Shown here: piece after piece, positions 1-64,000 of the stretch
Layout: every line of letters starts with the position of its first letter
Position numbering within the stretch: the stretch's first letter is position 1
Origin: Candidatus Binatia bacterium
GTDB lineage: Bacteria > Vulcanimicrobiota > Vulcanimicrobiia > Vulcanimicrobiales > Vulcanimicrobiaceae
NCBI GenBank assembly: GCA_035544215.1
Contig: DATKHY010000007.1
Span: forward strand, 186,001 to 250,000
Direction of reading: 5' to 3'
Length of the DNA stretch: 64,000 nt
Notes under the pieces: model-generated
Told to the model about the DNA's origin: nothing
Seen by the model: only the letters and a program-made list of their open reading frames with translations
Database searches by the model: none
Position numbers and translations under genes: made by a program

Positions 1-1099
1 TCCCGAGCCCGTCGTAGTCGAGGTACTTCGGGGGCTGCGGATCGTACCAGCCGCCGTAGTCGTCCCAGAAGACAAAGATCGCGGTTGAGTCCCAGTACTG
101 CGACTCGCCGACCGCGTTGACGAGCTGAGCGACCCAGGACGGGCCAGTGTTCGAGAAGCAGCCGGCGTGGTCCGAGTTGGCGCAAGTCGGCGTGATCCAG
201 CTCACGGCGCGCAGTTTTCCCTTCGAGACGTCGTCCAAGAAGTCGGTCTGAGGCGTGATGACGTCTTTGCCCCAGTCGGGACCGTTATAGATGTGGTTGA
301 TGGCCTGATAAGCGCTCCAGACGCCGCCGTCCACGTCCCACTGGGACGTGTAGAATCCCCACGAGAGCCCGGCCTTGTCGAGCTCGTCGCCGAGCGTCGT
401 GGTATCCCAGCAGGCGACCTCAAAGCCGTCGGGGACCTGGCGCTGCGGACCGACGATCGCAACTTTGTCGCTCGGTCCGCCCGGGCAGCCCCACGCCGAA
501 AACGGCCAGTCGACCGACGATTCCGACTGACCCGCGATGATGTATTGATGCGAGACGAAGCTGCTCCCGTCGAAGTTCGACGCGAACATCTCGTCGGCCA
601 GCACGTACTGCTTGCCCATGTCGAAGTAGGGCTTCGTCTCGCTGCCCGGCACGTACGCGTATTGCGGATGCGGAACCGGGCACGGTCCGCAGCCCGCGTA
701 TTCCTTGTCGAAGCCGTTCATCCGGCAGTCGGTACCGGGAATGCGTCCGGTGCCGTTGCACGCCTGGAAGAAATCCTTCGAGCCGTGGCCGACGTCCCAG
801 TGCGTTTCGAACTGGATCGGCGCGATCTTGACGCGCTTGTTGTGCGAGTCGTAGCCGTAGCGCACCGTTCTCGCGCCGGGGAAGCCGTAGAACAGGTTGT
901 TGAGACTGCGATTCTCTTGCACGATGATCACGACGTGCTGGATCTTCCCGCTCGAAGGCCCGCGCTCGCCGCCCCGCGGCACGAAGGTACGCGACTGCGG
1001 TCCGATCGCGACCGGCGGCCCCGGCGACGCGGCCGAGCCGCCGCCGCAGCCGGCGAGCGTCAGCGCCGCGGCGGCAATCGGCAAGATTCCGAACTTCAT
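1..1099 (-). CDS. Secreted phosphoesterase lipoprotein, copy 1 (PF04185-like, 3' end cut by window edge)
   Basis: Read from the reverse complement: ATG at 1097-1099 opens a frame that stays open to base 1, so the C-terminus lies outside the window. The N-terminus has a lipoprotein signal with lipobox TLAGC. The family signature VQENRSLNNLF (Glu-Asn metal ligands), a FDGSSFVSHQYII segment that probably carries the nucleophile, and the metal-binding WDDYGGWYDP motif are all present. The family comprises phospholipase C and acid phosphatases that hydrolyse phosphate monoesters or diesters outside the membrane; the substrate is unknown. It starts 10 bases after the stop of copy 2, so it is the last visible gene of the same transcript. 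It shares with copy 5 an extra cysteine pair around the SDHAG motif (TCANSDHAGC). Confidence 0.88.
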   Translation of the reverse strand, partial: MKFGILPIAAAALTLAGCGGGSAASPGPPVAIGPQSRTFVPRGGERGPSSGKIQHVVIIVQENRSLNNLFYGFPGARTVRYGYDSHNKRVKIAPIQFETHWDVGHGSKDFFQACNGTGRIPGTDCRMNGFDKEYAGCGPCPVPHPQYAYVPGSETKPYFDMGKQYVLADEMFASNFDGSSFVSHQYIIAGQSESSVDWPFSAWGCPGGPSDKVAIVGPQRQVPDGFEVACWDTTTLGDELDKAGLSWGFYTSQWDVDGGVWSAYQAINHIYNGPDWGKDVITPQTDFLDDVSKGKLRAVSWITPTCANSDHAGCFSNTGPSWVAQLVNAVGESQYWDSTAIFVFWDDYGGWYDPQPPKYLDYDGLG

Positions 1100-1109
1100 C
1101 GCGCCCGCG

Positions 1110-2495
1110 CTATTCCGCGTCCGGGATATGATAATCCGGCGGCTGATGCAGGAAAAAGTCGCGATCGTACGGCGCGTAGATTTTCACGAACCTTCGCGGC
1201 GGCGCGCTGAAATCGAAGCAATAGCGTGCTGGAGAGTTGGCCCGCGAGTCGCTGGCAGCCAGTCTTCCCAAGCCGAACGTGTCTTCCACGAACTTCAAGA
1301 TGCTGCCGTGCTCGTAGTGCACGTGTGAGACGTACCCCTTTTTCGCATAGGGCGACACGACTAGCATCGGCAACCGCATACCGAGGCCGTCGTAGTCTTT
1401 GTAGGCGGGCGGCTCCGGATCGTACCAGCCGCCGTAGTCGTCCCAGAAGATGAACATGGCGGTCGTTTTCCAGTACTTCGACTCGCCGACCGCGTTGACG
1501 AGCGACGCGACCCACGACGGACCCGTCTTCGAGCCGCTGCCGGCGTGATCGGAGTTCGGCCACGTCGGCGTAACCCAGCTAACCGAGCGCAGCTTGCCGC
1601 TCGAAACGTCGGTGAGGAACTGCGACGGGGGAGTGATTACGTCGCTTTTCCAGTCGGGGCCGTTGTAGATGTGGTTGATCGCCTGGTAGGCGCTCCAGAT
1701 GCCGGGACTCCCGCTCGAATACCCGACCGCGTAGTACGCCCAGGAGACGTGCGCCTTGTCGAGCTCGTCGCCGAGCGTGTTCGGATCCCAGCAGACGACC
1801 TCGTAGCCACTGGGAATCTGGCGTTGCGGCCCGACCTCCTGGACCACGTCGCCGGGTCCGCCGGGACAGCCCCAGTTGCTGACGGGATAGTCGACCGCCG
1901 ACTCCGCCTGACCCGAGATGATGTACTGATGCGAGATGAAGCTGCTCGCATCGAAATTCGACGCGTACATCCGGTCGGCGAGCACGAACTGTTTGCCGAC
2001 GTCGAAATACGGCTTCGTCTCGCTGTACGGCGCGTACGCGTACTGCGGATGAGGGATCGGGCATTGACTGCCGCAGCCCGCCTGCTCCTTGTCGAAGCCG
2101 TTCATCCGGCAGTGCGTCCCGCGAATGCGTCCGGTGCCATTGCACGCAGCGAAGAACGCCCCGGAGCTGTGATCGATGTCCCAGTACGTCTCCAGCCCGA
2201 CGGGCTGGAGCTTGATCTTCTGCCCCGAGCTGTCGTAGCCGTAGTTCGCGGTCGTCGCGCCCGGGAAGCCGTGGAACAGATCGTTGAAGCTGCGATTCTC
2301 CTGGACGACGATCACGATGTGCTTGATCTTGCCGCTCGAGATCCCGGGAAAGATACGCTCGGACGGCACGAAGGCGCTCGCGGAGGCCGCGGCGAGGTTC
2401 GCGACAGGCAATCCCGGCGACACACTCGAGCCGGCGCCATTACACGCCGCGAGCAGCGACGCCGCGGCGACGGAGAGCGTTGCGTACCGCATCAT
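1110..2495 (-). CDS. Secreted phosphoesterase lipoprotein, copy 2 (PF04185-like)
   Basis: 461 residues. The signal peptide ends in lipobox LLAAC, so export and lipid anchoring are expected. Motifs in order: IVIVVQENRSFNDLF near residue 65 (Glu/Asn metal ligands of the phospholipase C/AcpA superfamily), FDASSFISHQYIISGQ (probable nucleophile region), CWDPNTLGDELDK, TWPNSDHAGSGS, WDDYGGWYDPEP (metal-binding Asp pair), and the C-terminal FFLHQPPD tail. The start ATG overlaps the stop of copy 3 (ATGA), and no Shine-Dalgarno sequence is visible before it, which suggests translational coupling. Membership of the superfamily is clear; phospholipase C versus acid phosphatase cannot be decided here. 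Confidence 0.92.
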   Translation of the reverse strand: MMRYATLSVAAASLLAACNGAGSSVSPGLPVANLAAASASAFVPSERIFPGISSGKIKHIVIVVQENRSFNDLFHGFPGATTANYGYDSSGQKIKLQPVGLETYWDIDHSSGAFFAACNGTGRIRGTHCRMNGFDKEQAGCGSQCPIPHPQYAYAPYSETKPYFDVGKQFVLADRMYASNFDASSFISHQYIISGQAESAVDYPVSNWGCPGGPGDVVQEVGPQRQIPSGYEVVCWDPNTLGDELDKAHVSWAYYAVGYSSGSPGIWSAYQAINHIYNGPDWKSDVITPPSQFLTDVSSGKLRSVSWVTPTWPNSDHAGSGSKTGPSWVASLVNAVGESKYWKTTAMFIFWDDYGGWYDPEPPAYKDYDGLGMRLPMLVVSPYAKKGYVSHVHYEHGSILKFVEDTFGLGRLAASDSRANSPARYCFDFSAPPRRFVKIYAPYDRDFFLHQPPDYHIPDAE

Positions 2496-3871
2496 TCGGC
2501 GTCCACCACGTGGTCGTCGGGCGGCTGATGCAAGAAGAACGCCCGGTCGTAAGGAGACTGGATCGGCACGAACTTCCGCGGCGCCAGCTTGAAATTGAAG
2601 CAGTCGCGTGCCGGCGAGTTGGCCCGCGTGTCGCTGGCCGCTAGTCTGCTCAGACCGAACGCGTCTTCCACGAACTTCAGGATGCTGCCGTGCTCGTAGT
2701 GCACGTGCGAGACGCGCCCGTGCCGCGCGTACGGCGAGATGACAAGCATCGGCAGGCGCATGCCGAGGCCATCGACGTCGACGAAGGCGGGCGGTTCGGA
2801 ATCGTACCAGCCCCCGTAGTCGTCCCAGAAAGCGAAGATCGCGGTCGAGTCCCAGTACTTTGACTCCCCGATCGCGTTAACGACCGACGTGACCCACGAC
2901 GGTCCCGTGTTCGAGCCGCTGCCCGCATGATCCGAGTTGGTCCACGTCGGCGTCACCCAGCTGACCGTGCGCAGGTGGCCGTTCGCGACGTCGTTCAGTA
3001 TCTGCGACGGCGGGGCGATGATGTCTTTGCTCCAATCCGGACCGTTATAGATGTGGTTGATGGCCTGATACGCCATCCAGATGAAGGGATTACCCGAGTA
3101 CATTTCACCGTAAAAGGCCCACGACATACTGGCCTTGTCGAGCTCGTCGCCGAGCGTCGTCGGATCCCAACACACCACCTCGTAGCCGTCCGGCCCGCGC
3201 TGGGGACCGACTTCCGCGATCGTGTCGCCCGGTCCGCCGGGGCAGCCCCATAGGCCTCCGGGATAGTTGATAGAGTTCTCCGCCTGACCCGAGATGATGT
3301 ACTGATGCGACACGAAACTGCTGGCATCGAAGTTCGAAGCGTACATCTGATCGGCCAGCACCCACTCCTTGGCCATGTCGAAGTACGGTTTGGTCTCGCT
3401 GTAAGGCACGTATGCATATTGCGGGTGCTTGATCGGGCAGCTCCTTCCGCAGTTGGCCCCCTCCTGATTGAAGCCGTTCATCCGGCAGTTTGTGCCCGGC
3501 ATGCTGCCCGTCCCATTGCAGGCGGCGATGAAGCCGTACGAGTCGTGCTGCAGATCCCAGGTCGTCTCGAGCGGGATCGGAAGCAGCTTGATCTTGTGCC
3601 CGTACGTATCGTAGCCGTACTTGGCAGTCGTGGCGCCCTTGTAGCCGTAGAAGAGATTGTTAAAGCTGCGGTTTTCCTGCACGATGATGACGACGTGCTT
3701 GATCTTGCCGCTCGACAGCCCGAGCGCTGAGCCCCTCGACTCCGCACGGGACGGGCTCCGTGGAAGAGGACGCCCGGACGACACGCCAGGCGACACGCTC
3801 GGGGCGCCACCGTTACATGCTGCGAGCAGCAGCGTCGCGGCAACGACGAAGAGCGTTGCGCGCCGCATCAT
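2492..3871 (-). CDS. Secreted phosphoesterase lipoprotein, copy 3 (PF04185-like)
   Basis: 459 residues, with lipobox LLAAC after a short hydrophobic signal. Carries the same ordered motifs as its neighbours: VQENRSFNNLFYGY, FDASSFVSHQYII, CWDPTTLGDELDK, TWTNSDHAGSGS, WDDYGGWYDSEP and a FFLHQPPD tail. The mature N-terminus differs most between copies: here a Ser/Arg-rich linker (about residues 30-50) joins the lipid anchor to the catalytic domain. It starts inside the stop of copy 4 through an ATGA overlap and itself overlaps copy 2, so it sits in the middle of a coupled chain. Likely extracytoplasmic phosphate-ester hydrolase; substrate unknown. Confidence 0.92.
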   Translation of the reverse strand: MMRRATLFVVAATLLLAACNGGAPSVSPGVSSGRPLPRSPSRAESRGSALGLSSGKIKHVVIIVQENRSFNNLFYGYKGATTAKYGYDTYGHKIKLLPIPLETTWDLQHDSYGFIAACNGTGSMPGTNCRMNGFNQEGANCGRSCPIKHPQYAYVPYSETKPYFDMAKEWVLADQMYASNFDASSFVSHQYIISGQAENSINYPGGLWGCPGGPGDTIAEVGPQRGPDGYEVVCWDPTTLGDELDKASMSWAFYGEMYSGNPFIWMAYQAINHIYNGPDWSKDIIAPPSQILNDVANGHLRTVSWVTPTWTNSDHAGSGSNTGPSWVTSVVNAIGESKYWDSTAIFAFWDDYGGWYDSEPPAFVDVDGLGMRLPMLVISPYARHGRVSHVHYEHGSILKFVEDAFGLSRLAASDTRANSPARDCFNFKLAPRKFVPIQSPYDRAFFLHQPPDDHVVDAE

Positions 3872-5259
3872 TCTGCGTCGACGACGTGGTTGTCGGGCGG
3901 CTGATGCAGGAAGAACGCCCTATTGTAGGGAGCCTGGATCGGCACGAACGGGCGCGGCGCCTGCCTGAAGTCGAAGGCACGCGCCGGAGAGTTGGCGCGA
4001 GTGTCGCTGGCGGTCAGGCGACCGAGGCCGAATGTGTCCTCTACGAACTTCAGGATGCTGCCGTGCTCGTACTGCACGTGCGAGACGCGCCCGTGAAGAG
4101 CGTAGGGCGAGATGACCAGCATCGGCAGTCGCATGCCTAACCCGTCGTAGTCGGCGTAGGGCTGCGGCACGGGATCGTACCAGCCGCCGTAGTCGTCCCA
4201 GAAGACGAAGATCGCCGTCGAGTCCCAGTATTGCGATTCGCCGATCGCGTTGACGACCGACGTGACCCACGACGGCCCCGTGTTGGAGCCGCTGCCCGCG
4301 TGATCCGAGTTGGTCCACGTCGGCGTCACCCAGCTGACCGAGCGCAGTTTGCCGTTGGCTACGTCGTTGAGGATCGTCGACGGCGGCCCGAAGATGTCTT
4401 TGCTCCAGTCCGGACCGTTGTAGATGTGGTTGATCGCCTGATACGCGATCCACAGCCACGGGCTCCCCGAGTAAAACTGGCCGTAAAACGCCCACGAGAC
4501 GTTGGCCTTGTCGAGCTCGTCGCCGAGCGTGTTCGGATCCCAACAGACGACCTCGGGCTTGCTATAGAGAATTTGCCTTTGCTGGCCGAGCGTGTAGATT
4601 TGGTCGTACTTTCCCCCTGGGCAGCCCCAGCTGCTGCCGGGATAGTTGACCGCCGACTCGGCCTGGCCGGAGATGATGTACTGATGCGAGATGAAGCTGC
4701 TCGCGTCGAAGTTCGACGCGAACATGTTGTCGGCCAGCACCCACTCGTTGGCCATGGCGAAGTACGGTTTCGTCTCGGCGCGCGGCACGTAGGCGTACTG
4801 CGGATGCGGGATCGGGCAGCTGCTGTTGCAGCCGACCGATTCCCGATTGAAGCCGTTGTTCTTGCAGTTCGTCCCCGGGATGCTGCCCGTTCCGTTACAC
4901 GCGGCGATGTCGCCCCACGAGTCGTGTTCCAAATCCCAGTTCGTCTCGAGCGGAATCGGCAGCAGCTTGATCTTGTTGCCGTTGGAATCGTAGCCGTAGC
5001 TGGCCGTCGTGGCGCCCTTGTAGCCCTTGAACAGGTCGTTGAAACTGCGGTTCTCTTGAACGATGATGACGATGTGTTTGATCTTGCCTTTCGACGGGCC
5101 GCGTCCAATGGGCTGGCCGAGCGGCGCTACGTGCGAGCTCAGCGCGTTCGCGACCGGCAAGCCCGGCGAGACGCCGGCGCCGCCCCCATTGCACGCCGAC
5201 AGCAGATACGCCGCCGCCGCGAGCGGCAGCGCGCGGCCGGCGTGAGGATTGAAGCGCAT
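3868..5259 (-). CDS. Secreted phosphoesterase lipoprotein, copy 4 (PF04185-like)
   Basis: 463 residues, lipobox LLSAC, then VQENRSFNDLFKGYKGA, FDASSFISHQYII, WDPNTLGDELDK, TWTNSDHAGSGS, WDDYGGWYDPVP and the FFLHQPPD tail, in family order. Unlike copies 2, 3 and 5 it does not overlap the gene before it: a 17-base gap separates it from copy 5 and holds a near-perfect Shine-Dalgarno sequence (5265-5273) five bases before the ATG. It can therefore restart translation independently within the operon. The signal peptide is longer and carries a basic MRFNPHAGR start. Confidence 0.93.
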   Translation of the reverse strand: MRFNPHAGRALPLAAAAYLLSACNGGGAGVSPGLPVANALSSHVAPLGQPIGRGPSKGKIKHIVIIVQENRSFNDLFKGYKGATTASYGYDSNGNKIKLLPIPLETNWDLEHDSWGDIAACNGTGSIPGTNCKNNGFNRESVGCNSSCPIPHPQYAYVPRAETKPYFAMANEWVLADNMFASNFDASSFISHQYIISGQAESAVNYPGSSWGCPGGKYDQIYTLGQQRQILYSKPEVVCWDPNTLGDELDKANVSWAFYGQFYSGSPWLWIAYQAINHIYNGPDWSKDIFGPPSTILNDVANGKLRSVSWVTPTWTNSDHAGSGSNTGPSWVTSVVNAIGESQYWDSTAIFVFWDDYGGWYDPVPQPYADYDGLGMRLPMLVISPYALHGRVSHVQYEHGSILKFVEDTFGLGRLTASDTRANSPARAFDFRQAPRPFVPIQAPYNRAFFLHQPPDNHVVDAE

Positions 5260-5264
5260 GCGAG

Positions 5265-5273
5265 ACCTCCTTT
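5265..5273 (-). promoter_or_regulatory. Strong ribosome binding site of phosphoesterase copy 4
   Basis: The reverse complement reads AAAGGAGGT, followed by CTCGC and ATG. It is the strongest Shine-Dalgarno sequence of the array and fixes the start at 5259. The ATGA-coupled copies lack any comparable site. Confidence 0.85.
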
Positions 5274-5276
5274 GCG

Positions 5277-6650
5277 TTACTCCCAGTCCGGGATCCGCGG
5301 ATCGATAGGTTGGTGCAGGAAAAACTGCTTATCGTGCGGCGCCTGGATCTTCACGAACTTGCGCGGCGGCTTGGTGAAGTCGAACGCGTCAGACTCCGGC
5401 GAGTTCGCGCGCGTGTCGCTGGCGCTCAGCCGTCCCAAACCGAACTGGTCCTCCGTGAACCTCAGGATGCTGCCGTGCTCGTAATGCACGTGTGAAACAT
5501 AGGCCTGCTTGGCATATGCGGAAATGATCAGCATCGGAAGCCGCAGGCCCAGCCCGTCGTAGTCCTTGTATGCGGGCGGTTCGCGATCGTACCAGCCGCC
5601 GTAGTCGTCCCAGAAGACGAAGATCGCGGTGGAGTCCCAGTACTTCGACTCGCCGACCGCGTTGACCAGCGACGTGACCCATGCGGGCCCCGTATTCGAT
5701 CCGCAGCCCGCGTGATCGGAGTCGGCGCAGGTCGGCGTGATCCAGCTCACCGTCCGCAGCTTGCCGGCGGAGACGTCGCTAAAGAACTGCGTGTTGGGAG
5801 CGATGATGTCTTTGCTCCAGTCCGGGCCGTTGTAGATGTGGTTGATGGCCTGGTACGCGCTCCAGCCATCGGTGGTCGAGGCCGCGTAGAACGCCCACGG
5901 CAGGCCCGCCTTGTCGAGCTCGTCGCCCAGCGTGTTCGGATCCCAGCACACAACTTCGTAGCCGGACGGAATCTGCCGCTGCGGGCCGACCTTCGCGATC
6001 ATGTCGCTCGGGCCGCCTGGACAGCCCCAGTAGCTGTACGGATAGTTGACGGCCGATTCGGCCTGCGCCGAGATGATGTACTGATGCGAGATGAAGCTGC
6101 TCGCGTCGAAGTTCGACGCGTACATCCGATCGGCCAGCACCCACTCCTTGGCCATGTCGAAGTACGGCTCGGTCTCGGTGCGCGGGACGTATGCGTACTG
6201 CGGATGGGGGATCGGACAGCTGCTATAGCAGCCGACCCACTCTTGGTTGAAACCGTTCATGCGGCAACGCGTCCCCGGAATGCTGCCGGTCCCGTTGCAC
6301 GCCTCGAAAAACGCCCCGGAGCTGTGATCGATGTCCCACGTCGTTTCCAAGCCGATAGGCAACAGTTTGATCTTGTTGCCGTTCGTATCGTACCCGTACT
6401 TGCTGGTCTTCGCTCCCGGATAGCCCATGAACAAATTATTGAAGCTGCGATTCTCTTGCACGATGATGACGACGTGCTGGATCTTGCCGCTCGACGCCGC
6501 GCGCCGGACGCGGGCGGCCGGCGCCGCGAAGCGAGCCGGAGCTGAGTTCGCCAGCGGCAGCCCGGGCGCCGCGCCCGAGCCGCCGCCCGCGTTACAGGCT
6601 GCGAGCACCAGCGCCGCGGCAACGACGGAGAGCGTTGCGGAGCGCATCAT
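5277..6650 (-). CDS. Secreted phosphoesterase lipoprotein, copy 5 (PF04185-like, extra Cys pair)
   Basis: 457 residues, lipobox VLAAC. Motifs: VQENRSFNNLFMGY, FDASSFISHQYIISAQ, WDPNTLGDELDK, TCADSDHAGCGS, WDDYGGWYDREP, FFLHQP. The two cysteines flanking SDHAG replace Trp/Ser of copies 2, 3, 4 and 6 and recur only in copy 1, so they probably form a disulfide in the exported enzyme. The loop before SAYQAINHIYNGPDW is several residues shorter than in the others. The C-terminus ends DPRIPDWE rather than the common HVVDAE. The start overlaps the stop of copy 6 (ATGA). Same predicted role as its paralogues, but a distinct subtype. Confidence 0.92.
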   Translation of the reverse strand: MMRSATLSVVAAALVLAACNAGGGSGAAPGLPLANSAPARFAAPAARVRRAASSGKIQHVVIIVQENRSFNNLFMGYPGAKTSKYGYDTNGNKIKLLPIGLETTWDIDHSSGAFFEACNGTGSIPGTRCRMNGFNQEWVGCYSSCPIPHPQYAYVPRTETEPYFDMAKEWVLADRMYASNFDASSFISHQYIISAQAESAVNYPYSYWGCPGGPSDMIAKVGPQRQIPSGYEVVCWDPNTLGDELDKAGLPWAFYAASTTDGWSAYQAINHIYNGPDWSKDIIAPNTQFFSDVSAGKLRTVSWITPTCADSDHAGCGSNTGPAWVTSLVNAVGESKYWDSTAIFVFWDDYGGWYDREPPAYKDYDGLGLRLPMLIISAYAKQAYVSHVHYEHGSILRFTEDQFGLGRLSASDTRANSPESDAFDFTKPPRKFVKIQAPHDKQFFLHQPIDPRIPDWE

Positions 6651-8035
6651 TCGGCGTCCACGACGTGGTTGTCGGGGGGTTGATGCAGGAAGAACGCCCT
6701 ATCGTACGGAGCCTGGATCGGCACGAACGCGCGCGGCGGCTGCTTGAAGTCGAACGCGGGGTCCGGAGAGTTCGCGCGTTTGTCGCTGGCGGCGAGATTG
6801 CCCAAACCGAAGGTCTGTTCCACGAACTTCAGAATGCTGCCGTGCTCGTAGTGCACGTGCGAGACGCGCCCGTGCCGCGCGTAGGGCGAGATGATGAGCA
6901 TTGGCAGGCGCATGCCCAAGCCGTCGTAGTCGGCGTAAGCCGGCGGCTCGGGATCGTACCAACCGCCGTAGTCGTCCCAGAAGACGAAAATCGCGGTGGA
7001 GTCCCAGTATTTCGATTCGCCGATCGCGTCGACGACCGACGTGACCCACGACGGGCCGGTGTTCGAGCCGCTGCCCGCATGATCGGAGTTGCCCCAGCTG
7101 GGTGTCACCCAGCTGACCGAGCGCAGGTTGCCGTTGGCGACGTCAGTGATGATCTGCTTTGGCGGGCTGATCACGTCTTTGCTCCAGTCCGGGCCGTTGT
7201 AGATGTGGTTGATCGCCTGATATGCGACCCAGATGAACGGATAGCCGGAGTAGATTTCGCCGTAGAAGGCCCACGACACGCTGGCTTTGTCGAGCTCGTC
7301 CCCAAGCGTGTTCGGATCCCAGCACACCACCTCGTTGCCGTAGGGAATCTGCCGCTGCGGGCCGACCATCGAGATCGTGTCGTATTTGCCGCCCGGGCAA
7401 CCCCAAGGACCACCCGGATAGTTGACGGCCGACTCGGCCTGGCCGGAGATGATGTACTGATGCGAGATAAAGCTGCTCGCGTCGAAATTCGACGCGTACA
7501 TCTGATCGGCCAGCACCCACTCCTTGGCCATGGCGAAGTACGGCTTGGTCTCGGTGCGCGGCACGTAGGCGTACTGCGGATGCGGGATCGGGCAGCTGCT
7601 GCCGCAGCCGACGTACTCCTTATTGAAGCCGTCCATCTTGCAGTTGGTGCCGGGAATGCTGCCCGTGCCGTCGCACGCGGCGAAGAACGCCCCGGAACTG
7701 TGGTCGATGTCCCACCTCGTTTCCAGCCCAACCGGCAGCAACTTGATCTTCTGGCCGTAGGAATCGAGGCCGTAGCTGGCCGTCGTGGCGCCCTTGTAGC
7801 CCTTGAACAGGTCGTTGAAACTGCGGTTCTCTTGAACGATGATGACGATGTGCTTGATCTTGCGGCTCGACGGGCCGCGCAGGACGCGCCGTAACTCGGA
7901 CGCTACGCGCGAGCTCGGTCGAATCGCCGACGGCAGGCCTGGCGATACGCCGGCGCCGCTGTTACTACAGGCTGAGATGAAGAGCACGAAGGCCGTAACC
8001 AAAAACGTCCGGCCCGCGAGCGAGATGGATTGCAT
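6647..8035 (-). CDS. Secreted phosphoesterase lipoprotein, copy 6, first gene of the array (PF04185-like)
   Basis: 462 residues, lipobox FISAC. Motifs: VQENRSFNDLFKGYKGA, FDASSFISHQYIISGQ, WDPNTLGDELDK, SWGNSDHAGSGS, WDDYGGWYDPEP, FFLHQPPDNHVVDAE. It is the promoter-proximal gene: its ATG is preceded by AAGGAG about ten bases upstream, and a 103-base gap separates it from the anti-sigma-like gene upstream on the same strand. That gap may hold a promoter, but I see no convincing -35/-10 pair, so read-through from the regulatory cassette remains possible. Confidence 0.92.
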   Translation of the reverse strand: MQSISLAGRTFLVTAFVLFISACSNSGAGVSPGLPSAIRPSSRVASELRRVLRGPSSRKIKHIVIIVQENRSFNDLFKGYKGATTASYGLDSYGQKIKLLPVGLETRWDIDHSSGAFFAACDGTGSIPGTNCKMDGFNKEYVGCGSSCPIPHPQYAYVPRTETKPYFAMAKEWVLADQMYASNFDASSFISHQYIISGQAESAVNYPGGPWGCPGGKYDTISMVGPQRQIPYGNEVVCWDPNTLGDELDKASVSWAFYGEIYSGYPFIWVAYQAINHIYNGPDWSKDVISPPKQIITDVANGNLRSVSWVTPSWGNSDHAGSGSNTGPSWVTSVVDAIGESKYWDSTAIFVFWDDYGGWYDPEPPAYADYDGLGMRLPMLIISPYARHGRVSHVHYEHGSILKFVEQTFGLGNLAASDKRANSPDPAFDFKQPPRAFVPIQAPYDRAFFLHQPPDNHVVDAE

Positions 8036-8138
8036 GAAACGAGTGCTCCTTGCAGCAAAGTAAACTGCCAGACGTTACGACGACGAAAAAGAAAATCCCA
8101 TAGCCGCGACGGCGCCCGCGAGCCGATGATGACGCCAA

Positions 8139-8552
8139 TCATCTTTTCTCGAGAAACGAGCAGCCGACGAACGTCATGCTGACGCAGGTACCGCGCGTCG
8201 TGTCGATGTCCAGCTGGTGCGCGATCGCCCGAATGATGCGAAGCCCGAAGCCTCGCCCCGGAAGCGGCTTGCGCCGGATGAACGAGCCGCGGTCCAAGAC
8301 GTCGACCCAAAGACGTCCGCCACGGTCATAGCGCGCGAGCAGCTGCACGTCGCGCGCAACCTTGCTCGAGCTGCGGGCGTACGCGTGCTCCACGACGTTG
8401 GCCAACGCCTCACCAGCCGCGGTGGTCACGTCGTCTCGAACGGCGCTGTCGAGTTGCAGGGCCTCGAGAAACGCCGTGAGCGCGTGCCGGATCGGAGCGA
8501 CGTACTGCGGTTGCGCCGGACAATGCAGGCGCAGCTGAGAGGCTCGCTTCAT
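8139..8552 (-). CDS. RsbW/SpoIIAB-like serine kinase (anti-sigma factor, HATPase)
   Basis: 137 residues with a GHKL ATPase fold: N box EALANVVEHAY (about 48-58), a degenerate G1 box VDVLDRGS, and GRGFGLRIIRAIAHQLD. In partner-switching systems this kinase binds a sigma factor or another target and phosphorylates its STAS antagonist. It overlaps the STAS gene upstream by four bases (ATGA), which in turn overlaps the phosphatase gene, so all three are translated as one unit. No sigma factor is adjacent; the target is unknown. The phosphoesterase array follows downstream on the same strand. Confidence 0.88.
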   Translation of the reverse strand: MKRASQLRLHCPAQPQYVAPIRHALTAFLEALQLDSAVRDDVTTAAGEALANVVEHAYARSSSKVARDVQLLARYDRGGRLWVDVLDRGSFIRRKPLPGRGFGLRIIRAIAHQLDIDTTRGTCVSMTFVGCSFLEKR

Positions 8553-8881
8553 TCGGTGCCGCTCTGCTCGAGATACGCCAAGGCCGCGTCTCGATCGCCG
8601 AAGATCTTGAAGGCGCCGGCCAACCCGGCGTACTCGACCACGCGCGCGAACTGCGGCGTACGTACCACCAGCGCGACCGGGATCGCGTCGTGCGAAGACG
8701 CTACGCAGAACCGCAGAAGCTCGGTCAGGGCCACCGAGTCGGCATACGTCACGTCCGAGAGGTCGACGAGGATCGCGCGATCGCCGGCCGACCGCCGCAG
8801 CGCCTCGCGTATTTCGTCCTTGCGGCCGATCTCGAGCTCGCCGCTCAGACGGATCGTCTTGATTGAATCGCTTTGGTTCAC
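8549..8881 (-). CDS. STAS-domain anti-sigma factor antagonist (RsbV/SpoIIAA-like)
   Basis: 110 residues covering one STAS domain. The segment ILVDLSDVTYADSVAL contains the conserved Asp-Ser pair; the Ser is the usual phosphorylation site of this family. It is dephosphorylated by the upstream PP2C phosphatase and phosphorylated by the downstream kinase in the standard model. It overlaps both neighbours by four bases, so stoichiometric translation is likely. Confidence 0.88.
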   Translation of the reverse strand: MNQSDSIKTIRLSGELEIGRKDEIREALRRSAGDRAILVDLSDVTYADSVALTELLRFCVASSHDAIPVALVVRTPQFARVVEYAGLAGAFKIFGDRDAALAYLEQSGTE

Positions 8882-10323
8882 GCCGTTCTCCGCAGTGCGG
8901 CTGGATCCGGCGCGCCGGCCACCGCAGGGTCCAAGAAGTGAATCGTCAGTATCGCGATGTCGTCGGAGACCCGATGATGATCGAAGATCACGTCTCGAAT
9001 GGCTTTCGCCGGCTCGGCGCCGGCTCTCTGCGCCGCCGCTTCGACGGCCTCGAGCAGAAGCGCCTCTCCCTGGAGAACGTCGTGCGAGTGCTCGATCACT
9101 CCGTCGGTGTAAAGCACGAGCATCGCACCCGGCACGCTCTTCACACGATTCGTGCCATACCCAGCGTCGCGATTGATGCCCAGAGGCAGGGCGCCGACTT
9201 CGAGGAATCGCGCGCGGCGACCCGGCTCGAACAGCACCGGCGCGGGATGACCGGCGACGGCGTAACTAAACTCGTACGCACGCGCGTCTACGAGTCCGAC
9301 AATGGCCGTGATCATCGGGAAGTTGGCAGCGATGACCTCGGCGTTGACGCGCTCGAGAATGCTTCCCGGCGAGGGGTCGACGAGTGCGCTGGAGATCAGC
9401 ATCTGCCGCGTCTTGTTCATCGCGACCGCCGCCTCGATCCCGTGACCGGCGACGTCGCCGATGGCGAGCAGCACGCGATCGTCCGGCATTTGAACGGCGT
9501 CGTACCAGTCGCCGCCGACCTTCGCCTCTTCCGTCGCGGGCAAGTAGGTCGCGCTCAATCGCACGCCGGGCAGCTTGGGCAGCACCGTCTGCGCGAACGC
9601 CTCCTGGAGCGTGTCCGCGATCCGCTTTTCCGCCTCGTACGCTGCGCGTATCTCGGCCGCGCGGCGCCGCTGTTCCTCTGATTTCACGCGTTCTTGCTCG
9701 AGCCGGCGGGCCAGCCGGTACTGCTGGATCGTGAAGAGCGCAGCCGCCAAGATCACTGCGACGACGGCGCCGATGGCAAAGAGGTTCGCCAGGCCGATCG
9801 CGCGCTCCGCACGAGCATCGCCTTGCCGCTCGCGGCGAACCAAGGCCGCGTCGATGGCGCCGATGTCGGCGCGAAAGCGATCGACGAGAATCTTGCCGTG
9901 CAGCTCGAGCACGTGGCCGTTGCGCCGCTTGGCGAGCAGCAACGGAAACGCGACCCGGTGCAGCCAGCGCGCGTTCGTGGCCCGCGCGTCCGCGACGAGC
10001 CGCGTCGCATCGCGGACTCCGAGCGCGTCGCCGGCCCCGCCGAGGCTCCGCAACAGGCCGGGCAGAGCGGCTCGACCGCGGAAGTACGGCTCGAGCAGCA
10101 GCGGATCGCGCACCGACGAGAAACCGCGAGCTCCCGTCTCCTCGTCGAGTTGCGCACGTACGGCCTCGGCGGCGACGATGCGCGCCGCGCGGACCTGTTC
10201 CGCGTCCGCGTACGATGCCGTCAGGATCCGAGGCACCAGCACCCCGCCCGCGACGAGCAGCCCGACGACGAGCGCCAAGAAGCCGAGCGTTAGGACCAAC
10301 GGTATGGGAAGACGGCGAGTCAT
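8878..10323 (-). CDS. Membrane PP2C-type phosphatase with extracytoplasmic sensor (RsbU/SpoIIE-like)
   Basis: About 481 residues from the preferred ATG at 10321-10323 (MTRRLP); an in-frame start at 10404 would add 27 residues before the first membrane helix. Layout: helix about 8-28, a roughly 150-residue periplasmic region rich in helices (CHASE3-like), a second helix about 170-195, a coiled coil, then the SpoIIE phosphatase domain with GGDWYDAV, AIGDVAGHG, LYTDGVIE and SDDIAI motifs that carry the metal-binding Asp residues. It probably dephosphorylates the adjacent STAS protein in response to an external signal. First gene of the three-gene regulatory unit. Confidence 0.87.
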   Translation of the reverse strand: MTRRLPIPLVLTLGFLALVVGLLVAGGVLVPRILTASYADAEQVRAARIVAAEAVRAQLDEETGARGFSSVRDPLLLEPYFRGRAALPGLLRSLGGAGDALGVRDATRLVADARATNARWLHRVAFPLLLAKRRNGHVLELHGKILVDRFRADIGAIDAALVRRERQGDARAERAIGLANLFAIGAVVAVILAAALFTIQQYRLARRLEQERVKSEEQRRRAAEIRAAYEAEKRIADTLQEAFAQTVLPKLPGVRLSATYLPATEEAKVGGDWYDAVQMPDDRVLLAIGDVAGHGIEAAVAMNKTRQMLISSALVDPSPGSILERVNAEVIAANFPMITAIVGLVDARAYEFSYAVAGHPAPVLFEPGRRARFLEVGALPLGINRDAGYGTNRVKSVPGAMLVLYTDGVIEHSHDVLQGEALLLEAVEAAAQRAGAEPAKAIRDVIFDHHRVSDDIAILTIHFLDPAVAGAPDPAALRRTA

Positions 10324-10531
10324 CGCCTGGCGCTCTTTCTCACCGCCGTACGACGGCCCTCCGGCGATCAGGAGTGCCCCAGATGCCAACCGTGGCGCTC
10401 GCATCGATACGGCTGCAATCCCTTCGACGCCGGCGGGATCGCGCGCAGCGCGAGATGGCGCGTTGCGAACGCCGCCTTCGGAGCGCCGTTGGCTTTATAA
10501 CAGGAGCGCGGACCGCCGCGCCTGCGCTGCG

Positions 10532-11011
10532 TCACTCCTCGCCGTCGAAATAATCGAGCGGCTCCGACCGAAGATTGCGACGCTCGGGTATCGGTACGCC
10601 CCACTTGCCGCTGTCGGGATAGTGCCAGCATTCGCCGATCGGATTGTCGGCCACGACGTAGAGAACCAGATCCTCGGTGCCGTCGTTGAAGAACTGATGC
10701 GCTTGGCCGGGCTCGAAGATGCATGCGTCACCCTCGACGATCGGCGTCGTTCCGCCCTCGTACCGCACTGTGCCGCTTCCCGAGATGACGTGATAGAACT
10801 CCCACTGCGCGCTATGCGAATGATAGGGATAGGGCGCCTTGCCCGCGGGGATGCGGAGGATCTCGACGTCAAAGGGATGGCGCTCGCGCAGATCCGTCGA
10901 CCGCGGCTTGCGTCCTAACGCTTCCGAAACCTCGATCCCCTCGCCCGCCATGGTCCCCTTTGGCGAAGCCCACTTTATGGGCTCGATCTTTTTCGTGTTG
11001 ACGATCAGCAT
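10532..11011 (-). CDS. Cupin-domain protein
   Basis: 159 residues from the ATG at 11009-11011, chosen because GAGGA lies about 12 bases upstream and because longer versions would add an unlikely Cys/Pro/Arg-rich leader over the divergent gene. Cupin motif 1 is HSHSAQWEFYHVISG and motif 2 is GDACIFEPGQAHQFFN, giving the two His, Glu and His metal ligands. Single-domain cupins include mannose-6-phosphate isomerases, dioxygenases and storage-like binding proteins; the C-terminal WHYPDSGKWGVP stretch does not identify the substrate. Divergent from the propeller lipoprotein gene. Confidence 0.8.
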   Translation of the reverse strand: MLIVNTKKIEPIKWASPKGTMAGEGIEVSEALGRKPRSTDLRERHPFDVEILRIPAGKAPYPYHSHSAQWEFYHVISGSGTVRYEGGTTPIVEGDACIFEPGQAHQFFNDGTEDLVLYVVADNPIGECWHYPDSGKWGVPIPERRNLRSEPLDYFDGEE

Positions 11012-11093
11012 GCTCGTTTTAGTCCTCGTAGCGACCGTTCGCCGAAGTCCGAGCAAGGGCCGCTTCGGCGGGCTCGCGAATTGCGTTACGTTC

Positions 11094-12002
11094 ATGAAGA
11101 ATGCATTTCTCGTGGTCTGCGCGATGGCGCTGTGCGGCGGATGCTCGGGCGGCGTCGGCTCCGTGGGCCTCGCGGATCGCGCGACGGCGCCGGCGAACGC
11201 GACGCCCGATCTGCCCGCGATCGAGCACGCGCTGTTCGTCTCTAACCTTGGCAACGAGGTCTTCGTGTTGCGGGGCAAGCCGTACCACGTGACGCGCGAG
11301 ATCACGCACGGCGTGCACGGCTCCGACGGCCTCTGGGTCGACAGACACGGCAACCTTTACGTCTCGAACATCAATGCAAGGAACGTCACGGAGTATCTTC
11401 GCGGTGGCCGGCTGCCCATTTGCCGATACAGCGATCGCCTCATCGATCCGATCGACGTCACGACCGACGACCAAGGCAACGTTTACGTCGACGACTTCAA
11501 CAATTTCCGCCCGACCGGCTACATCGACAAGTACGCGCAATGCCATAACAAAGTGATAGCGCGCCACGCGATCAAAAGCGGCCCCGAGGGTGTTGCGGTC
11601 GATTCAGCCGGTGACCTGTTCGTGGCCTACTATAACGGCGCGTTCGGCGGATTCGAAGAGTTCCTCAAAGGTAAGAGCAAGCCCAAGCTGCTCACGGCAG
11701 TCGTCACAAAGCCCGGCGGCATCGTGCTCGACAAGAAGGGCAACCTCATCGCGGACGATCAGGCGGGCTCGATCGACATCATCCCTCCGCCGTACGCTAA
11801 GCCGAAGCTCCTCGTCGGCGGCCTCTACGATCCGTTCCGGCTCGCGCTAAATAAGGACGAGACTCGTCTGTTCAGCGCAGACTCAGGATCCGCCAGCGTC
11901 ACGATTTACTCGTATCCGGACGCCGACTTGCTCGAGACGGTCTCCGGCGGCAGCTTCACGACCGTGGAGGGCGTCGCCATATCACCCGACGCGGTTTTTT
12001 AA
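11094..12002 (+). CDS. NHL/SMP-30-like beta-propeller lipoprotein
   Basis: 302 residues from ATG 11094 (MKNAFLVV), whose signal peptide ends in lipobox LCGGC. The mature protein has propeller-blade repeats of the type GLWVDRHGNLYVSN, DVTTDDQGNVYVDD, GVAVDSAGDLFVAY and GIVLDKKGNLIADD, as in NHL or Virginiamycin B lyase-like propellers. The C-terminus ends VAISPDAVF, also seen in the next gene. Longer in-frame starts to 10839 overlap the cupin gene and remove the signal peptide from the N-terminus, so they are rejected. Probably exported and lipid-anchored; the ligand is unknown. Confidence 0.82.
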   Translation: MKNAFLVVCAMALCGGCSGGVGSVGLADRATAPANATPDLPAIEHALFVSNLGNEVFVLRGKPYHVTREITHGVHGSDGLWVDRHGNLYVSNINARNVTEYLRGGRLPICRYSDRLIDPIDVTTDDQGNVYVDDFNNFRPTGYIDKYAQCHNKVIARHAIKSGPEGVAVDSAGDLFVAYYNGAFGGFEEFLKGKSKPKLLTAVVTKPGGIVLDKKGNLIADDQAGSIDIIPPPYAKPKLLVGGLYDPFRLALNKDETRLFSADSGSASVTIYSYPDADLLETVSGGSFTTVEGVAISPDAVF

Positions 12003-12177
12003 GGTTCCTTCGTAGGGCTGAGCGAGCGGGCGTGCGAACCTGTCGCACCCCACTCATGCCACGCGCGCAGCCGGCGAGTCGCGTCTGTCACCTCGGTTCT
12101 TCTCGCCGCAAGTCGTTCCAGACAGGCACAGACTGCGCGTCGAGAAGGAGTTCTTCATCTCCGATACCGGAAGCAAC

Positions 12178-12891
12178 GTGTTTGTGTTCAAGAATTCGAC
12201 GTACACGAAGGTCGGCGACATCACCAGCGGCATCACCGCATCGGACGGCGTCTGGGTCGACAAGAAGGGCAACGTCTACGTCGCCAACGTCATCAGCAAC
12301 GTCGTCGAATATAAGAGGGGCGCCGGGTCACCGATCTGCACGTACTCGGCGAGCTTGACCGACCCCATTAACGGCACGACCGACAGCGCCGGTAACGTCT
12401 ACGTGACCGACTTCGAGGGAGGCGCCGTTCGCGAGTATGCGCAGTGCAGCAACACGGTGAAGGCGACGTTCTCCGTCTCGAATCCCGAGGGTGTTGCGGT
12501 CGACACCAAGGGCGACGTCTTCGTTTCGTTCGGCGGTAACTTCGAAGAGTTCACTGGCGGCAAAGGGACGATACTCGGCGCGACGATCGGCTCGGCGGCG
12601 GGCCTGATCCTCGACAACAAGGGTGATCTGATCGCCGACGACCAGACCAACGGTTCGATCGACCTCGTCGCCCCGCCCTACACCACGGCGACGCAACTCG
12701 TGACCGGGCTCTCGGATCCGTTCCACTGCTCGCTCAATTCGGCGGAGAATCTGCTGTTCAACGCCAACCACGGCTCGGCCACCGTGACGATCTACAGCTA
12801 TCCGTCGATGTCGCTCGTGCATACGATCACGACGAGCGACGGCATCGACGGCGCGGAGGGCGTCGGCGAATCACCCGACGCGGTGTTCTAG
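12178..12891 (+). CDS. Beta-propeller paralogue with missing N-terminus (possible pseudogene)
   Basis: 237 residues from GTG 12178, closely related to the preceding gene: GVWVDKKGNVYVAN, TTDSAGNVYVTD, GVAVDTKGDVFVS, LILDNKGDLIADD and terminal GVGESPDAVF. Homology continues upstream of the GTG in the same frame (FFISDTGSNVFVF at 12151-12189 matches LFVSNLGNEVFVL of the neighbour), and that frame is open back to about 12022 but has no ATG, GTG or TTG and no signal peptide. The gene therefore looks like a tandem duplicate whose 5' end was lost, or it is made as a cytoplasmic fragment. A shared 17-base string (gagggtgttgcggtcga) occurs in both copies. Confidence 0.6.
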   Translation: MFVFKNSTYTKVGDITSGITASDGVWVDKKGNVYVANVISNVVEYKRGAGSPICTYSASLTDPINGTTDSAGNVYVTDFEGGAVREYAQCSNTVKATFSVSNPEGVAVDTKGDVFVSFGGNFEEFTGGKGTILGATIGSAAGLILDNKGDLIADDQTNGSIDLVAPPYTTATQLVTGLSDPFHCSLNSAENLLFNANHGSATVTIYSYPSMSLVHTITTSDGIDGAEGVGESPDAVF

Positions 12892-12912
12892 CAGGCTACC
12901 TGGCAGTATGAC

Positions 12913-12945
12913 GCGTGCGCTCCGTTCGCGGGGCGCACGCTTTTT
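12913..12945 (+). terminator. Rho-independent terminator after the propeller genes
   Basis: GCGTGCGC (12913-12920) pairs with GCGCACGC (12933-12940), followed by TTTTT (12941-12945). It lies 22 bases after the propeller stop and touches the stop codon of the convergent dnaE2 gene. Confidence 0.85.
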
Positions 12946-15900
12946 ATTGGAAGCTATGGATGCCGACCGTACGCGTGATGCCCTCGTCGCTGAAGCTCCA
13001 GACCTTCTTGGCGAGGACGTCTATGCAGCCGCTCTCCTTCTGCAGCGTCCCCTCGACGATCAGCGTCGGCGACGAGCGGATTGGACGGCGAAAGGCTTCG
13101 TAGACGTCGGGGCGCACGATGACGTTGACGAGCCCCGTCTCGTCCTCTAGCGTCAGGAAGACGAAACCCTTTGCCGTGCCGGGACGCTGGCGCGTAATCA
13201 CGAGGCCGCCGACACGGCACTTGCCGTTGCGCGGCAGCTCGCGCAAACGCGCCGCCGGGACGACGCCCTGCGCGGCGAGCTTGTCGCGAAAGTGCTCCAT
13301 CACTTGGCCGCCGGCGGTGACGCCGGTCGACCAGAGATCGAACGCCGCGATCCGCTTCGGCGCCACCCGCTCGAACTCGACCGCCGGCTCGTCGACGTCC
13401 ATAAGGGAACCGAGCTCGCCGCGCGCCTCGCGCTCGTCGATGCCGCGCAGCGCCCACATCGCCTCGCGGCGCGAGCCGTACCAGGGCGCGAAAGCTCCCG
13501 CGATCGCTAGGTTCTCCAGCGTCTCGCGCTGGAGCCGCGTTCTCTGCGCGAACGCCAGCACGTCCGCGAACGGGCCCCGGCCGATGGCGTCTTCCAGGTT
13601 CTTCTTCTGCCCTTCACCGAGCCCGCGCACCAGATGGAATCCCAAACGCAACGCGCCGTCGCTCTCCACGTGCGACCAGTAGCCGCTGGCGTTGACTTCG
13701 ATGGGATTTACGCGCACGTCGTGGCGGCGCGCGTCGTTGACGAGCACCTCCGTCGAGTAAAAGCCCATCGGCTGCACGTTGAGGATCGCGGCCGCAAACA
13801 CGGCCGGCATATGGCACTTGAGATAGGCCGACGCATACGCCAGGAGCGCGAAGCTCGCGGCGTGTGATTCCGGAAAGCCGTAGTCGGCGAAGCCCTCCAG
13901 CATGTGAAAGAGCCGCTCGGCCACGCTCGCGTCAATGCCGTTGCCGACCATGCCGTCGATGAGCTTCTGGCGCATTGCCTGCATGCGCTCGCGCGAGCGC
14001 TTGTGGCCCATCGCGCGGCGTAGCTCGTCGGCCTCTCCGCCGGAGAATCCGGCCGCCTCGATGGCCAGGCGCATTCCTTGTTCCTGAAAGAGCGGCACGC
14101 CGAGCGTTCGTTCCAAGACGGGTTTCAGCTTCGGATGCGGATAGGTCACGGCTTCGGCCCCCGAACGCCGGCGGAGAAACGGATGGACCATATCGCCTTG
14201 AATCGGGCCGGGGCGAATGATCGCCACTTGCATGACGATGTCGTAGAAGCAGGCCGGCTTCATGCGCGGCAGCATCGACTGCTGCGCGCGGGACTCGATT
14301 TGAAAGACGCCGACCGTATCGGCGTGCCCGATCATCTCGTAGGTTTTCACATCGTCCGCCGGGATCGTGTGCAGCTCGAGGTCGCGCGCGACCGCGGGCG
14401 GCAGCCAGGCGTCGCGGCGCTCGACGCAGCCGCGGTACAGTGAGAACGCCTCGCGCAAGAGCGAGAGCATCCCTAGGCCGAGCAGGTCGATCTTGATCAG
14501 GCCCAGGTCTTGCAGATCGTCCTTGTCCCACTGAACGACGGTGCGGTCGCGCATCGTCGCCCACTCTACCGGCGCCACACACACCAGCGGATCGCGCGTG
14601 ATCAACATGCCGCCGGAATGAATGCCGAGGTGGCGCGGAAAGCTCGCGAGCCGTCGGCAGATCGCGAAGAGGAGTTCGGGGCCGGCCTCGTCGGGAAGCT
14701 CCTCGCGCGCGTCGTACTCGCGCGCAATCGCGTCGACTTGCTCGAGGCTCAGCCCCAGGGTCTTGCCGACGTCGCGGATCGCGGAGCGTGTCCGATACGT
14801 AATCACCTCGGCCACCATCGCGGCATTGGTGCGGCCATAGCGTTCGTAGACGTACTGAATCACGCGCTCGCGATCTTGATGCGCGAAATCGATGTCGATG
14901 TCTGGAATCTCGCGCCGCTCCTCCGACATGAAGCGCTCGAAGAGCAGGTTCATCCCGATCGGGTCGACGGCGGTGATTCCGAGGGCATAGCAGACCGCCG
15001 AGTTCGCCGCCGAGCCGCGTCCCTGACAGAGCACGCCCAGCCGCGCCGCCTCGCGCACGATGTCCCAGACGATCAAGAAATAGCCGGCCAGATCCATCTT
15101 GGCAATCAAGCCGAGCTCGTATTCGAGCTGGCGCTCCACGCGCGTCTCGAGCGGCGTCGCGTAGCGCCGCACCGCGCCCACATAGACGAGCTCGCGCAGG
15201 TAGTGCTGCGGCGTGCTTCCCTCCGGCACCGGAAAGAGCGGGAACTGTCCGGTCTGGCGCTCCAGCCGAAACCGGCAGCGCCGCGCGATCTCGACGCTTC
15301 GCTCGATCGCCTCGGGATAGCCGGCGAAGAGCCGGCGCATCGCGGCCGGGGCTTTGAGATGGAACTCCGCATTAGGACGCAGCTGGTTGGCGGCGCGCGC
15401 GGCTTGTAGCGTCGTACCCTCGCGCACGCACGAAAGCACGTCGGCTATCAGCGCGTCCTCCTTGACGGCGTAGACTACTCCGTTGGTCGCGACGTACGGC
15501 AGGCGGCACTCCCGCGCGAGCCGCACGAGCTCGACGTTGCGCTGCGTCTCCTGCGGCGTGAGATGCTGCTGGAGCTCGAGATAGAAGCGCTGCTCGAACA
15601 GCGTGCTCAGGGCGCGCGCTTCTCGCGCTGCAGCTTCCCGGCCGCCGTGCACGAGCGTGCGCTCCACGCGACCCCACGGGCCGCCCGACAGCGCGATCAA
15701 TCCCGCGACGCCGCCCTCGAGGTCCTCCACGCGCAGGCGCGCGTCGCACTTACTCCCGCGCATCTGCGCCGTCGAAATCAGCCGGCAGAGATTCGCATAA
15801 CCGCGCTCGTCTTCCACCAAGAGCACAATCCGCGCGCCGTCTTCGAACGTAAGCTCGCTGCCGATAATCGCCGCGATCCCGCGCCGGCGCGCGCAGGTCG

Positions 15901-16048
15901 AGAAGCGCACCGCTCCGTAGAGGCCGTCGCGATCGGTCAGCGCGAGCGCCGTCAGCCCCAGCTCGGCCGCGCGCTCTACCAGCTCTTCGGGATGCGAACC
16001 GCCCTGTAGAAAACTATAGTTCGACCAGGCATGTAGCTCCGCATACAT
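12944..16048 (-). CDS. dnaE2: Error-prone DNA polymerase DnaE2 (ImuC)
   Basis: 1034 residues, the usual DnaE2 length. The N-terminal PHP domain starts with HAWSNYSFLQG and LALTDRDGLYG; the alpha-subunit catalytic core has PDIDIDFAH with catalytic Asp residues, GRGSAANS and AMGHKRSRERM; the C-terminal OB domain has GLVITRQRPGTAKGFVF and VLAKKVWSF. In the SOS response this polymerase performs mutagenic lesion bypass with ImuA and ImuB. It starts three bases after the imuB stop and ends against the convergent propeller terminator. Third gene of the LexA-box operon. Confidence 0.95.
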   Translation of the reverse strand: MYAELHAWSNYSFLQGGSHPEELVERAAELGLTALALTDRDGLYGAVRFSTCARRRGIAAIIGSELTFEDGARIVLLVEDERGYANLCRLISTAQMRGSKCDARLRVEDLEGGVAGLIALSGGPWGRVERTLVHGGREAAAREARALSTLFEQRFYLELQQHLTPQETQRNVELVRLARECRLPYVATNGVVYAVKEDALIADVLSCVREGTTLQAARAANQLRPNAEFHLKAPAAMRRLFAGYPEAIERSVEIARRCRFRLERQTGQFPLFPVPEGSTPQHYLRELVYVGAVRRYATPLETRVERQLEYELGLIAKMDLAGYFLIVWDIVREAARLGVLCQGRGSAANSAVCYALGITAVDPIGMNLLFERFMSEERREIPDIDIDFAHQDRERVIQYVYERYGRTNAAMVAEVITYRTRSAIRDVGKTLGLSLEQVDAIAREYDAREELPDEAGPELLFAICRRLASFPRHLGIHSGGMLITRDPLVCVAPVEWATMRDRTVVQWDKDDLQDLGLIKIDLLGLGMLSLLREAFSLYRGCVERRDAWLPPAVARDLELHTIPADDVKTYEMIGHADTVGVFQIESRAQQSMLPRMKPACFYDIVMQVAIIRPGPIQGDMVHPFLRRRSGAEAVTYPHPKLKPVLERTLGVPLFQEQGMRLAIEAAGFSGGEADELRRAMGHKRSRERMQAMRQKLIDGMVGNGIDASVAERLFHMLEGFADYGFPESHAASFALLAYASAYLKCHMPAVFAAAILNVQPMGFYSTEVLVNDARRHDVRVNPIEVNASGYWSHVESDGALRLGFHLVRGLGEGQKKNLEDAIGRGPFADVLAFAQRTRLQRETLENLAIAGAFAPWYGSRREAMWALRGIDEREARGELGSLMDVDEPAVEFERVAPKRIAAFDLWSTGVTAGGQVMEHFRDKLAAQGVVPAARLRELPRNGKCRVGGLVITRQRPGTAKGFVFLTLEDETGLVNVIVRPDVYEAFRRPIRSSPTLIVEGTLQKESGCIDVLAKKVWSFSDEGITRTVGIHSFQ

Positions 16049-16051
16049 GGG

Positions 16052-17326
16052 TCACTCATACACGCCGCGCAGATACCAGTGTGAATCTTGGCGATAGATG
16101 CGCGCAAACGTTCCGTCTTCCAAAACGACGTCGTATTCGTCACGCATCATCGGCTTTTCGACGTAAGGACGTTCGGCGATGCGCCACGGTCCGGCGCACT
16201 GCCGCACCGCTTGGCGATCGACGACCGCCGGCTCGCCGCCGCGCAGCTGCACCGGCACTTCGCGCACTTGCAGCAGCCGCAGCTGCGGCACGATGCCGCA
16301 ACCGCATGCTTCGACGACCTCGGCATCGCTACGAGCGATGCGATTCAGTCGGAAGGGTTCATAGCTGAATCGCTCTTCGAGCATGTGCGCTTCGCGCGTG
16401 TTTGCGCGAGCGATCCCTTCGCCGAGCACTGCTTCTAGTCGAGCGATCGTCACCGCGACCCGCTGCGAATCGAAGTCGGCGGCGGAAAAGAACGCTTGGG
16501 CTTCTCCTCCTTCCTCGAGTCGGAGCGCCTGTAATCGCAGCCCGACGATTGCGGCCTCGAACGTCGCTCCCTCGAGCTTTGCGCGCAGCATATCGAACAT
16601 CGTGCGCTCGTGCGCCGTCGGGATCGCGAGCGGCACATCGAAATCGCACGCGTCGGCGTCCTCCAGCTCGATCGACAGGTGCAACGCGCCGGCGCGCTTA
16701 CCGCAGCAGTCGAGGTCGGTGCAGATGCGCCCCAGCAGCATGCGCAGGGCGAAAAACACCTGGGTCTCGTCGCTCGCGCGTCCTTCGCCGAAGATCGAGG
16801 CCTCGATCGCAACGGCCTGAGCGCGCGGCGTAAAGGGCCGGCGATCGACGCCGCGAGCGAGCTCGTGCCAAGCCGCGGCCGCGGCGCCAAAGCGGCGGAC
16901 GAACGGTCCGTGCGGCAGGCGCGCCAGCTCACCCAGCCGCTCGATGCCCAGCAACCGCAGCCGTTCGATCGTCGCCGGCTCGATGCCGAGCAGCCCCAGC
17001 GGTAGCGGCGCGAGCATTTCGCTTTCCGTACCGGGTTCGCAAACGGTTCCGTCGCCGACGTGCGCCGCCGCCAACGCTGCGATCTTGTTCGATCCCACGC
17101 CGAGCCGCAAGGCGTGTCCAAAGCGGTCCAGCACCGCGCGCGTCTGCGTCATCCACCCGCTTGCGCCGTCGCCGATGCCGTGCATGTCGAGAAACGCTCG
17201 GCCGAGTCCGGCGTCGTCGATCAGCGGCGAGACCTCATCAAGCGCGTCGAGCATCTCCTCCCACAGCGCCAGGCACTCCGGCTCCGTGTGGACCCAGTTC
17301 GCGGCGACGTCAACGCAGAGCAGCAT
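16052..17326 (-). CDS. imuB: ImuB-like Y-family polymerase homologue (mutasome scaffold), short N-terminus
   Basis: 424 residues, shorter than the roughly 500 typical of ImuB. The start MLLCVDVAANW leads almost directly into the helix before DEVSPLID, so most of the Y-family palm/fingers N-terminus (about 60 residues) is missing. Palm-derived LDMHGIGD, the GIERLGELARLPHGPFVRRFG helix-hairpin-helix region and a little-finger domain are recognisable. ImuB proteins are catalytically dead and bridge DnaE2 to the beta clamp; the absence of the acidic catalytic motif fits this. It overlaps the imuA end by 17 bases and precedes dnaE2 by three. Confidence 0.88.
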   Translation of the reverse strand: MLLCVDVAANWVHTEPECLALWEEMLDALDEVSPLIDDAGLGRAFLDMHGIGDGASGWMTQTRAVLDRFGHALRLGVGSNKIAALAAAHVGDGTVCEPGTESEMLAPLPLGLLGIEPATIERLRLLGIERLGELARLPHGPFVRRFGAAAAAWHELARGVDRRPFTPRAQAVAIEASIFGEGRASDETQVFFALRMLLGRICTDLDCCGKRAGALHLSIELEDADACDFDVPLAIPTAHERTMFDMLRAKLEGATFEAAIVGLRLQALRLEEGGEAQAFFSAADFDSQRVAVTIARLEAVLGEGIARANTREAHMLEERFSYEPFRLNRIARSDAEVVEACGCGIVPQLRLLQVREVPVQLRGGEPAVVDRQAVRQCAGPWRIAERPYVEKPMMRDEYDVVLEDGTFARIYRQDSHWYLRGVYE

Positions 17327-17987
17327 GACGTTCGGAAATCATGTGTTTGTGCTTGCGGACCTCGATACGGAGCTCGAAGCCGCCGAACGTACCCCAGAGG
17401 CCGCGCGTGCCGTGCATTGTAACGCGCTCAAGCTCACAGTGCAGCCGCACGCCGGCCGCGGCGCTCAGCGATGCGCCCGCCTGCGGCGCCATCACGAGCA
17501 AGATCCCTCCGCTGCGATGCGCGAGCGTTGCCAGCCGCGTCCAGACCGAATCGCGCAGGGCGATCGCCGGCATGAGCACCAGCCGGCAGATGCGTGCGCG
17601 CAGCAAGATGTCTACCGCGCGCACGATCGCGAGCGCCTTGCGGGCGGGCACGACCAACACGCGTTCGAGACGGACCCCCGCTTCGGCCAGCGCCGGCGGG
17701 TAGAGCGCGCCGTCGTCGAGGACCGCGACCAAGCTGCGGCGCGTCGCCCGAGCCATCAAGCCCGCCGCGACGCTCCAGCGCCCGGTCGCCCCTTCGAGCG
17801 TCGCCACGGTACCGCGGGGCAGACCGCCGCCGAGGAGCCGGTCGAGCTCCGGGATGGCGCTCGGAACGAGCTCGTCGGCCGGTAAAGAAGGAAGCGGGAC
17901 CCCTGCGGTCAGGCGGACTTTGAGGGCCTCGAAGGCCCTCCGGCGATCGTCCTGAGCCTGTCGAAGGACTGGAGCCAACGCCGCCAT
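17310..17987 (-). CDS. imuA: ImuA-like RecA-fold protein of the SOS mutasome
   Basis: 225 residues. The LDRLLGGGLPRGTVATLEG stretch and the following strand-helix pattern match the RecA/ImuA/SulA-like family; the P-loop is degenerate (EGATGRWS), as in many ImuA proteins. ATG at 17985-17987 lies only about 15 bases from the LexA operator. The first 20 codons contain a copy of the dispersed CTTCGACAGGCTCAGGA element (17949-17969), read as the residues VLRQAQDD. First gene of the operon imuA-imuB-dnaE2. Confidence 0.85.
   Translation of the reverse strand: MAALAPVLRQAQDDRRRAFEALKVRLTAGVPLPSLPADELVPSAIPELDRLLGGGLPRGTVATLEGATGRWSVAAGLMARATRRSLVAVLDDGALYPPALAEAGVRLERVLVVPARKALAIVRAVDILLRARICRLVLMPAIALRDSVWTRLATLAHRSGGILLVMAPQAGASLSAAAGVRLHCELERVTMHGTRGLWGTFGGFELRIEVRKHKHMISERHAALR
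17949..17969. repeat. Dispersed element copy inside the imuA coding region
   Basis: GTCCTGAGCCTGTCGAAGGAC, with inverted ends GTCCT/AGGAC. It is read in frame as part of the ImuA N-terminus and belongs to the same family as the copies at 27586, 33177, 47107 and 54448. Confidence 0.55.
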
Positions 17988-18002
17988 GGGAGATTCATCC
18001 TA

Positions 18003-18020
18003 ATCGAACATATGTTCGAT
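18003..18020. promoter_or_regulatory. LexA operator (SOS box) upstream of imuA
   Basis: ATCGAACATATGTTCGAT is a perfect 18-base palindrome. Its core CGAAC-N4-GTTCG is the consensus known for LexA of Gram-positive bacteria and differs from the CTGT-N8-ACAG box of Proteobacteria. Its position, 15 bases before the imuA start, would let bound LexA block the promoter or early transcription. Confidence 0.9.
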
Positions 18021-18051
18021 GTCAAGACGAATGCTTCGGTGTCTTGGGGCT

Positions 18052-19002
18052 CTAGGTCGCTTGGCTTGCTAGGCGCTCGCGGCCGTGCGGGGCGGCCAGG
18101 TCCATCAGCGGCCCGATCGGGACGATCCGCGTCGGGTTGATGTCATCGTGCGTGAAGTAATAGTGCCGCTTGATGTGGTCGAAGTTCACTGTCTGCGCGA
18201 TGCCGTCGATCTGGTAGAGGTCGCGCAGATAGCCGGAGAGGTTTGGGTAATCGACGATCCGGCGCAAGTTGCACTTGAAGTGGCCGTAATAGACGGGATC
18301 GAAGCGCACGAGCGTCACGAAGAAGCGCCAGTCGCTTTCGAGCGGCCTGGACCCGAAGAGATAGCGCCGGTTTTTCAAGCGCGCATCCATAGCATCCAGC
18401 GTCTCGAAGACGCGGCGCGCGGCCCGCTCGTAGGGGATCTGCGCGGTCGCGAATCCCGCGCGATAGACGCCGTTGTTGAACGTTTCGTATAAAAGATCGT
18501 TGAGCTCGTCGATCTCGGCGCGCAACTCGCGTGGATAGAGATCGAGCTGCGGATTGCCGGCGAACGCATCGAATTCGCTTTCGAACATCCGCAGGATGTC
18601 GTCGTCGGAGTTGCTGACGATGCGCCGGAGCCGTTTGTCCCAGAGAATCGGGACGGTAACGCGGGCGCGGTATCCCGGGTCGGTGGCGAAATACGCCTCG
18701 CTGAGGAAGGCCCAGCCGTTGAGCGGATCGGGCTCGGCGGCCATGAACCGCCAGCCGCGCTCGTCGCGAATCGGATCGACGACGGTCATGCCGATCGCGT
18801 CGTCCAACCCCTTGAGCTGGCGTGCGATGATCGTGCGGTGTGCCCACGGACAGGCGAGCGAGACGTACAAGTGATAACGCCCCGCCTCGGCGGGATATGC
18901 CGACGTGCCGTCCGCTTTCACCCAATCGCGAAACGCGTCGTCCTGACGTTGGAAGCTTCCGTCGCCGGTTTGTTCGTGCGGGAATTGCGCCTTGACCGTC
19001 AT
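18052..19002 (-). CDS. Glutathionyl-hydroquinone reductase (Xi-class GST, YqjG/EcM4 family)
   Basis: 316 residues, typical of the family. The thioredoxin-fold part has the CPWAH motif with catalytic Cys near residue 51; the C-terminal helical domain contains the YLFGSRPLESDWRFFVTLVRFDPVYYGHFKCN signature region (described by its parts YLFG, ESDWR and RFDPVY). These enzymes remove glutathione from glutathionyl-hydroquinones using a cysteine. ATG at 19000-19002 starts MTVKAQFPHE. It follows the binding-protein gene by 13 bases on the same strand. Confidence 0.92.
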   Translation of the reverse strand: MTVKAQFPHEQTGDGSFQRQDDAFRDWVKADGTSAYPAEAGRYHLYVSLACPWAHRTIIARQLKGLDDAIGMTVVDPIRDERGWRFMAAEPDPLNGWAFLSEAYFATDPGYRARVTVPILWDKRLRRIVSNSDDDILRMFESEFDAFAGNPQLDLYPRELRAEIDELNDLLYETFNNGVYRAGFATAQIPYERAARRVFETLDAMDARLKNRRYLFGSRPLESDWRFFVTLVRFDPVYYGHFKCNLRRIVDYPNLSGYLRDLYQIDGIAQTVNFDHIKRHYYFTHDDINPTRIVPIGPLMDLAAPHGRERLASQAT

Positions 19003-19015
19003 GGAGCCGACAACC

Positions 19016-19822
19016 CTATGGCGCTGGGTTGAGATACGTCAGGCCGGCGTGTTCCAGGATCGTTCGGCCGCGGCCGGTGAGAATGAAGTCCGCAAAGGCC
19101 GTCGCCTGCTTTGGGTGCGGCGCCGCGCGCATGACCGCTAGAGTGTAGGTGATGCGATCGCTCAGCGCCGCCTTTCCGGGAAGCGGCACGAACTTGTAGC
19201 CTCGCGCGATGGCTTCCGTGTGGTAGAAGAATCCGACATCGGCCTGCCCGGTGTCGACGCGCGCCAACAGGTCTTGCTCCGGGAAGATCTGCGCCGGATT
19301 CTGATCGTCGCCGAGGAGCCGTCGCTCGCCGGCGCTGCCCAGCCACATCGTCACGGCCTGCAGCGTGTAGGCGCCCTTGGGGTCGAGTTGTGGATCGGTG
19401 CGTCCGATGCGCAATCCGGGCGTTTCGAGCGCGCGTTGCAGCGGCGCCGTCCCATTGGCGACTGCATCGAACAGCGCGGCGTATTTCGACGTGGGCGCCC
19501 ATGCGATGCCGAGGCTCGTACCCGCGAAGGTCGTCGCGGAGGCGACGCGCGCGCCGAGGCTCGCGACGATGCGCCGATCGACGCTGATGAAGACGTCGGG
19601 CGACCGTACACCCGCGAGGATCAGGTTCGCAAGCGCCTTGCTGCCCCCGGGCTCGCCCTCGAAGTCGAGGTGCGCGTCGAGAAGGGCGCTTTTGATCGGA
19701 CCCTCCATCGCCGTCACGAGCGAGCCGGCGTAAAGAACCGAAACGCTTGCGGGCGCGGGGTTCGGCGACGGCGTCAGGACTGCGACGAGGGCGTAAAGTC
19801 CAGCGAGCGCGAGTTTATGCAA
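19016..19822 (-). CDS. ABC-type substrate-binding protein (molybdate/tungstate ModA/WtpA-like)
   Basis: 268 residues from TTG at 19820-19822, chosen because GGAGGG lies about ten bases upstream and because it gives a normal signal peptide (HKLALAGLYALVAVLTPSP). Family features: VLYAGSLV at the mature N-terminus, GGSKALANLI, SPDVFISVD, and DVGFFYHTEAIARGYKFVPLP near the C-terminus, as in archaeal-type WtpA/ModA proteins. It overlaps the 3' end of msrB by 49 bases in another frame. No permease or ATPase gene is next to it, so its transporter must be elsewhere. Molybdate, tungstate or another oxyanion is possible. Confidence 0.78.
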   Translation of the reverse strand: MHKLALAGLYALVAVLTPSPNPAPASVSVLYAGSLVTAMEGPIKSALLDAHLDFEGEPGGSKALANLILAGVRSPDVFISVDRRIVASLGARVASATTFAGTSLGIAWAPTSKYAALFDAVANGTAPLQRALETPGLRIGRTDPQLDPKGAYTLQAVTMWLGSAGERRLLGDDQNPAQIFPEQDLLARVDTGQADVGFFYHTEAIARGYKFVPLPGKAALSDRITYTLAVMRAAPHPKQATAFADFILTGRGRTILEHAGLTYLNPAP

Positions 19823-20190
19823 TAGCGCGTTCCCTCCGGGCCGGGCCCATCGTCGAATACGTGGCCGAGATGCGAGTCGCAGCGCTTGCAGCGGACCTCG
19901 ATGCGATGCATGCCGTGGCTGTAGTCGTCGAGCAGCCGGACATTCTCCCGTTGCTCGGGACGCGTGAAGCTGGGCCAACCGCAGTGCGACTCGAACTTCG
20001 CGTCCGACCCGAACAGCTGCTGCCCGCATGCGCCGCAAACGTACGTGCCGTCATCGTTAACGTTCAGCAGCGGTCCGGAGAAAGGCGCCTCGGTGCCTGC
20101 CTCGCGCAGGATGTGATAGCGCTCGGGGCCGAGCCGGCCTCTCCATTCCTCTTCGCTCTTCTGGATCTCGGGGGCGACGTCGTGTTTCAT
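19774..20190 (-). CDS. msrB: Peptide-methionine (R)-S-oxide reductase MsrB
   Basis: 138 residues. Zinc-binding CxxC pairs CGAC (about residue 52) and CKRC (about 100) are present, as are the GWPSF motif and the catalytic Cys in RYCINS. It reduces methionine-R-sulfoxide in proteins with thioredoxin as the donor. The ATG is at 20188-20190. Its last 49 bases are shared with the start of the downstream substrate-binding gene, which suggests coupled translation. Confidence 0.95.
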   Translation of the reverse strand: MKHDVAPEIQKSEEEWRGRLGPERYHILREAGTEAPFSGPLLNVNDDGTYVCGACGQQLFGSDAKFESHCGWPSFTRPEQRENVRLLDDYSHGMHRIEVRCKRCDSHLGHVFDDGPGPEGTRYCINSRSLDFTPSSQS

Positions 20191-20245
20191 GTCTCGCTAA
20201 GCATAACGGGCAAAGGCGCCAAAACGATGCAGCGAATATCCCGGC

Positions 20246-20434
20246 ATGAAGCTGCTCTTCGAAATACTGATCTCGATCCTCTTGCACCCCATCGCGATGA
20301 TCCTCATGTGGATCAACCTCATCGCGCGCGGCGACATGCCGACATTCACGAAGGTCGTGTGGTTCGTCGTGAGCATCGTCTGGGGCCTCGGCCCGATTCT
20401 TTACATCCTAGTAGCAGAAGGCTCGCTGTGGTAG
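20246..20434 (+). CDS. Small two-helix membrane protein
   Basis: 62 residues, almost entirely two hydrophobic segments (about 4-25 and 37-57) separated by the short polar loop ARGDMPTFTK. I do not recognise a specific family; the pattern resembles small phospholipase D N-terminal-like or TIGR-type membrane peptides. It stands alone on the plus strand between msrB and a convergent Gly/Tyr-rich gene. The stop codon lies inside a strong hairpin. Confidence 0.6.
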   Translation: MKLLFEILISILLHPIAMILMWINLIARGDMPTFTKVVWFVVSIVWGLGPILYILVAEGSLW

Positions 20435-20444
20435 CGAGCCTTCT
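20416..20444. terminator. Hairpin between convergent genes (putative bidirectional terminator)
   Basis: AGAAGGCTCGCT (20416-20427) pairs perfectly with AGCGAGCCTTCT (20433-20444) across a five-base loop. There is no T-run on either strand, so termination may need Rho or rely on the stem alone. It separates the small membrane protein gene from the convergent Gly/Tyr-rich gene. Confidence 0.55.
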
Positions 20445-20456
20445 GAGATTTGAGCG

Positions 20457-21194
20457 TTACGCGGGAGGTCTGCCGCTGACTCCGCCGTGCATGCCGCCGC
20501 CTCCGCCGCCGCCCGGAGCGCTCACGGGCGCACCCATTCCGCCACGCACCGGGGCGCCAACTCCGCCGCGGACCGGCGCACCTACGCCCCCGTGAACGGG
20601 CGGGGCACCACGGTAGTACCGGCCGCCGCGGTAGTAGTACGGGTAGCCGCCATAGTAGGGATAGCCGCCGTAGTAGCCCGGCCAGTAGCCGCCCCACCAG
20701 GGCCAGCCCCAGCCGAAGCCGATGCCGATCCCCCAGCCCGGGTAGCCGCCGTACCCGTAGCCGCCGCCGTAGCCATAGCCGCCGCCGTAGCCATAACCGC
20801 CGCCGTAGCCATAACCGCCGTAACCGGAGTCGCCGCCGTAGCCGGAGTTACCGTAGTACGCCGGAGCCGCTACGTCGATGCGGTACGCCGAGAACACCGG
20901 ACCGTTTGCGTAACCGTAGATGGTCACGCGCATGCCCTCTTGGAGCTTGAGGCCGGTCGGGTTGATGACCGTGCCGTCGTGCATCTGGACGTTGTCGCCG
21001 TAGCCTTTGTCGTCCTGAAGATAGACGGTGTAGGTTCCGTTAAAGCCGGTGATCGAGCCCTTGATCGTCTGCTGTGAGGCGGTCGAGTAGCTCGGGTAGG
21101 ATTGGGCCTCCGCCAGTGACGGAAGCGCGATGGAGGCAGCCGCGCAAAGGGCAGCGGCCAGCCTCAAACCAGTTGACAGGGTTGGGATGCGCAT
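20457..21194 (-). CDS. Secreted Gly/Tyr-rich repeat protein with OB-like domain
   Basis: 245 residues from ATG 21192-21194, preceded by GAGG at six bases. The signal peptide ends ALPSLAEAQS. Residues about 40-110 form a small beta domain (IKGSITGFNGTYTVYLQDD, GTVINPTGLKLQEGMRVTIYG) like DUF5666/OB-fold secreted proteins. Then follow four GYGYGG repeats, a Gly/Trp/Tyr-rich stretch, and three APVRGG-type repeats ending in poly-Gly. Probably an envelope or extracellular-matrix protein; no enzyme motif is visible. The repeats make this a region prone to copy-number change. Confidence 0.75.
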   Translation of the reverse strand: MRIPTLSTGLRLAAALCAAASIALPSLAEAQSYPSYSTASQQTIKGSITGFNGTYTVYLQDDKGYGDNVQMHDGTVINPTGLKLQEGMRVTIYGYANGPVFSAYRIDVAAPAYYGNSGYGGDSGYGGYGYGGGYGYGGGYGYGGGYGYGGYPGWGIGIGFGWGWPWWGGYWPGYYGGYPYYGGYPYYYRGGRYYRGAPPVHGGVGAPVRGGVGAPVRGGMGAPVSAPGGGGGGGMHGGVSGRPPA

Positions 21195-21265
21195 AGTCAA
21201 CCTCATTATACCCCCAGGCGCGAAGCGCCACGTTAGAAATCGCCCAAAAAAGGCTTGCGCCAGGC

Positions 21266-21294
21266 TTGACCCCGACGTTAGGTCAGACCATAAG
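21266..21294 (+). promoter_or_regulatory. MerR-type promoter with dyad operator before the regulator gene
   Basis: TTGACC (21266-21271) is followed after 17 bases by CATAAG (21289-21294). An inverted repeat TGACC (21267-21271)/GGTCA (21281-21285) lies between them, where MerR-family dimers bind. Autoregulation of the downstream MerR gene is the simple reading. Confidence 0.55.
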
Positions 21295-21314
21295 CTCTCG
21301 TGGGAGACGAACCG

Positions 21315-22084
21315 ATGCATACGCACGCCGACAGACCCCTTCGCAAGATCAAGTGCTTCGCAGACGACGCCGGAGTCAGCGTGCGGACGCTGCACCTTTA
21401 CGACCGGCTGGGCCTTCTCAAGCCTGCCGCCGTGACCGAGTCCGGTTACCGCCTTTACGGCGAAGAGGAACTCGAGCGCCTGGAGCACATCCTGGCGCTC
21501 CGTTTCGTCGGGTTCAATCTCGAGCAGATCAAGGAGCTGCTACACGGCTCGAACCGCCCGCTTTCGATCGCGCTGCGCATGCAGCGCGACGTCATCGCGC
21601 GCGAAAAACGCCGGCTCGACTTCGCGCTTGCCGCGATCGACGAGGCAGAGCGCGCGCTCGCCAAATGCGAGGTTACCGAGCGGTGGCAGATCCTTCGTAA
21701 AATAATCGAGGTGTTTATGATGGAGAACGACTGGAGCTGGACGCAAAACTACTACTCGGAAGAGGCGCGCGAGAAAATCGACGCGCGCCGGCGGAGCACG
21801 CCCAAAGCCGTCATCGAGCAGGGCGAGCGCGACTGGGCCGCATTGCTCGCCGACGTGGAGGAGGCAACGGCGAGCGGCGTCGATCCTTCGAGCGCGCAAG
21901 CGCTTGCGCTAGCAGAGCGATGGCGCGCCTTGGTCGCGCAGTTCACGCAAGGCGATCCGGAAATCGCGCGCGGACTCAACCGCCTGTGGTCGGATACAGC
22001 GCACAGGCCGCGCGACTTCAAACGCCCGTGGAGCGACGAAGCCGACGCATTCATCAAAAAGGCGCTGAACTGCGAATCAAGTGG

Positions 22085-22106
<22 letters not shown>
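21315..22106 (+). CDS. MerR-family transcriptional regulator with TipAS-like effector domain
   Basis: 263 residues from ATG 21315, with GGGAG eight bases upstream. The N-terminal winged helix reads IKCFADDAGVSVRTLHLYD and GYRLYGEEELERLEHI, followed by the dimerisation coiled coil (LRMQRDVIAREKRRLDF). The C-terminal half (WSWTQNYYSEEAREKI onward) resembles the TipAS antibiotic-recognition domain of TipA-type regulators, which bind thiopeptide drugs or other hydrophobic ligands. The last seven codons run antisense through the 3' end of the tRNA-Thr gene. No regulated transporter is adjacent. Confidence 0.88.
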
Positions 22107-22159
<53 letters not shown>

Positions 22160-22266
22160 ACAGCGAGTCGAGGGCTTACGCCGCCTCGCGCCGTCGCCCC
22201 TACTGCGTGTCGACCAAGGGTTCCACCGCTCGCTCCCGAAGGCCCCGCGACCAGGAGGACTCCAAA

Positions 22267-22617
22267 ATGCTTTCTTCTCTTTTGCTGCGTCGAGCGGGAC
22301 TCGGCGCACTTGTGATCAGCGCGTTCGCGCTTGCCGGAATTCCCGGTCAGGCTCAGCAGATGCGGCAGCAAATGGCCGACAAGATGGCTGCGCAGGCGGG
22401 TAACGCGTTCGTCAGCAAGATCAACGGCGAGAGCTGCAGCGAATTCGCCCAGACGATGTCTCAGATGAAATCGAAGTCGAGCGGCGGCAGCAGTTCCAGC
22501 TCCATGTCGCAGAAGCTCAAGTCGAACACCGAGGCGCGGACGCAGTTCGTCAACATCGTCGCAGCACCGCTGCTCAACAAGATGATCAGCTGCGACATGC
22601 TGCCCGGAGGAATGTAA
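22267..22617 (+). CDS. Small secreted hypothetical protein
   Basis: 116 residues from ATG 22267, with AGGAGG upstream. The signal peptide cleaves near GIPGQAQQ. The mature part is Gln/Met/Ser/Lys-rich (MADKMAAQAGNAF, MKSKSSGGSSSSS) with two cysteines (GESCSEF and ISCDML) that could form one disulfide. No family recognised. Its stop overlaps the start of the next gene (TAATG), so the two are coupled and probably act together in the envelope. Confidence 0.72.
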   Translation: MLSSLLLRRAGLGALVISAFALAGIPGQAQQMRQQMADKMAAQAGNAFVSKINGESCSEFAQTMSQMKSKSSGGSSSSSMSQKLKSNTEARTQFVNIVAAPLLNKMISCDMLPGGM

Positions 22618-22949
22618 TGCGCAGATTCGCCCTTACGCTATTGCTCGCGATCGCTCCGATCGCCGCGGCGGCGGCCGCGTTGAGCCCCTCGGCACTCGTG
22701 GCCGGCGCGTCGTCGTACGATGGGAAGACGGTCACGGTGACGGGCAAGGTCAGCAACTTCCAGACGTCGAGCACGATGATGGGTACCGTCGCGGGCTTCC
22801 AGCTCTGCGATTCCAAGTGCATCGTGGTAATCGACCAGACCAACCACGCGCGCTCCAATGGGAGCGCCGCGACGGTCACGGGAACTTTTCACACGACCTT
22901 TAAAGGGCCGCGCAAGACATTCAACAACGCGGTGGTGATCGGCCGCTAG
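22617..22949 (+). CDS. Small secreted OB-fold-like protein
   Basis: 110 residues; signal peptide LTLLLAIAPIAAAAAA. The mature region VAGASSYDGKTVTVTGKVSNF...GFQLCDSKCIVVIDQ has the look of a periplasmic OB-fold of the tRNA_anti-like/DUF kind: a DGKxVxVxGKV strand pair, then a CxxxC pair. The Shine-Dalgarno GGAGG lies inside the end of the upstream gene. Ligand unknown. A strong terminator follows. Confidence 0.72.
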   Translation: MRRFALTLLLAIAPIAAAAAALSPSALVAGASSYDGKTVTVTGKVSNFQTSSTMMGTVAGFQLCDSKCIVVIDQTNHARSNGSAATVTGTFHTTFKGPRKTFNNAVVIGR

Positions 22950-22970
22950 CCGCGCCGATCGTTAAACCTG

Positions 22971-22998
22971 ACGGGGCCCTCCGCGGGGCCCCGTTTTT
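22971..22998 (+). terminator. Rho-independent terminator of the small secreted-protein pair
   Basis: ACGGGGCCC (22971-22979) pairs with GGGCCCCGT (22986-22994), followed by a T-run to 22998. Ends the two-gene transcript 22 bases after the stop codon. Confidence 0.92.
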
Positions 22999-23124
22999 AA
23001 TATTCTCGGTCGGCCTCGATGACCATGAATTCGTCCCAGATTTTTCCGTCGTTCCTACTCAATCGGAAGCGTATGTTAGCAGCGAGAACCAGCCGTACCG
23101 ATTACGCCTTTCAAAACGAAACCA
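22999..23124. other. Intergenic gap between terminator and secreted hypothetical gene
   Basis: No gene called. On the minus strand a short open stretch ends in RNDGKIWDEFMVIEADREY before TAA, which reads like a protein C-terminus, but it is preceded by a stop about 34 codons earlier and has no start. It may be a gene remnant. Confidence 0.25.
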
Positions 23125-23715
23125 CTAGCCCCAGGAGGTGTGGGCGATCTCGATGACGCGACCGTTCCTAATCGTAAAATCCAAATCGTTTTGCTCAGCG
23201 TGAGGGTCCTTGTCATCGCTATATTCGTAGCGCTCCATTCCGCAGGCGTGAATGACGAGCGGTTTCCCAAGCGTCCGGACGACCGACTCGGCGCTCGCGC
23301 CGATCTTCAGGCCAGACGTCGTGTGCGCGTCGCTCAGATCGATCCTGGTGAGCGACGTCGGCGGTACACCTTTGACGACCCGCAACGTCCAGACGACGCC
23401 GGAATCTCCGCCGACATGACTGAGCGCGACGTTGGTTTTCGGATCGTACACGTACCACGGGACAGTCATGCTGACTTTTTGCTTCCAGAGCACGGCTGTT
23501 GGTACGTCTACGACGAGGGTTTCCATGCCAGTCCTGACGTACGGCGGTTCCTGCTTGCTATAAAGGCCGTCGAGTGCCGGGCACGTTTGTGAGCCGAACC
23601 ACATTGCCAGGCGATCGCTCGCGGCTGCACTAATTCCCGCCGGCGATGCGATCACCGCAAGAACGGGACACAGGAAACGAAGCAACCTCAATATCTTAGA
23701 TAAACTAGAGTACAT
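23125..23715 (-). CDS. Secreted hypothetical protein
   Basis: 196 residues. Basic start then a hydrophobic signal (LLRFLCPVLAVIASPAGISA). The mature sequence has no recognisable catalytic motif; LSDAHTTSGLKIGASAESVVRTLGKPL resembles the GDS-type helix-turn seen in SmpA/DUF4309-like secreted domains, where a leading G(L/I)xxGxSxxxVxxxLGxP pattern is common. The final part (NDLDFTIRNGRVIEI) also fits that fold. Base composition is somewhat lower in GC than the neighbours. Stands alone between two terminator-flanked units. Confidence 0.65.
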   Translation of the reverse strand: MYSSLSKILRLLRFLCPVLAVIASPAGISAAASDRLAMWFGSQTCPALDGLYSKQEPPYVRTGMETLVVDVPTAVLWKQKVSMTVPWYVYDPKTNVALSHVGGDSGVVWTLRVVKGVPPTSLTRIDLSDAHTTSGLKIGASAESVVRTLGKPLVIHACGMERYEYSDDKDPHAEQNDLDFTIRNGRVIEIAHTSWG

Positions 23716-23955
23716 GTCTCAACGACCTACGAGCAAGAAGCAATGATTTTGAAATACGAAAACAGCGCCTTATACCAGTTCCACGTAACCATTCGCCGCC
23801 ACGTGGATTTCGGAGGCTAGCGGCTAGACGCAACGCCGGGTTTTGCCATCGCCTTATTTCATGCCGGCTTCGTCCTCGCAGTGCACCACAAGGCTGTAGA
23901 TTCGTCGAACGTGCAGTGGCGTATTTTCCGCAGCGTACCTCATAACGCGCTTTTC

Positions 23956-24029
23956 TGGAGCGGGCGGCGGGAATCGAACCCGCGACTCCTGCTTGGAAGG
24001 CAGGGGCATTACCACTATGCAACGCCCGC
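23956..24029 (-). tRNA. tRNA-Gly (anticodon TCC)
   Basis: Minus-strand cloverleaf with acceptor GCGGGCG/CGCCCGC, anticodon stem CCTGC/GCAGG around loop CTTCCAA, T arm with GGTTCGATTCC, and encoded CCA (23956-23958). Five bases downstream of the tRNA-Tyr gene, so likely one transcript. Confidence 0.93.
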
Positions 24030-24034
24030 GGAAC

Positions 24035-24119
24035 TGGGCAGGGCTGGATTCGAACCAGCGTAGCGCTTCCGCGCGCCAGATTTACAGTCTGGTGCCATTA
24101 ACCACTCGGCCACCTACCC
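24035..24119 (-). tRNA. tRNA-Tyr (anticodon GTA)
   Basis: Class II tRNA on the minus strand: acceptor GGGTAGG/CCTGCCC, anticodon stem CAGA/TCTG around loop CTGTAAA, a long variable arm (GCGCGCGGAAGCGC), and T arm GGTTCGAATCC. The sequence after the discriminator A is GTT, so the CCA end is not encoded, unlike the neighbouring Gly and Thr genes. Confidence 0.93.
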
Positions 24120-24216
24120 CAGATTGCGTCAGGACGCCGCGCTTTCTCGACGAGCATCGGAAAATCATACCCCCGGTCGGTGCGACCTCGAATGTATCTT
24201 TGGGGGGCCTTCCGGG

Positions 24217-24320
24217 TACTATAGTGGAGCGAAGGCTCCCCGGCAAGGTGACGCCGGTCATCCATGAAACCCGTCCTCATGGTGTTCTCATGTGCCCCAC
24301 AAGTGGGTACCTTAGCATGG
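24217..24320 (+). promoter_or_regulatory. Structured leader upstream of the lipoprotein gene at 24364 (unknown class)
   Basis: TACTAT (24217-24222) could be a -10 box, without a clear -35. Downstream come consecutive hairpins: GGAGC/GCTCC (24226-24239), CCGGC/GCCGG (24240-24257), CCATGA/TCATGG (24262-24282), and CATG/CATG (24289-24319) enclosing CCCA/TGGG (24296-24307). I do not recognise a known riboswitch. The same interval must also hold the promoter of the divergent tRNA-Tyr/Gly genes. Confidence 0.35.
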
Positions 24321-24363
24321 GAGCTGTAGCAAACTCGCCTACATCTTTTGGAGTCTGTACAGG

Positions 24364-25272
24364 ATGGCTCGCCCAGCGACCATCGCGGTCGCCGCTCTAG
24401 CAGGACTGCTCCTCGCCGGTTGCTCCGGCGGGGGCTTTGGGCAGACCGGAGTCTCCCTGCCCACGGCGGCCGGCGACGGCGTTCAGACCGTAAGCGACGC
24501 TGCCGATGCCCTCGATGCCCACCGAGCGTTGGCGTCCGAGAACGCCAAGGCCGCCATAGGCGCGACGGATGCCGTCGGCTCGTTCGTGCGCGACGTTACC
24601 CGTGCAGAACGCGCGCTCAGCGGCTCGTACCGCGGCGAGAGCACGGGGCTCAGACAAGCGCGCGGGTTGGCGCAGATCTGGTCGGCGGGCGACAAGCGCA
24701 TCGTTTCGGGATCCTACATCCGGCTGCAGCGCAGCTTTGGAAACGTCACCGACTTCTGCGAAAGCTCAGCCGGCTTCACGACGGCCGGTATTCCGTCGCT
24801 CGACCTGACCTTCGGCTGGCAGAGCGGCGCCTTCTCAGGCGGTGCACGGGCGAGCGACGAGCGCGGCTCCGCCACGTGGTCCGCCACCGCCGCGGGTGAG
24901 ATCGTCGAGGGAGCCATCGGCGCCCTTTCCATCAAACGCGCCGCCGGCGGCAGCACGTGTCCCTTGAGCGCGCCGGCATTCCTGCTCGACGGCGCCGACG
25001 CCGCTAACGCGTTCTCGATTCCGGTTTCGATCGCGTTCCATCGCGGTCAGCTCTCGAACCTCAGCATCGCGAACGCGACGTTCGCCAACGGTGAGAGCCT
25101 AGACGTAGCGACGTTGGCGAGCCGACATGGCGCGGTAGTGAACGGCGCGATTCGCGACGGCAGAACCCGCTTAGCGACGTTCCGCACGAACGCGTCGGGC
25201 AGCGGCACGCTCACGATCACCAGCAGCGGTGCGCAGTACGTTGTCGCCGACTGGATCGTCGTCAGTACTTAG
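24364..25272 (+). CDS. Lipoprotein of unknown function
   Basis: 302 residues, ATG 24364 with TTGGAG upstream. The signal peptide ends in lipobox LLAGC. A helical region (about 40-105, ALASENAKAAIGATDAV) precedes a beta-rich domain of repeated strand pairs (SGSYIRLQRSFG, DLTFGWQSGAFSGG, SATWSATAAGEIVEG, SGSGTLTITSSGAQYVVADW), reminiscent of a beta-sandwich or adhesin-like fold. Two cysteines (DFCESS and STCPLS) may pair. No family recognised. The long upstream leader with several hairpins hints at post-transcriptional control. Confidence 0.7.
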   Translation: MARPATIAVAALAGLLLAGCSGGGFGQTGVSLPTAAGDGVQTVSDAADALDAHRALASENAKAAIGATDAVGSFVRDVTRAERALSGSYRGESTGLRQARGLAQIWSAGDKRIVSGSYIRLQRSFGNVTDFCESSAGFTTAGIPSLDLTFGWQSGAFSGGARASDERGSATWSATAAGEIVEGAIGALSIKRAAGGSTCPLSAPAFLLDGADAANAFSIPVSIAFHRGQLSNLSIANATFANGESLDVATLASRHGAVVNGAIRDGRTRLATFRTNASGSGTLTITSSGAQYVVADWIVVST

Positions 25273-25283
25273 CTCTTAACCCT

Positions 25284-25628
25284 TTAATCCGGCGCGACGC
25301 ACGCAACGCGCTTCGCGGACGCGAGCATGACGTGTTTCGCCGACACGGTATTCTTCGACGCGTTGACCGTCGCGGTCGCCGTACGGCTGCCGCCCGTCAG
25401 CGTCACTGACTGCGCGTTCGGATTGGCCGAGTCGATGTCGGAGTCGACGCCGGATGCTTCCGAGACGCGAACGTGGCCAAGCGTCAGCGTGATCGCGGCG
25501 AGCGTGCCCGCGGGGCATGCCGCCAAGGCCTGCTTGAAGCCGATGCTCGAGGGCTGCACTGTAACGCTCGCCGGCGAGCCTGCAGCGCCCAGCGCGCCGA
25601 TCAATATCAAAAGCGCGAAGAATCTCAT
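25284..25628 (-). CDS. Small secreted hypothetical protein
   Basis: 114 residues from ATG 25626-25628. Signal peptide FALLILIGALGAAGSPA; mature part ends with three beta-strand-like segments (SVTLTGGSRTATATVNASKNTV) and contains two cysteines (AACPAG and VACVAPD). No recognised family. Convergent with the preceding lipoprotein gene across 11 bases, divergent from the acetyltransferase gene. Confidence 0.55.
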   Translation of the reverse strand: MRFFALLILIGALGAAGSPASVTVQPSSIGFKQALAACPAGTLAAITLTLGHVRVSEASGVDSDIDSANPNAQSVTLTGGSRTATATVNASKNTVSAKHVMLASAKRVACVAPD

Positions 25629-25690
25629 GGGGTCGAGGCGTTCGACCGCGATGGTAAAGGGCCTTCGGTTCGCTCTGCGAAGGCACGCCG

Positions 25691-26491
25691 GTGCTTCTAA
25701 CGCCCGAACTTGCCGAAGCAATCCGTCGCGCCGAGATCGCCGGCATCCGCTGCGGACTCGATACTGCGCGACGGTTGCGACCCGATACGGGCGTCGCCGG
25801 CGTTGAGATTGCCGGCGGACTCGCCGCATTCTTCGGGCCCGAGTCGCCTGTGTCGGAAGCCTTCGGCGTGGGGACGAGCGCGCCGGTGACCGCCGCCGAA
25901 ATCGCCGCGATTACCGAGTTCTACGAGTCGCGCGCTAGCACGGCACGCGTCTTTGTTTCGCCGTTGGCGCACCCCACGCTCGGTGTCGGCTTGGCCGCGG
26001 CCGGCTATGCGCCGGCCGAATACGAGAACGTTCTCGCGAGTGGTACGTTCGAGCCTTACGCGCGGCGCGACGACCGCCTCCGCGCGGCAGCTGACCTGCA
26101 CGCATGGGCGCGCGCGTCGGCTGCCGCCTTCCTCGACGGCGGCGCCGTCACGCCGGAGGACGAGCATCTCGCGCTCACGATCGCAGCGTCGGACGGCGTG
26201 ACTGCGGTGGAGGGTATCGAGGACGGCTCGATCGTGGCGACCGGCGCGATGGACGTGCGCGGCGATTGCGCGGCGCTCTTTGCGGCGTCGACGATGCCTG
26301 GGTTCCGAGGGCGAGGCTGGCACCTCGCGCTGATCGCCGACCGCATCGCGCGCGCCCGCGACGCCGGCGCGCGTTTTTTACGCGCCACAGCTCGCCCCGG
26401 CAGCGTGTCGGAGCGCAACTTCCATCGTTGCGGCTTCACCACCTTATACACACGCTTGTTGTGGGAACGCAAACGCGACACGAACTTCTAA
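25691..26491 (+). CDS. GNAT-family N-acetyltransferase
   Basis: 266 residues from GTG 25691. The C-terminal half shows the acetyl-CoA fold: SIVATGAMDVRGDCAALFAASTMPGFRGRGWHLALIADRI, where PGFRGRGWH is the R/Q-x-x-G-x-G/A pyrophosphate loop (motif A), followed by ATARPGSVSERNFHRCGFT (motif B, the SxxNxxxxGF pattern). The N-terminal half is a second, degenerate GNAT-like lobe, as in two-domain acetyltransferases. Substrate cannot be predicted. Confidence 0.8.
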   Translation: MLLTPELAEAIRRAEIAGIRCGLDTARRLRPDTGVAGVEIAGGLAAFFGPESPVSEAFGVGTSAPVTAAEIAAITEFYESRASTARVFVSPLAHPTLGVGLAAAGYAPAEYENVLASGTFEPYARRDDRLRAAADLHAWARASAAAFLDGGAVTPEDEHLALTIAASDGVTAVEGIEDGSIVATGAMDVRGDCAALFAASTMPGFRGRGWHLALIADRIARARDAGARFLRATARPGSVSERNFHRCGFTTLYTRLLWERKRDTNF

Positions 26492-26536
26492 CTTCAACCT
26501 TTTCGATGCCATGCGTATGGCACGGTGCTGCATTAG

Positions 26537-27037
26537 CATTGCAGCACGAATCCCAAGAAGTTTCGCGGTTGGTGTCTTAACGGATGTGGTAAGGAGCTCA
26601 AGAAAGGCGCCAAATATTGTTCTCTAAGCTGCTTCCACTGGGCAAACCGTGGGAACTATCACAAGTTTTACGGCTTGTGTTTAAACGCTTGCGGCAACGC
26701 CGTACCGAAAAAGGGGCGGAAGTATTGCTCGTTTAGCTGTTCGCACGCTCACCGAAATCTGTCGAGGCAACAGGCTTTCATTGCGCGGCGTGGCACCTAC
26801 GGGTTCCTGGACCCGCACTTCCTAGCTCGTGCGCTAAGAAGCCTATACGGGGACCGTTGCGTTACCTGCGGTTGGTCTGAACGCAATCAAACTACAGGCA
26901 GGGTCCCCGTAGAAGTGGAGCATATAGACGGTGATTGGTAAAACAACGTTCTGACGAATCTCAACTTGCTCTGTCCAAGCTGTCATGCGCTTACACCGAC
27001 GTTTCGAGGTTTTAACCGCGGGAGGGGTCGAGCATAG
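26537..27037 (+). pseudogene. Broken HNH endonuclease with two zinc-knuckle repeats
   Basis: In one frame the sequence encodes two Cys-rich repeats, CLNGCGKELKKGAKYCSLSC and CLNACGNAVPKKGRKYCS, then VTCGW, the HNH core EVEHIDGDW, a TAA at 26939-26941, and in the same frame NNVLTNLNLLCPSCHALTPTF ending at TAG 27035. In the phage-type HNH family the position after the DGD motif is often Lys, so the TAA could be an AAA-to-TAA change. No ATG, GTG or TTG precedes the first repeat after the stop at about 26534. The segment is visibly richer in A+T than its surroundings, consistent with recent acquisition. Confidence 0.75.
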
Positions 27038-27153
27038 CGACTTGGCGGGCGTGCCAACCCGATCAAACTCCGCTCGGCTCGTCCGCCCCAAAATAAACCT
27101 GCACCAGTGCAAAAGGTCTCCGAGCCGACGCCGATGCAATTGACTTTGCTGCC

Positions 27154-27229
27154 GCCGACGTAGCTCAGATGGCAGAGCGCTACTCTTGTAAAGTAGATGT
27201 CGCCGGTTCGAATCCGGCCGTCGGCTCCA
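27154..27229 (+). tRNA. tRNA-Thr (anticodon TGT)
   Basis: Cloverleaf with acceptor GCCGACG/CGTCGGC, D arm GCTCAGATGGCAGAGC, anticodon stem CTACT/AGTAG around loop CTTGTAA, T arm CCGGTTCGAATCCGG, and encoded CCA (27227-27229). A coding gene starts 11 bases after its end. Confidence 0.94.
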
Positions 27230-27240
27230 TTACTTAAGTC

Positions 27241-27651
27241 ATGCAAACTGTCAAGCCGAAGTGGACATCAGGTGGGCTCGTGCTGGTGTGCGAGCGCTGC
27301 TTCAAGGAACGGATTCCCGAGGAGGATCCCGACGTTGCCGCGCGTATCGGCGATTTTCATCTGCGCGACTGGCTCAAGGAGCGGCTCAAGGCGGAGGGGC
27401 GTTGGGGAGCGATCCGCGCGATCAACACGAGCTGCATGGACGTCTGTGCGCACGGCCGCGTGACGGTCTGTATCGAGCCGCATGACGGAGAACCGGCGGT
27501 GTTCGTCGTCGATCCCGTCAACGACCGCGAGGAGGTCTATCGTACGATCGTCGAGATGCTCGGCGATGCGGGATCGCCCGGTCATCCCTCGACGAAGCCT
27601 GTCCTGAGCGACGCCGAGCCTGCCGAGGCGGAGTCGAAGGGCTCAGCATGA
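27241..27651 (+). CDS. Thioredoxin-like [2Fe-2S] ferredoxin-domain protein
   Basis: 136 residues. Four cysteines in the arrangement VCERC (17, 20) and SCMDVCAHGRVTV (about 66, 70) with a following strand FVVDPVNDREEVYRTIVEML match small thioredoxin-fold [2Fe-2S] ferredoxin-like proteins. It would carry electrons or sense redox state in the cytoplasm. No Shine-Dalgarno sequence is visible and the ATG lies 11 bases after tRNA-Thr, so it is probably co-transcribed with the tRNA. The last 20 residues (PVLSDAEPAEAESKGSA) are encoded by a dispersed repeat element that also gives the stop codon. Confidence 0.68.
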   Translation: MQTVKPKWTSGGLVLVCERCFKERIPEEDPDVAARIGDFHLRDWLKERLKAEGRWGAIRAINTSCMDVCAHGRVTVCIEPHDGEPAVFVVDPVNDREEVYRTIVEMLGDAGSPGHPSTKPVLSDAEPAEAESKGSA

Positions 27652-27654
27652 CAC
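27586..27654 (+). repeat. Dispersed element copy (CCCTCGAC...GTCGAAGGG + CTCAGCATGACA)
   Basis: Inverted ends CCCTCGAC (27586-27593) and GTCGAAGGG (27633-27641) flank internal GAGCC/GGCTC-like repeats, followed by CTCAGCATGACAC. It encodes the C-terminal tail and stop of the ferredoxin-like gene and lies between it and the convergent racemase gene. Confidence 0.6.
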
Positions 27655-27661
27655 GGGGAGC

Positions 27662-28372
27662 TTAGGGCGACACTGCCGTTCCGCAAGCATAGCGGAGTGC
27701 CGCGCGCGCGAGCAGACGCGTCGAGTCGAGCGTCGGCAACGCCGAGTTAGCGTCGTTGATGATCAGCGGAATCTCCGTGCAGCCCAGCACGACGGCGTCG
27801 CAGCCGCGCTCTTTTAGGCCGCCGATCACCCGCTGAAAGTACGCCACGCCCTCGGGTTTGAACGCGCCGTATACCAGCTCGTCCATGATGATGCGGTTCA
27901 TCTCCGCGCGCTCGTTGGCGCTCGGGCGAACGTGATCGATGCCGCGCGCCGACAGCTTTTCGGGATAGACGTCGCTCTCCACGAGCCAACGCGTCCCGGT
28001 GATCCCGATCCGGCGAAATCCACGCCGGACCGCTGCGTCCGCGACGACGTCCGCGATGTGCAGCCACGGCAGCGGCAGGCGTGCCGCGATAAACGGCAAG
28101 GCCTGATGGAACGTGTTATCCGGACCGATCAAGAAATCCGCGCCGATTGCAGCCAGCTTATTTGCCGAATCAAGCATGATTTCGCCGACGCCTTGCCAGT
28201 CATCACGGTCCATGCATTCGGCGTAGCGCGCAAACGGCGGCGAGTGCATCGAGATTTGCGGGTGATCGTACGGACCGAGCAGGTCCGCACCCTCGGAGCA
28301 GATCGTTTGATAGCTAAGGGCGGCACCCGGCGCTGAGCAGGCGACGATCCCAATGTGCAGCGGTTGTGCCAA
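27662..28372 (-). CDS. Aspartate/glutamate racemase family protein, atypical active site
   Basis: 236 residues. N-terminal IGIVACSAPGAALSYQTI and the domain order match the aspartate/hydantoin racemase family. The second catalytic cysteine is present in VVLGCTEIPLII (near residue 196), but the first, normally in a CNTxH motif, is replaced: the sequence reads GPDNTFHQA. Family members lacking one cysteine can still racemise or may have other activities, so the exact reaction is open. Follows the kelch gene by 14 bases on the same strand. Confidence 0.8.
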   Translation of the reverse strand: MAQPLHIGIVACSAPGAALSYQTICSEGADLLGPYDHPQISMHSPPFARYAECMDRDDWQGVGEIMLDSANKLAAIGADFLIGPDNTFHQALPFIAARLPLPWLHIADVVADAAVRRGFRRIGITGTRWLVESDVYPEKLSARGIDHVRPSANERAEMNRIIMDELVYGAFKPEGVAYFQRVIGGLKERGCDAVVLGCTEIPLIINDANSALPTLDSTRLLARAALRYACGTAVSP

Positions 28373-28386
28373 GGCTGCGAGCTACG

Positions 28387-29301
28387 CTAGCACGGGGACG
28401 GTGCGCTACAGGAGAACACGAAGAGCGTGTTGCTCTGACGGCCGCCGCCCGGAACGGGTGCGCCCGCCGGAACGAACAGCTTATCAGCCACCACAACTGC
28501 GCCGGTTCCGTGCCGGCCCTCCGGTAAGATCAGCTGGTCTATCGACCACGCTCCGGCGCTCGGATCGTATGAAAAGTTGCTGTTGAACGCTGCGCTCATA
28601 CCGGCTTGCTCGCCGCCCATCGCGAAAATCTTGCCCCGATACGTCGCCACGGCCATGCCGCTGCGCGCTGCGGGCAGCGGAGCGCCGCTCGTCCAAGCGC
28701 CGCTCTCCGGATCGTAGACGTCGACGTACGACGTGTTGTGCGCGGGTGTATCGATCCGGCCGCCGACTGCATAGAGTCGTCCGTCGAGAGCCACGAGTCC
28801 CATGTGGTCGCGTCCGACCGGCAACGGCGCACGCGTCGAATAGCTGTTGCTGACAGGGTCGTAGACATAGTGCGTCCCCACGCTGTGTGCATCGCGACCC
28901 CCGACGAGATGGATTTCAGTGCCGAGCACGGCCACCGACACGGAGCCGAGCGCGTGCGGAAGTGGCGCAATCGGCGCCCACGTGTTTTTGGCGGGGTCGT
29001 AGACGCTGGCGTCGGCGACGGCGGAGTTGTTTTGCGCCGAAAATCCACCGAAGGCGTAAATCCTGCCGTTGTAGCCAATGGCGCCCACGTGATTGAGGCC
29101 GCGCGGTAACGGCGCTACGTCTTGCCACGTTCCGCGAACTTGCCCTCCATCGTTCGCGGTCGGATGGAAGACCTCGACGAGCGATTGGTCTACGTTGCCG
29201 TTGGCGTAGCCGCCGATGACGTAGATGCTGCGGCCGTCCGTGGCGACCGCGACTTCACTGCGCGCGACCGGCAGCGGCGGTCCGGTCATCCAGCCCGCCA
29301 C
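28387..29301 (-). CDS. Kelch-repeat beta-propeller protein
   Basis: 304 residues from GTG 29299-29301 (ATG 29287-29289 is an alternative). Six kelch motifs are visible, each with a W...PLP.xR...x.GRxYxxGG pattern, enough for one six-bladed propeller. The frame is open further upstream and encodes a hydrophobic stretch (TATIAFFVAGWM) that would make a good signal peptide, but no standard start codon precedes it before the sigH stop. The true start is therefore uncertain. Binding partner unknown. Confidence 0.72.
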   Translation of the reverse strand: MAGWMTGPPLPVARSEVAVATDGRSIYVIGGYANGNVDQSLVEVFHPTANDGGQVRGTWQDVAPLPRGLNHVGAIGYNGRIYAFGGFSAQNNSAVADASVYDPAKNTWAPIAPLPHALGSVSVAVLGTEIHLVGGRDAHSVGTHYVYDPVSNSYSTRAPLPVGRDHMGLVALDGRLYAVGGRIDTPAHNTSYVDVYDPESGAWTSGAPLPAARSGMAVATYRGKIFAMGGEQAGMSAAFNSNFSYDPSAGAWSIDQLILPEGRHGTGAVVVADKLFVPAGAPVPGGGRQSNTLFVFSCSAPSPC

Positions 29302-29330
29302 AAAGAACGCGATCGTGGCAGTGAATATGT

Positions 29331-29978
29331 CTACTGGAACTCGAATTCGGCGAGGTTCTTTTCGATCTTGCGTTTGACGCGCTGCAGCGCGTTGTCGATC
29401 GACTTCACGTGACGTCCCAGGTCGCGCGCCATCTCTTGGTAGCTCTTGCCTTCCAGATACGATTCTAGCACCTGCGACTCGAGCTCTGAGAGATTCTGCC
29501 GGATGCGCTGGCGGATGTCGTCGGAGACTTCCTGGGTCACGACCAGCTCTTCCGGATCGGACGTCTTCTGCGACGCCATGACGTCGAGAAGCGTGCGCTC
29601 GCTATCTTCGTCGTAGATCGGCTTGTTGAGCGAGATGTACTGGTTGAGCGGGATGTGCTTCTGCCGCGTGGCCGTTTTGATCGCGGTGATGATCTGGCGC
29701 GTGATGCAAAGCTCGGCGAAGGCCCGGAAGCTCGAGAGCTTGTCGGCCTTAAAGTCGCGCACGGCTTTGTAGAGGCCGATCATACCTTCTTGGATGATGT
29801 CCTCGCGGTCCGCCCCGATTAGAAAGTAGCTCTTGGCCTTAATGCGAACGAAGTTTTTATATTTGTTAAGAAGATATTCCATCGCGAGATTGTCGCCCGT
29901 CTTCGCGATGGCCACCAGCTCCTCGTCGACCCGCTGCTGGTACTCTACTCCATCCGACACTGGATGGGTCATTGCCAT
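29331..29978 (-). CDS. sigH: RNA polymerase sigma factor, SigH (sigma-H/sporulation-type) family
   Basis: 215 residues from ATG 29976-29978, with GAGG about 12 bases upstream. Region 2 reads YKNFVRIKAKSYFLIGADREDIIQEGMIGLYKAVRDF (described by its core DREDIIQEGMIGLYKA), followed by region 3-like RQIITAIKTATRQKHIPLN and region 4 LSELESQVLESYLEGKSYQEMA with RVKRKIEKNL. It closely resembles Bacillus sigma-H, which sits next to rlmB/yacO and yacP in Firmicutes, as here. In this genome it may direct stationary-phase or competence-type genes; no sporulation genes are seen in the window. Confidence 0.92.
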   Translation of the reverse strand: MAMTHPVSDGVEYQQRVDEELVAIAKTGDNLAMEYLLNKYKNFVRIKAKSYFLIGADREDIIQEGMIGLYKAVRDFKADKLSSFRAFAELCITRQIITAIKTATRQKHIPLNQYISLNKPIYDEDSERTLLDVMASQKTSDPEELVVTQEVSDDIRQRIRQNLSELESQVLESYLEGKSYQEMARDLGRHVKSIDNALQRVKRKIEKNLAEFEFQ

Positions 29979-30078
29979 AATATTGTTGCCTCGTGGGGTA
30001 GACGTGCCGCATGCGCAGGCCGCAGCCCGTCGGGCGCGGCACATCCAGGCTAGTATATAGGAGGTTCCCCCTCCCTCG

Positions 30079-30888
30079 TCAAGGACGAAGCGAGCACTCC
30101 CGTTGCCTTAAGGCCTCGTAAATAAGAATAGCGGCAGCTACCGAGGCGTTAAGGGAAGCGATGCGGCCTCGCATGGGTATGCTGACCAGATAGTCGCACT
30201 CTCGCTTAACCAGCTGGGATAATCCGCCACCCTCGCCGCCGATGACCAGCGCGAGGTCGCGATCGAGGTCCGCCCGGTTAAGATCGGTCGCCTCCGGGGA
30301 GGCGTCGGCGCCTACGACCCAGATGCCGGCCTTCTTCATTGCGCGGATCGCGTCGGCGATGTTGGGCACGCGCGCGATGGGCAAGTGGGCGGCCGCTCCC
30401 GCCGCTGCTTTGCGCACGGTCGCGTTCACGCCGGCGGAGCGCCGGGCGGGTAGAATGACGCCGTCCGCGCCTGCGGCCTCCGCCGTGCGGATGATGGCGC
30501 CGACGTTGTGCGGATCGGTCAGATGATCGAGCACGACCAGGGTCCGCCGCTGGTTCGAGTTTCTGCGGCCGAGCAGCTCGGAAAGCCCGGCGTACGGGAA
30601 CGGCGGAGCGGTTGCCACGACGCCTTGATGCGCCTTGAAGGGGAGGCAATCGAAGAACTCGCGCCCCTCGAAACGCACCGGCACGTTTTTCTCTTTGGCC
30701 TTCGCGAGGAGCGCGCGCAGCGTCGCGTCCTTGGTTCGGTTTGCGGCAACGCGAATCAAACGCAGCTCTTCTCCCGCGGCGAGCGCCTCTGCGACCGCGC
30801 GCATGCCGTAGACGAGATCGTCAAAGTCTAGTTCCTTGCGCGCGTGATAGTGCCGCTGCGTCTTTACGGGGCGCCGGCGACGGTCCAC
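30079..30888 (-). CDS. rlmB: 23S rRNA (guanosine-2'-O-)-methyltransferase RlmB (SpoU family)
   Basis: 269 residues from GTG 30886-30888, supported by AGAAGG six bases upstream; this start overlaps cysS by 25 bases. An N-terminal substrate-binding domain (LVYGMRAVAEAL) leads to the SpoU knot: LVVLDHLTDPHNVGAIIRTAEAAGADGVIL, LALVIGGEGGGLSQLV and IPMRGRIASLNASVAAAI (motifs 1-3; each given in short form: DPHNVGAIIRTAEA, GGEGGGL, IASLNASVAA). It methylates the ribose of a conserved guanosine in 23S rRNA. Follows cysS as in Firmicutes. Confidence 0.93.
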   Translation of the reverse strand: MDRRRRPVKTQRHYHARKELDFDDLVYGMRAVAEALAAGEELRLIRVAANRTKDATLRALLAKAKEKNVPVRFEGREFFDCLPFKAHQGVVATAPPFPYAGLSELLGRRNSNQRRTLVVLDHLTDPHNVGAIIRTAEAAGADGVILPARRSAGVNATVRKAAAGAAAHLPIARVPNIADAIRAMKKAGIWVVGADASPEATDLNRADLDRDLALVIGGEGGGLSQLVKRECDYLVSIPMRGRIASLNASVAAAILIYEALRQRECSLRP

Positions 30889-32345
30889 GTCGTGCCTTCT
30901 TTCGAGTCTTTGACGACGATGCCACAGCGTTGCAGTGCGTCGCGCAGGCGATCCGAGGCCGCCCAATCCTTGGCGCGGCGCGCCTCGTCGCGCAGCACGA
31001 CGATGCGCTCGATGGCCTCTTGCGGTGTCACACCCTCGAGACTGCTGGGAGCCCCGTTGATGCGCGCCTCACGCAACACGTCCTCTAAACGAGCGACGAA
31101 GTTCGCGGCGAGTTCCACGCGAGGAGGTTCTTCCCGCCACGCGTCATTCGGGGCAATGCCGAGCACTTCGAGCCAATAACCGAGCCGCTCGAACGCGAGC
31201 GTCGCGACCGCCGGATCTTCAGCGTAGCGCGGCGCGTCTCCGACGAACTCATAGAGCCCGGCGAGCGCCGCCGCGGTATTCATGTCGTCGTCGAGGGCCG
31301 CTTCCATTCGGGCGTCGAGATCGACGCTGCCCCCGGGCTCGCCGCGTTTCACCTGGGCCAGTAGCCGGTACGCCGCCTTCACGCGCGCCAGCCCCAACGC
31401 CGCAGCGGCGATCGACTCTTCGGTGAAGTTCATCACCTTACGATAGCCCGTCTGCAGAAACAGCCAGCGAATCGCCTGCGGGTCGTGGCGCTGCAGCAGC
31501 GCGGATAACGGCTCGAAGTTGCCCAACGACTTGGCCATCTTGCGGTTGTCGAACAGCAGCAGCCCGCCGTGCACCCAGAAGTTCGCCATCGGCGGTTGCG
31601 CCATCAGCGGCTCGCTCTGCGCGATCTCGTTTTCGTGGTGCGGGAAGATCAGGTCGGCGCCGCCGCCGTGGATATCGAAGCCGAGTCCTTCTGGATCCAG
31701 CAGCTCATGCGCCATCGCCGAGCACTCGATGTGCCATCCCGGTCGCCCCTCGCCGAACGGCTCGAACGCCCAGCGCGGCTCGCCCGGCTTGGCGAATTTC
31801 CACAGAGCGAAATCGAGCGGGTCTTCCTTGTGCTCGCCGATTTCGATGCGCGCACCGGCCTCAAGCTCGTCGATCTTCCGGCTCGCCAGGCGTCCGTAGT
31901 TCGCGAAGGTCGAGACGCGGTAGTAGATCCCGTCCTCCGAAACGTATGCGTGTCCGCCGTCGATGAGCCGCCGTATCATCGCCTGGATCGGCTCGATGTA
32001 CGCCGTCGCGTACGGCTCGGCATCGTACTCAAGCACGCCGAGCTTGCGCATCGAGTCCTTGAACTCGGCGTAATAGCGGTCGACGATCGCGTGATAATAC
32101 TCGCCCGTTTCGTTGGCCGCGTGGATGCTGCGGTCGTCGATGTCGGTGACGTTTTGGACGTACGTGACCCTGTATCCGCGGTGGCCTAGATAGCGGCGCA
32201 ACACGTCGAAAAACAGGAACGAACGAGCGTGGCCGAGATGCGCTTGCGCCGACGGCGTGAGCCCGCACACATAGATGCGGACCTCACCGGCGCGCAGCGG
32301 GGCGAACGGCTCGACGCTGCGCGTGCGAGTGTTATACAGCCGCAA
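30864..32345 (-). CDS. cysS: Cysteine-tRNA ligase
   Basis: 493 residues. Zinc ligand Cys in VCGLTPSA, HIGH motif as HLGHARS (near residue 37), KMSKS motif as KMAKSLGN (near 280), and the zinc-site HxxE in FPHHENEIAQ. It charges tRNA-Cys in translation. ATG 32343-32345; 12 bases after cysE on the same strand, the common cysE-cysS order. Confidence 0.97.
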   Translation of the reverse strand: MRLYNTRTRSVEPFAPLRAGEVRIYVCGLTPSAQAHLGHARSFLFFDVLRRYLGHRGYRVTYVQNVTDIDDRSIHAANETGEYYHAIVDRYYAEFKDSMRKLGVLEYDAEPYATAYIEPIQAMIRRLIDGGHAYVSEDGIYYRVSTFANYGRLASRKIDELEAGARIEIGEHKEDPLDFALWKFAKPGEPRWAFEPFGEGRPGWHIECSAMAHELLDPEGLGFDIHGGGADLIFPHHENEIAQSEPLMAQPPMANFWVHGGLLLFDNRKMAKSLGNFEPLSALLQRHDPQAIRWLFLQTGYRKVMNFTEESIAAAALGLARVKAAYRLLAQVKRGEPGGSVDLDARMEAALDDDMNTAAALAGLYEFVGDAPRYAEDPAVATLAFERLGYWLEVLGIAPNDAWREEPPRVELAANFVARLEDVLREARINGAPSSLEGVTPQEAIERIVVLRDEARRAKDWAASDRLRDALQRCGIVVKDSKEGTTWTVAGAP

Positions 32346-32357
32346 GGTGCGCTAACC

Positions 32358-33047
32358 TCAGATAACCCAGCTCCAGGCTTCTTCTTCGGGCACCTCGCCC
32401 TGCTCCAGCACGGCGAGGCGATCCTCGAGCTCGGTCAGCCGGCGCTGCATTCGCGCGATCGCATCGGACGTCGGATCCGGCATGTCGACCCGCGGGCGGT
32501 CGGGCACGGCACGAATCGGCTTGCCGTCCTGCGCGACGACCCGCGCGGGAACCCCGACGACGATGGCGTTGGCCGGTACGTCCTTCACGACGACGGAACC
32601 GCCGCCGACCTTGGCGTTGTCGCCCAGCACGATCGCGCCTAAGACGCTGGAGTTCACGCCTACGACGACACTGCGCCCGAGCGTCGGATGGCGTTTGCCG
32701 TGGGACAGGCTGGTGCCGCCGAGCGTCACTCCCTGATAGATCGTGCAGCCGTCGCCGATCTCGGCAGTCTCCCCGAAGACCACGCCCATGCCGTGATCGA
32801 TGAAGATGCCCTTACCGATCTTCACTCCCGGGTGGATCTCAATGCCGGTGAAGAACCGGGAGATGTGCGATAGGAAGCGGGGCAGCAACGGAATGCCGGC
32901 TCGATAGAGCGGATGAATCAGGCGATGTGCGACGAGCGCGTGGAAGCCCGGATAGGACAGCACGACGTCCAGCCAGCCGCGGGCCGCAGGATCGCGGTCC
33001 AGTGGCGCCTTCAGATCGGCGAGGACGTCCTCGAAGAAGCTGCCCAT
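32358..33047 (-). CDS. cysE: Serine O-acetyltransferase
   Basis: 229 residues from ATG 33045-33047 (an in-frame start at 33092 would add 15). Left-handed beta-helix hexapeptide repeats with IHPGVKIGKGIFIDHGMGVVFGETAEIG (core DHGMGVVFGE), GVTLGGTSLSHGKRHPTLG and GVPARVV. It makes O-acetylserine for cysteine synthesis. The C-terminal tail (LTELEDRLAVLEQGE) forms a short coiled coil. Neighbour of cysS. Confidence 0.95.
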   Translation of the reverse strand: MGSFFEDVLADLKAPLDRDPAARGWLDVVLSYPGFHALVAHRLIHPLYRAGIPLLPRFLSHISRFFTGIEIHPGVKIGKGIFIDHGMGVVFGETAEIGDGCTIYQGVTLGGTSLSHGKRHPTLGRSVVVGVNSSVLGAIVLGDNAKVGGGSVVVKDVPANAIVVGVPARVVAQDGKPIRAVPDRPRVDMPDPTSDAIARMQRRLTELEDRLAVLEQGEVPEEEAWSWVI

Positions 33048-33176
33048 CTGCAACAGTTTAACCCGGCCCGTCAAACGAGGGTTGAAGGCCACGAATCAAG
33101 GGAGCAGATCAAGGGCCAGCGGCGGGACGACGCGAGACTCTCGGTGTCATCCACGATGATGCGGGCTGCCCTATTT

Positions 33177-33216
33177 CGTCCTTCAGCTCGCTGCGCTCGC
33201 TACGCTCAGGATGACA
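33177..33216. repeat. Dispersed element copy at the ispF 3' end
   Basis: Reads GTCCTTCAGCTCGCTGCGCTCGCTACGCTCAGGATGACAT on the plus strand in two overlapping pieces. On the minus strand its ATGTCATCCTGA end encodes the last residues Met-Ser-Ser and the stop of ispF. Confidence 0.6.
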
Positions 33217-33685
33217 TTTCGCGGAGAAGGGCGACTGCGTGGACTGCGATGCCGCTGCCGTCACCGGTGTAGCCCATCCCTTCGCTGCTCTTGGCCTTGA
33301 CGCCGATGCAGCCTGCGTCGGCGCCGAGGCACGCCGCGACGTTCTCGCGCATCTGCTGGATAAACGGCGCGAGCTTCGGGCGTTCGACGACGATGGTCGC
33401 ATCGAGATTGACGATGGCGAAACCGGCGTTGCACACCGCCTTGGCGCATTCCGCGAGCAGCCCCATCGAGTCGGCGTCCTTCCAACGCGGATCCGTGTCG
33501 GGAAAGCGCGAGCCCAGGTCTCCGAGCGCGGCGGCGCCGAGCAGCGCGTCGGCGATCGCGTGCGCGAGCGCGTCGCCGTCGGAGTGGCCTAGCGCCCCGC
33601 GCTCGAACGAAATGCGAACGCCGCCGAGGATCAAGGCGCGCCCCTCGACGAGACGGTGCGCGTCGAAGCCGTGACCGATGCGCAC
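33206..33685 (-). CDS. ispF: 2-C-methyl-D-erythritol 2,4-cyclodiphosphate synthase
   Basis: 159 residues from GTG 33683-33685, which shares one base with the ispD stop (TAGTG). N-terminal RIGHGFDAHRL carries metal ligands Asp and His; LGHSDGDALAHAIADALLG is the IspF signature; a C-terminal KAKSSEGMGYTG loop follows. It closes the cyclodiphosphate in the MEP isoprenoid pathway. Its last codons lie in a dispersed repeat. Confidence 0.96.
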   Translation of the reverse strand: MRIGHGFDAHRLVEGRALILGGVRISFERGALGHSDGDALAHAIADALLGAAALGDLGSRFPDTDPRWKDADSMGLLAECAKAVCNAGFAIVNLDATIVVERPKLAPFIQQMRENVAACLGADAGCIGVKAKSSEGMGYTGDGSGIAVHAVALLREMSS

Positions 33686-34404
33686 TACGTCACGCCGTGT
33701 GCTTCGGCAGGCTCCGCACGGCGCGAGCGTTCCTGAAGGATCATTTCGGCGCGGGCGACGTCTGCGGGCAACGTTACCTTGAAGTTCTCGCCGGTCGCCG
33801 CCACGATTGCGACCTCGATTCCGCTTTGCTCGAGCAGCGTCGCATCATCGGTAACCGCGATACCGTCGCGCTGCGCACGCTCGTGAGCGGCGCGAAGCTC
33901 GGCGGCCAGCGCAAACTGCGGCGTCTGCGCCGCCCAGAGCGTGCGGCGATCGAGCGTCATCTTTACGATCCGTGACTGCGCTTCGACGACCTTAATCGTA
34001 TCGACGACCGGCGCTGCGAGCAGCGCGGCGCGGCCCGCGCGCACCTCGCGCATCCCCGCGCGCACGTCGGACGCGCCGACCAGGGGACGCGCGCCGTCGT
34101 GCACCAGCACGGCCTCGATCTCCGGCGACACCGCTATCAGCCCTTCGTAGACGCTGCCTTGTCGTGACGGACCGCCGCGCACGACGCGCGCGGCGAGGTC
34201 CGGCGCGAGCCGCGCGACCAGCGAGCGCATGCGATCGACGCACTCCTCTTCGGTGGCGACTACCAGCTCGTCGATTTCGGGCATGCCCGCGAATCGCTTA
34301 ATCGACCATCCGACCATCGGCAGCCCGGCCAGCTCGAGGAACTGCTTCGGCCGCCCGAAGCGAGCGCCGCGGCCGGCTGCGACGACGACCGCGGCCCACT
34401 TCAC
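33685..34404 (-). CDS. ispD: 2-C-methyl-D-erythritol 4-phosphate cytidylyltransferase
   Basis: 239 residues. VVVAAGRGARFGRPKQFLELAG is the nucleotide-binding signature (G-x-G-x-R...K); VLVHDGARPLV is the second signature. It joins MEP to CTP in isoprenoid synthesis. The ATG overlaps the stop of the PIN-TRAM gene (ATGA). The last residues (AEPAEAHG) derive from a GCTTCGGCAGGCTCCGC repeat-like stretch at about 33700-33720. Confidence 0.96.
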   Translation of the reverse strand: MKWAAVVVAAGRGARFGRPKQFLELAGLPMVGWSIKRFAGMPEIDELVVATEEECVDRMRSLVARLAPDLAARVVRGGPSRQGSVYEGLIAVSPEIEAVLVHDGARPLVGASDVRAGMREVRAGRAALLAAPVVDTIKVVEAQSRIVKMTLDRRTLWAAQTPQFALAAELRAAHERAQRDGIAVTDDATLLEQSGIEVAIVAATGENFKVTLPADVARAEMILQERSRRAEPAEAHGVT

Positions 34405-35522
34405 GACGCCACGCCCTCGCGCTTCGGCCGCGCGAAGATCATGCGGCCCGCGACGGTCTGCAGCACGCTCGTGACGATCACGTCGGTCTCTTCGCCGATC
34501 AGCCGCCGGCCGTGCTCGACGACGATCATCGTCCCGTCCTCCAGATAGCCGACGCCTTGATGAAACTCTTTCCCCTCGCGGATCACCTGGACGTGCAACT
34601 CTTCGCCGGGGAGCACGACGGGCTTCACGGCGTTGGCCAGCTCGTTGACGTTGAGCACAGCGACGCCCTCGACTTGCGCGATGCGATTGAGATTGTAATC
34701 GTTCGTCACGAGTTTTGCGTCCAGCTCCTGCGCGAGCCGAACCAGCCGCGCGTCGACGTTGCCGGGCGCCATGTCGTCGTAGTCGCGCTCGCTGATCTCG
34801 AAAACGCCGAGCTCTTGGAGGCGGCTCAGCACGTCGAACCCGCGCCTGCCCCGCGTGCGCTTGAGCGGATCGACGGAGTCCGAAATCGCCTGCAGCTCCC
34901 TCAGGACAAAGCGCGGGACGATCAACACGCCCTCCATGAATCCGCTCTCGACGATCTCGACGATGCGTCCGTCCACGATGGACGAGGTGTCGACGATCTT
35001 CGTGGCGCCGCCGCTCGTGTTCGTTACGACGCCGCGCGGAACGGGAACGATTCGGATCTTCGCTCCGATCCGCGCGCCGAGATACGCGGCGAAGACGGCG
35101 ACGATGAGATACAGCACGATCGCGACGTAGGTTCCCGCGCGCCCGATGTCCGAGAGAAACTCGAAGACGATTCCCTTGATAAGGAACGCGATCAGCAATC
35201 CCACGATGAGCCCGACCGCGCCGCCCGCGATCTCGGCGGGAGTGAGGCGCTCCATCGCGCCTTCGGCCTGCCGCAGCTGTCCCTCGAAGAGCGCCTGCGC
35301 CGGCGGCGCCAGGAGCGCACCGATGATCGCGCCGACGACCGGCGAGAGGATCAGGAAGGCGAGCTGCAGCGCCTCATTGGCAAAGTGCGGCGAGAAGAGG
35401 CTGAAATACGCCTCTCTTCCCAAGAGGAAGCCCGTCACGCCGAAAACGAGGATGAACGCGACGCGCAGTACGGTCTCGGACAGGTTGCCTGGTGTTACTC
35501 GAATGTCAAAAACGCTCCGCAA
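34401..35522 (-). CDS. PIN-TRAM domain integral membrane protein (YacL-like)
   Basis: 373 residues from TTG 35520-35522. Four hydrophobic segments occupy about 15-150, then a PIN nuclease domain (IVDTSSIVDGRI-type Asp, VPRFVLRELQ, KLVTNDYNLNRIA) and a C-terminal TRAM RNA-binding domain (GYLEDGTMIVVEHGR, GEETDVIVTSVLQT). The family, known as YacL in Bacillus, is found next to ispD as here. It probably cleaves or binds RNA at the membrane; the physiological target is unknown. Start overlaps the end of hemW by 28 bases and has no obvious Shine-Dalgarno sequence, so it is not certain. Confidence 0.88.
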   Translation of the reverse strand: MRSVFDIRVTPGNLSETVLRVAFILVFGVTGFLLGREAYFSLFSPHFANEALQLAFLILSPVVGAIIGALLAPPAQALFEGQLRQAEGAMERLTPAEIAGGAVGLIVGLLIAFLIKGIVFEFLSDIGRAGTYVAIVLYLIVAVFAAYLGARIGAKIRIVPVPRGVVTNTSGGATKIVDTSSIVDGRIVEIVESGFMEGVLIVPRFVLRELQAISDSVDPLKRTRGRRGFDVLSRLQELGVFEISERDYDDMAPGNVDARLVRLAQELDAKLVTNDYNLNRIAQVEGVAVLNVNELANAVKPVVLPGEELHVQVIREGKEFHQGVGYLEDGTMIVVEHGRRLIGEETDVIVTSVLQTVAGRMIFARPKREGVAS

Positions 35523-36613
35523 ACATCGTTGGCAAAGAATCGCCCCCGCCGCGTCAAGCGTACCGCGTCTCCGACACGCTCGAGCAGCCCCGTCCGCGAA
35601 AAGCGATGGACGACGGGTGCATACTCTTCCATCACGTCGATACCATAGCGGTTTTTGAAGTCGCCGACGCTAACCCCTTGCGTCGTTCGGAGGGCAAGCA
35701 TCATTGCCTCGCCGGCGCGTCTGCGGCCCTCCAGCCGCTCGGCCTGTGCCGGAATGGGTTCCCCGGAGAGCGCTGCCGCTACGTACGCCTCGAGCGAACG
35801 GGTGTGCAGCGACCGCACGCCCTCACGGTAGGATGCCGCGCCGACCCCGAGCCCCAGATACGGGCCGTTGGCCCAGTAATTGAGATTGTGCGCACACTCG
35901 TGTCCGGGGCAAGCGAAGTTGCTGATCTCGTACTGCCGATAGCCTTCGCTTTCTAGCGTCTCGATCGCGATCGCATAGAGCTCGGCCTCGCGCGCGTCGT
36001 CAAAGAAAGCGCCGGGCTCACGCTCCCGCCAGGCCGCGAAAGGCGTGTTCTCTTCGACAGTGAGTCCGTACGCCGAGATGTGATCCACGCCCAGCGCGAC
36101 CGCCGAGCGCAGCGAGCGTCGCCAGCTCGCCGGCGTCTGGCCCGGCACGGCGAACATCAAGTCGAGCGAAACGGAGTCGAGCCGCGCGGCACGTGCCGCG
36201 GCGATAACCCCTTCGATCTGCTCGACCGTGTGTTTCCGGCCGAGCGTACGAATCTCGGCCGTCTCGAAAGACTGCACGCCGATGGAGAGACGCGTCACGC
36301 CGGCATCGCGGTAGCGCGCGAGGTCGCCGTCGCGCACGAGCTCGGGGTTGGCCTCGATCGAGATCTCGCGAGCACCCGGAAAGCGCTCGCGCAGCCGCGC
36401 GATCAGGCCGGCGATCGTTTCGCGGTCGTAAGCGTTGGGCGTTCCGCCGCCGAGGTACAGCGTGCCGGCCGGCACGCTCGGCTCGCGCGAGATCTCGGCG
36501 TCTAGCGCCGCTAGGTAGCGCTGAGCCGCCGACGTTCGCAGCGGCCACTTGGCGAAATCGCAGTAGGGGCAGAGATACGGGCAAAAGGGAAGGTGGACGT
36601 AGACGCCCAGCAT
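35495..36613 (-). CDS. hemW: Radical SAM heme chaperone HemW (coproporphyrinogen oxidase-like)
   Basis: 372 residues from ATG 36611-36613. The cluster motif is VHLPFCPYLCPYCDF: CxxxCxxC followed by Asp-Phe rather than Asp-Cys, which marks HemW rather than HemN. GTLYLGGGTPNAYD and SIGVQSFETAEIRTLGRKHT are further family motifs; the C-terminal HemN_C domain is present. HemW inserts heme into respiratory enzymes. Lies 19 bases after plsX on the same strand. Confidence 0.93.
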   Translation of the reverse strand: MLGVYVHLPFCPYLCPYCDFAKWPLRTSAAQRYLAALDAEISREPSVPAGTLYLGGGTPNAYDRETIAGLIARLRERFPGAREISIEANPELVRDGDLARYRDAGVTRLSIGVQSFETAEIRTLGRKHTVEQIEGVIAAARAARLDSVSLDLMFAVPGQTPASWRRSLRSAVALGVDHISAYGLTVEENTPFAAWREREPGAFFDDAREAELYAIAIETLESEGYRQYEISNFACPGHECAHNLNYWANGPYLGLGVGAASYREGVRSLHTRSLEAYVAAALSGEPIPAQAERLEGRRRAGEAMMLALRTTQGVSVGDFKNRYGIDVMEEYAPVVHRFSRTGLLERVGDAVRLTRRGRFFANDVCGAFLTFE

Positions 36614-36632
36614 GTCGAGCCTGCGATTCCGG

Positions 36633-37694
36633 TCACGTCGCCGCGAGATGCGGCGCAATCAATTCCGTAATGTTGCCGACGACGTCGTGCTTGGATTCCT
36701 GCACGGCCGCTTTGATGGCATGTTTGACCGCCCTGCGACTCGCGCGCCCGTGCGTAAAGATGCAGTTACCGCGAAGCCCGAGCAGGGGCGCGCCGCCGTA
36801 GGTTTCGTAGTCGAATTTCTTGCGCAGCTGCCGCAGCGCGGGCGATAGCATCGCGGCGCCGAGTTTCGTCAGAAAGTTACCGCCCAGCAGTGCGTCGCGC
36901 ATCACCCGCGCGAGATCCGCGATCATTCCCTCGCCGGTCTTCAGGACGACGTTGCCGACGAAGCCGTCCGCGACGATTACGTCGGCCACGTTGTGGAAGA
37001 GATCGCGTCCCTCGACGTTACCGATAAAGCGCACGGGCGCGGCCTCCAACAGACGCGCGGCCTCGAGCACGAGCTGATTGCCCTTGCTGCGCTCCTCGCC
37101 CACCGAGAGGATCGCGACGCGCGGGTTCGCGATGTTCAGCACCGACTTCGCATAAGCCGAACCCATGACGCCGAACTGCTCGAGCCACTCCGGCCGGCAG
37201 TCTACGTTCGCACCCGAGTCCAATAAAACGGTCGGACCGTTGAGCGCCGGCCAGACCGTGGCGATCGCGGGCCGCGAAATTCCTTCGATCGTGCGCAGCT
37301 TTATCAGCGCGATGGCGAGAAACGCACCGCTGTTGCCCGCGGAGACGACGGCATCCGCCTCGCCGTCCTTGACGAGCGTTACCGCGACACCGAGCGAGGT
37401 GCCCGCGCAGGAGCGGACCGCGGTCGAGGGCGCCGAGTCCATCGCGATTGACTCGGGCGCGTGGATGACTCGAACGCGCTCGGCACCGGGCCCCCGAAGA
37501 AGCGGCCGTACCCGCGATTCATCTCCGACCAGTAGAATTTGGGCGTCGAACTCTCGCGCGGCGAGTAGCGCGCCGGCAACCGTTTCCGCCGGCGCGTGGT
37601 CCCCTCCCATCGCGTCGACCGCGATACGCGCTTTAACCTCCACGGCGGCCGGTCTTTGGGAGCCACCCCGCGAATCCTTGCCTCTCGTCAACAT
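36633..37694 (-). CDS. plsX: Phosphate acyltransferase PlsX
   Basis: 353 residues from ATG 37692-37694 with GGAG ten bases upstream; a GTG at 37641-37643 ([15 protein letters not shown]) is an alternative that fits the usual family N-terminus. Motifs: [61 protein letters not shown]. It converts acyl-ACP to acyl-phosphate for phospholipid synthesis. Divergent from rpmB across 45 bases. Confidence 0.95.
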
Positions 37695-37700
37695 TTGGGC

Positions 37701-37730
37701 TTGCTCCGCGGCCTGAGCCCATGGTACTAT
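37701..37730 (+). promoter_or_regulatory. rpmB promoter (leaderless arrangement)
   Basis: TTGCTC (37701-37706) and TACTAT (37725-37730) with an 18-base spacer. Transcription would start near 37736-37737, only three to four bases before the rpmB ATG at 37740; no Shine-Dalgarno sequence lies in between. Confidence 0.55.
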
Positions 37731-37739
37731 CTGCCGGCT

Positions 37740-37931
37740 ATGGCGAAGCGCTGCGAAATTTGTGGAAAGGGCCCCAAGGCAGGCAACAACGTCAGCCACG
37801 CGATGAATAAGACGAAGCGTCGCTGGCTGCCCAACCTCCAATCGGTACGAATCGACGACCACGGCGTGCATCGCACGGCGCGCGTCTGTACCGGTTGCTT
37901 GCGCTCCAAGCGAGTTACCCGCCGAGCCTAG
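37740..37931 (+). CDS. rpmB: 50S ribosomal protein L28
   Basis: 63 residues, [27 protein letters not shown] opening is the L28 signature (short form [22 protein letters not shown]), with a zinc-binding CxxC...CxxC (CEIC and CTGC) of the C+ form. A part of the large ribosomal subunit. Only gene on the plus strand inside a long minus-strand block; its 3' end overlaps the convergent thiL by 17 bases. Probably translated from a leaderless mRNA. Confidence 0.96.
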
Positions 37932-38883
37932 AAGACTTCTCCTCGGCAAAGTGATCCCAGCCGGAGCGCTCCAGAGGCGCTCCGTTCCATTCCATGCCCG
38001 AACCGCGCCGCAAAATGCCGACGCGGTGGAGTGCGCGTCCGAAGCGCGCCGCGTAGCGCCCGGCGAGGTAGTCGAAGGCGCGCGGCCGCACCGCCACCAG
38101 CAGCTCGAAATCTTCCCCGCCCGCTAGAGCGAATCGCTGCGGATCTTCGCTCCTCGCCGCGGACAGAGCGCGCGCCGGCTCCGCAACGGGGACGGATTCG
38201 AGCATCGCCCCGCAACTGCTCGCTACGCAAAGGCGATCGAGGTCGGCGGACAGGCCATCCGACAAGTCCATCATCGCGGCGACGTTGCGGCTCGCCCCGA
38301 GGAAGCGACCCTCGGCGACGCGCGCTTGCGGACGGCGGAATGCGTGCAGCGCCGCCGCCTCCAACGCGTCGCCGATCGGCCAACTGCCGCGCGTCAGCTC
38401 GAGGCCCGCACGCGCCGCGCCTAACGCGCCGGTGACCGCGAGCACGTCGCCCGGCCGCCCGCCGCCTCGCGATTTCGCGTCGGAAGCGCGAACCTCGCCG
38501 ACGACCGTGATCGCGATCGTCAGCGCGTCGGATCGCGAGAGATCGCCGCCGACGATCGAGAGTTTGGCGTCTGCGGCGCACGCGGCGAGCCCGCCGTACA
38601 GTCTCTGAACTTCCGCCACAGTAAATGCCGGCGGCAGTCCGAGCGCGACGGTCGCGAGAACCGGACGCGCACCCGTGGCCGCGAGATCGCTTACATTTGC
38701 CGCCATCGCCCGCCAGCCGGCGTCCTCGAGGGTCATCGCGGCGCGCGTAAAATCAACGCCTTCCACGAGCATATCGCTGGAGATGGCGCTGCGATGCGAA
38801 CGCGATGGCTGCCATAGCGCCGCATCGTCGCCGATCCCCTTGGTCAGCGGCCGGAGCGCCGCGATGATTTCGTCTTCGGTCAC
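37915..38883 (-). CDS. thiL: Thiamine-monophosphate kinase
   Basis: 322 residues from GTG 38881-38883, which overlaps the rpe stop (GTGA). Motifs: [78 protein letters not shown]. It phosphorylates thiamine phosphate to the active cofactor using ATP. Convergent with rpmB, overlapping it by 17 bases. Confidence 0.94.
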
Positions 38884-39533
38884 GTGACTAGCGCGCGGAT
38901 GCGGCGTACCTCCGCCGCTGGATCCGCCGCGCCAAACACCGCCGCGCCCATCACCAGCGCGTCCGCACCGGCCGTCACGAGCTCGCGCGCGTTGTCTGCA
39001 CCTACTCCGCCGTCCACCTCGATTAGGCACGCCGGATTGCGCCGATCCACGAGCGCCCGAGCCTCGCGGACTTTTTCGATCGCGTGCGATATGAACTTTT
39101 GGCCGGAGAATCCCGGGTTGACGCTCATCACGAGCACGGTGTCGCAGTCCTCGATCACGTCCTGCAGCATCTCGACGGGCGTCTGAGGGCAGATCGCGAT
39201 GCCCGCCTTCGCGCCGATGTCGCGCAGATGGACCAGCAGCCGCTGCGCGTGCGGCGTCGCCTCTATGTGAAACGTGATTCGATCGCAGCCCGTCGCGCGA
39301 AAATCGTCCACGTACCGTTCCGGCTCCACGATCATGAGGTGTGCGTCGAAGACTCGCGTCGAGAGCTTCCGAAGGTCGCCGATGATCTTCGGACCCCACG
39401 TGATGTTCGGCACGAACCGCCCATCCATCACGTCGAGATGCAGCCACTCCGCCCCGGCCTCTTGCACGCGCTCGATCTCCTTCGCGATGTGCGCGAAATC
39501 GGCGGCCAGCAGCGAAGGTGCGATGATCGTCAA
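38880..39533 (-). CDS. rpe: Ribulose-phosphate 3-epimerase
   Basis: 217 residues, a TIM barrel with APSLLAADFAHIAKEI, HLDVMDGRFVPNITWGP, FDAHLMIVEPERYVD, VLVMSVNPGFSGQKFI and EVDGGVGADNA. It interconverts ribulose- and xylulose-5-phosphate. It lies one base after the PASTA gene and overlaps thiL, in the same position as in Firmicutes prkC-rsgA-rpe clusters. Confidence 0.97.
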   Translation of the reverse strand: MTIIAPSLLAADFAHIAKEIERVQEAGAEWLHLDVMDGRFVPNITWGPKIIGDLRKLSTRVFDAHLMIVEPERYVDDFRATGCDRITFHIEATPHAQRLLVHLRDIGAKAGIAICPQTPVEMLQDVIEDCDTVLVMSVNPGFSGQKFISHAIEKVREARALVDRRNPACLIEVDGGVGADNARELVTAGADALVMGAAVFGAADPAAEVRRIRALVT

Positions 39534-39534
39534 C

Positions 39535-40581
39535 TCAGAACGCGGCCCCCGGGGTTGGCGACGCCTTTACGTTGTAGACGCGCGGCGGTTCGGTGCCCAA
39601 TCGCGTCTCCCCCACGAGCGTGTCGTTGACGTACATGTCGAGCAGCGACGTCCCGACCGTCGTCACGATAAAGTCGAGCTTCTGTCCGGGCTCCGCGAAG
39701 GCGTGGTAGAGATCGTAGCGGCCCGTGGCGTCGCTGACGGAGAGCCGCACGTCGAGCTGCTGGCCGTTCTGGACGTTATCGGGTTCCGGAACTGATACGA
39801 GCACGTGCGCCTGACGAATGAGATAGCCCGACTCGTTGGGCCCGGCGCTGACCTGGATCGCCACCGGATCGAACGACGCGATCTTCGCGTTCGGCTGAGG
39901 AACCTGCCGCGCCACGATGCCGTGAGGCGGCGCGTCTTTGCCGAGCGGGGTCCAGATGACCTGGCCCAGCTTGATCCCGGCCTTCGCCGCGAGATCGCGC
40001 GCCTGATCGATGCTCAGGCCGACGAAGTCGGGCACCGGTATGGTGAGCCGCGCGCCGCGGCTCACGATGAGCGCGACGACGTCCCCCTCGTGCACGCTCA
40101 CTAGCGGCCCCGGATTCTGCGCGATGACGTGACCCTCGGGAATCAGGTCACTCTTCGCATACGTCACCTTGCCCAGCTGCAGGTGCGCGCGAGAGAGATC
40201 CAGCTGCACCTCGCGCATCGACTGATAGCGCAGGTCGGGCATGAGCCGCGCGACGATGCCGTCGCTGATCACGAACGACACCTGCCTCCCCTGGCGCACT
40301 TGGGCTCCCGATTCAGGACGCTGCATGATGACGACGCCCTGCGGATAGCGATCGCTGGTCGTGTGGTCGACGACTGCGGAGCTGAGCTTGAGCCGCTCGA
40401 TCTCCGCGTTGGCGTCGGGGAGCGTTTGACCGACAAACGACGGTAACGTGACGACCGCCGAAGAGGGCAGGAGAAAGTCGTAGATCTGGCGCCCGAACCA
40501 TACGACCACGGCGACGAAGATCCCCAGGACGATTGGAAAGACCCAATCGCGCGGGAGATACTCGTGGAGTGACGACTTCAG
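39535..40581 (-). CDS. Membrane-anchored PASTA-repeat protein (no kinase domain)
   Basis: 348 residues if translation starts at CTG 40579-40581. That codon overlaps the yebC stop (CTGA), follows GGAGG by seven bases, and is the only way to include the single membrane helix (FPIVLGIFVAVVVW, about 14-30). The first standard start, GTG 40507-40509, would lose most of the helix. Three PASTA domains follow (about 40-105, 106-175, 176-245), then a beta-rich C-terminal domain. PASTA domains bind muropeptides or beta-lactams and normally form the outer part of PrkC-type kinases or PBPs; here the kinase is absent although rpe is the neighbour, as it is for prkC. Confidence 0.82.
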   Translation of the reverse strand: MKSSLHEYLPRDWVFPIVLGIFVAVVVWFGRQIYDFLLPSSAVVTLPSFVGQTLPDANAEIERLKLSSAVVDHTTSDRYPQGVVIMQRPESGAQVRQGRQVSFVISDGIVARLMPDLRYQSMREVQLDLSRAHLQLGKVTYAKSDLIPEGHVIAQNPGPLVSVHEGDVVALIVSRGARLTIPVPDFVGLSIDQARDLAAKAGIKLGQVIWTPLGKDAPPHGIVARQVPQPNAKIASFDPVAIQVSAGPNESGYLIRQAHVLVSVPEPDNVQNGQQLDVRLSVSDATGRYDLYHAFAEPGQKLDFIVTTVGTSLLDMYVNDTLVGETRLGTEPPRVYNVKASPTPGAAF

Positions 40582-41324
40582 GCCAAGGCCTCCAAAGGAA
40601 CGTGGCTAAAATCGAGGTTGTTGAAGGCCCTATGAACGTCCTCGTGTTCCTCGAGGGTCTCGAGGAACGCGAGCGCCGCCTTCAGCTCGTCGCCTTGCAG
40701 CTCCAGCTTGGTCTTCGGGCGCATCCCGAGATAGACGTCGGAGATTTTCGCGCCCCGCGCGCGCAGCGCATCGCGTACGTCCGCGAGCCGTGCGGGCTGC
40801 GTGTAAATCGCGGCGAGCTCTTCGTCGAACTCGACGTCCTCGACGCCGTCGATCAGATGTTCCTCGATGAAGGCTTCCTCGGTCTTCCCTCTCGGATCGA
40901 CTTCGATCACGCCGACGGCGTCGAACATCCACGCGACGCTCCCACTCTCTCCGAGCGTGCCCTCGTGCCGGCTGAACAGAAAACGCAGCTCGCCGGCCGT
41001 GCGGTTGCGATTATCCGTCGCGGCGTCGACGACGGCGGCGAGGCCATGCGGGCCGTATCCCTCGTAGCGAATCTCCTCGATTTCGGCGCCACCGCTCGAC
41101 CCCGTGCTGCGCGCAATCGCGCGCTTGATGTTGTCCGCGGGCATGTTGAACTCGCGCGCCTTCTCCACCGCCATCTTAAGGCGATAGTTGGCCTCGGGGT
41201 CGGGGGAGCCGCCCTTCGCGGCCAGGATGATCTCCTTGCTGAGTTTGGTAAAGAGCGCCCCTCGCTGCGCGTCGACCTTGCCCTTCTTCAGCTTGATGTT
41301 GTGCCACTTCGAATGCCCGGACAT
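40578..41324 (-). CDS. YebC/PmpR-family protein (TACO1-type translation/DNA-binding factor)
   Basis: 248 residues from ATG 41322-41324. Signature N-terminus MSGHSKWHNIKLKKGKVD, then FTKLSKEIILAAKGG and YEGYGPHG, with the usual three-domain length. Members act as transcription regulators or help translate polyproline stretches. It starts 14 bases after the mannosyltransferase stop and overlaps the start of the PASTA gene. Confidence 0.95.
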   Translation of the reverse strand: MSGHSKWHNIKLKKGKVDAQRGALFTKLSKEIILAAKGGSPDPEANYRLKMAVEKAREFNMPADNIKRAIARSTGSSGGAEIEEIRYEGYGPHGLAAVVDAATDNRNRTAGELRFLFSRHEGTLGESGSVAWMFDAVGVIEVDPRGKTEEAFIEEHLIDGVEDVEFDEELAAIYTQPARLADVRDALRARGAKISDVYLGMRPKTKLELQGDELKAALAFLETLEEHEDVHRAFNNLDFSHVPLEALA

Positions 41325-41338
41325 GACGGACCCCTTCG

Positions 41339-44300
41339 TTAACCGGGGCCGATAACCCAGGTCGGGAACCACATCCGCTGGTGCCAGGCGTTCCACGAGA
41401 TCGGATGCGCCGCGAGTATCGGATAGAAGTAGACGAAGCCCAGGGCGGCGATGGCGACGTACGCGGCGACCCCCGCCGGTCCGACCCAACGGACGCTCTC
41501 GCGCCGTCGAGACCACTGCCAGAGCCGCTGTAGTACGATGACGTTGCACAGGCAAATCAGCGGGATGTCAACGTAGAAATGATAAGCGAACGTGATGCGC
41601 GGAGATCGCATCCACGGCAGCCATTGCAACAGATACGTGATCACGATCAACGCATAGCCCTTGTTGCGCTCGCGCCATGCGAGCACCGCTACCCACGGTA
41701 CGCAGAGCAGCCCAAACCATAAGATCGCGGGGTTGGGCATCGACGTGATCTCGTACACACAGCAGCCGTTGGGATCGTTCGTGTCTTTGCGATGGTCCTC
41801 GTAGAAGTAGGCGACCGGGACGTAGTCGATCGGCCACTCCCACCACTTCGAGGAGTACGGATGCGTCGCTTTGAGCGTGTCGTGGTAGTCGAACATCGAC
41901 TTCTGGCGTGCGACGACGTCGTTGACGTTGTGGACCTCGTTGGGGTCGGGCGAGTGACGCATCAAGTCGGGTACCCACACTAGCCCGTACACCGTCGCGC
42001 TCACGAAGAGGATCGTCACGAGCGCACCGTCGAGCCTGAAGCCGCGCGGGTTGCCCCAGAGTGCCGGAAGGCGCTTGTCCCTGAAGTAGATGCCCGAAGC
42101 CGCAATCCAAATCAGAATGACGAAGCTGACCCCGAAGCCCATCACGCCGTACCACTTCGTGCTTACCAGGCAGCCCAGCGCGACGGTAAACAGGATCAGC
42201 CACAGGCGCGACGAGCGTCCGTTCTCGACCGCCGCCGGCGCGTCCGCGTGGACCTCGTCGCCGGCGTACCGCGCGGTGCCCTCCGGCGTCTGGTACGAGA
42301 CACTCGCGTCACGCCGGTATTCGATGCGCAAGGGCTCGGCGTCATACACGAGCGCCCCGCCCCTGGCCTGCGAGACGGCTCCCCGCTGGATCTTGCCGCG
42401 CGAATCGACCGTGCCGCCGTCGGCGGCGAAAAGCACCATCGATCCGGGATCCCGCAGCGCGTAGGAGCCCTCGCCGAAGCTGAGCTCGCGCCGCGCGCCG
42501 CCGAAAAATCGCGCGAACGCGAGATAGCGCACGATCAAGTAGATGGCGCCCGCGGCATAAAGCGTGACAAGGACGGTCGAAGCGGTATCGAAACCGAACA
42601 ACGCCCGCCCGGCGAACGCGATTGCGATGCCGCCGACCAGCGCCGCGGCGGCGCCCGCTAGGAAGCCCCAGCCCGGAACCTCGACGTGGCGCCGGTCACC
42701 GACCTGCGAACTGATCCAGAAGCGATAGAACGCGTAGACTGCGAGCGTCGCAAAGAAGATGACAAAACCTTCCGGCGTGGCCGTTCGTGATTGCACGAAG
42801 TGCATGCCGTCGAAGGTGAGCAGCAGCGCAGCGATGGTCGAAAATATGGTCGAGCCCGTGATGCGCTTAGCGAAGACGTAAAGCAGCATCACGACGAGCG
42901 CGCCGAAGACCAAGTCGAGGAAGCGCCAACCGTAGGGGTTGTCGCCGTTGCTCATATGGCCGATGACCGCATTCAGGAAGGTCCAGCCGCCCATACCATG
43001 GCCCTTGGGCATGCCGCCGAAGAGCATCATCGAAAACGTTATCAGAAGCTTGCTTAGCGGCGGGTGCGTGTTCTCGTAGATCCGCAGATTTTGCAGATAT
43101 TCTTCGCCGGCACGCGCGAAATACGTTTCGTCAAAGATCCCGCAGCGCGAAAGCCCCGCTTCTGCCCAGCACGACGTGCCGTTTGGCCACCAATAGCCGA
43201 TGAACGAAAGGATGAAGTTTCCGACTCCCAGCGCGCCCGCGATCGCATAGTCGACCGCCCGCATCGCCACGAGGCCCTCGCGCGGATCGAACCAGCCGCG
43301 CACGGCCGCAAGCCACGCCGGCGCCGCTTCCGGACCCGCGCGCGCCCCTTCTTCCGGCATCGCGCCTGCGGCCGGCTTGAGTTCGGCGGTGCCGAGATAC
43401 TGATAGCCCAGCCAGAAGAATACCGCGACGGCGACACCGGACAGAATCGACGTCCACGGACCCCACAGGTTCTGCGAATTGGCGCCCGCAACGTTGTTGG
43501 TGACGACGTTGAGATACTGAAGGCTGTACGCGAGGTTCGCAAACAGCACTACCGAGAGCGCCACGGCGCCCCACAAGTAGCGCCGCGCGAACGGGATGCA
43601 CGCGATCGAAAACAGCACGCCGTTGAAGAGATAGCGTTCGTGCATGCGCGTCGCGAGAACGAAGAACGCGATCGTCGCGATGGCGCAGCCTTCCAAGAGC
43701 GCGCGCGGAGTGCGTTCCTGGACGTAGCGCCAGGTGACCAGCGCCAGGGCCGCAACCACGAGCACCACGCCCCACAGATACTGCGGCAGGACGAAGATGT
43801 ATTGGCTGTCGGGCAGCCAAAGGGTGCCGCGCACCGCCCATAGGTTGAACGCGTTGACGCTGTTGTACGGATAGACGTTGGCGCCGTACGCGTACCGTTC
43901 CATGAGCCACCCGAACGCGGCGATGGGGTTGCTCGGATGGAACGGTTCCGCCAGCAGCACGGCCAGCACCAGCGCAGCGGCCGCACCGATGGCCGAGGCG
44001 ACGAGGCGCTCTCGCCGCCGCTGCCCTCCGACGAAGGCGAACGCAACCATCAGTGGCAGCAGCACCGCGGCCTGCGGTTTGATCAGCAGCGAATACCCGA
44101 ACGAGAGCCAAGCCAAGACGATCCAGCCCATCTGCGCGCGTGAGCCTGCCGGCGGATCGTCGCTGCGGAGGAGCCCGTAGATCGCGAACAGCGCGAGGGC
44201 GCCCGAGATCGAGTCGACCTGTCCCCAGAGCGCCGAGACGTAGATCGTGGCGGGATTGAGCAGGTAGAGGGCGGCCGCTCCGAGCGCCAACCCCGCACCT

Positions 44301-44680
44301 GCGAAGCGGCGGACCACGGCGTACAGCAGCGCGCCGGCGCACAGGTCCGCGAAGATCGCGGGCAGCTTGACGAGCGCGCGCAACACCGCGTAACCGTGAT
44401 CGTGTGCCGCGAAGAACAGCTGCCAGAAGCGGCCCACGGCCGCTAGGATGTAGAAATAGCCCGGCGGATAGTCGGCGAAGCCGATCGTCGAATAGAACGA
44501 CGCGAACCCATGCTGACCCAGTGCGATCGCCCAGGCCGAGTAGGTCGAGACGTCGGTTTTGAATCCTTCGCTGTTGACGAACGCTAGGCGCAGTATGAAG
44601 CCGGCAAGCAGCAGCGCCGGCAGGGCCCAGGAGGCCGTGGCCTCACGCGCCGCGGCCCGAGCCGAACCGCTTCCGTTCAC
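41339..44680 (-). CDS. Two-module GT-C mannosyltransferase: Gpi18-like half fused to PMT (GT39) half
   Basis: 1113 residues with about 20 membrane segments. Residues 1-440 resemble Gpi18-related mannosyltransferases: YSAWAIALGQHG, ADYPPGYFYIL, NPATIYVSALWGQVDS. From about 480 a second GT-C unit matches protein O-mannosyltransferases: CGIFDETYFARAGEEYL with the catalytic Asp-Glu, NTHPPLSKLLI, HPYSSKWWEWPI and a C-terminal four-helix domain. Between its helices lies a soluble stretch (about 700-800). Such enzymes use polyprenyl-phosphate mannose to glycosylate exported proteins. It overlaps the polyprenyl diphosphate synthase gene (ATGA), which could supply its lipid carrier. Confidence 0.88.
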   Translation of the reverse strand: MNGSGSARAAAREATASWALPALLLAGFILRLAFVNSEGFKTDVSTYSAWAIALGQHGFASFYSTIGFADYPPGYFYILAAVGRFWQLFFAAHDHGYAVLRALVKLPAIFADLCAGALLYAVVRRFAGAGLALGAAALYLLNPATIYVSALWGQVDSISGALALFAIYGLLRSDDPPAGSRAQMGWIVLAWLSFGYSLLIKPQAAVLLPLMVAFAFVGGQRRRERLVASAIGAAAALVLAVLLAEPFHPSNPIAAFGWLMERYAYGANVYPYNSVNAFNLWAVRGTLWLPDSQYIFVLPQYLWGVVLVVAALALVTWRYVQERTPRALLEGCAIATIAFFVLATRMHERYLFNGVLFSIACIPFARRYLWGAVALSVVLFANLAYSLQYLNVVTNNVAGANSQNLWGPWTSILSGVAVAVFFWLGYQYLGTAELKPAAGAMPEEGARAGPEAAPAWLAAVRGWFDPREGLVAMRAVDYAIAGALGVGNFILSFIGYWWPNGTSCWAEAGLSRCGIFDETYFARAGEEYLQNLRIYENTHPPLSKLLITFSMMLFGGMPKGHGMGGWTFLNAVIGHMSNGDNPYGWRFLDLVFGALVVMLLYVFAKRITGSTIFSTIAALLLTFDGMHFVQSRTATPEGFVIFFATLAVYAFYRFWISSQVGDRRHVEVPGWGFLAGAAAALVGGIAIAFAGRALFGFDTASTVLVTLYAAGAIYLIVRYLAFARFFGGARRELSFGEGSYALRDPGSMVLFAADGGTVDSRGKIQRGAVSQARGGALVYDAEPLRIEYRRDASVSYQTPEGTARYAGDEVHADAPAAVENGRSSRLWLILFTVALGCLVSTKWYGVMGFGVSFVILIWIAASGIYFRDKRLPALWGNPRGFRLDGALVTILFVSATVYGLVWVPDLMRHSPDPNEVHNVNDVVARQKSMFDYHDTLKATHPYSSKWWEWPIDYVPVAYFYEDHRKDTNDPNGCCVYEITSMPNPAILWFGLLCVPWVAVLAWRERNKGYALIVITYLLQWLPWMRSPRITFAYHFYVDIPLICLCNVIVLQRLWQWSRRRESVRWVGPAGVAAYVAIAALGFVYFYPILAAHPISWNAWHQRMWFPTWVIGPG

Positions 44681-45681
44681 GGCAAAGCCTTGGAAGTAGC
44701 CGGAGCGAGATCGAGCGTGTTTAAAAGATAGTCGCGAAAATCCGCGTTAGGACAGCGCTCGATGACCGCCAGATGCTTGGCAGCGGCGCGATGCGCTGCC
44801 TCCCTCGCGCCCAGAGCGTCCAGCGCGTCGACGACTCGTGCGATCACGGAAGGTTCAAGCGCGAGTCCCGACGCGTACGCGTCGGCGATGGCACTGCGAG
44901 CCGCGGAAGGCGCCTGCCCAATCGCCCAAACGACGGGAAAGGTCCATTTACGCCGCGCGATGTCGCCTGCGGCGGTCTTGCCGGTCTCGCCGACGCTCGA
45001 CCAAATGCCCGCGACGTCGTCGCGAACCTGGAACGCCATGCCGTACGATCGCCCCACGTCACCGTATGCGGCAATCGTGGTGTCGTCGCGGGCGGCGGCG
45101 TGCGCGCCGAGGCGACAGGACGCGTCGAAGAGCTGCGCCGTCTTACATTGGATCATGCGGTAATAGCCGGGGAGATCGACCGAGCGTTCGGATTCGAATT
45201 GAAGGTCGAGCGACTGCCCCTCGCACATCACGGCGTGCGCCTCGTGCAGGAGCGCGAGCATCTTCAGCACGCGGCCTGCGTCGAGATGCGCGGCAGCCTG
45301 CTCCAGGCTCAGGAAACTGAGAGCGCACATCGCATCGCCGGCGTTGATCGCCCGCGGGATCCCGTAGGTGCTCCACAGGGTGCGGCGTCCGTGGCGCAAC
45401 TCATCGCGATCCTCGATGTCGTCGTGAACCAGCGAATAGTTGTGAAAGATTTCGACCGCGACCGCCGCGTCGAGCGCGTGATCGATCGGCGCGCCTTCAC
45501 AGGTCGCCACGCGCATGACCATCTGCGGCCGCAGGCGCTTGCCGCGCCGGGCCGGCCCATACGGCGGGTAGCCGAAGTGCCGCAAAAGCATATCGGAGAT
45601 CTCTTTCGATCCCCGATATCCGGCAATCCGTTCCTCGAGGGCGTTTTCGAAACGCTCGGCAAAGTTTACGACGCTAAGCAG
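44677..45681 (-). CDS. Polyprenyl diphosphate synthase (IspA/IspB family)
   Basis: 334 residues if CTG 45679-45681 is the start; 304 from the first standard start at 45591. The CTG follows GGAGGAG by about ten bases within the ispH end, and the added 30 residues (NFAERFENALEERIAGY) supply the N-terminal helix the family has before GKRLRP. Motifs: RGKRLRPQ, first Asp-rich LVHDDIEDRDELRRG-type (LVHDDIED), GDAMCALSF, and second Asp-rich FQVRDDVAGI. It condenses isopentenyl units; product length cannot be read from sequence alone. Between ispH and the mannosyltransferase. Confidence 0.88.
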   Translation of the reverse strand: MLSVVNFAERFENALEERIAGYRGSKEISDMLLRHFGYPPYGPARRGKRLRPQMVMRVATCEGAPIDHALDAAVAVEIFHNYSLVHDDIEDRDELRHGRRTLWSTYGIPRAINAGDAMCALSFLSLEQAAAHLDAGRVLKMLALLHEAHAVMCEGQSLDLQFESERSVDLPGYYRMIQCKTAQLFDASCRLGAHAAARDDTTIAAYGDVGRSYGMAFQVRDDVAGIWSSVGETGKTAAGDIARRKWTFPVVWAIGQAPSAARSAIADAYASGLALEPSVIARVVDALDALGAREAAHRAAAKHLAVIERCPNADFRDYLLNTLDLAPATSKALP

Positions 45682-46513
45682 AAGCGGCGAGCTCCTCCAT
45701 TCGCGCCTGGACTTTGTCGACGAGCCATCCCGGAGTGGACGCCCCCGACATTAGCCCCGCCACCTCGACGCCGTTGAACCACTGGGCCTTTAGCTCGTCC
45801 GGACCCTCGATGTGGTACGCGCGCGCCCCATGTGACTCGGAAAGATCCGCGAGATGCTTGGTGTTGGCCGACGTCTTGCCCCCGACGACGATCATGACCT
45901 CGACGTCCTTCGCGAGCCGCAGCGCCTCGTTCTGACGGTTGTGCGTATCCGTACAGATCGTGTTCACGGCGCGCACTTCGTAATACTTCGCGGAGAGCGC
46001 GCGGACGATTTCGGTGAACCCCTCACCCGACCACGTCGACTGGACGACGACGCCGACGCGGCTCGAGCGCGGCAGCTTTTCGACGTCGGCCGGAGTCTGA
46101 ATGCACCACGCGCCGGGCACGTGACTGAGCGTGCCCTTGACCTCGGGGTGGTTGGGGTCGCCGATGACGACGATCTTGTAACCGTCGGCCTTGAGCTTCT
46201 CGGCCTGCACGTGAATCTTGGTGACCATCGGGCAGGTCGCGTCGATGATCTCGAGCTTCTTTTCCTTGGCCTTGTCGAAGACTTCGACCGGCAGCCCGTG
46301 GGCCCGCACGAAAAGCGCGCCCGCGTCGACCTCGTCCACGCTGTGCGCGTTTTTTAATCCGCGCGACTGTAGGGACTCGACCATCTGAGGGTTGTGCACG
46401 ACGTGACCGAGCGTCGTCACGTCCCCCCGCGAGGCGATCGCCTCCTCGGCTTTCTTGACCGTGATCGCAACGCCGAAGCAGAATCCTTGGACGGACGCCT
46501 TACGTATTTCCAC
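45674..46513 (-). CDS. ispH: 4-hydroxy-3-methylbut-2-enyl diphosphate reductase
   Basis: 279 residues. The three [4Fe-4S] cysteines sit in GFCFGV (12), DATCPMVTKIH and ICTDTHNRQ; HVVHNPQMV and GGKTSANTKHL are also typical. Last step of the MEP pathway, giving IPP and DMAPP. Overlaps the plsC 3' end by 14 bases. With ispD and ispF 12 kb away, the window encodes three MEP enzymes. Confidence 0.97.
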   Translation of the reverse strand: MEIRKASVQGFCFGVAITVKKAEEAIASRGDVTTLGHVVHNPQMVESLQSRGLKNAHSVDEVDAGALFVRAHGLPVEVFDKAKEKKLEIIDATCPMVTKIHVQAEKLKADGYKIVVIGDPNHPEVKGTLSHVPGAWCIQTPADVEKLPRSSRVGVVVQSTWSGEGFTEIVRALSAKYYEVRAVNTICTDTHNRQNEALRLAKDVEVMIVVGGKTSANTKHLADLSESHGARAYHIEGPDELKAQWFNGVEVAGLMSGASTPGWLVDKVQARMEELAASA

Positions 46514-47102
46514 CGGTCTTCTCCGCCAGAGCTTCTATCGCGTTCATGATTGCGAGCGTGAACTTCGCCAGATCGTCGCGGGTTGCTTTCCGCCCAGCCG
46601 GTAGCTCGAGCGGCGCTCCGAACGCCACGTCGATCCGCCCGAGGCGCAGCGCCCGGTCCGTGCCGCGGATGCTGGCCGGAACCACGGGGGCGCCGCCCAG
46701 CGCAGCCAGCAACGCGACGCCGGTTTGGGGCTCGACGTCGCCGCTGCGATTTCGTGTGCCCTCGGGAAAGATCCCGATCGCACCGCCGGCCCTCAGCACC
46801 TCCAGCGAACGCTTGATCGCTGCAGTGGCGCTGCCCCGGCGATCGACGGCGTATGCGCCGAGCGCCCGGATCACCGCTCCCAACACGGGGATCTCGAAGA
46901 GCTCCTTCTTCGCCATGTAGCTGATCCTCCGCGGGCAGAGGCAGCCCATCGCCGGCGGATCCAGGTAGGAGAGGTGGTTGCACGCGACGATCAGCGGGCC
47001 CGAAGGCGGCACGTTCTCGGTGCCGCGCACGCGCGCCCGCCACACCACGCGCACGCCGCACCACACGACGAACTTCGCGAGGTCGTAGAACCACTTAACC
47101 AT
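46500..47102 (-). CDS. plsC: 1-acyl-sn-glycerol-3-phosphate acyltransferase
   Basis: 200 residues. Acyltransferase motifs: NHLSYLDP (HX4D, near residue 37), FPEGTRNRSGD and PVVPASIRGTDRAL. Adds the second acyl chain in phosphatidic acid synthesis after PlsX/PlsY. The order cmk-plsC-ispH is common in Firmicutes. A dispersed repeat copy separates it from cmk. Confidence 0.94.
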   Translation of the reverse strand: MVKWFYDLAKFVVWCGVRVVWRARVRGTENVPPSGPLIVACNHLSYLDPPAMGCLCPRRISYMAKKELFEIPVLGAVIRALGAYAVDRRGSATAAIKRSLEVLRAGGAIGIFPEGTRNRSGDVEPQTGVALLAALGGAPVVPASIRGTDRALRLGRIDVAFGAPLELPAGRKATRDDLAKFTLAIMNAIEALAEKTGGNT

Positions 47103-47106
47103 GCTC

Positions 47107-47146
47107 GTCCTTCGATAAGCTCAGGATGACATGGCTCAGCATGACA
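47107..47146. repeat. Dispersed element copy between plsC and cmk
   Basis: GTCCTTCGATAAGCTCAGGATGACA followed by a second half-copy GGCTCAGCATGACA. On the minus strand TGTCATGCTGA provides the final Ser-Cys and stop of cmk. Confidence 0.65.
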
Positions 47147-47816
47147 AAGCGCGGGCGATCGCACAGATCTCTTCTACGACGCCGTCGGCATCGATGTCGC
47201 TCGAGTCGATGACGTGCGCGCCGGACGCGGGCGCCAGCGGCGACACGGCGCGCGTGCTATCGATGCGATCGCGCTCCTCGAGTTCCGCTCCGAGGCGATG
47301 TGCGTCGACGTCCACGCCGGCCTGTTCGAGCTGCTGGCGGCGGCGCGCGATGCGCGCCGGCAGCGAAGCGGTGAGATAAATCTTGACTGCGGCGTCGGGC
47401 AGGACGACGCTGCCGATGTCGCGGCCCGCCATCACGACGGAGCCTTTCCCGGCGATGCGCCGTTGGGCTTCGACCATTGCGGAACGCACCTCGGCGTGCG
47501 CGGCGACGGCCGAAACGATCGCCGTCACCTCGTTGCTCTGCAAGGCGGCCTCGTCCAGCTCAGCGCCGCCGGCGAAGACGCGGAAGCCGAGCGGCGCGGC
47601 TTCGTCGAGCTGCACCTCGATCGGCATCGTTGCGGCCAGACGCGCCAGCGCCGCGCCGTTATCGACGTCGGTGCCCGTGCGCAGCGCCAGATAGGCCAGC
47701 GCGCGGTACATCGCTCCGGTGTCGAGGTACAGCACGCGCAAGCGGCGTGCGGTCGCGCGCGCGACGGTGGTCTTCCCCGACGCGGCTGGGCCGTCGATCG
47801 CGATCTGCACCTGCAC
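47136..47816 (-). CDS. cmk: Cytidylate kinase
   Basis: 226 residues from GTG 47814-47816, with GAGGG about 11 bases upstream. Walker A IDGPAASGKTTVARATA at the start, YLDTGAMYRALA, VVMAGRDIGSVVLPDA and LTASLPARIARR follow in family order. It phosphorylates CMP and dCMP. Divergent from radA across 59 bases. Confidence 0.96.
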   Translation of the reverse strand: MQVQIAIDGPAASGKTTVARATARRLRVLYLDTGAMYRALAYLALRTGTDVDNGAALARLAATMPIEVQLDEAAPLGFRVFAGGAELDEAALQSNEVTAIVSAVAAHAEVRSAMVEAQRRIAGKGSVVMAGRDIGSVVLPDAAVKIYLTASLPARIARRRQQLEQAGVDVDAHRLGAELEERDRIDSTRAVSPLAPASGAHVIDSSDIDADGVVEEICAIARALSC

Positions 47817-47875
47817 GGCGCATCGTTCCCTCGGAATGATGGCGTTGCCCTCTAACAGAATCCATTGTAGTTACC

Positions 47876-49189
47876 ATGGCGAAGGCGCGCAGCGCGTATT
47901 TTTGCTCCGCGTGCGGGTTTGAATCGACGCGCTGGCTCGGGCGCTGCCCGCAATGCGAGGCGTGGAACTCTTTCGACGAACGCCCGCTCGGCGTGGCGGC
48001 CCGCGCGCCCGCGATCTCGCGATCGACGGGACCCGTCGGACTGTACGAGATCGGCTCCGCAGGCGTCGAGCGGCTCTCGGTCGCGATGCCGGAGTTCGAC
48101 GCGGTGCTCGGGGGCGGCATCGTGCGCGGCAGCCTCACACTGGTCGGCGGACCGCCGGGAGCGGGCAAGTCGACGCTGCTGCTCCAGATCGCCGCGCGCC
48201 TGGCGGATCGCGGCGACGTCGTCTACGTGTGCGGTGAGGAGTCGGCGGCGCAAGTGAAGCTGCGCGCGGAGCGCACGCTGGCGGACGGCGTCGCCCCGCG
48301 GCTGCTGGTTTATCCCGAAACGAATTTGCGAGCGGTGCTCGACCATCTCGAACGCAGCGCGCCGCTGGCGCTGATCGTGGACTCCATACAAACGGTATGG
48401 CTGCCGGAGTCCGAGGCATATGCGGGCAGCGTGACGCAGATCCGCGACTGCACGCAGGCGCTGATGGAGTACGCGAAGCGAACCTCGTGCGCGACCTTCA
48501 TCGTCGGCCACGTCACGAAGGACGGCGCCATCGCCGGGCCGCGGCTGCTCGAACATCTCGTCGACACCGTGCTGTATTTCGAGGGAGAAACGAGCGGCGA
48601 GCACCGGATCCTGCGGGCATACAAGAACCGCTTCGGCTCGATTGACGAGATCTGCGTGCTCGCGATGCACGATCGTGGCCTGCGCGAAGTTCCCAATCCT
48701 TCCGAGTTCTTTCTCGGTGCGCGCGAAACGCGCCCGAGCGGCTCGTGCGTCGTCGCCTCGATCGTCGGCTCGCGTCCCGTGCTGATCGAAGTACAGGCGC
48801 TCGTGGGCGAGACGAGCTACGGCATGCCCCGCAGGCTCGCCAACAATTTGGACCAGCAACGCCTGGCGATGATCCTCGCGGTACTGGAGCGCCGCGCCGG
48901 ATTCTCGCTCGGCTCGCACGACGTGTACGCGTCGGTGGCGGGCGGATTGCGCGTTAGCGAACCCGCCGCGGACCTCGGCATCGCCCTCGCGATCGCGTCG
49001 TCTTTCCGCAATGTCGCGATAGCGCCGGCGACCGCCGTATTCGGGGAGCTCGGCCTGTCGGGCGAGGTGCGCGGCGTCAGCGGCGGCGAGCGCCGCACGG
49101 GGGAGGCGCGCAAACATGGCTACAGCCACGTCATCTCGCCCGAAAACACGCACGACCTCGCGGAGGCGGTCGCACGGGCGCTGGGATGA
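47876..49189 (+). CDS. radA: DNA repair protein RadA
   Basis: 437 residues. N-terminal zinc finger C10, C13, C24, C27; Walker A GGPPGAGKST (91-100); the RadA-specific KNRFGSIDEI motif (about 249); C-terminal Lon-like domain with EVQALVGE and GVSGGERRTGEA. It aids branch migration in recombination. The stop overlaps the next ATG by four bases. Confidence 0.97.
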   Translation: MAKARSAYFCSACGFESTRWLGRCPQCEAWNSFDERPLGVAARAPAISRSTGPVGLYEIGSAGVERLSVAMPEFDAVLGGGIVRGSLTLVGGPPGAGKSTLLLQIAARLADRGDVVYVCGEESAAQVKLRAERTLADGVAPRLLVYPETNLRAVLDHLERSAPLALIVDSIQTVWLPESEAYAGSVTQIRDCTQALMEYAKRTSCATFIVGHVTKDGAIAGPRLLEHLVDTVLYFEGETSGEHRILRAYKNRFGSIDEICVLAMHDRGLREVPNPSEFFLGARETRPSGSCVVASIVGSRPVLIEVQALVGETSYGMPRRLANNLDQQRLAMILAVLERRAGFSLGSHDVYASVAGGLRVSEPAADLGIALAIASSFRNVAIAPATAVFGELGLSGEVRGVSGGERRTGEARKHGYSHVISPENTHDLAEAVARALG

Positions 49190-50013
49190 AGGCGGCGCCG
49201 CTGTTCGAGATCGTCCCGAACCTCTCGGAGGGACGCGACGCGGCGACCATCGACGCCGCCGCTGCCGCAGTTTCGCGGACCGGGGCGCGTTTAATCGACC
49301 GCAGCAGCGACGCGATGCACCACCGCAGCGTCTTGACCATCGTCGGGAGCGCGGAGCAAGTCCTCGACGCCGCCGTGGCACTGGCGGGCATCGCGCTCGA
49401 CCGCATCGATCTGCGCGCCCACCGCGGCGCGCATCCGCGCACCGGCGCGCTTGACGTTTTGCCGTTCGTGCCGCTGGCGGGGGCCGGGCTGCCCGAGGCG
49501 GCCGCGCTTGCTCACCGCGCGGGCGCCGAGATCTGGCGGCGGTACCGCATTCCTTCTTTCTACTACGGAGCGGCCGCGCTGCGCGGCGAGCGCACGCTCC
49601 TGCCTGACATTCGGCGCAACGCCGATTGGCTGCCTGACGAGGGTGACGTGACGCGCCATTACAGCGCCGGCGCCATCGTAATCGGCGCCCGAGAGCTTTT
49701 GATCGCTTTCAACGTTGAGTTGAAGAGCGATGACCTCGGGGCGGCCGTGCAGATCGCTCGCACCGTACGCGGACGCGACGGCGGCTTGCGCTCGCTTCGC
49801 GCGCTTGCCTTCCCGCGCGGGGAAGGGCGTGTGCAGGTCTCGCTCAACGTAACGGATTATGCTGCAACGCCGCTCTACCGCGTCGTCGAGTTGATCCGCG
49901 GATTGGCGGCCGAACGCGGCATCGAGGTGCTCGGCTGTGAGCTCGTCGGCTGCCTTCCGTGGGGGGCGGTCGAGGCCACAGCCGCATACTATTTGGGAGT
50001 TTCGAACCTGTGA
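49186..50013 (+). CDS. Glutamate formiminotransferase-like protein (FTCD N-terminal type)
   Basis: 275 residues. EIVPNLSEGRD, DRSSDAMHHRSVLTIVG, DLRAHRGAHPRTGALDVLPFVPL and GAIVIGARELLIAFNVEL cover both subdomains of the formiminotransferase fold. The enzyme moves a formimino group from formiminoglutamate to tetrahydrofolate in histidine breakdown; free-standing homologues of this length occur in many bacteria without a cyclodeaminase. Coupled to radA (ATGA) and to the protease gene (GTGA). Confidence 0.9.
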   Translation: MKAAPLFEIVPNLSEGRDAATIDAAAAAVSRTGARLIDRSSDAMHHRSVLTIVGSAEQVLDAAVALAGIALDRIDLRAHRGAHPRTGALDVLPFVPLAGAGLPEAAALAHRAGAEIWRRYRIPSFYYGAAALRGERTLLPDIRRNADWLPDEGDVTRHYSAGAIVIGARELLIAFNVELKSDDLGAAVQIARTVRGRDGGLRSLRALAFPRGEGRVQVSLNVTDYAATPLYRVVELIRGLAAERGIEVLGCELVGCLPWGAVEATAAYYLGVSNL

Positions 50014-52697
50014 TATTGAGGACGACGCCGCTGATCGCGCTTTTGCTCGCGGTTGCGCTGCCGCAGGCTGCCGCGGCACAGAACGGCCCGGGCGACACCG
50101 GTGTCTTTACCACGACGCTCCACAACGGCCTGCGAGTCGTGGTCGTCGAGGATCGCGCGGCGCCGGTCGTCCAGACGGGCGTGTGGTACGGCTTCGGGTC
50201 GCTGCACGAGACGCCAGGAAAGACCGGCCTCGCGCACGCGCTCGAGCACATGCTGTTCCGCGGGACGCCGGAAATTTCGTCGGGCGGACTCGACGACGTC
50301 GTGGCGCGGCTCGGTGCGCAGATGAACGGTGAGACGAACTACGACTACACGCAGTTTTACTTCATGATGCCGGCCGACAAGATCGACGTCGCGCTGTACA
50401 TCGATGCCGACCGCATGCAGCACGCGGCGCTGCGCGCCTCGGATTGGGCCATCGAACGCAACGCAGTGCTCAACGAGATCGATGGGGACGCCAGCTCGCC
50501 GTTCTTCAACCTGCTCGCGCGCGTGCGCGAGGCGGCCTTCCCGGGGCAGCCCAGCGGACGAACGCCGCTCGGGAATCGCGAAGACGTCGCGCGCGCGACC
50601 GTCGCCGACATCGCTCGCTACTATCAGGAGTGGTACGCTCCGAACAACGCGACGCTCGTCATCGCCGGCGACGTCAATCACGTCACCGCCTTCGCGAAGG
50701 CGCAGCGCTACTTTGGGGCGATCCCAGCGAAGCGGCTGCCGGCGTGGTCCAAGGCAAACCCGGTGGCGGCGCGTGGTCAGACCGTCGAGGCGCAGTTCCC
50801 GTTCCCCTTCGAGATCCTGGATCTCGCGTATTCGATTCCCGGGGACGTGCAGCGCGGCGAGCCCGCGGTCAGCACGCTCGCGACGCTCATCGAGAATCAG
50901 CGCTCGCCGTTTTATCGGGCGCTGGTCGAGGGCAACGTCGCGCTCGTTATCGAGGCAAACGCGGACACGCAGCTGCGCGGCGGCTTGCTTCACGTGTTCG
51001 TGGTCCTCAATCCGGGACACAGCGGCGCCGAGGCGCAATCGGTGTTCCAGTCGACGCTGAATTCCGTGTTGCAGAACGGCTTCGATCCGGATCTGGTCGT
51101 CGCCGCAAAACGGTTAACGCTCGCCGAACGCCTCTTCTCGGCGAACTCGATCGGCGGCATCGGCGATCTCGCGGGCTACACCTACGGCATCGTCGGCGAG
51201 AAGATCGCCGACGAGGACTCGCGGCTCGCGGCCCTGACCGGCAGCGACCTCCTGGCGGCGACGCGCACGTATCTCAGCCGCCCGACGGTCGTAGGACATC
51301 TCACTCCGAACGAGAGCCCGCCGCACGGCAACTCGGAGAAGAGCAACGCGGCGGCCAGCGACGATTTTTCCAAGCGTGTGCCGAACGGCCCCATCGTCCA
51401 GCAGGCATGGATCGCCAAGGCCGTGCGCACACCGACGACCGCGCGCAGCGTACTGCAGCCAACTGCATTCACCCTTTCAAACGGGTTGCACGTGATCGTT
51501 CAAACGAAGGCCGATCGGCCGACGTTCGTGCTGCGCGGCGAAATCGCCTCATCGCCGGCGTTCGAGCTTCCCGGGAAACAGGGGATCATCCGTCTTGCCT
51601 CGTCGGTCGCCGACTACGGCAGCGCGAACTACCCGTTCGCGCTGCGCCGAAAGGCAACGGACGAGATGGGCGCCTTGGTCGAAACCGGCCGAGAATTTTC
51701 GGCACAGGGGGAGATGCGCGACTTCGAGCAGATCGTGACGATCGTCGCGGACGGTGAGGAGCATCCGACCTTCGCCGACCCGTGGCTCGGGATCGAGCGA
51801 TCGCAGCTCGCCAACAGCCTGCAATCCGAAGCACAAATCTCCGGTGTGCTGATCGATCGCGCGTACGACCGGCTTCTGCTCGCCAGCGACGATCCGTCGC
51901 TGCGCCAACCGACGGCGCCGACCGTCGCCGGGATCACGCGCGACGATCTGCTCGCATACACGAAGGCGTACTGGCGGCCGGATCTCACCACGATCGCCGT
52001 CGTAGGAAACGTGACGCCGCAGCGCGTGCGTAGCATCCTCGAATCGGCTTTCGGATCGTGGCAGGCCGAAGGCCCGCGGCCGAACCCGCACCTGATGGCG
52101 CTGCCGCCGGCGTCCACGGGGCACGACTACATCGGCACCGCGGCCAACCAAGTTTACATTCGCCTCGGTCAGCCGGCCATCTCGCGTTCGAATCGCGATT
52201 ACGACACGTTCCTCGTGCTCAATCAAATTCTCGGTGGCGCCGGCGCGTTCGAGTCGCGGCTGTGGCAAGAGCTGCGCCAGAAGCGCGGTCTCGTCTACGG
52301 CGTCAGCAGCGAGCTCGATGCCGATGCGGATCGCGGCGACTTTCGCGTCGAGCTCAACGCCTCACCGGACCGCGTGGTCGCGGCCGTCGCGCTCGTGCGC
52401 CGCGAGCTCGAGCGCCTGCAAAACGAGCCGGTATCGGAGACCGAGCTCCGGGAAGCCAAGGCGCGGCTCGTCGGCAACGCGCTGCTGGATGAGGCTTCGT
52501 CGAACGGTCAGGCCAAGCAGCTGATCGATATCGCGGTTAACGACCTTCCGTTGGACTATTACCGCACGCTCAACGAACGCTTCTCGCAAATCACGGCGGC
52601 GGATGTACAGCGCATCGCGCGAGCGTATCTGCGACCGGACCGCCTGGTCGAAGTCTACGCCGGCCCTTCTGGGCCTTGGGCCTACCACACGATATGA
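50010..52697 (+). CDS. Secreted M16-family zinc metalloprotease (two-lobed, pitrilysin-like)
   Basis: 895 residues from GTG 50010, which overlaps the previous stop; GGGAG lies 11 bases before. Signal peptide LIALLLAVALPQAAAAQN. The N-terminal lobe has the inverted zinc motif HALEH (in GLAHALEHMLFRGT) and the distal Glu in ERNAVLNEID; the C-terminal lobe (from about 490) keeps the fold with GGAGAFESRLWQELRQKRGLVYGVSS (short: SRLWQELRQKRGLVYGV) but no zinc motif, as usual. It degrades peptides outside the cytoplasm. Coupled to the next gene (ATGA). Confidence 0.94.
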   Translation: MILRTTPLIALLLAVALPQAAAAQNGPGDTGVFTTTLHNGLRVVVVEDRAAPVVQTGVWYGFGSLHETPGKTGLAHALEHMLFRGTPEISSGGLDDVVARLGAQMNGETNYDYTQFYFMMPADKIDVALYIDADRMQHAALRASDWAIERNAVLNEIDGDASSPFFNLLARVREAAFPGQPSGRTPLGNREDVARATVADIARYYQEWYAPNNATLVIAGDVNHVTAFAKAQRYFGAIPAKRLPAWSKANPVAARGQTVEAQFPFPFEILDLAYSIPGDVQRGEPAVSTLATLIENQRSPFYRALVEGNVALVIEANADTQLRGGLLHVFVVLNPGHSGAEAQSVFQSTLNSVLQNGFDPDLVVAAKRLTLAERLFSANSIGGIGDLAGYTYGIVGEKIADEDSRLAALTGSDLLAATRTYLSRPTVVGHLTPNESPPHGNSEKSNAAASDDFSKRVPNGPIVQQAWIAKAVRTPTTARSVLQPTAFTLSNGLHVIVQTKADRPTFVLRGEIASSPAFELPGKQGIIRLASSVADYGSANYPFALRRKATDEMGALVETGREFSAQGEMRDFEQIVTIVADGEEHPTFADPWLGIERSQLANSLQSEAQISGVLIDRAYDRLLLASDDPSLRQPTAPTVAGITRDDLLAYTKAYWRPDLTTIAVVGNVTPQRVRSILESAFGSWQAEGPRPNPHLMALPPASTGHDYIGTAANQVYIRLGQPAISRSNRDYDTFLVLNQILGGAGAFESRLWQELRQKRGLVYGVSSELDADADRGDFRVELNASPDRVVAAVALVRRELERLQNEPVSETELREAKARLVGNALLDEASSNGQAKQLIDIAVNDLPLDYYRTLNERFSQITAADVQRIARAYLRPDRLVEVYAGPSGPWAYHTI

Positions 52698-54061
52698 TCG
52701 TAACGATCGATCCCACCACGGGCGACGTGATCGAGCGTATCCCGCCGATGGATGCGGTGCAAATCGACGCGCGGCTCGGCGCGGCCGCGCGCGCCGCACG
52801 AGCGTGGGCCACCGAACCGTTCGAAAATCGCGCCGCGCTCCTGCGCGACGTCGCGCGGCGTCTGCGCGACGAGAGCGAATCGCTGGCGGTCACCGCGGTG
52901 CACGAGATGGGCAAGCCGATCGTGCAGGCGCGAGCCGAAGTCGAGAAGTGCGCGTGGGCGTGCGACTATTTTTCCGAACACGGGGCCGACATGCTCGCGC
53001 CGCAGAACGCGCCTTCGAACGCCGCTCGCAGCTACGTCGCGTTTCGTCCGCTCGGTGTGCTGCTCGCGATCATGCCGTGGAACTTTCCCTACTGGCAGGT
53101 TTTTCGCGCGGCGGCGCCCGCGCTGATGGCCGGGAACACGCTGCTGCTCAAGCATGCGGCCAACACGACACGCTGCGCGCTCGAGATCGAACGCGTGTTT
53201 CGCGACGCCGCCGCGCCCGAGGGCGTGTTCGGCGTGTTGCTCGCGCGCGGCGAAGAGATCGACAAGCTGGTCGCCGATCCGCGCATCGCCGCGGTGACGC
53301 TGACCGGCAGCGAACGCGCGGGCGTAGCCGTCGCCAGCGCGGCCGGCGAGGCACTCAAGAAGTGCGTGCTCGAGCTGGGCGGCTCGGATCCCTTCGTCGT
53401 CTTCTCCGACGCGGACCTCGACGCGGCCGCGACCGCGGCGGTCAAGGCGCGCTTTCAGAACAACGGCGAGAGCTGCATCGCCGCCAAACGCTTCATCGTT
53501 GAGGCACCCGTTTACGACCAATTCCTGAAGCGCTTCGTCGAGCGCGCCGCCGCCCAGGTCGTCGGTAATCCGATGGAGGAGCGGGTGCAGATCGGGCCGT
53601 GCGCGCGTGCCGATTTGCGCGAAACCGTGCATGAGCAGGCGTCGGAGTCCGTCGCACAAGGCGCGCGTTGCGCCCTCGGGGGTAAGCCGCGCGGCGGGCG
53701 GGGCTTCTTCTACGAACCGACCATCGTGGCGGACGTCGTTGCCGGCATGCGCATGTTCGACGAGGAGGTGTTCGGACCAGCGGCGGCCGTTGTCCGCGCG
53801 CACGATCGCGACGACGCGCTCGCGCTCGCCAACCGTTCGTCGTTCGGACTCGGCTCGAGCGTGTGGACGAGCGACGTCGCGGCAGCCGAAAATTTCGGCG
53901 CACGCATCGAGGCGGGCGCGGTCTTCATCAACGGCATGGTCGCGAGCGACCCGCGCCTACCGTTCGGCGGCGTCAAGAAGAGCGGCTACGGCCGCGAGCT
54001 CTCCGCCTTCGGCATCCACGAGTTCGTCAACATCCAAACCGTCTGGATCGGCGGCCTCTAG
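52694..54061 (+). CDS. NAD(P)-dependent aldehyde dehydrogenase (succinate-semialdehyde dehydrogenase-like)
   Basis: 455 residues from ATG 52694, overlapping the protease stop. MPWNFPYWQ, AGNTLLLKHA, FTGS-equivalent LTGSERAGVAVA, catalytic Glu in LELGGSDPF, catalytic Cys in NNGESCIAAKRF, and FGGVKKSGYGRELS match the GabD/SSADH branch of the superfamily. It oxidises an aldehyde, probably succinate semialdehyde, to the acid. Last gene of the radA operon. Confidence 0.93.
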   Translation: MIVTIDPTTGDVIERIPPMDAVQIDARLGAAARAARAWATEPFENRAALLRDVARRLRDESESLAVTAVHEMGKPIVQARAEVEKCAWACDYFSEHGADMLAPQNAPSNAARSYVAFRPLGVLLAIMPWNFPYWQVFRAAAPALMAGNTLLLKHAANTTRCALEIERVFRDAAAPEGVFGVLLARGEEIDKLVADPRIAAVTLTGSERAGVAVASAAGEALKKCVLELGGSDPFVVFSDADLDAAATAAVKARFQNNGESCIAAKRFIVEAPVYDQFLKRFVERAAAQVVGNPMEERVQIGPCARADLRETVHEQASESVAQGARCALGGKPRGGRGFFYEPTIVADVVAGMRMFDEEVFGPAAAVVRAHDRDDALALANRSSFGLGSSVWTSDVAAAENFGARIEAGAVFINGMVASDPRLPFGGVKKSGYGRELSAFGIHEFVNIQTVWIGGL

Positions 54062-54062
54062 C

Positions 54063-54370
54063 CTACGGTCCGACGGCCGCGTCGATTCCCGATCCCTGCG
54101 TTGCGAAGACGTTCGTCGGGGCCGACGCGCCCGGCGCGAACTCGAACATCTGGCTCGTGTCGTAGTTGGGCCAGTAGATCGTGCCGTTCGACCGAACGAT
54201 CATCTGCGTGTAGAACCCGTCGACGTTGGCGTTGATGACGCGCTTCGGGCTTTTGCTTCCGGGCGCGAAGACCGCGATCTCGCCCGCATGACCGCCCGCG
54301 TAAATATCCCCCTCCTTGTCGGCGCCGAGCGCACTGCCGCGTTGCGATCGGTGGCGACGCCCACGGATCG
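54063..54370 (-). pseudogene. C-terminal remnant of a beta-propeller protein
   Basis: The minus-strand frame ending at TAG 54063-54065 encodes about 85 readable residues with blade-like pattern: ADKEGDIYAGGHAGEIAVF, SPKRVINANVDGFYTQ, RSNGTIYWPNYD, FEFAPGASAPTNVF. Toward the 5' side the frame loses similarity and reaches a dispersed repeat (54448-54490), and no start or signal peptide exists. It resembles the NHL-like genes at 11-13 kb. The 400-base gap after the aldehyde dehydrogenase is thus a decayed gene plus the repeat. Confidence 0.6.
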
Positions 54371-54447
54371 CGTACGATCGGCTCTACGCCGCGATCGTCG
54401 TCGTCACGGGGCGTCGTTTTCTTCTATGTCTGGAGGGCGCTGCGCTC

Positions 54448-54490
54448 CCCCCTCGACTCCGCCGCTTCGCGGCTTCGCTCAGGATAACAA
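54448..54490. repeat. Dispersed element copy at the aminotransferase 3' end
   Basis: CCCCTCGACTCCGCCGCTTC...GGCTTCGCTCAGGATAACAA. On the minus strand TTATCCTGA supplies the last residues Leu-Ser and the stop of the aminotransferase gene. Confidence 0.6.
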
Positions 54491-55618
54491 CTGGAGGGAA
54501 GCGCAATAGTCCGCGATGCGGAGGATGCCGGCGCGAACGCAGTCCGCGGGCTCGACCCAGCTCAGGCGCAACCAGCCTTCCAGCGATTGGCCGAAGGCGA
54601 TGCCGGGGATCGCGACGACATCGTGGCGTTCGATCAGTTCCTCCGCAACGCGATGCGATCGCGTTCCGCCGGGCAGCTCCACGCAGACGTAAAACGTTCC
54701 TTCCGGCGAGATGAAGCGCAGGCCGGACCCGCGCAGCGTCGCCAGCAGCTCGCCGCGGCGCTCGCGATACCACGCGGCGTGTTCGTGCAACGCGCCCGGA
54801 GTATGAAAGACGTGCAGCGCCACGTGCTGTGCGAACGTGTCCGCACAGGACGTCGCCCAGGCGTGCACCTTGGTCGCCTGCGCGACGAAATCCGCCGGCC
54901 CGAGAATCCATCCGAGCCGCAGCCCCGTGAGCGCGTTGCTCTTGCTCAGCGAGTTCGTGACGATCGTATGCGGATAAATTTGGGCGAAATAGCCCGGGTT
55001 CGGCAGATAAGTCTGCTCGCGATAGATCTCGTCGTGCACTACCCAGATCGGCTCGCCGGCGCGGCGCTCCAGCGCGCGCACGAGGCTCTGGGCCGCGGCG
55101 GCATCGACGACGCGCGCCGTCGGATTGCAGGGCGAGCAGAGCACGATTGCGCGCGTTCGCTCCAAGATCGCCGCCGCGATGCGCTCAGCATCGAAAGCAA
55201 AATCGTCGTCATGGCTCATCGCGACGCTGCGGACCGTCACGCCTTCGAGCGCCGCCATCTTGGCATACGACGGAAACGCCGGCTCGACGATCAGCAGCTC
55301 GTCACGCGCCGGATCGAGGAGCGTCTTGAGCGTAGCGTACATGGCCTCTTGCGAGCCGACCGTGACGCAGACGTTCCGGCCGTGCTCCATGCCGGGGTAA
55401 CTGTAGTGGCGAGCGATGGCGTCGCGCAGCGCCGGGTCGCCGGCGTTGGGCGTGTACTTCAGGCCGTGCTCGGTGACGTGTCGAAGCGCATGTTCCAAAT
55501 GCTCGGGACGCGGCCGGAGCGACGGCTCGCCGAGGCCCAAGTCGATCGAGGTGGCTCGCTTCTTCGACGCAATCTCGCGGATCAGCGAGGCGCTGATGTC
55601 GAGGACACGGGGATTCAT
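54479..55618 (-). CDS. Class I/II PLP aminotransferase (probable N-succinyl-diaminopimelate aminotransferase)
   Basis: 379 residues from ATG 55616-55618 overlapping the dapD stop (ATGA). GLGEPSLRPRPEHLEHAL, CSPCNPTARV, VHDEIYREQTYL and the PLP lysine in SLSKSNALTGLRLGW identify fold type I aspartate aminotransferase family. Position directly after dapD suggests the DapC step, transfer of an amino group to N-succinyl-2-amino-6-ketopimelate in lysine synthesis; specificity is inferred from context only. The stop lies in a dispersed repeat. Confidence 0.88.
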   Translation of the reverse strand: MNPRVLDISASLIREIASKKRATSIDLGLGEPSLRPRPEHLEHALRHVTEHGLKYTPNAGDPALRDAIARHYSYPGMEHGRNVCVTVGSQEAMYATLKTLLDPARDELLIVEPAFPSYAKMAALEGVTVRSVAMSHDDDFAFDAERIAAAILERTRAIVLCSPCNPTARVVDAAAAQSLVRALERRAGEPIWVVHDEIYREQTYLPNPGYFAQIYPHTIVTNSLSKSNALTGLRLGWILGPADFVAQATKVHAWATSCADTFAQHVALHVFHTPGALHEHAAWYRERRGELLATLRGSGLRFISPEGTFYVCVELPGGTRSHRVAEELIERHDVVAIPGIAFGQSLEGWLRLSWVEPADCVRAGILRIADYCASLQLLS

Positions 55619-56442
55619 AGGGCGAGCTCGTATTCGCGCAGGGCGGCGTTGAGCGACACCTTGAGGTCGGTTGCTTCGCTGCGCGTTCCGACGATCAGTG
55701 CGCACTGCGTGGCATACTCTCCAGCTGCGAAGCGCTTCGGCAGCACGCCGGGGATCACGACGGCTCGCGCCGGCACGCGACCCTTGGTGACGGCCGGCTC
55801 GCTCCCGCGCACGTCGACGATCGGCGTGCTGGCCGTCAGCACGACGCCGGCGCCGAGCACCGCCTCCTGTTCCACGCGCACGCCCTCGACGATGATGCAG
55901 CGAGAGCCGATAAACGCGCCGTCTTCCACGATCACCGGCGCCGCCTGCTGCGGCTCGAGGACGCCTCCGATTCCCACGCCTCCGGAGAGGTGCACGCCGC
56001 GACCGATCTGCGCGCAGGATCCGACGGTCGCCCACGTGTCGATCATGCTGTCGTCGCCGACGTAGGCGCCGATGTTCACGAATCCCGGCATCAAGATCAC
56101 GCCCCGCCCGAGGAAGCTGCCGTAGCGCGCCACTCCCGGGGGAACGCAGCGAACGCCGAGCTTCTTGTAGTTACGCTTGACCCGAAGCTTGTCGTAGAAG
56201 ACCAGGCCGTCTCCGCGCCGATCGCCCATCCACTCGATCTTGCTCCGTCGGAAATAGAGCAGGATCGCCGCCTTCAACCATGCGTTCGTTACCCAGTCGC
56301 CATCCCGCGGCTCGGCAACGCGAACCGCGCCTTCGTCCAGCAGCGCGATCACCCGGTCGACGGCGCGCCCGCTCTGGCCGTGCAGGTCTGCATCCCCGCG
56401 CTCCAATGCTGCGATTTGCAGTTGCAGGTGTTCTAGCGTCAC
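55615..56442 (-). CDS. dapD: 2,3,4,5-tetrahydropyridine-2,6-dicarboxylate N-succinyltransferase
   Basis: 275 residues. The left-handed beta-helix has GVILMPGFVNIGAYVGDDSMIDTWATVGSCAQIG (short: PGFVNIGAYV, MIDTWATVGSCAQ), HLSGGVGIGGVLEP and GSRCIIVEGVRV; the N-terminal helical domain has NAWLKAAILLYFR. It adds succinyl-CoA to tetrahydrodipicolinate on the way to diaminopimelate and lysine. Coupled to the aminotransferase. Confidence 0.96.
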   Translation of the reverse strand: MTLEHLQLQIAALERGDADLHGQSGRAVDRVIALLDEGAVRVAEPRDGDWVTNAWLKAAILLYFRRSKIEWMGDRRGDGLVFYDKLRVKRNYKKLGVRCVPPGVARYGSFLGRGVILMPGFVNIGAYVGDDSMIDTWATVGSCAQIGRGVHLSGGVGIGGVLEPQQAAPVIVEDGAFIGSRCIIVEGVRVEQEAVLGAGVVLTASTPIVDVRGSEPAVTKGRVPARAVVIPGVLPKRFAAGEYATQCALIVGTRSEATDLKVSLNAALREYELAL

Positions 56443-56558
56443 GGGGCCACAGCTACGGCGCCGGGTAAGCCTGCCCCCGCCGCGCTCACGCCAAGACTAC
56501 AGGGGCGGCTATGCCGCGAAGCGCATTATCCTAGCCCTGCAGCGCGAAAGGAGTTTCC

Positions 56559-58562
56559 GTGCCGAACTCGCCGAGCGACGAACAGAGAATCAACGCCATC
56601 CGCTTTCTCGCGGTCGATGCGGTCCAAAAGGCCAACTCCGGCCATCCCGGCATGCCGATGGGGGCGGCGGCGATGGCCTATACGTTATGGACGCGCCACC
56701 TGCACTTCAACCCCGAGGATCCGCACTGGTTGAACCGCGACCGCTTCGTCCTCTCCGCCGGGCATGGCTCGATGCTGCTCTACGCTCTGCTCTACCTCAC
56801 CGGATACGATCTGACGCTCGACGACATCAAGAGCTTTCGTCAGTTGAATAGCAAGACGCCGGGACATCCCGAGGCGGAACGAACGCCCGGGGTCGAGGCG
56901 ACCACCGGCCCGCTCGGCCAGGGGATCGCCAACGCGCTCGGCATGGCGATCGCCGAAGCGCACCTCGGCGCGGTCTACAATCGCTCCGATCAGCCGATCG
57001 TCGACCATTTCACGTACTGCATCTGCGGAGACGGCGACCTGATGGAAGGGATCAGTCAAGAGGCGGTGTCGCTGGCCGGGCACTTGAAGCTCGGGAAGCT
57101 GATCGTCTTTTACGACGACAATCTCGTCTCGCTCGCGGGACCGACCGATATCACGCTCACCGACGATCCGGTCGCGCGCTTCGACGCGAGCGGCTGGCAC
57201 ACGCAGCTGATCGACATCGACCATGGCAACGACGTCGCGACGATCGATCAGGCCATCACCGTCGCCAAGAACGTCACGGACCGCCCGTCGTTGATCGCGG
57301 TGCGGACCCACATCGGCTACGGTTCGCCGCGCCAAGACAGTTATCTCGCGCACGGCGAGGCGCTCGGCCCCGAGAACGTCAAGAAATCGAAAGAGGAGCT
57401 GGGGTGGCCGCTCCAACCCGACTTCTACGTGCCCGAAGATGTCCTGGGCTTCTATCGCGAGATCGGCGCGAAGGGCGCCGAGCTTGAGGCGCGGTGGCAG
57501 GCGACGTACGACGTATGGAAGCGCGCGAACTCCGACCTCGGCGCGCAGCTCGAGCGCGCGCTGCGCGAGGAGATCCCCGCGAACCTTCCCTGGCCCACGT
57601 TCACGGCCGAGAACGGCAACGTGGCGACGCGCGACGCCGGCGGTGCCGTTATGAACGCGATCGCGCTGGCGCTCCCCGAGCTGGTGGGCGGGTCCGCGGA
57701 CCTTGATCCCTCGACGAAGACGTACCTCAAGAACTGCGGCGACTTCGAACCCGGCAACTACGCGGGGCGCAACATTCATTACGGCGTGCGCGAGCACGCG
57801 ATGGTGGCTGCGACGAGCGGCATCTCACTGCACGGTGGCCTGCTGCCATTCGCAGCGACGTTCTTCAATTTTGTCGACTACGCCAAGCCCGCCGTGCGCC
57901 TCGCGTGCCTCACGGGAATCCGCTCGATCTACGTGTTTACGCACGACTCCGTCTTCCTCGGAGAGGACGGCCCCACTCACGAGCCGATCGAGCAGCTCGC
58001 GACGCTGCGGGCGACGCCCAACTGCTACGCGGTGCGCCCCGCCGACGCGCTCGAGACACTCGAGGCCTGGAAGCTCGCGATCGCGAGCAAGCATTCTCCT
58101 TACGCCCTCGTGCTGACGCGGCAGAAGGTGCCGTTCCTGGGAGTGCGCGACGCCGCCGTGAGCAAGGGCGCCTACGTCATCGCCGAGGCCGAGGGCGGCC
58201 GGCCCGACCTCATTCTGATCGCGACCGGGTCCGAGGTGGCGCTCGCGATCGACACCAAGAAAATTCTCGATGCCAAGGGCGTCCGCACGCGCGTAGTCTC
58301 GATGCCCTGCTGGCGGCTCTTCGACGAGCAGCCGCAGTCGTATAGAGACGAGATACTTCCCCCGTCTATCGGCGCGCGGATGTCGATCGAGGCGGCGGCG
58401 ACCTTGGGCTGGTCGAAGTACGTGGGCGACCACGGGTTCGCGTTTGGTATCGACGGGTTCGGCCGGTCGGCACCGGCGGCGGCGATCGCGACGGCGTTCG
58501 GCTTCACGCCGGAACACGTCGCCGACGTCGCGCTGCAAAAATTCGCTTTAGCCGCTCACTAG
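56559..58562 (+). CDS. tkt: Transketolase
   Basis: 667 residues from GTG 56559, with AAAGGAG six bases upstream. Signatures: AVDAVQKANSGHPGMPMG, GDGDLMEGISQEA (thiamine diphosphate GDG motif, about 155), and GVREHAMVAATSGISLHGG (short: YGVREHAMVA). It moves two-carbon units between sugar phosphates. First gene of the pentose-phosphate operon; ends nine bases before tal-pgi. Confidence 0.97.
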   Translation: MPNSPSDEQRINAIRFLAVDAVQKANSGHPGMPMGAAAMAYTLWTRHLHFNPEDPHWLNRDRFVLSAGHGSMLLYALLYLTGYDLTLDDIKSFRQLNSKTPGHPEAERTPGVEATTGPLGQGIANALGMAIAEAHLGAVYNRSDQPIVDHFTYCICGDGDLMEGISQEAVSLAGHLKLGKLIVFYDDNLVSLAGPTDITLTDDPVARFDASGWHTQLIDIDHGNDVATIDQAITVAKNVTDRPSLIAVRTHIGYGSPRQDSYLAHGEALGPENVKKSKEELGWPLQPDFYVPEDVLGFYREIGAKGAELEARWQATYDVWKRANSDLGAQLERALREEIPANLPWPTFTAENGNVATRDAGGAVMNAIALALPELVGGSADLDPSTKTYLKNCGDFEPGNYAGRNIHYGVREHAMVAATSGISLHGGLLPFAATFFNFVDYAKPAVRLACLTGIRSIYVFTHDSVFLGEDGPTHEPIEQLATLRATPNCYAVRPADALETLEAWKLAIASKHSPYALVLTRQKVPFLGVRDAAVSKGAYVIAEAEGGRPDLILIATGSEVALAIDTKKILDAKGVRTRVVSMPCWRLFDEQPQSYRDEILPPSIGARMSIEAAATLGWSKYVGDHGFAFGIDGFGRSAPAAAIATAFGFTPEHVADVALQKFALAAH

Positions 58563-58571
58563 GAGACGAAC

Positions 58572-61412
58572 ATGGAGAAACAAGTTCGGGAACTGCTCGA
58601 CGCCGGTCAGAGCGTGTGGATCGACTACCTGCGGCGAAGCATGTTCGCCTCCGGCGAGCTCGCGCGCCTCATCGATCGGGGCGTGCGCGGGATGACGAGC
58701 AATCCGACGATCTTCGAGAAGGCCATCGGCGCCGGCAACGATTACGACGAGCAGCTCGCAACGCTGATCGGGTCGGAGAAGAACGCCGACGCGCTGTTCT
58801 GGGATCTGGCGGTCGCGGACATCCAAAGCGCCTGCGACGCGTTCGCGCCGGTCCACGCGTCTTCGGGCGGCAACGACGGATTCGTGAGCCTCGAGGTCTC
58901 GCCGCTGCTCGCCCACGATACCGCGGGCACGATCGCCATGGTCGAAGAGCTCTGGAAGCGAGTGAGCCGGCCGAACGTGATGATCAAGATCCCGGGCACC
59001 AAGGAGGGGCTGCCTGCGATCGAAGAGTCGATCTACCGCGGATACAACATCAACGTCACGCTCGTGTTTTCGGTCGAGATGTACGAGCGCGCGGCCCGCG
59101 CATACGTCAAGGGCTTGGAGCGCCGCGTAGCCGAGGGTAAGCCGATCGACAAGATTCGCTCGGTCAACTCGGTCTTCGTGAGCCGAATCGACACTGCGAT
59201 CGACAAGCTGCTGCAAGACCGCATTGCCAAGGGCGAAAAGCTCGAGCCTCTGCTCGGCAAGACCGGCATCGCCGGCCTAAAGCTGACCTATCAAAAGTTC
59301 AAGGAGATCTTCGTCGGCGACGACTTCGCCCCGCTTCGTGCAAAGGGCGCCGCGGTCCAGCGCCCGCTGTGGGCCTCGACCTCCACGAAGAATCCGCACT
59401 ATCCCGACCTCATGTACGTCGAAAACGTGGTGGGACGCGACACCGTCAACACGATGCCGCCGCCGACGTTCGATGCATTGATCGACCACGGAAAGATCGC
59501 TCCCGACACCGTCGAGAGCGATCTGCGCGGCGCCGCCGACGTGATGCGCGCGCTGCAGGACGCGAAGATCTCGCTCTTCGACGTGACGCACCAGCTGCAG
59601 GTCGAGGGCGTCACGCTCTTCTCGGATTCGTTCGCGGCGCTGCTCGGGGCGATCGTCTACAAGCAGAAGCTCCTCGAGTCGGGCGGCGCCGAACGCGTGC
59701 GGCTCTCGCTGGGAACGTCGCAGCCGGCCTATGACTCCGCGCTCGCGCGCCTCGCCGAGGCCGACTTCCTCAAACGTCTTTGGGCGCACGACGCCGCGCT
59801 CTGGTCGAGCGATCCCGATGCTGTGGCGATCATCAAGAAGTCGCTGGGATGGCTCGACATTCAACAGCACATGCTGGAAGAGGTTCCGGGGCTCAAGTCT
59901 TTTGCCAACGAATCGCGCGAGAGCTTCGGTTTCGCGGTCGTCTGTGGCATGGGGGGCAGCTCGCTCGCACCTGACATCCTCGCCGACACGTTCGGCACGT
60001 ACGACGGCTACCCCGAGCTGCACGTGCTCGACTCGACTTCTCCGCAACAGATCAAGGAGCTCGAGGGCCAAATTCACATCCCTCACACGATGTTCATCAT
60101 CTCGAGCAAGAGCGGCACGACGACCGAGCCGAACGCGTTCTACGCGTATTTTCACGAGAAGGTGTCCAAGCAGGTGGGCTCGTCCGTCGCGGGGCGGAAC
60201 TTCGTCGCGATCACCGACCCCGGAACCACGCTCGACAAGGAGGCTCAGGAGGCGTCGTTCCGCGCCGACTTCGAGAACGACCCGAACATCGGCGGCCGTT
60301 ACTCGGCGCTCTCGTTCGTCGGCATCGCGCCGGCCGCAATCGCCGGTTACAACGTCAACCTGCTGCTCGATCGCGCGCTCGGCGCGATGCACGCCAACGA
60401 CCGTAGCGTCGATCCGCGCACGGCTCCGGGCGTGCGGTTCGGCGCCGCGATCGGCGGCCTGGCGGTAAACGGGCGCGACAAGCTCACGATCGTCACGCAT
60501 CCCGACGTGAAGGCGTTCGGCGCATGGGCGGAACAGCTCATCGCAGAATCGACGGGTAAGCTCGGCAAGGGAATCGTCCCGATTGAGGGCGAGTCGCTCG
60601 GCCCGCCAGACGTTTACTCCGACGATCGCGTTTTCGTCTACGTCGGCGCCAATCTGCCCGCGCCCGACGCTGGAGTCGACGAGAAGCTCAAGGCCCTCGA
60701 ATCGGCCGGTCACCCGGTGATTCGCCTCGCGATGAACGACCGCTACGATCTCGGCGAGCAGTTCTACCTCTGGGAGATCGCGGTGGCGGCTGCCGGCGTG
60801 ATCCTCGGCATCAACGCGTTCGATCAGCCGAACGTGCAAGAGTCGAAAGACAACACGGTCGCGCTGCTCGCGCAGTACGCGAAGAACGGCAGCTTCGACG
60901 AGCCGAAGGCGGACGTCCAGGGCCAGGACTTCGACGTCACCTATCTCTCCGGAAGTCGTGGTGACAAGGGGCAGAGTCCAGCACGGGCTCTGGCGGGACT
61001 CTTTGGGCAGCTGCATCCGCACGACTACAACGCCATCACGGCGTACATCGCCCGCAACGAAACGCACGCAAAGCTGCTGGAAGAGCTGCGGCTGAAGATT
61101 CGCGACGCGCAGCGCATTGCGACGACCGTCGGCTTCGGGCCGCGCTTCCTGCATTCGACCGGACAGCTCCATAAGGGCGGCCCGGATACGTGCGTCGTGC
61201 TGCAGATCACCGCCGACGACCCCGACGATCCGATGATCCCCGGCATGAACGTCGGGTTCCGCACGCTGCTCGCCGCGCAGGCCCTGGGCGATTGGATGTC
61301 CCTGGACAAGCGAAATCGGCGGGGCGTGCGCGTGCACCTCAAGGGCGCCGTGGAGCCGGCGCTGCGCGCGCTCATCGATGCGGTGGACGAAGCGCTGGCA
61401 GTACGAGCGTAG
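58572..61412 (+). CDS. Bifunctional transaldolase/glucose-6-phosphate isomerase
   Basis: 946 residues, two enzymes in one chain. Residues 1-370 are transaldolase: MTSNPTIFEKAIG, VMIKIPGTKEGLPAIE with the Schiff-base Lys, WASTSTKNPHYPD. Residues about 400-946 are phosphoglucose isomerase: MGGSSLAPDIL, SKSGTTTEPNAF, GGRYSALSFVG, GINAFDQPNVQESK, and a C-terminal HSTGQLHKGGP. The fusion is known from several bacterial groups and links glycolysis to the pentose cycle. Between tkt and gnd. Confidence 0.96.
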   Translation: MEKQVRELLDAGQSVWIDYLRRSMFASGELARLIDRGVRGMTSNPTIFEKAIGAGNDYDEQLATLIGSEKNADALFWDLAVADIQSACDAFAPVHASSGGNDGFVSLEVSPLLAHDTAGTIAMVEELWKRVSRPNVMIKIPGTKEGLPAIEESIYRGYNINVTLVFSVEMYERAARAYVKGLERRVAEGKPIDKIRSVNSVFVSRIDTAIDKLLQDRIAKGEKLEPLLGKTGIAGLKLTYQKFKEIFVGDDFAPLRAKGAAVQRPLWASTSTKNPHYPDLMYVENVVGRDTVNTMPPPTFDALIDHGKIAPDTVESDLRGAADVMRALQDAKISLFDVTHQLQVEGVTLFSDSFAALLGAIVYKQKLLESGGAERVRLSLGTSQPAYDSALARLAEADFLKRLWAHDAALWSSDPDAVAIIKKSLGWLDIQQHMLEEVPGLKSFANESRESFGFAVVCGMGGSSLAPDILADTFGTYDGYPELHVLDSTSPQQIKELEGQIHIPHTMFIISSKSGTTTEPNAFYAYFHEKVSKQVGSSVAGRNFVAITDPGTTLDKEAQEASFRADFENDPNIGGRYSALSFVGIAPAAIAGYNVNLLLDRALGAMHANDRSVDPRTAPGVRFGAAIGGLAVNGRDKLTIVTHPDVKAFGAWAEQLIAESTGKLGKGIVPIEGESLGPPDVYSDDRVFVYVGANLPAPDAGVDEKLKALESAGHPVIRLAMNDRYDLGEQFYLWEIAVAAAGVILGINAFDQPNVQESKDNTVALLAQYAKNGSFDEPKADVQGQDFDVTYLSGSRGDKGQSPARALAGLFGQLHPHDYNAITAYIARNETHAKLLEELRLKIRDAQRIATTVGFGPRFLHSTGQLHKGGPDTCVVLQITADDPDDPMIPGMNVGFRTLLAAQALGDWMSLDKRNRRGVRVHLKGAVEPALRALIDAVDEALAVRA

Positions 61413-61425
61413 GAAAGGAAGCGAC

Positions 61426-62334
61426 ATGCAACTCGGGATGGTCGGGCTCGGCAAGATGGGCGAATACATGACGCAGCGCCTGATCGGAGGCGGCCATAAA
61501 GTGGTCGCGTACGATCGCGATCCGCAAGCCGTTGCGAGGGCGGCCGGGGACGGCGCTACGGGTGCGGACAGCCTCGCCGACATGGTCGCGAAGCTGACGG
61601 AATCGCCGAAGGTGGCGTGGGTCATGGTGCCCGCAGGTACGCCGACTGACGATACGATCCACGCGCTCGCCGACGCGATGGGCAGCGGCGCCATTATCAT
61701 CGACGGCGGCAACAGCAATTATAAAGATGGCCTGCGTCTCTACGCGAACTGCAAGGCCAAAGGCGTCTCGCTGATCGACGCCGGAACAAGCGGCGGCGTC
61801 TGGGGGCTGCAGGAAGGCTACTGCCTCATGGTCGGGGGCGACGACGCCCCCGTGAAACACTGCGAGCCGATCTTCCTCACGCTCGCGCCGCCGAACGGCT
61901 ACGCGCACGTGGGGCCGCCAGGTGCCGGCCACTTCTCCAAAATGGTACACAACGGCATCGAGTACGGACTGCTCCAGGCCTACGGCGAGGGATTCGAGAT
62001 CCTCAAGGACTCCCGGTACGACTACGACCTCGGACAGCTCGCCGAGCTCTGGACGCACGCGAGCGTCGTGCGCTCGTGGCTTCTCGAGCTGCTGGTTCTG
62101 GCGTTCAAGCAAGATCCGGATCTCAAAGACATTCGCGGCTACGTCGAGGACACGGGCGAGGGCCGTTGGACAGTAGAGGCGGCGATCGACGAGAACGTGC
62201 CGGCGCCAGTCATCACCCTTTCGCTGCTCGCGCGCATGGCGTCGCGACAGGACGAGTCCTTCAGCGCGAAGGTCGTTGCGGCGCTGCGCAACCAATTCGG
62301 CGGGCACGCCGTCAAGAGCGAGGCGCATGCCTGA
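61426..62334 (+). CDS. gnd: 6-phosphogluconate dehydrogenase, decarboxylating (short YqeC/GndA-type)
   Basis: 302 residues from ATG 61426 after AGGAAAGGAAG. Rossmann GLGKMGEYMTQRL with YDRDPQAV (an Asp at the end of strand 2, which tends to favour NAD over NADP), DGGNSNYKDGLR, GTSGGVWGLQEGYCLMVGG and HFSKMVHNGIEYG. The 300-residue length is the short form found in Gram-positive and other bacteria. Its end overlaps zwf by eight bases. Confidence 0.95.
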   Translation: MQLGMVGLGKMGEYMTQRLIGGGHKVVAYDRDPQAVARAAGDGATGADSLADMVAKLTESPKVAWVMVPAGTPTDDTIHALADAMGSGAIIIDGGNSNYKDGLRLYANCKAKGVSLIDAGTSGGVWGLQEGYCLMVGGDDAPVKHCEPIFLTLAPPNGYAHVGPPGAGHFSKMVHNGIEYGLLQAYGEGFEILKDSRYDYDLGQLAELWTHASVVRSWLLELLVLAFKQDPDLKDIRGYVEDTGEGRWTVEAAIDENVPAPVITLSLLARMASRQDESFSAKVVAALRNQFGGHAVKSEAHA

Positions 62335-63889
62335 CGATAAGCTCGCGACGGCGACGCGCTCGACGGGCGACGGCGCCGCCGTCAATCCGCTGCGCGAGGG
62401 TCTAGTGTCGGATCGCATCACGAACCCGTGCAGCGCCGTCTTCTTCGGCGCCAGCGGCGATCTGTTCAAGCGTATGCTGCTGCCGGCCGTCTACGCGATG
62501 CGCTTGAACGGGACGCTCCCGACGGACTTCGCCCTCGTCGGCTTCGCGCGTACAGCGTACGACAACGACGGCTTTCGCGCGTACTGCCGCAAGCAGCTCG
62601 AGCTCTTCATGCCGGAGGGGCAGAAGCCGCAGGGCGAGCTGTGGGACGATTTTGCGCGCAGGATCAGCTACGTCACGGCCGACTTCAACGACACTCGGCA
62701 CTTCACGGCGCTGAAAGACCGCCTCGCGGAGAATGACGAGCAGCTCGGCACCGCCGGGAACCACCTGTTCTACCTCGCGACGCCGCCGCCGGTCTTCCCG
62801 GAGATCATCAAACACCTCAAGCGGTCCGGGCTCGAAAAGAGCGACACGGGCTGGACGCGAGTGGTCGTCGAGAAGCCGTTCGGAACCGATCTCGAGTCGG
62901 CGCGCGTGCTGCAGAGCGCGATCGAGGCGGTCTTCCCCGAAAACGAGATCTACCGCATCGATCACTACCTGGGCAAGGAGCCGGTGCAAGACATCCTCGC
63001 GCTGCGCTTCGCCAACACGATCTTCGAGCCGATCTGGAACCGCAACTACGTGCAGAACGTCCAGATCACGTCGGCCGAATCTCTCGGCGTCGAGCTGCGC
63101 GGCGCGTATTACGATCACGCCGGCGCTCTGCGCGACATGATCCAGAACCACGTCATCAACCTGCTGGCCTTGGTCGCTATGGAGGCGCCGATCTCGTCGG
63201 CCGCCGACGACATCCGGGACGAGAAGTACAAGGTGCTCGCCGCGATCACGCCGTCGGCGCACGCCGCGGTGTTCTCGATGTCGGCACGCGGGCAGTACGG
63301 CCCCGGGACGATCGACGGACACGGCGTCAAGGGGTATCGCGAGGAGCCGGACGTCGCGCCCGACTCCAACACGGAGACGTTCGCGGCGGTCAAGTTCTAC
63401 ATCGAAAACTGGCGCTGGGCGGGCGTTCCGTTCTATCTGCGCTCCGGAAAGCGGTTGTCGCGCAAGGTCTCCGAGATCGCCGTCACATTCAAGCCGATCC
63501 CGCATCGCTTCTACGGCGAGTCGACCGACCGGATCGAGCCGGACGTGCTCGTGATCAAGATCGAGCCCGACGAGGGCATCTCGTTGCGCTTTGAGGCCAA
63601 GATCCCCGGCCCGAAAGAGCACGTGCGCAGCGTCTACATGGACTTCAACTACGGCACCGGCTTCGGCGTGCAGTCGCCCCCGGCATACGAACGGCTGATC
63701 GGGGACGTCATGCTCGGCGACCAGACGCTCTTCACGCGCTGGGACGCCGTCGAGCGCGCCTGGGAGATCGTGACGCCGATCCTCGAGGTTTGGCAGAACA
63801 CGAAGGACTTTTCGTTCCCGAACTACGCCGCGGGAAGCCAGGGACCCGAGAGCGCGCACGCGCTCTTCCCCGACTGGCGACACCTGTGA
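62327..63889 (+). CDS. zwf: Glucose-6-phosphate 1-dehydrogenase
   Basis: 520 residues from ATG 62327. FGASGDLFKRMLLPAV nucleotide loop, VVEKPFGTDLESA, catalytic IYRIDHYLGKEPVQ, and VPFYLRSGKRL match the family in order. The first 35 residues are an extension before the usual start. It makes 6-phosphogluconolactone and NAD(P)H. The stop overlaps the start of opcA (GTGA). Confidence 0.97.
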   Translation: MPDDKLATATRSTGDGAAVNPLREGLVSDRITNPCSAVFFGASGDLFKRMLLPAVYAMRLNGTLPTDFALVGFARTAYDNDGFRAYCRKQLELFMPEGQKPQGELWDDFARRISYVTADFNDTRHFTALKDRLAENDEQLGTAGNHLFYLATPPPVFPEIIKHLKRSGLEKSDTGWTRVVVEKPFGTDLESARVLQSAIEAVFPENEIYRIDHYLGKEPVQDILALRFANTIFEPIWNRNYVQNVQITSAESLGVELRGAYYDHAGALRDMIQNHVINLLALVAMEAPISSAADDIRDEKYKVLAAITPSAHAAVFSMSARGQYGPGTIDGHGVKGYREEPDVAPDSNTETFAAVKFYIENWRWAGVPFYLRSGKRLSRKVSEIAVTFKPIPHRFYGESTDRIEPDVLVIKIEPDEGISLRFEAKIPGPKEHVRSVYMDFNYGTGFGVQSPPAYERLIGDVMLGDQTLFTRWDAVERAWEIVTPILEVWQNTKDFSFPNYAAGSQGPESAHALFPDWRHL

Positions 63890-64000
63890 GCATCGATCTC
63901 GCCCCGGTGCTAGACGAGCTCAACGAACGCTCGCGCGAGCGCGGCAGCGACGTGCAGGGCGCCCTCATGACGCTCGTCGTCTTCTTCGAGGACGCGGCGA
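63886..64000 (+). CDS. opcA: Glucose-6-phosphate dehydrogenase assembly protein OpcA-like (5' part, cut by window edge)
   Basis: 38 codons from GTG 63886: VSIDLAPVLDELNERSRERG then GALMTLVVFFEDAA. The residue pattern and the position immediately after zwf, with a four-base overlap, match OpcA, which activates Zwf in cyanobacteria and Actinobacteria. Only the N-terminus is visible, so the call rests mainly on context. Confidence 0.6.
   Translation, partial: MSIDLAPVLDELNERSRERGSDVQGALMTLVVFFEDAA

Follow-up and report, generated by a model that had tools for sequence, protein, structure and literature searches.

Organization of the locus

The window, i.e. the whole 64,000-nt stretch analysed here, belongs to the 3.23 Mb genome (G000) of a soil-dwelling member of Eremiobacterota, a phylum that has been little studied. 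A tandem array of PF04185 genes (G000:C7:184354-194035) spans its left edge; of the seven genes, six are inside the window. The array is placed directly behind a block formed by a cupin gene and rsbU-, rsbV- and rsbW-like genes (Table 1); the gene left of op7 lies on the opposite strand. The initial annotation, whose copies 1 to 6 run from left to right and correspond to op6 to op1, had described six consecutive paralogues continuing past the left edge, and both points are borne out by the six minus-strand PF04185 open reading frames and by op7. Its interpretation is supported in part: it missed the upstream partner-switch genes and the roughly 50-copy background of the family in the genome.

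Table 1. Features of the array and of the region upstream (positions in the window unless a contig is given)
Feature	Position	Strand	Description
op7	G000:C7:184354-185733		seventh array gene, outside the window, beyond its left edge
op6	1..1099	-	array gene 6, predicted PF04185 lipoprotein; truncated by the end of the window; gene end at G000:C7:185735
op5	1110..2495	-	array gene 5, predicted PF04185 lipoprotein; ATGA overlap with op4
op4	2492..3871	-	array gene 4, predicted PF04185 lipoprotein; ATGA overlap with op3
op3	3868..5259	-	array gene 3, predicted PF04185 lipoprotein; 17 nt past op2, own Shine-Dalgarno
op2	5277..6650	-	array gene 2, predicted PF04185 lipoprotein; ATGA overlap with op1
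op1	6647..8035	-	array gene 1, predicted PF04185 lipoprotein, 462 aa; Pfam PF04185 163 bits; AlphaFold2 model
GGGATTTT...GTCGTAA	8075..8099	-	bipartite promoter-like motif of ECF-type appearance, 40-64 nt before the op1 start
TGATTGGCGTCAT	8129..8141	-	inverted-repeat-like, TGAYG-NN-CGTCA; overlaps the rsbW stop codon
rsbW-like	8139..8552	-	anti-sigma kinase (HATPase_c_2); Pfam PF13581 68.9 bits; position conserved
rsbV-like	8549..8881	-	anti-anti-sigma factor (STAS); Pfam PF01740 49.3 bits; position conserved
rsbU-like	8878..10404	-	phosphatase, CHASE3 sensor + SpoIIE/PP2C; PF07228 130.6 bits, PF05227 31 bits; genus orthologues
cupin	10532..11353	-	cupin-domain protein upstream of rsbU; Pfam PF07883; order conserved in most genus members

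Copies 2, 3 and 5 (op5, op4 and op2) start, as previously stated, within the preceding stop codon, and the strong ribosome binding sites announced for copies 4 and 6 are present, AAAGGAGG before op3 and AAGGAG before op1; op6 (copy 1) starts 10 nt past the op5 stop and has no clear Shine-Dalgarno. Since the proteins of op2, op4 and op5 begin with MM, the junction being ATGATG, the second ATG is possibly their true start. Pairwise identity between array proteins is 64-78%; their signal peptides and linkers vary as proposed, whereas the C-termini, also said to differ, are fairly conserved. Collapsed or chimeric repeats, the risk raised for this array, are unlikely because the copies are so divergent, the contig measures 1.7 Mb and 1-7 copies are also present at this locus in independent MAGs; a collapse as such was rejected on account of this divergence and of the independent genomes. 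That the seven genes form one operon is slightly favored, as part of the whole reading proposed below.

Family, fold and active site

All seven copies exceed the PF04185 gathering cut-off of 23 bits, those of the window reaching 113-163 bits, so that the hmmsearch check suggested earlier confirms the family. The AlphaFold2 model of op1 (pLDDT 85) matches PF04185-family structures in Foldseek (E about 1e-20), with a VIA Z of 36.3 to Francisella AcpA (PDB 2d1g, PF04185), a protein of similar length, and of 31-40 to NPC/PLC structures. Model and residues together display the superfamily fold and its E-N, Ser/Thr nucleophile, His and D-D/E active site: E69/N70, S188, H319 and D354/D355 align with E43/N44, S175, H350 and D386/D387 of AcpA, metal and catalytic residues thus being shared, the Ser nucleophile and the Asp pair included. 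The AcpA residue roles that go beyond the papers cited below are background on this enzyme. S188 and D355, an AcpA-like nucleophile and second Asp metal ligand, are present in 7/7 array copies, and every array copy keeps all its catalytic residues; genome-wide, the Ser is kept in 44/48 copies and the second Asp in 45/48. A lipobox pattern occurs in 7/7 array copies and its cysteine (C23) is invariant in 58 aligned homologues, the array proteins being predicted lipoproteins with a lipoprotein-like signal peptide. AcpA by contrast is described as periplasmic (PMC2673038), while the array genes, with their lipoprotein-like signals, stand in tandem behind an rsbUVW module. The best named NCBIfam match of the array is the Burkholderia-type acid phosphatase TIGR03397 (73-128 bits, the best stretch being the C-terminal half), far under the curated cut-off of 362.75 bits.

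The partner-switch module and the promoter-like motif

SpoIIE/PP2C, STAS and HATPase genes lie together upstream of the array in the order of sigma-B type RsbU-RsbV-RsbW modules, and this order is conserved; unlike in those modules, no sigma factor gene was recognised adjoining them and the phosphatase array comes next instead. From 1 to 7 PF04185 genes follow rsbU in 11/11 genus members whose contig reaches that far.

Between rsbW and op1, the motif GGGATTTT...GTCGTAA is conserved in 10/11 genus members and has one exact match in the whole genome; its PWM score is 26.9 here, whereas no other PF04185 gene has an upstream score above 14.4. We therefore rejected it as the mark of a regulon for all PF04185 genes, the other copies being at background level. 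A standard sigma-70 scan gave five promoter-like matches (2.0 expected), none upstream of op1, and terminator-like matches were at chance level. A sequence related to TGATTGGCGTCAT is found at the same place in genomes with rsbW, and not in G001 and G013, which lack rsbW there. The palindrome TGAYGNNCGTCAT was dropped as a candidate genome-wide operator, its 6 exact matches versus 3 for the reversed control being uninformative.

Proposed function

We propose, with a probability of about 0.55, that the array is an operon, controlled by partner switching and devoted to organic phosphate, whose seven genes encode lipid-anchored acid phosphatases from the AcpA/phospholipase C superfamily. The array would probably have an ECF-like promoter of its own, located immediately behind the module. 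The CHASE3 domain of RsbU would likely sense a signal that leads to the dephosphorylation of RsbV; RsbV would then capture RsbW, and the target of RsbW, probably a sigma factor whose gene lies elsewhere, would be freed, allowing transcription of the array. At the cell surface, the enzymes might split organic phosphate esters through a Ser-phosphoenzyme, metal-assisted mechanism, the released phosphate entering through Pst. Tandem duplication, repeated lineage by lineage and followed by divergence, would provide more enzyme and probably a wider range of substrates. The dedicated surface phosphoesterase system envisaged by the initial annotation gains support from the lipoprotein-like signals, the intact catalytic residues, the conserved locus, the conserved promoter-like motif and a genus without PhoA, PhoD or PhoX. 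If the RsbUVW module does switch the array, partner switching would control nutrient-scavenging enzymes here, an unusual arrangement.

The substrates could be of another kind. Phospholipases C or other phosphodiesterases, attacking the membrane lipids of other organisms or recycling those of necromass, share the superfamily and the fold core with the array (PlcH, PlcN, NPC4, RePLC), non-specific phospholipases C are among the solved structures nearest by VIA Z, and the phosphocholine-specific phospholipase C model TIGR03396 gives 65-111 bits. This score is far from the cut-off of 580.25 bits, however, and NPC4 has an extra C-terminal domain and PlcH and PlcN longer chains, where the array proteins end in a short tail. 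Moreover the characterised phospholipases of the superfamily, PlcH and NPC4, have Thr and Glu where all array copies have Ser and Asp, and AcpA, a Ser/Asp enzyme, does not cleave authentic phospholipids (PMC2673038, PMC9837106, from which the residue roles of AcpA, PlcH and NPC4 were in part taken); this residue rule rests on few characterised members. The signature thus matches AcpA rather than phospholipases C, and phospholipid degradation, one of the functions first suggested, is not borne out: it appears less supported than a surface acid phosphatase activity on organic phosphate, and we regard it as unlikely. Less probable by far is a surface variation that serves to evade phages or predators, catalysis being secondary: the copies are indeed lipoprotein-like, divergent, numerous and subject to lineage-specific turnover, but active sites are kept in nearly all of them and each orthologous copy is under purifying selection (dN/dS 0.10-0.12 per copy pair between G002 and G012).

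The copies might also be redundant dosage duplicates, a bulk surface enzyme in functionally equivalent versions, which would agree with their intact catalytic residues. In the tree a single clade unites the array genes with one dispersed gene, and copies turn over between species, position-by-position orthology being limited to the closest genome pair; the locus is orthologous across the genus as anticipated, whereas distinct orthologous clades are not found for most single copies, which are lineage-specific. These lineage-specific copies would agree with dosage, as would a candidate gene-conversion tract in one of 21 pairs, op1-op3 (uncorrected permutation p 0.0115); this tract being the only hint, widespread conversion was rejected. 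Against pure dosage, paralogue identity is low for a synonymous divergence of 0.5-0.7, about the G000-G005 level (0.60 for rsbU), and paralogue dN/dS is 0.25-0.30, versus 0.13-0.18 for rsbU and the lower values of orthologous copies. Diversification, as initially proposed, or relaxed constraint fits better, the former being supported indirectly by the purifying selection on each orthologous copy and the higher dN/dS of paralogues, and pure dosage is rather doubtful. A stronger competitor, although still short of an even chance, is that the partner-switch genes are mere neighbours of an independent operon with its own promoter, whose motif could be the binding site of some regulator with no link to RsbW. 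The conserved array-specific motif between rsbW and op1 fits this; motif and array persist in G001 and G013, where rsbU is beside the array and rsbV and rsbW are not there, so that the full module is not strictly required; and five other genera have the module without the rsbU-(V-W)-array order. What favors control by the module is that gene order is kept in all 11 judgeable genus members while array size varies from 1 to 7.

Expansion of the family in the genus

The genome has 51 PF04185 matches, about 40 of them further, apparently intact copies beyond the array, and the 18 genus members have 21-68 each. The alkaline phosphatases PhoA, PhoD and PhoX, described as the predominant secreted bacterial phosphatases (PMC8115612), are each found in 0/18 genomes, a count that covers these three families among secreted phosphatases. 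A PBP_like_2/PstS-type protein occurs in 17/18. A linkage of PF04185 genes to pst was rejected, proximity being seen in only 3/9 judgeable genomes (G000, G011, G016), as was a phage origin, no relatives being found in viral contigs. With its many further copies, the PF04185 family would take the place of PhoA, PhoD and PhoX in this genus of soil and peat bacteria. We put forward only tentatively a broader idea: in this genus these three were replaced by diversified surface acid phosphatases, 20-70 in each genome, and one tandem array of them is run by a dedicated partner-switch module and a promoter specific to the array, not by the Pho regulon. The open papers that we searched do not mention this expansion, although it may have been reported elsewhere. 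As PhoA, PhoD and PhoX are without a match in these 18 species genomes of Eremiobacterota, which have 21-68 acid-phosphatase-superfamily genes each instead, phosphorus-cycling surveys counting only phoA, phoD and phoX would overlook these genes.

Organization of the array

The PF04185 lipoprotein genes are directly preceded, on their upstream side, by genes resembling rsbU, rsbV and rsbW, together with a cupin gene. As the initial annotation proposed, the array extends beyond the left edge of the window: a seventh copy follows in the source genome G000 (3.23 Mb, nine contigs), and the gene beyond it is on the opposite strand. Neighbouring array genes overlap by 4 nt or are separated by 1–17 nt, a spacing expected for one operon. 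The seven proteins are 64–78% identical to each other and every catalytic motif said to be shared is intact in all of them; the differences in Shine-Dalgarno sequences between copies were also found as described. The chained ATGA coupling is seen in the 4-nt overlaps; the junctions read ATGATG, so that a start is possible at either ATG.

Features of the window and of related loci (positions without contig are those of the window, G000:C7:186001-250000)
Feature	Position	Strand	Remark
Six PF04185 ORFs	8035 down to window edge	minus	Pfam
Seventh PF04185 gene	G000:C7:184354-185733		next after window edge
NHL/beta-propeller repeat lipoprotein-like genes	10851-12891		divergent from cupin-rsb block
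DNA polymerase III alpha-type gene, then two smaller genes	12944-17987		PHP, finger domains
Large membrane protein, protein O-mannosyltransferase-like	41339-44680		PMT, PMT_4TMC domains
PF04185 cluster	G000:C6:1351-19651		seven copies
PF04185 cluster	G000:C3:758954-767446		six copies
PF04185 paralogue	G000:C3:437506-438801		several catalytic residues lost
PF04185 paralogue	G000:C1:320404-321606		several catalytic residues lost
pst phosphate transport locus (L163)	G000:C3:262000-281500		one PF04185 gene each side within ~5 kb
rsbU orthologue match	G001:C45:3470-4915		internal TAG stop

Copies in the genome and in relatives

The G000 genome holds 51 PF04185 matches, and full scoring of 18 genus members gave 21–68 per genome (36–68 in those at least 90% complete). 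First-look candidates number 42–62 in four other genera of the family and 3–16 in the rest; the five genomes that belong to the phylum but not to the class gave no match. All of the named relatives are Eremiobacterota MAGs, and many have palsa or pasture in their label. Most G000 copies carry a lipoprotein-like signal and keep the active site, with Ser at the nucleophile position in 44 of 48; the two that lost several catalytic residues are, from their sequence, candidate pseudoenzymes. Both further clusters are of mixed orientation, with genes from other tree clades than the array. A location of PF04185 genes close to pst was likewise seen in the relatives G011 and G016, but not in six other genomes.

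In an IQ-TREE tree of 80 proteins, a single clade (support 100/100) unites 36 array genes with one dispersed gene; the two genes of G033 situated roughly 5 kb away from an rsbUVW block are not part of it. Whether copies are orthologues across genomes or duplicates receives a divided answer: copy-by-copy orthology (op1–op4, counted from rsbW) was found only between G002 and G012, and elsewhere in the clade copies group mostly by species. The G002/G012 pairs each have a dN/dS of 0.10–0.12, i.e. purifying selection, and the G000 paralogues 0.25–0.30. Synonymous divergence between these paralogues (0.5–0.7) is about that of rsbU between G000 and G005 (0.60), so the duplications date from about the time of that species split. 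One pair, op1 and op3, displays a tract that may stem from gene conversion (p 0.0115, uncorrected).

Association with the rsb module

RsbU orthologues (identity at least 54%) occur in other genus members, and in all 11 genomes in which the contig extends far enough (11 of 11) PF04185 genes come after rsbU: seven copies in G000 and G016, six in G002, at least five in G012, three in G005, G008 and G011, one in G009, at least three in G001 and at least one in G003 and in G013. In G001 and G013 neither rsbV nor rsbW was found in the interval from rsbU to the array; in G001 the module is possibly decaying. Outside the genus, G036, G025, G029, G022 and G047 carry rsbU-V-W without array. The array was thus probably recruited behind a pre-existing module, in the ancestor of the genus, or of only part of it: at the threshold applied, no rsbU match was obtained in G007 (98% complete), and those in G014, G015 and G017 are all distant.

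The spacer from rsbW (or rsbU) to the first array gene shows little conservation apart from GGGA[CGT]TT...GTCGTAA, two boxes 18–19 nt apart (start to start), recognisable with a few substitutions in 10 of the 11 genomes and resembling an ECF sigma-factor promoter. Across the entire G000 genome there is a single exact match to this pattern. Its matrix score is 26.9 upstream of the array, at most 14.4 upstream of other PF04185 genes and up to 16.9 in random window stretches; as the G000 site is among those behind the matrix, the value 26.9 is inflated, and conservation across species is the stronger evidence.

Predicted function

The AlphaFold2 model of an array protein (pLDDT 85) matches the structures of AcpA, the Francisella acid phosphatase, and of phospholipases C with VIA Z 31–40; the other folds listed, which are sulfatases and nucleotide pyrophosphatases from the broader alkaline phosphatase superfamily, score 19. 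In sequence alignments S188, D354/D355, H319 and E69/N70 correspond to Ser175, D386/D387, H350 and E43/N44 of AcpA. The array protein thus shares the Ser nucleophile and Asp pair of AcpA, whereas the phospholipases of the family have a Thr nucleophile and a Glu at the second acidic metal position (T178/E358 in PlcH, T158/E300 in NPC4). As AcpA cleaves many phosphomonoesters but not authentic phospholipids, these residues favour a phosphatase rather than a phospholipase, in a family with few characterised members.

PhoA, PhoD and PhoX are described as the predominant secreted phosphatases of bacteria (PMC8115612). Our search of these three families found no match in the genus, where a PstS-type protein is present; this supports, but does not prove, phosphate scavenging as the role of the array. 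Both the protein family and the partner switch are, taken singly, well known already; the open-access literature searched mentions neither their combination nor the copy number, nor that the standard enzymes are missing.

Other features of the window

The two smaller genes behind the DNA polymerase III alpha-type gene correspond in position and size to ImuB and ImuA and had no Pfam match; the three form a possible SOS mutagenesis cassette. Genes similar to the NHL/beta-propeller ones recur close to many PF04185 genes in relatives.
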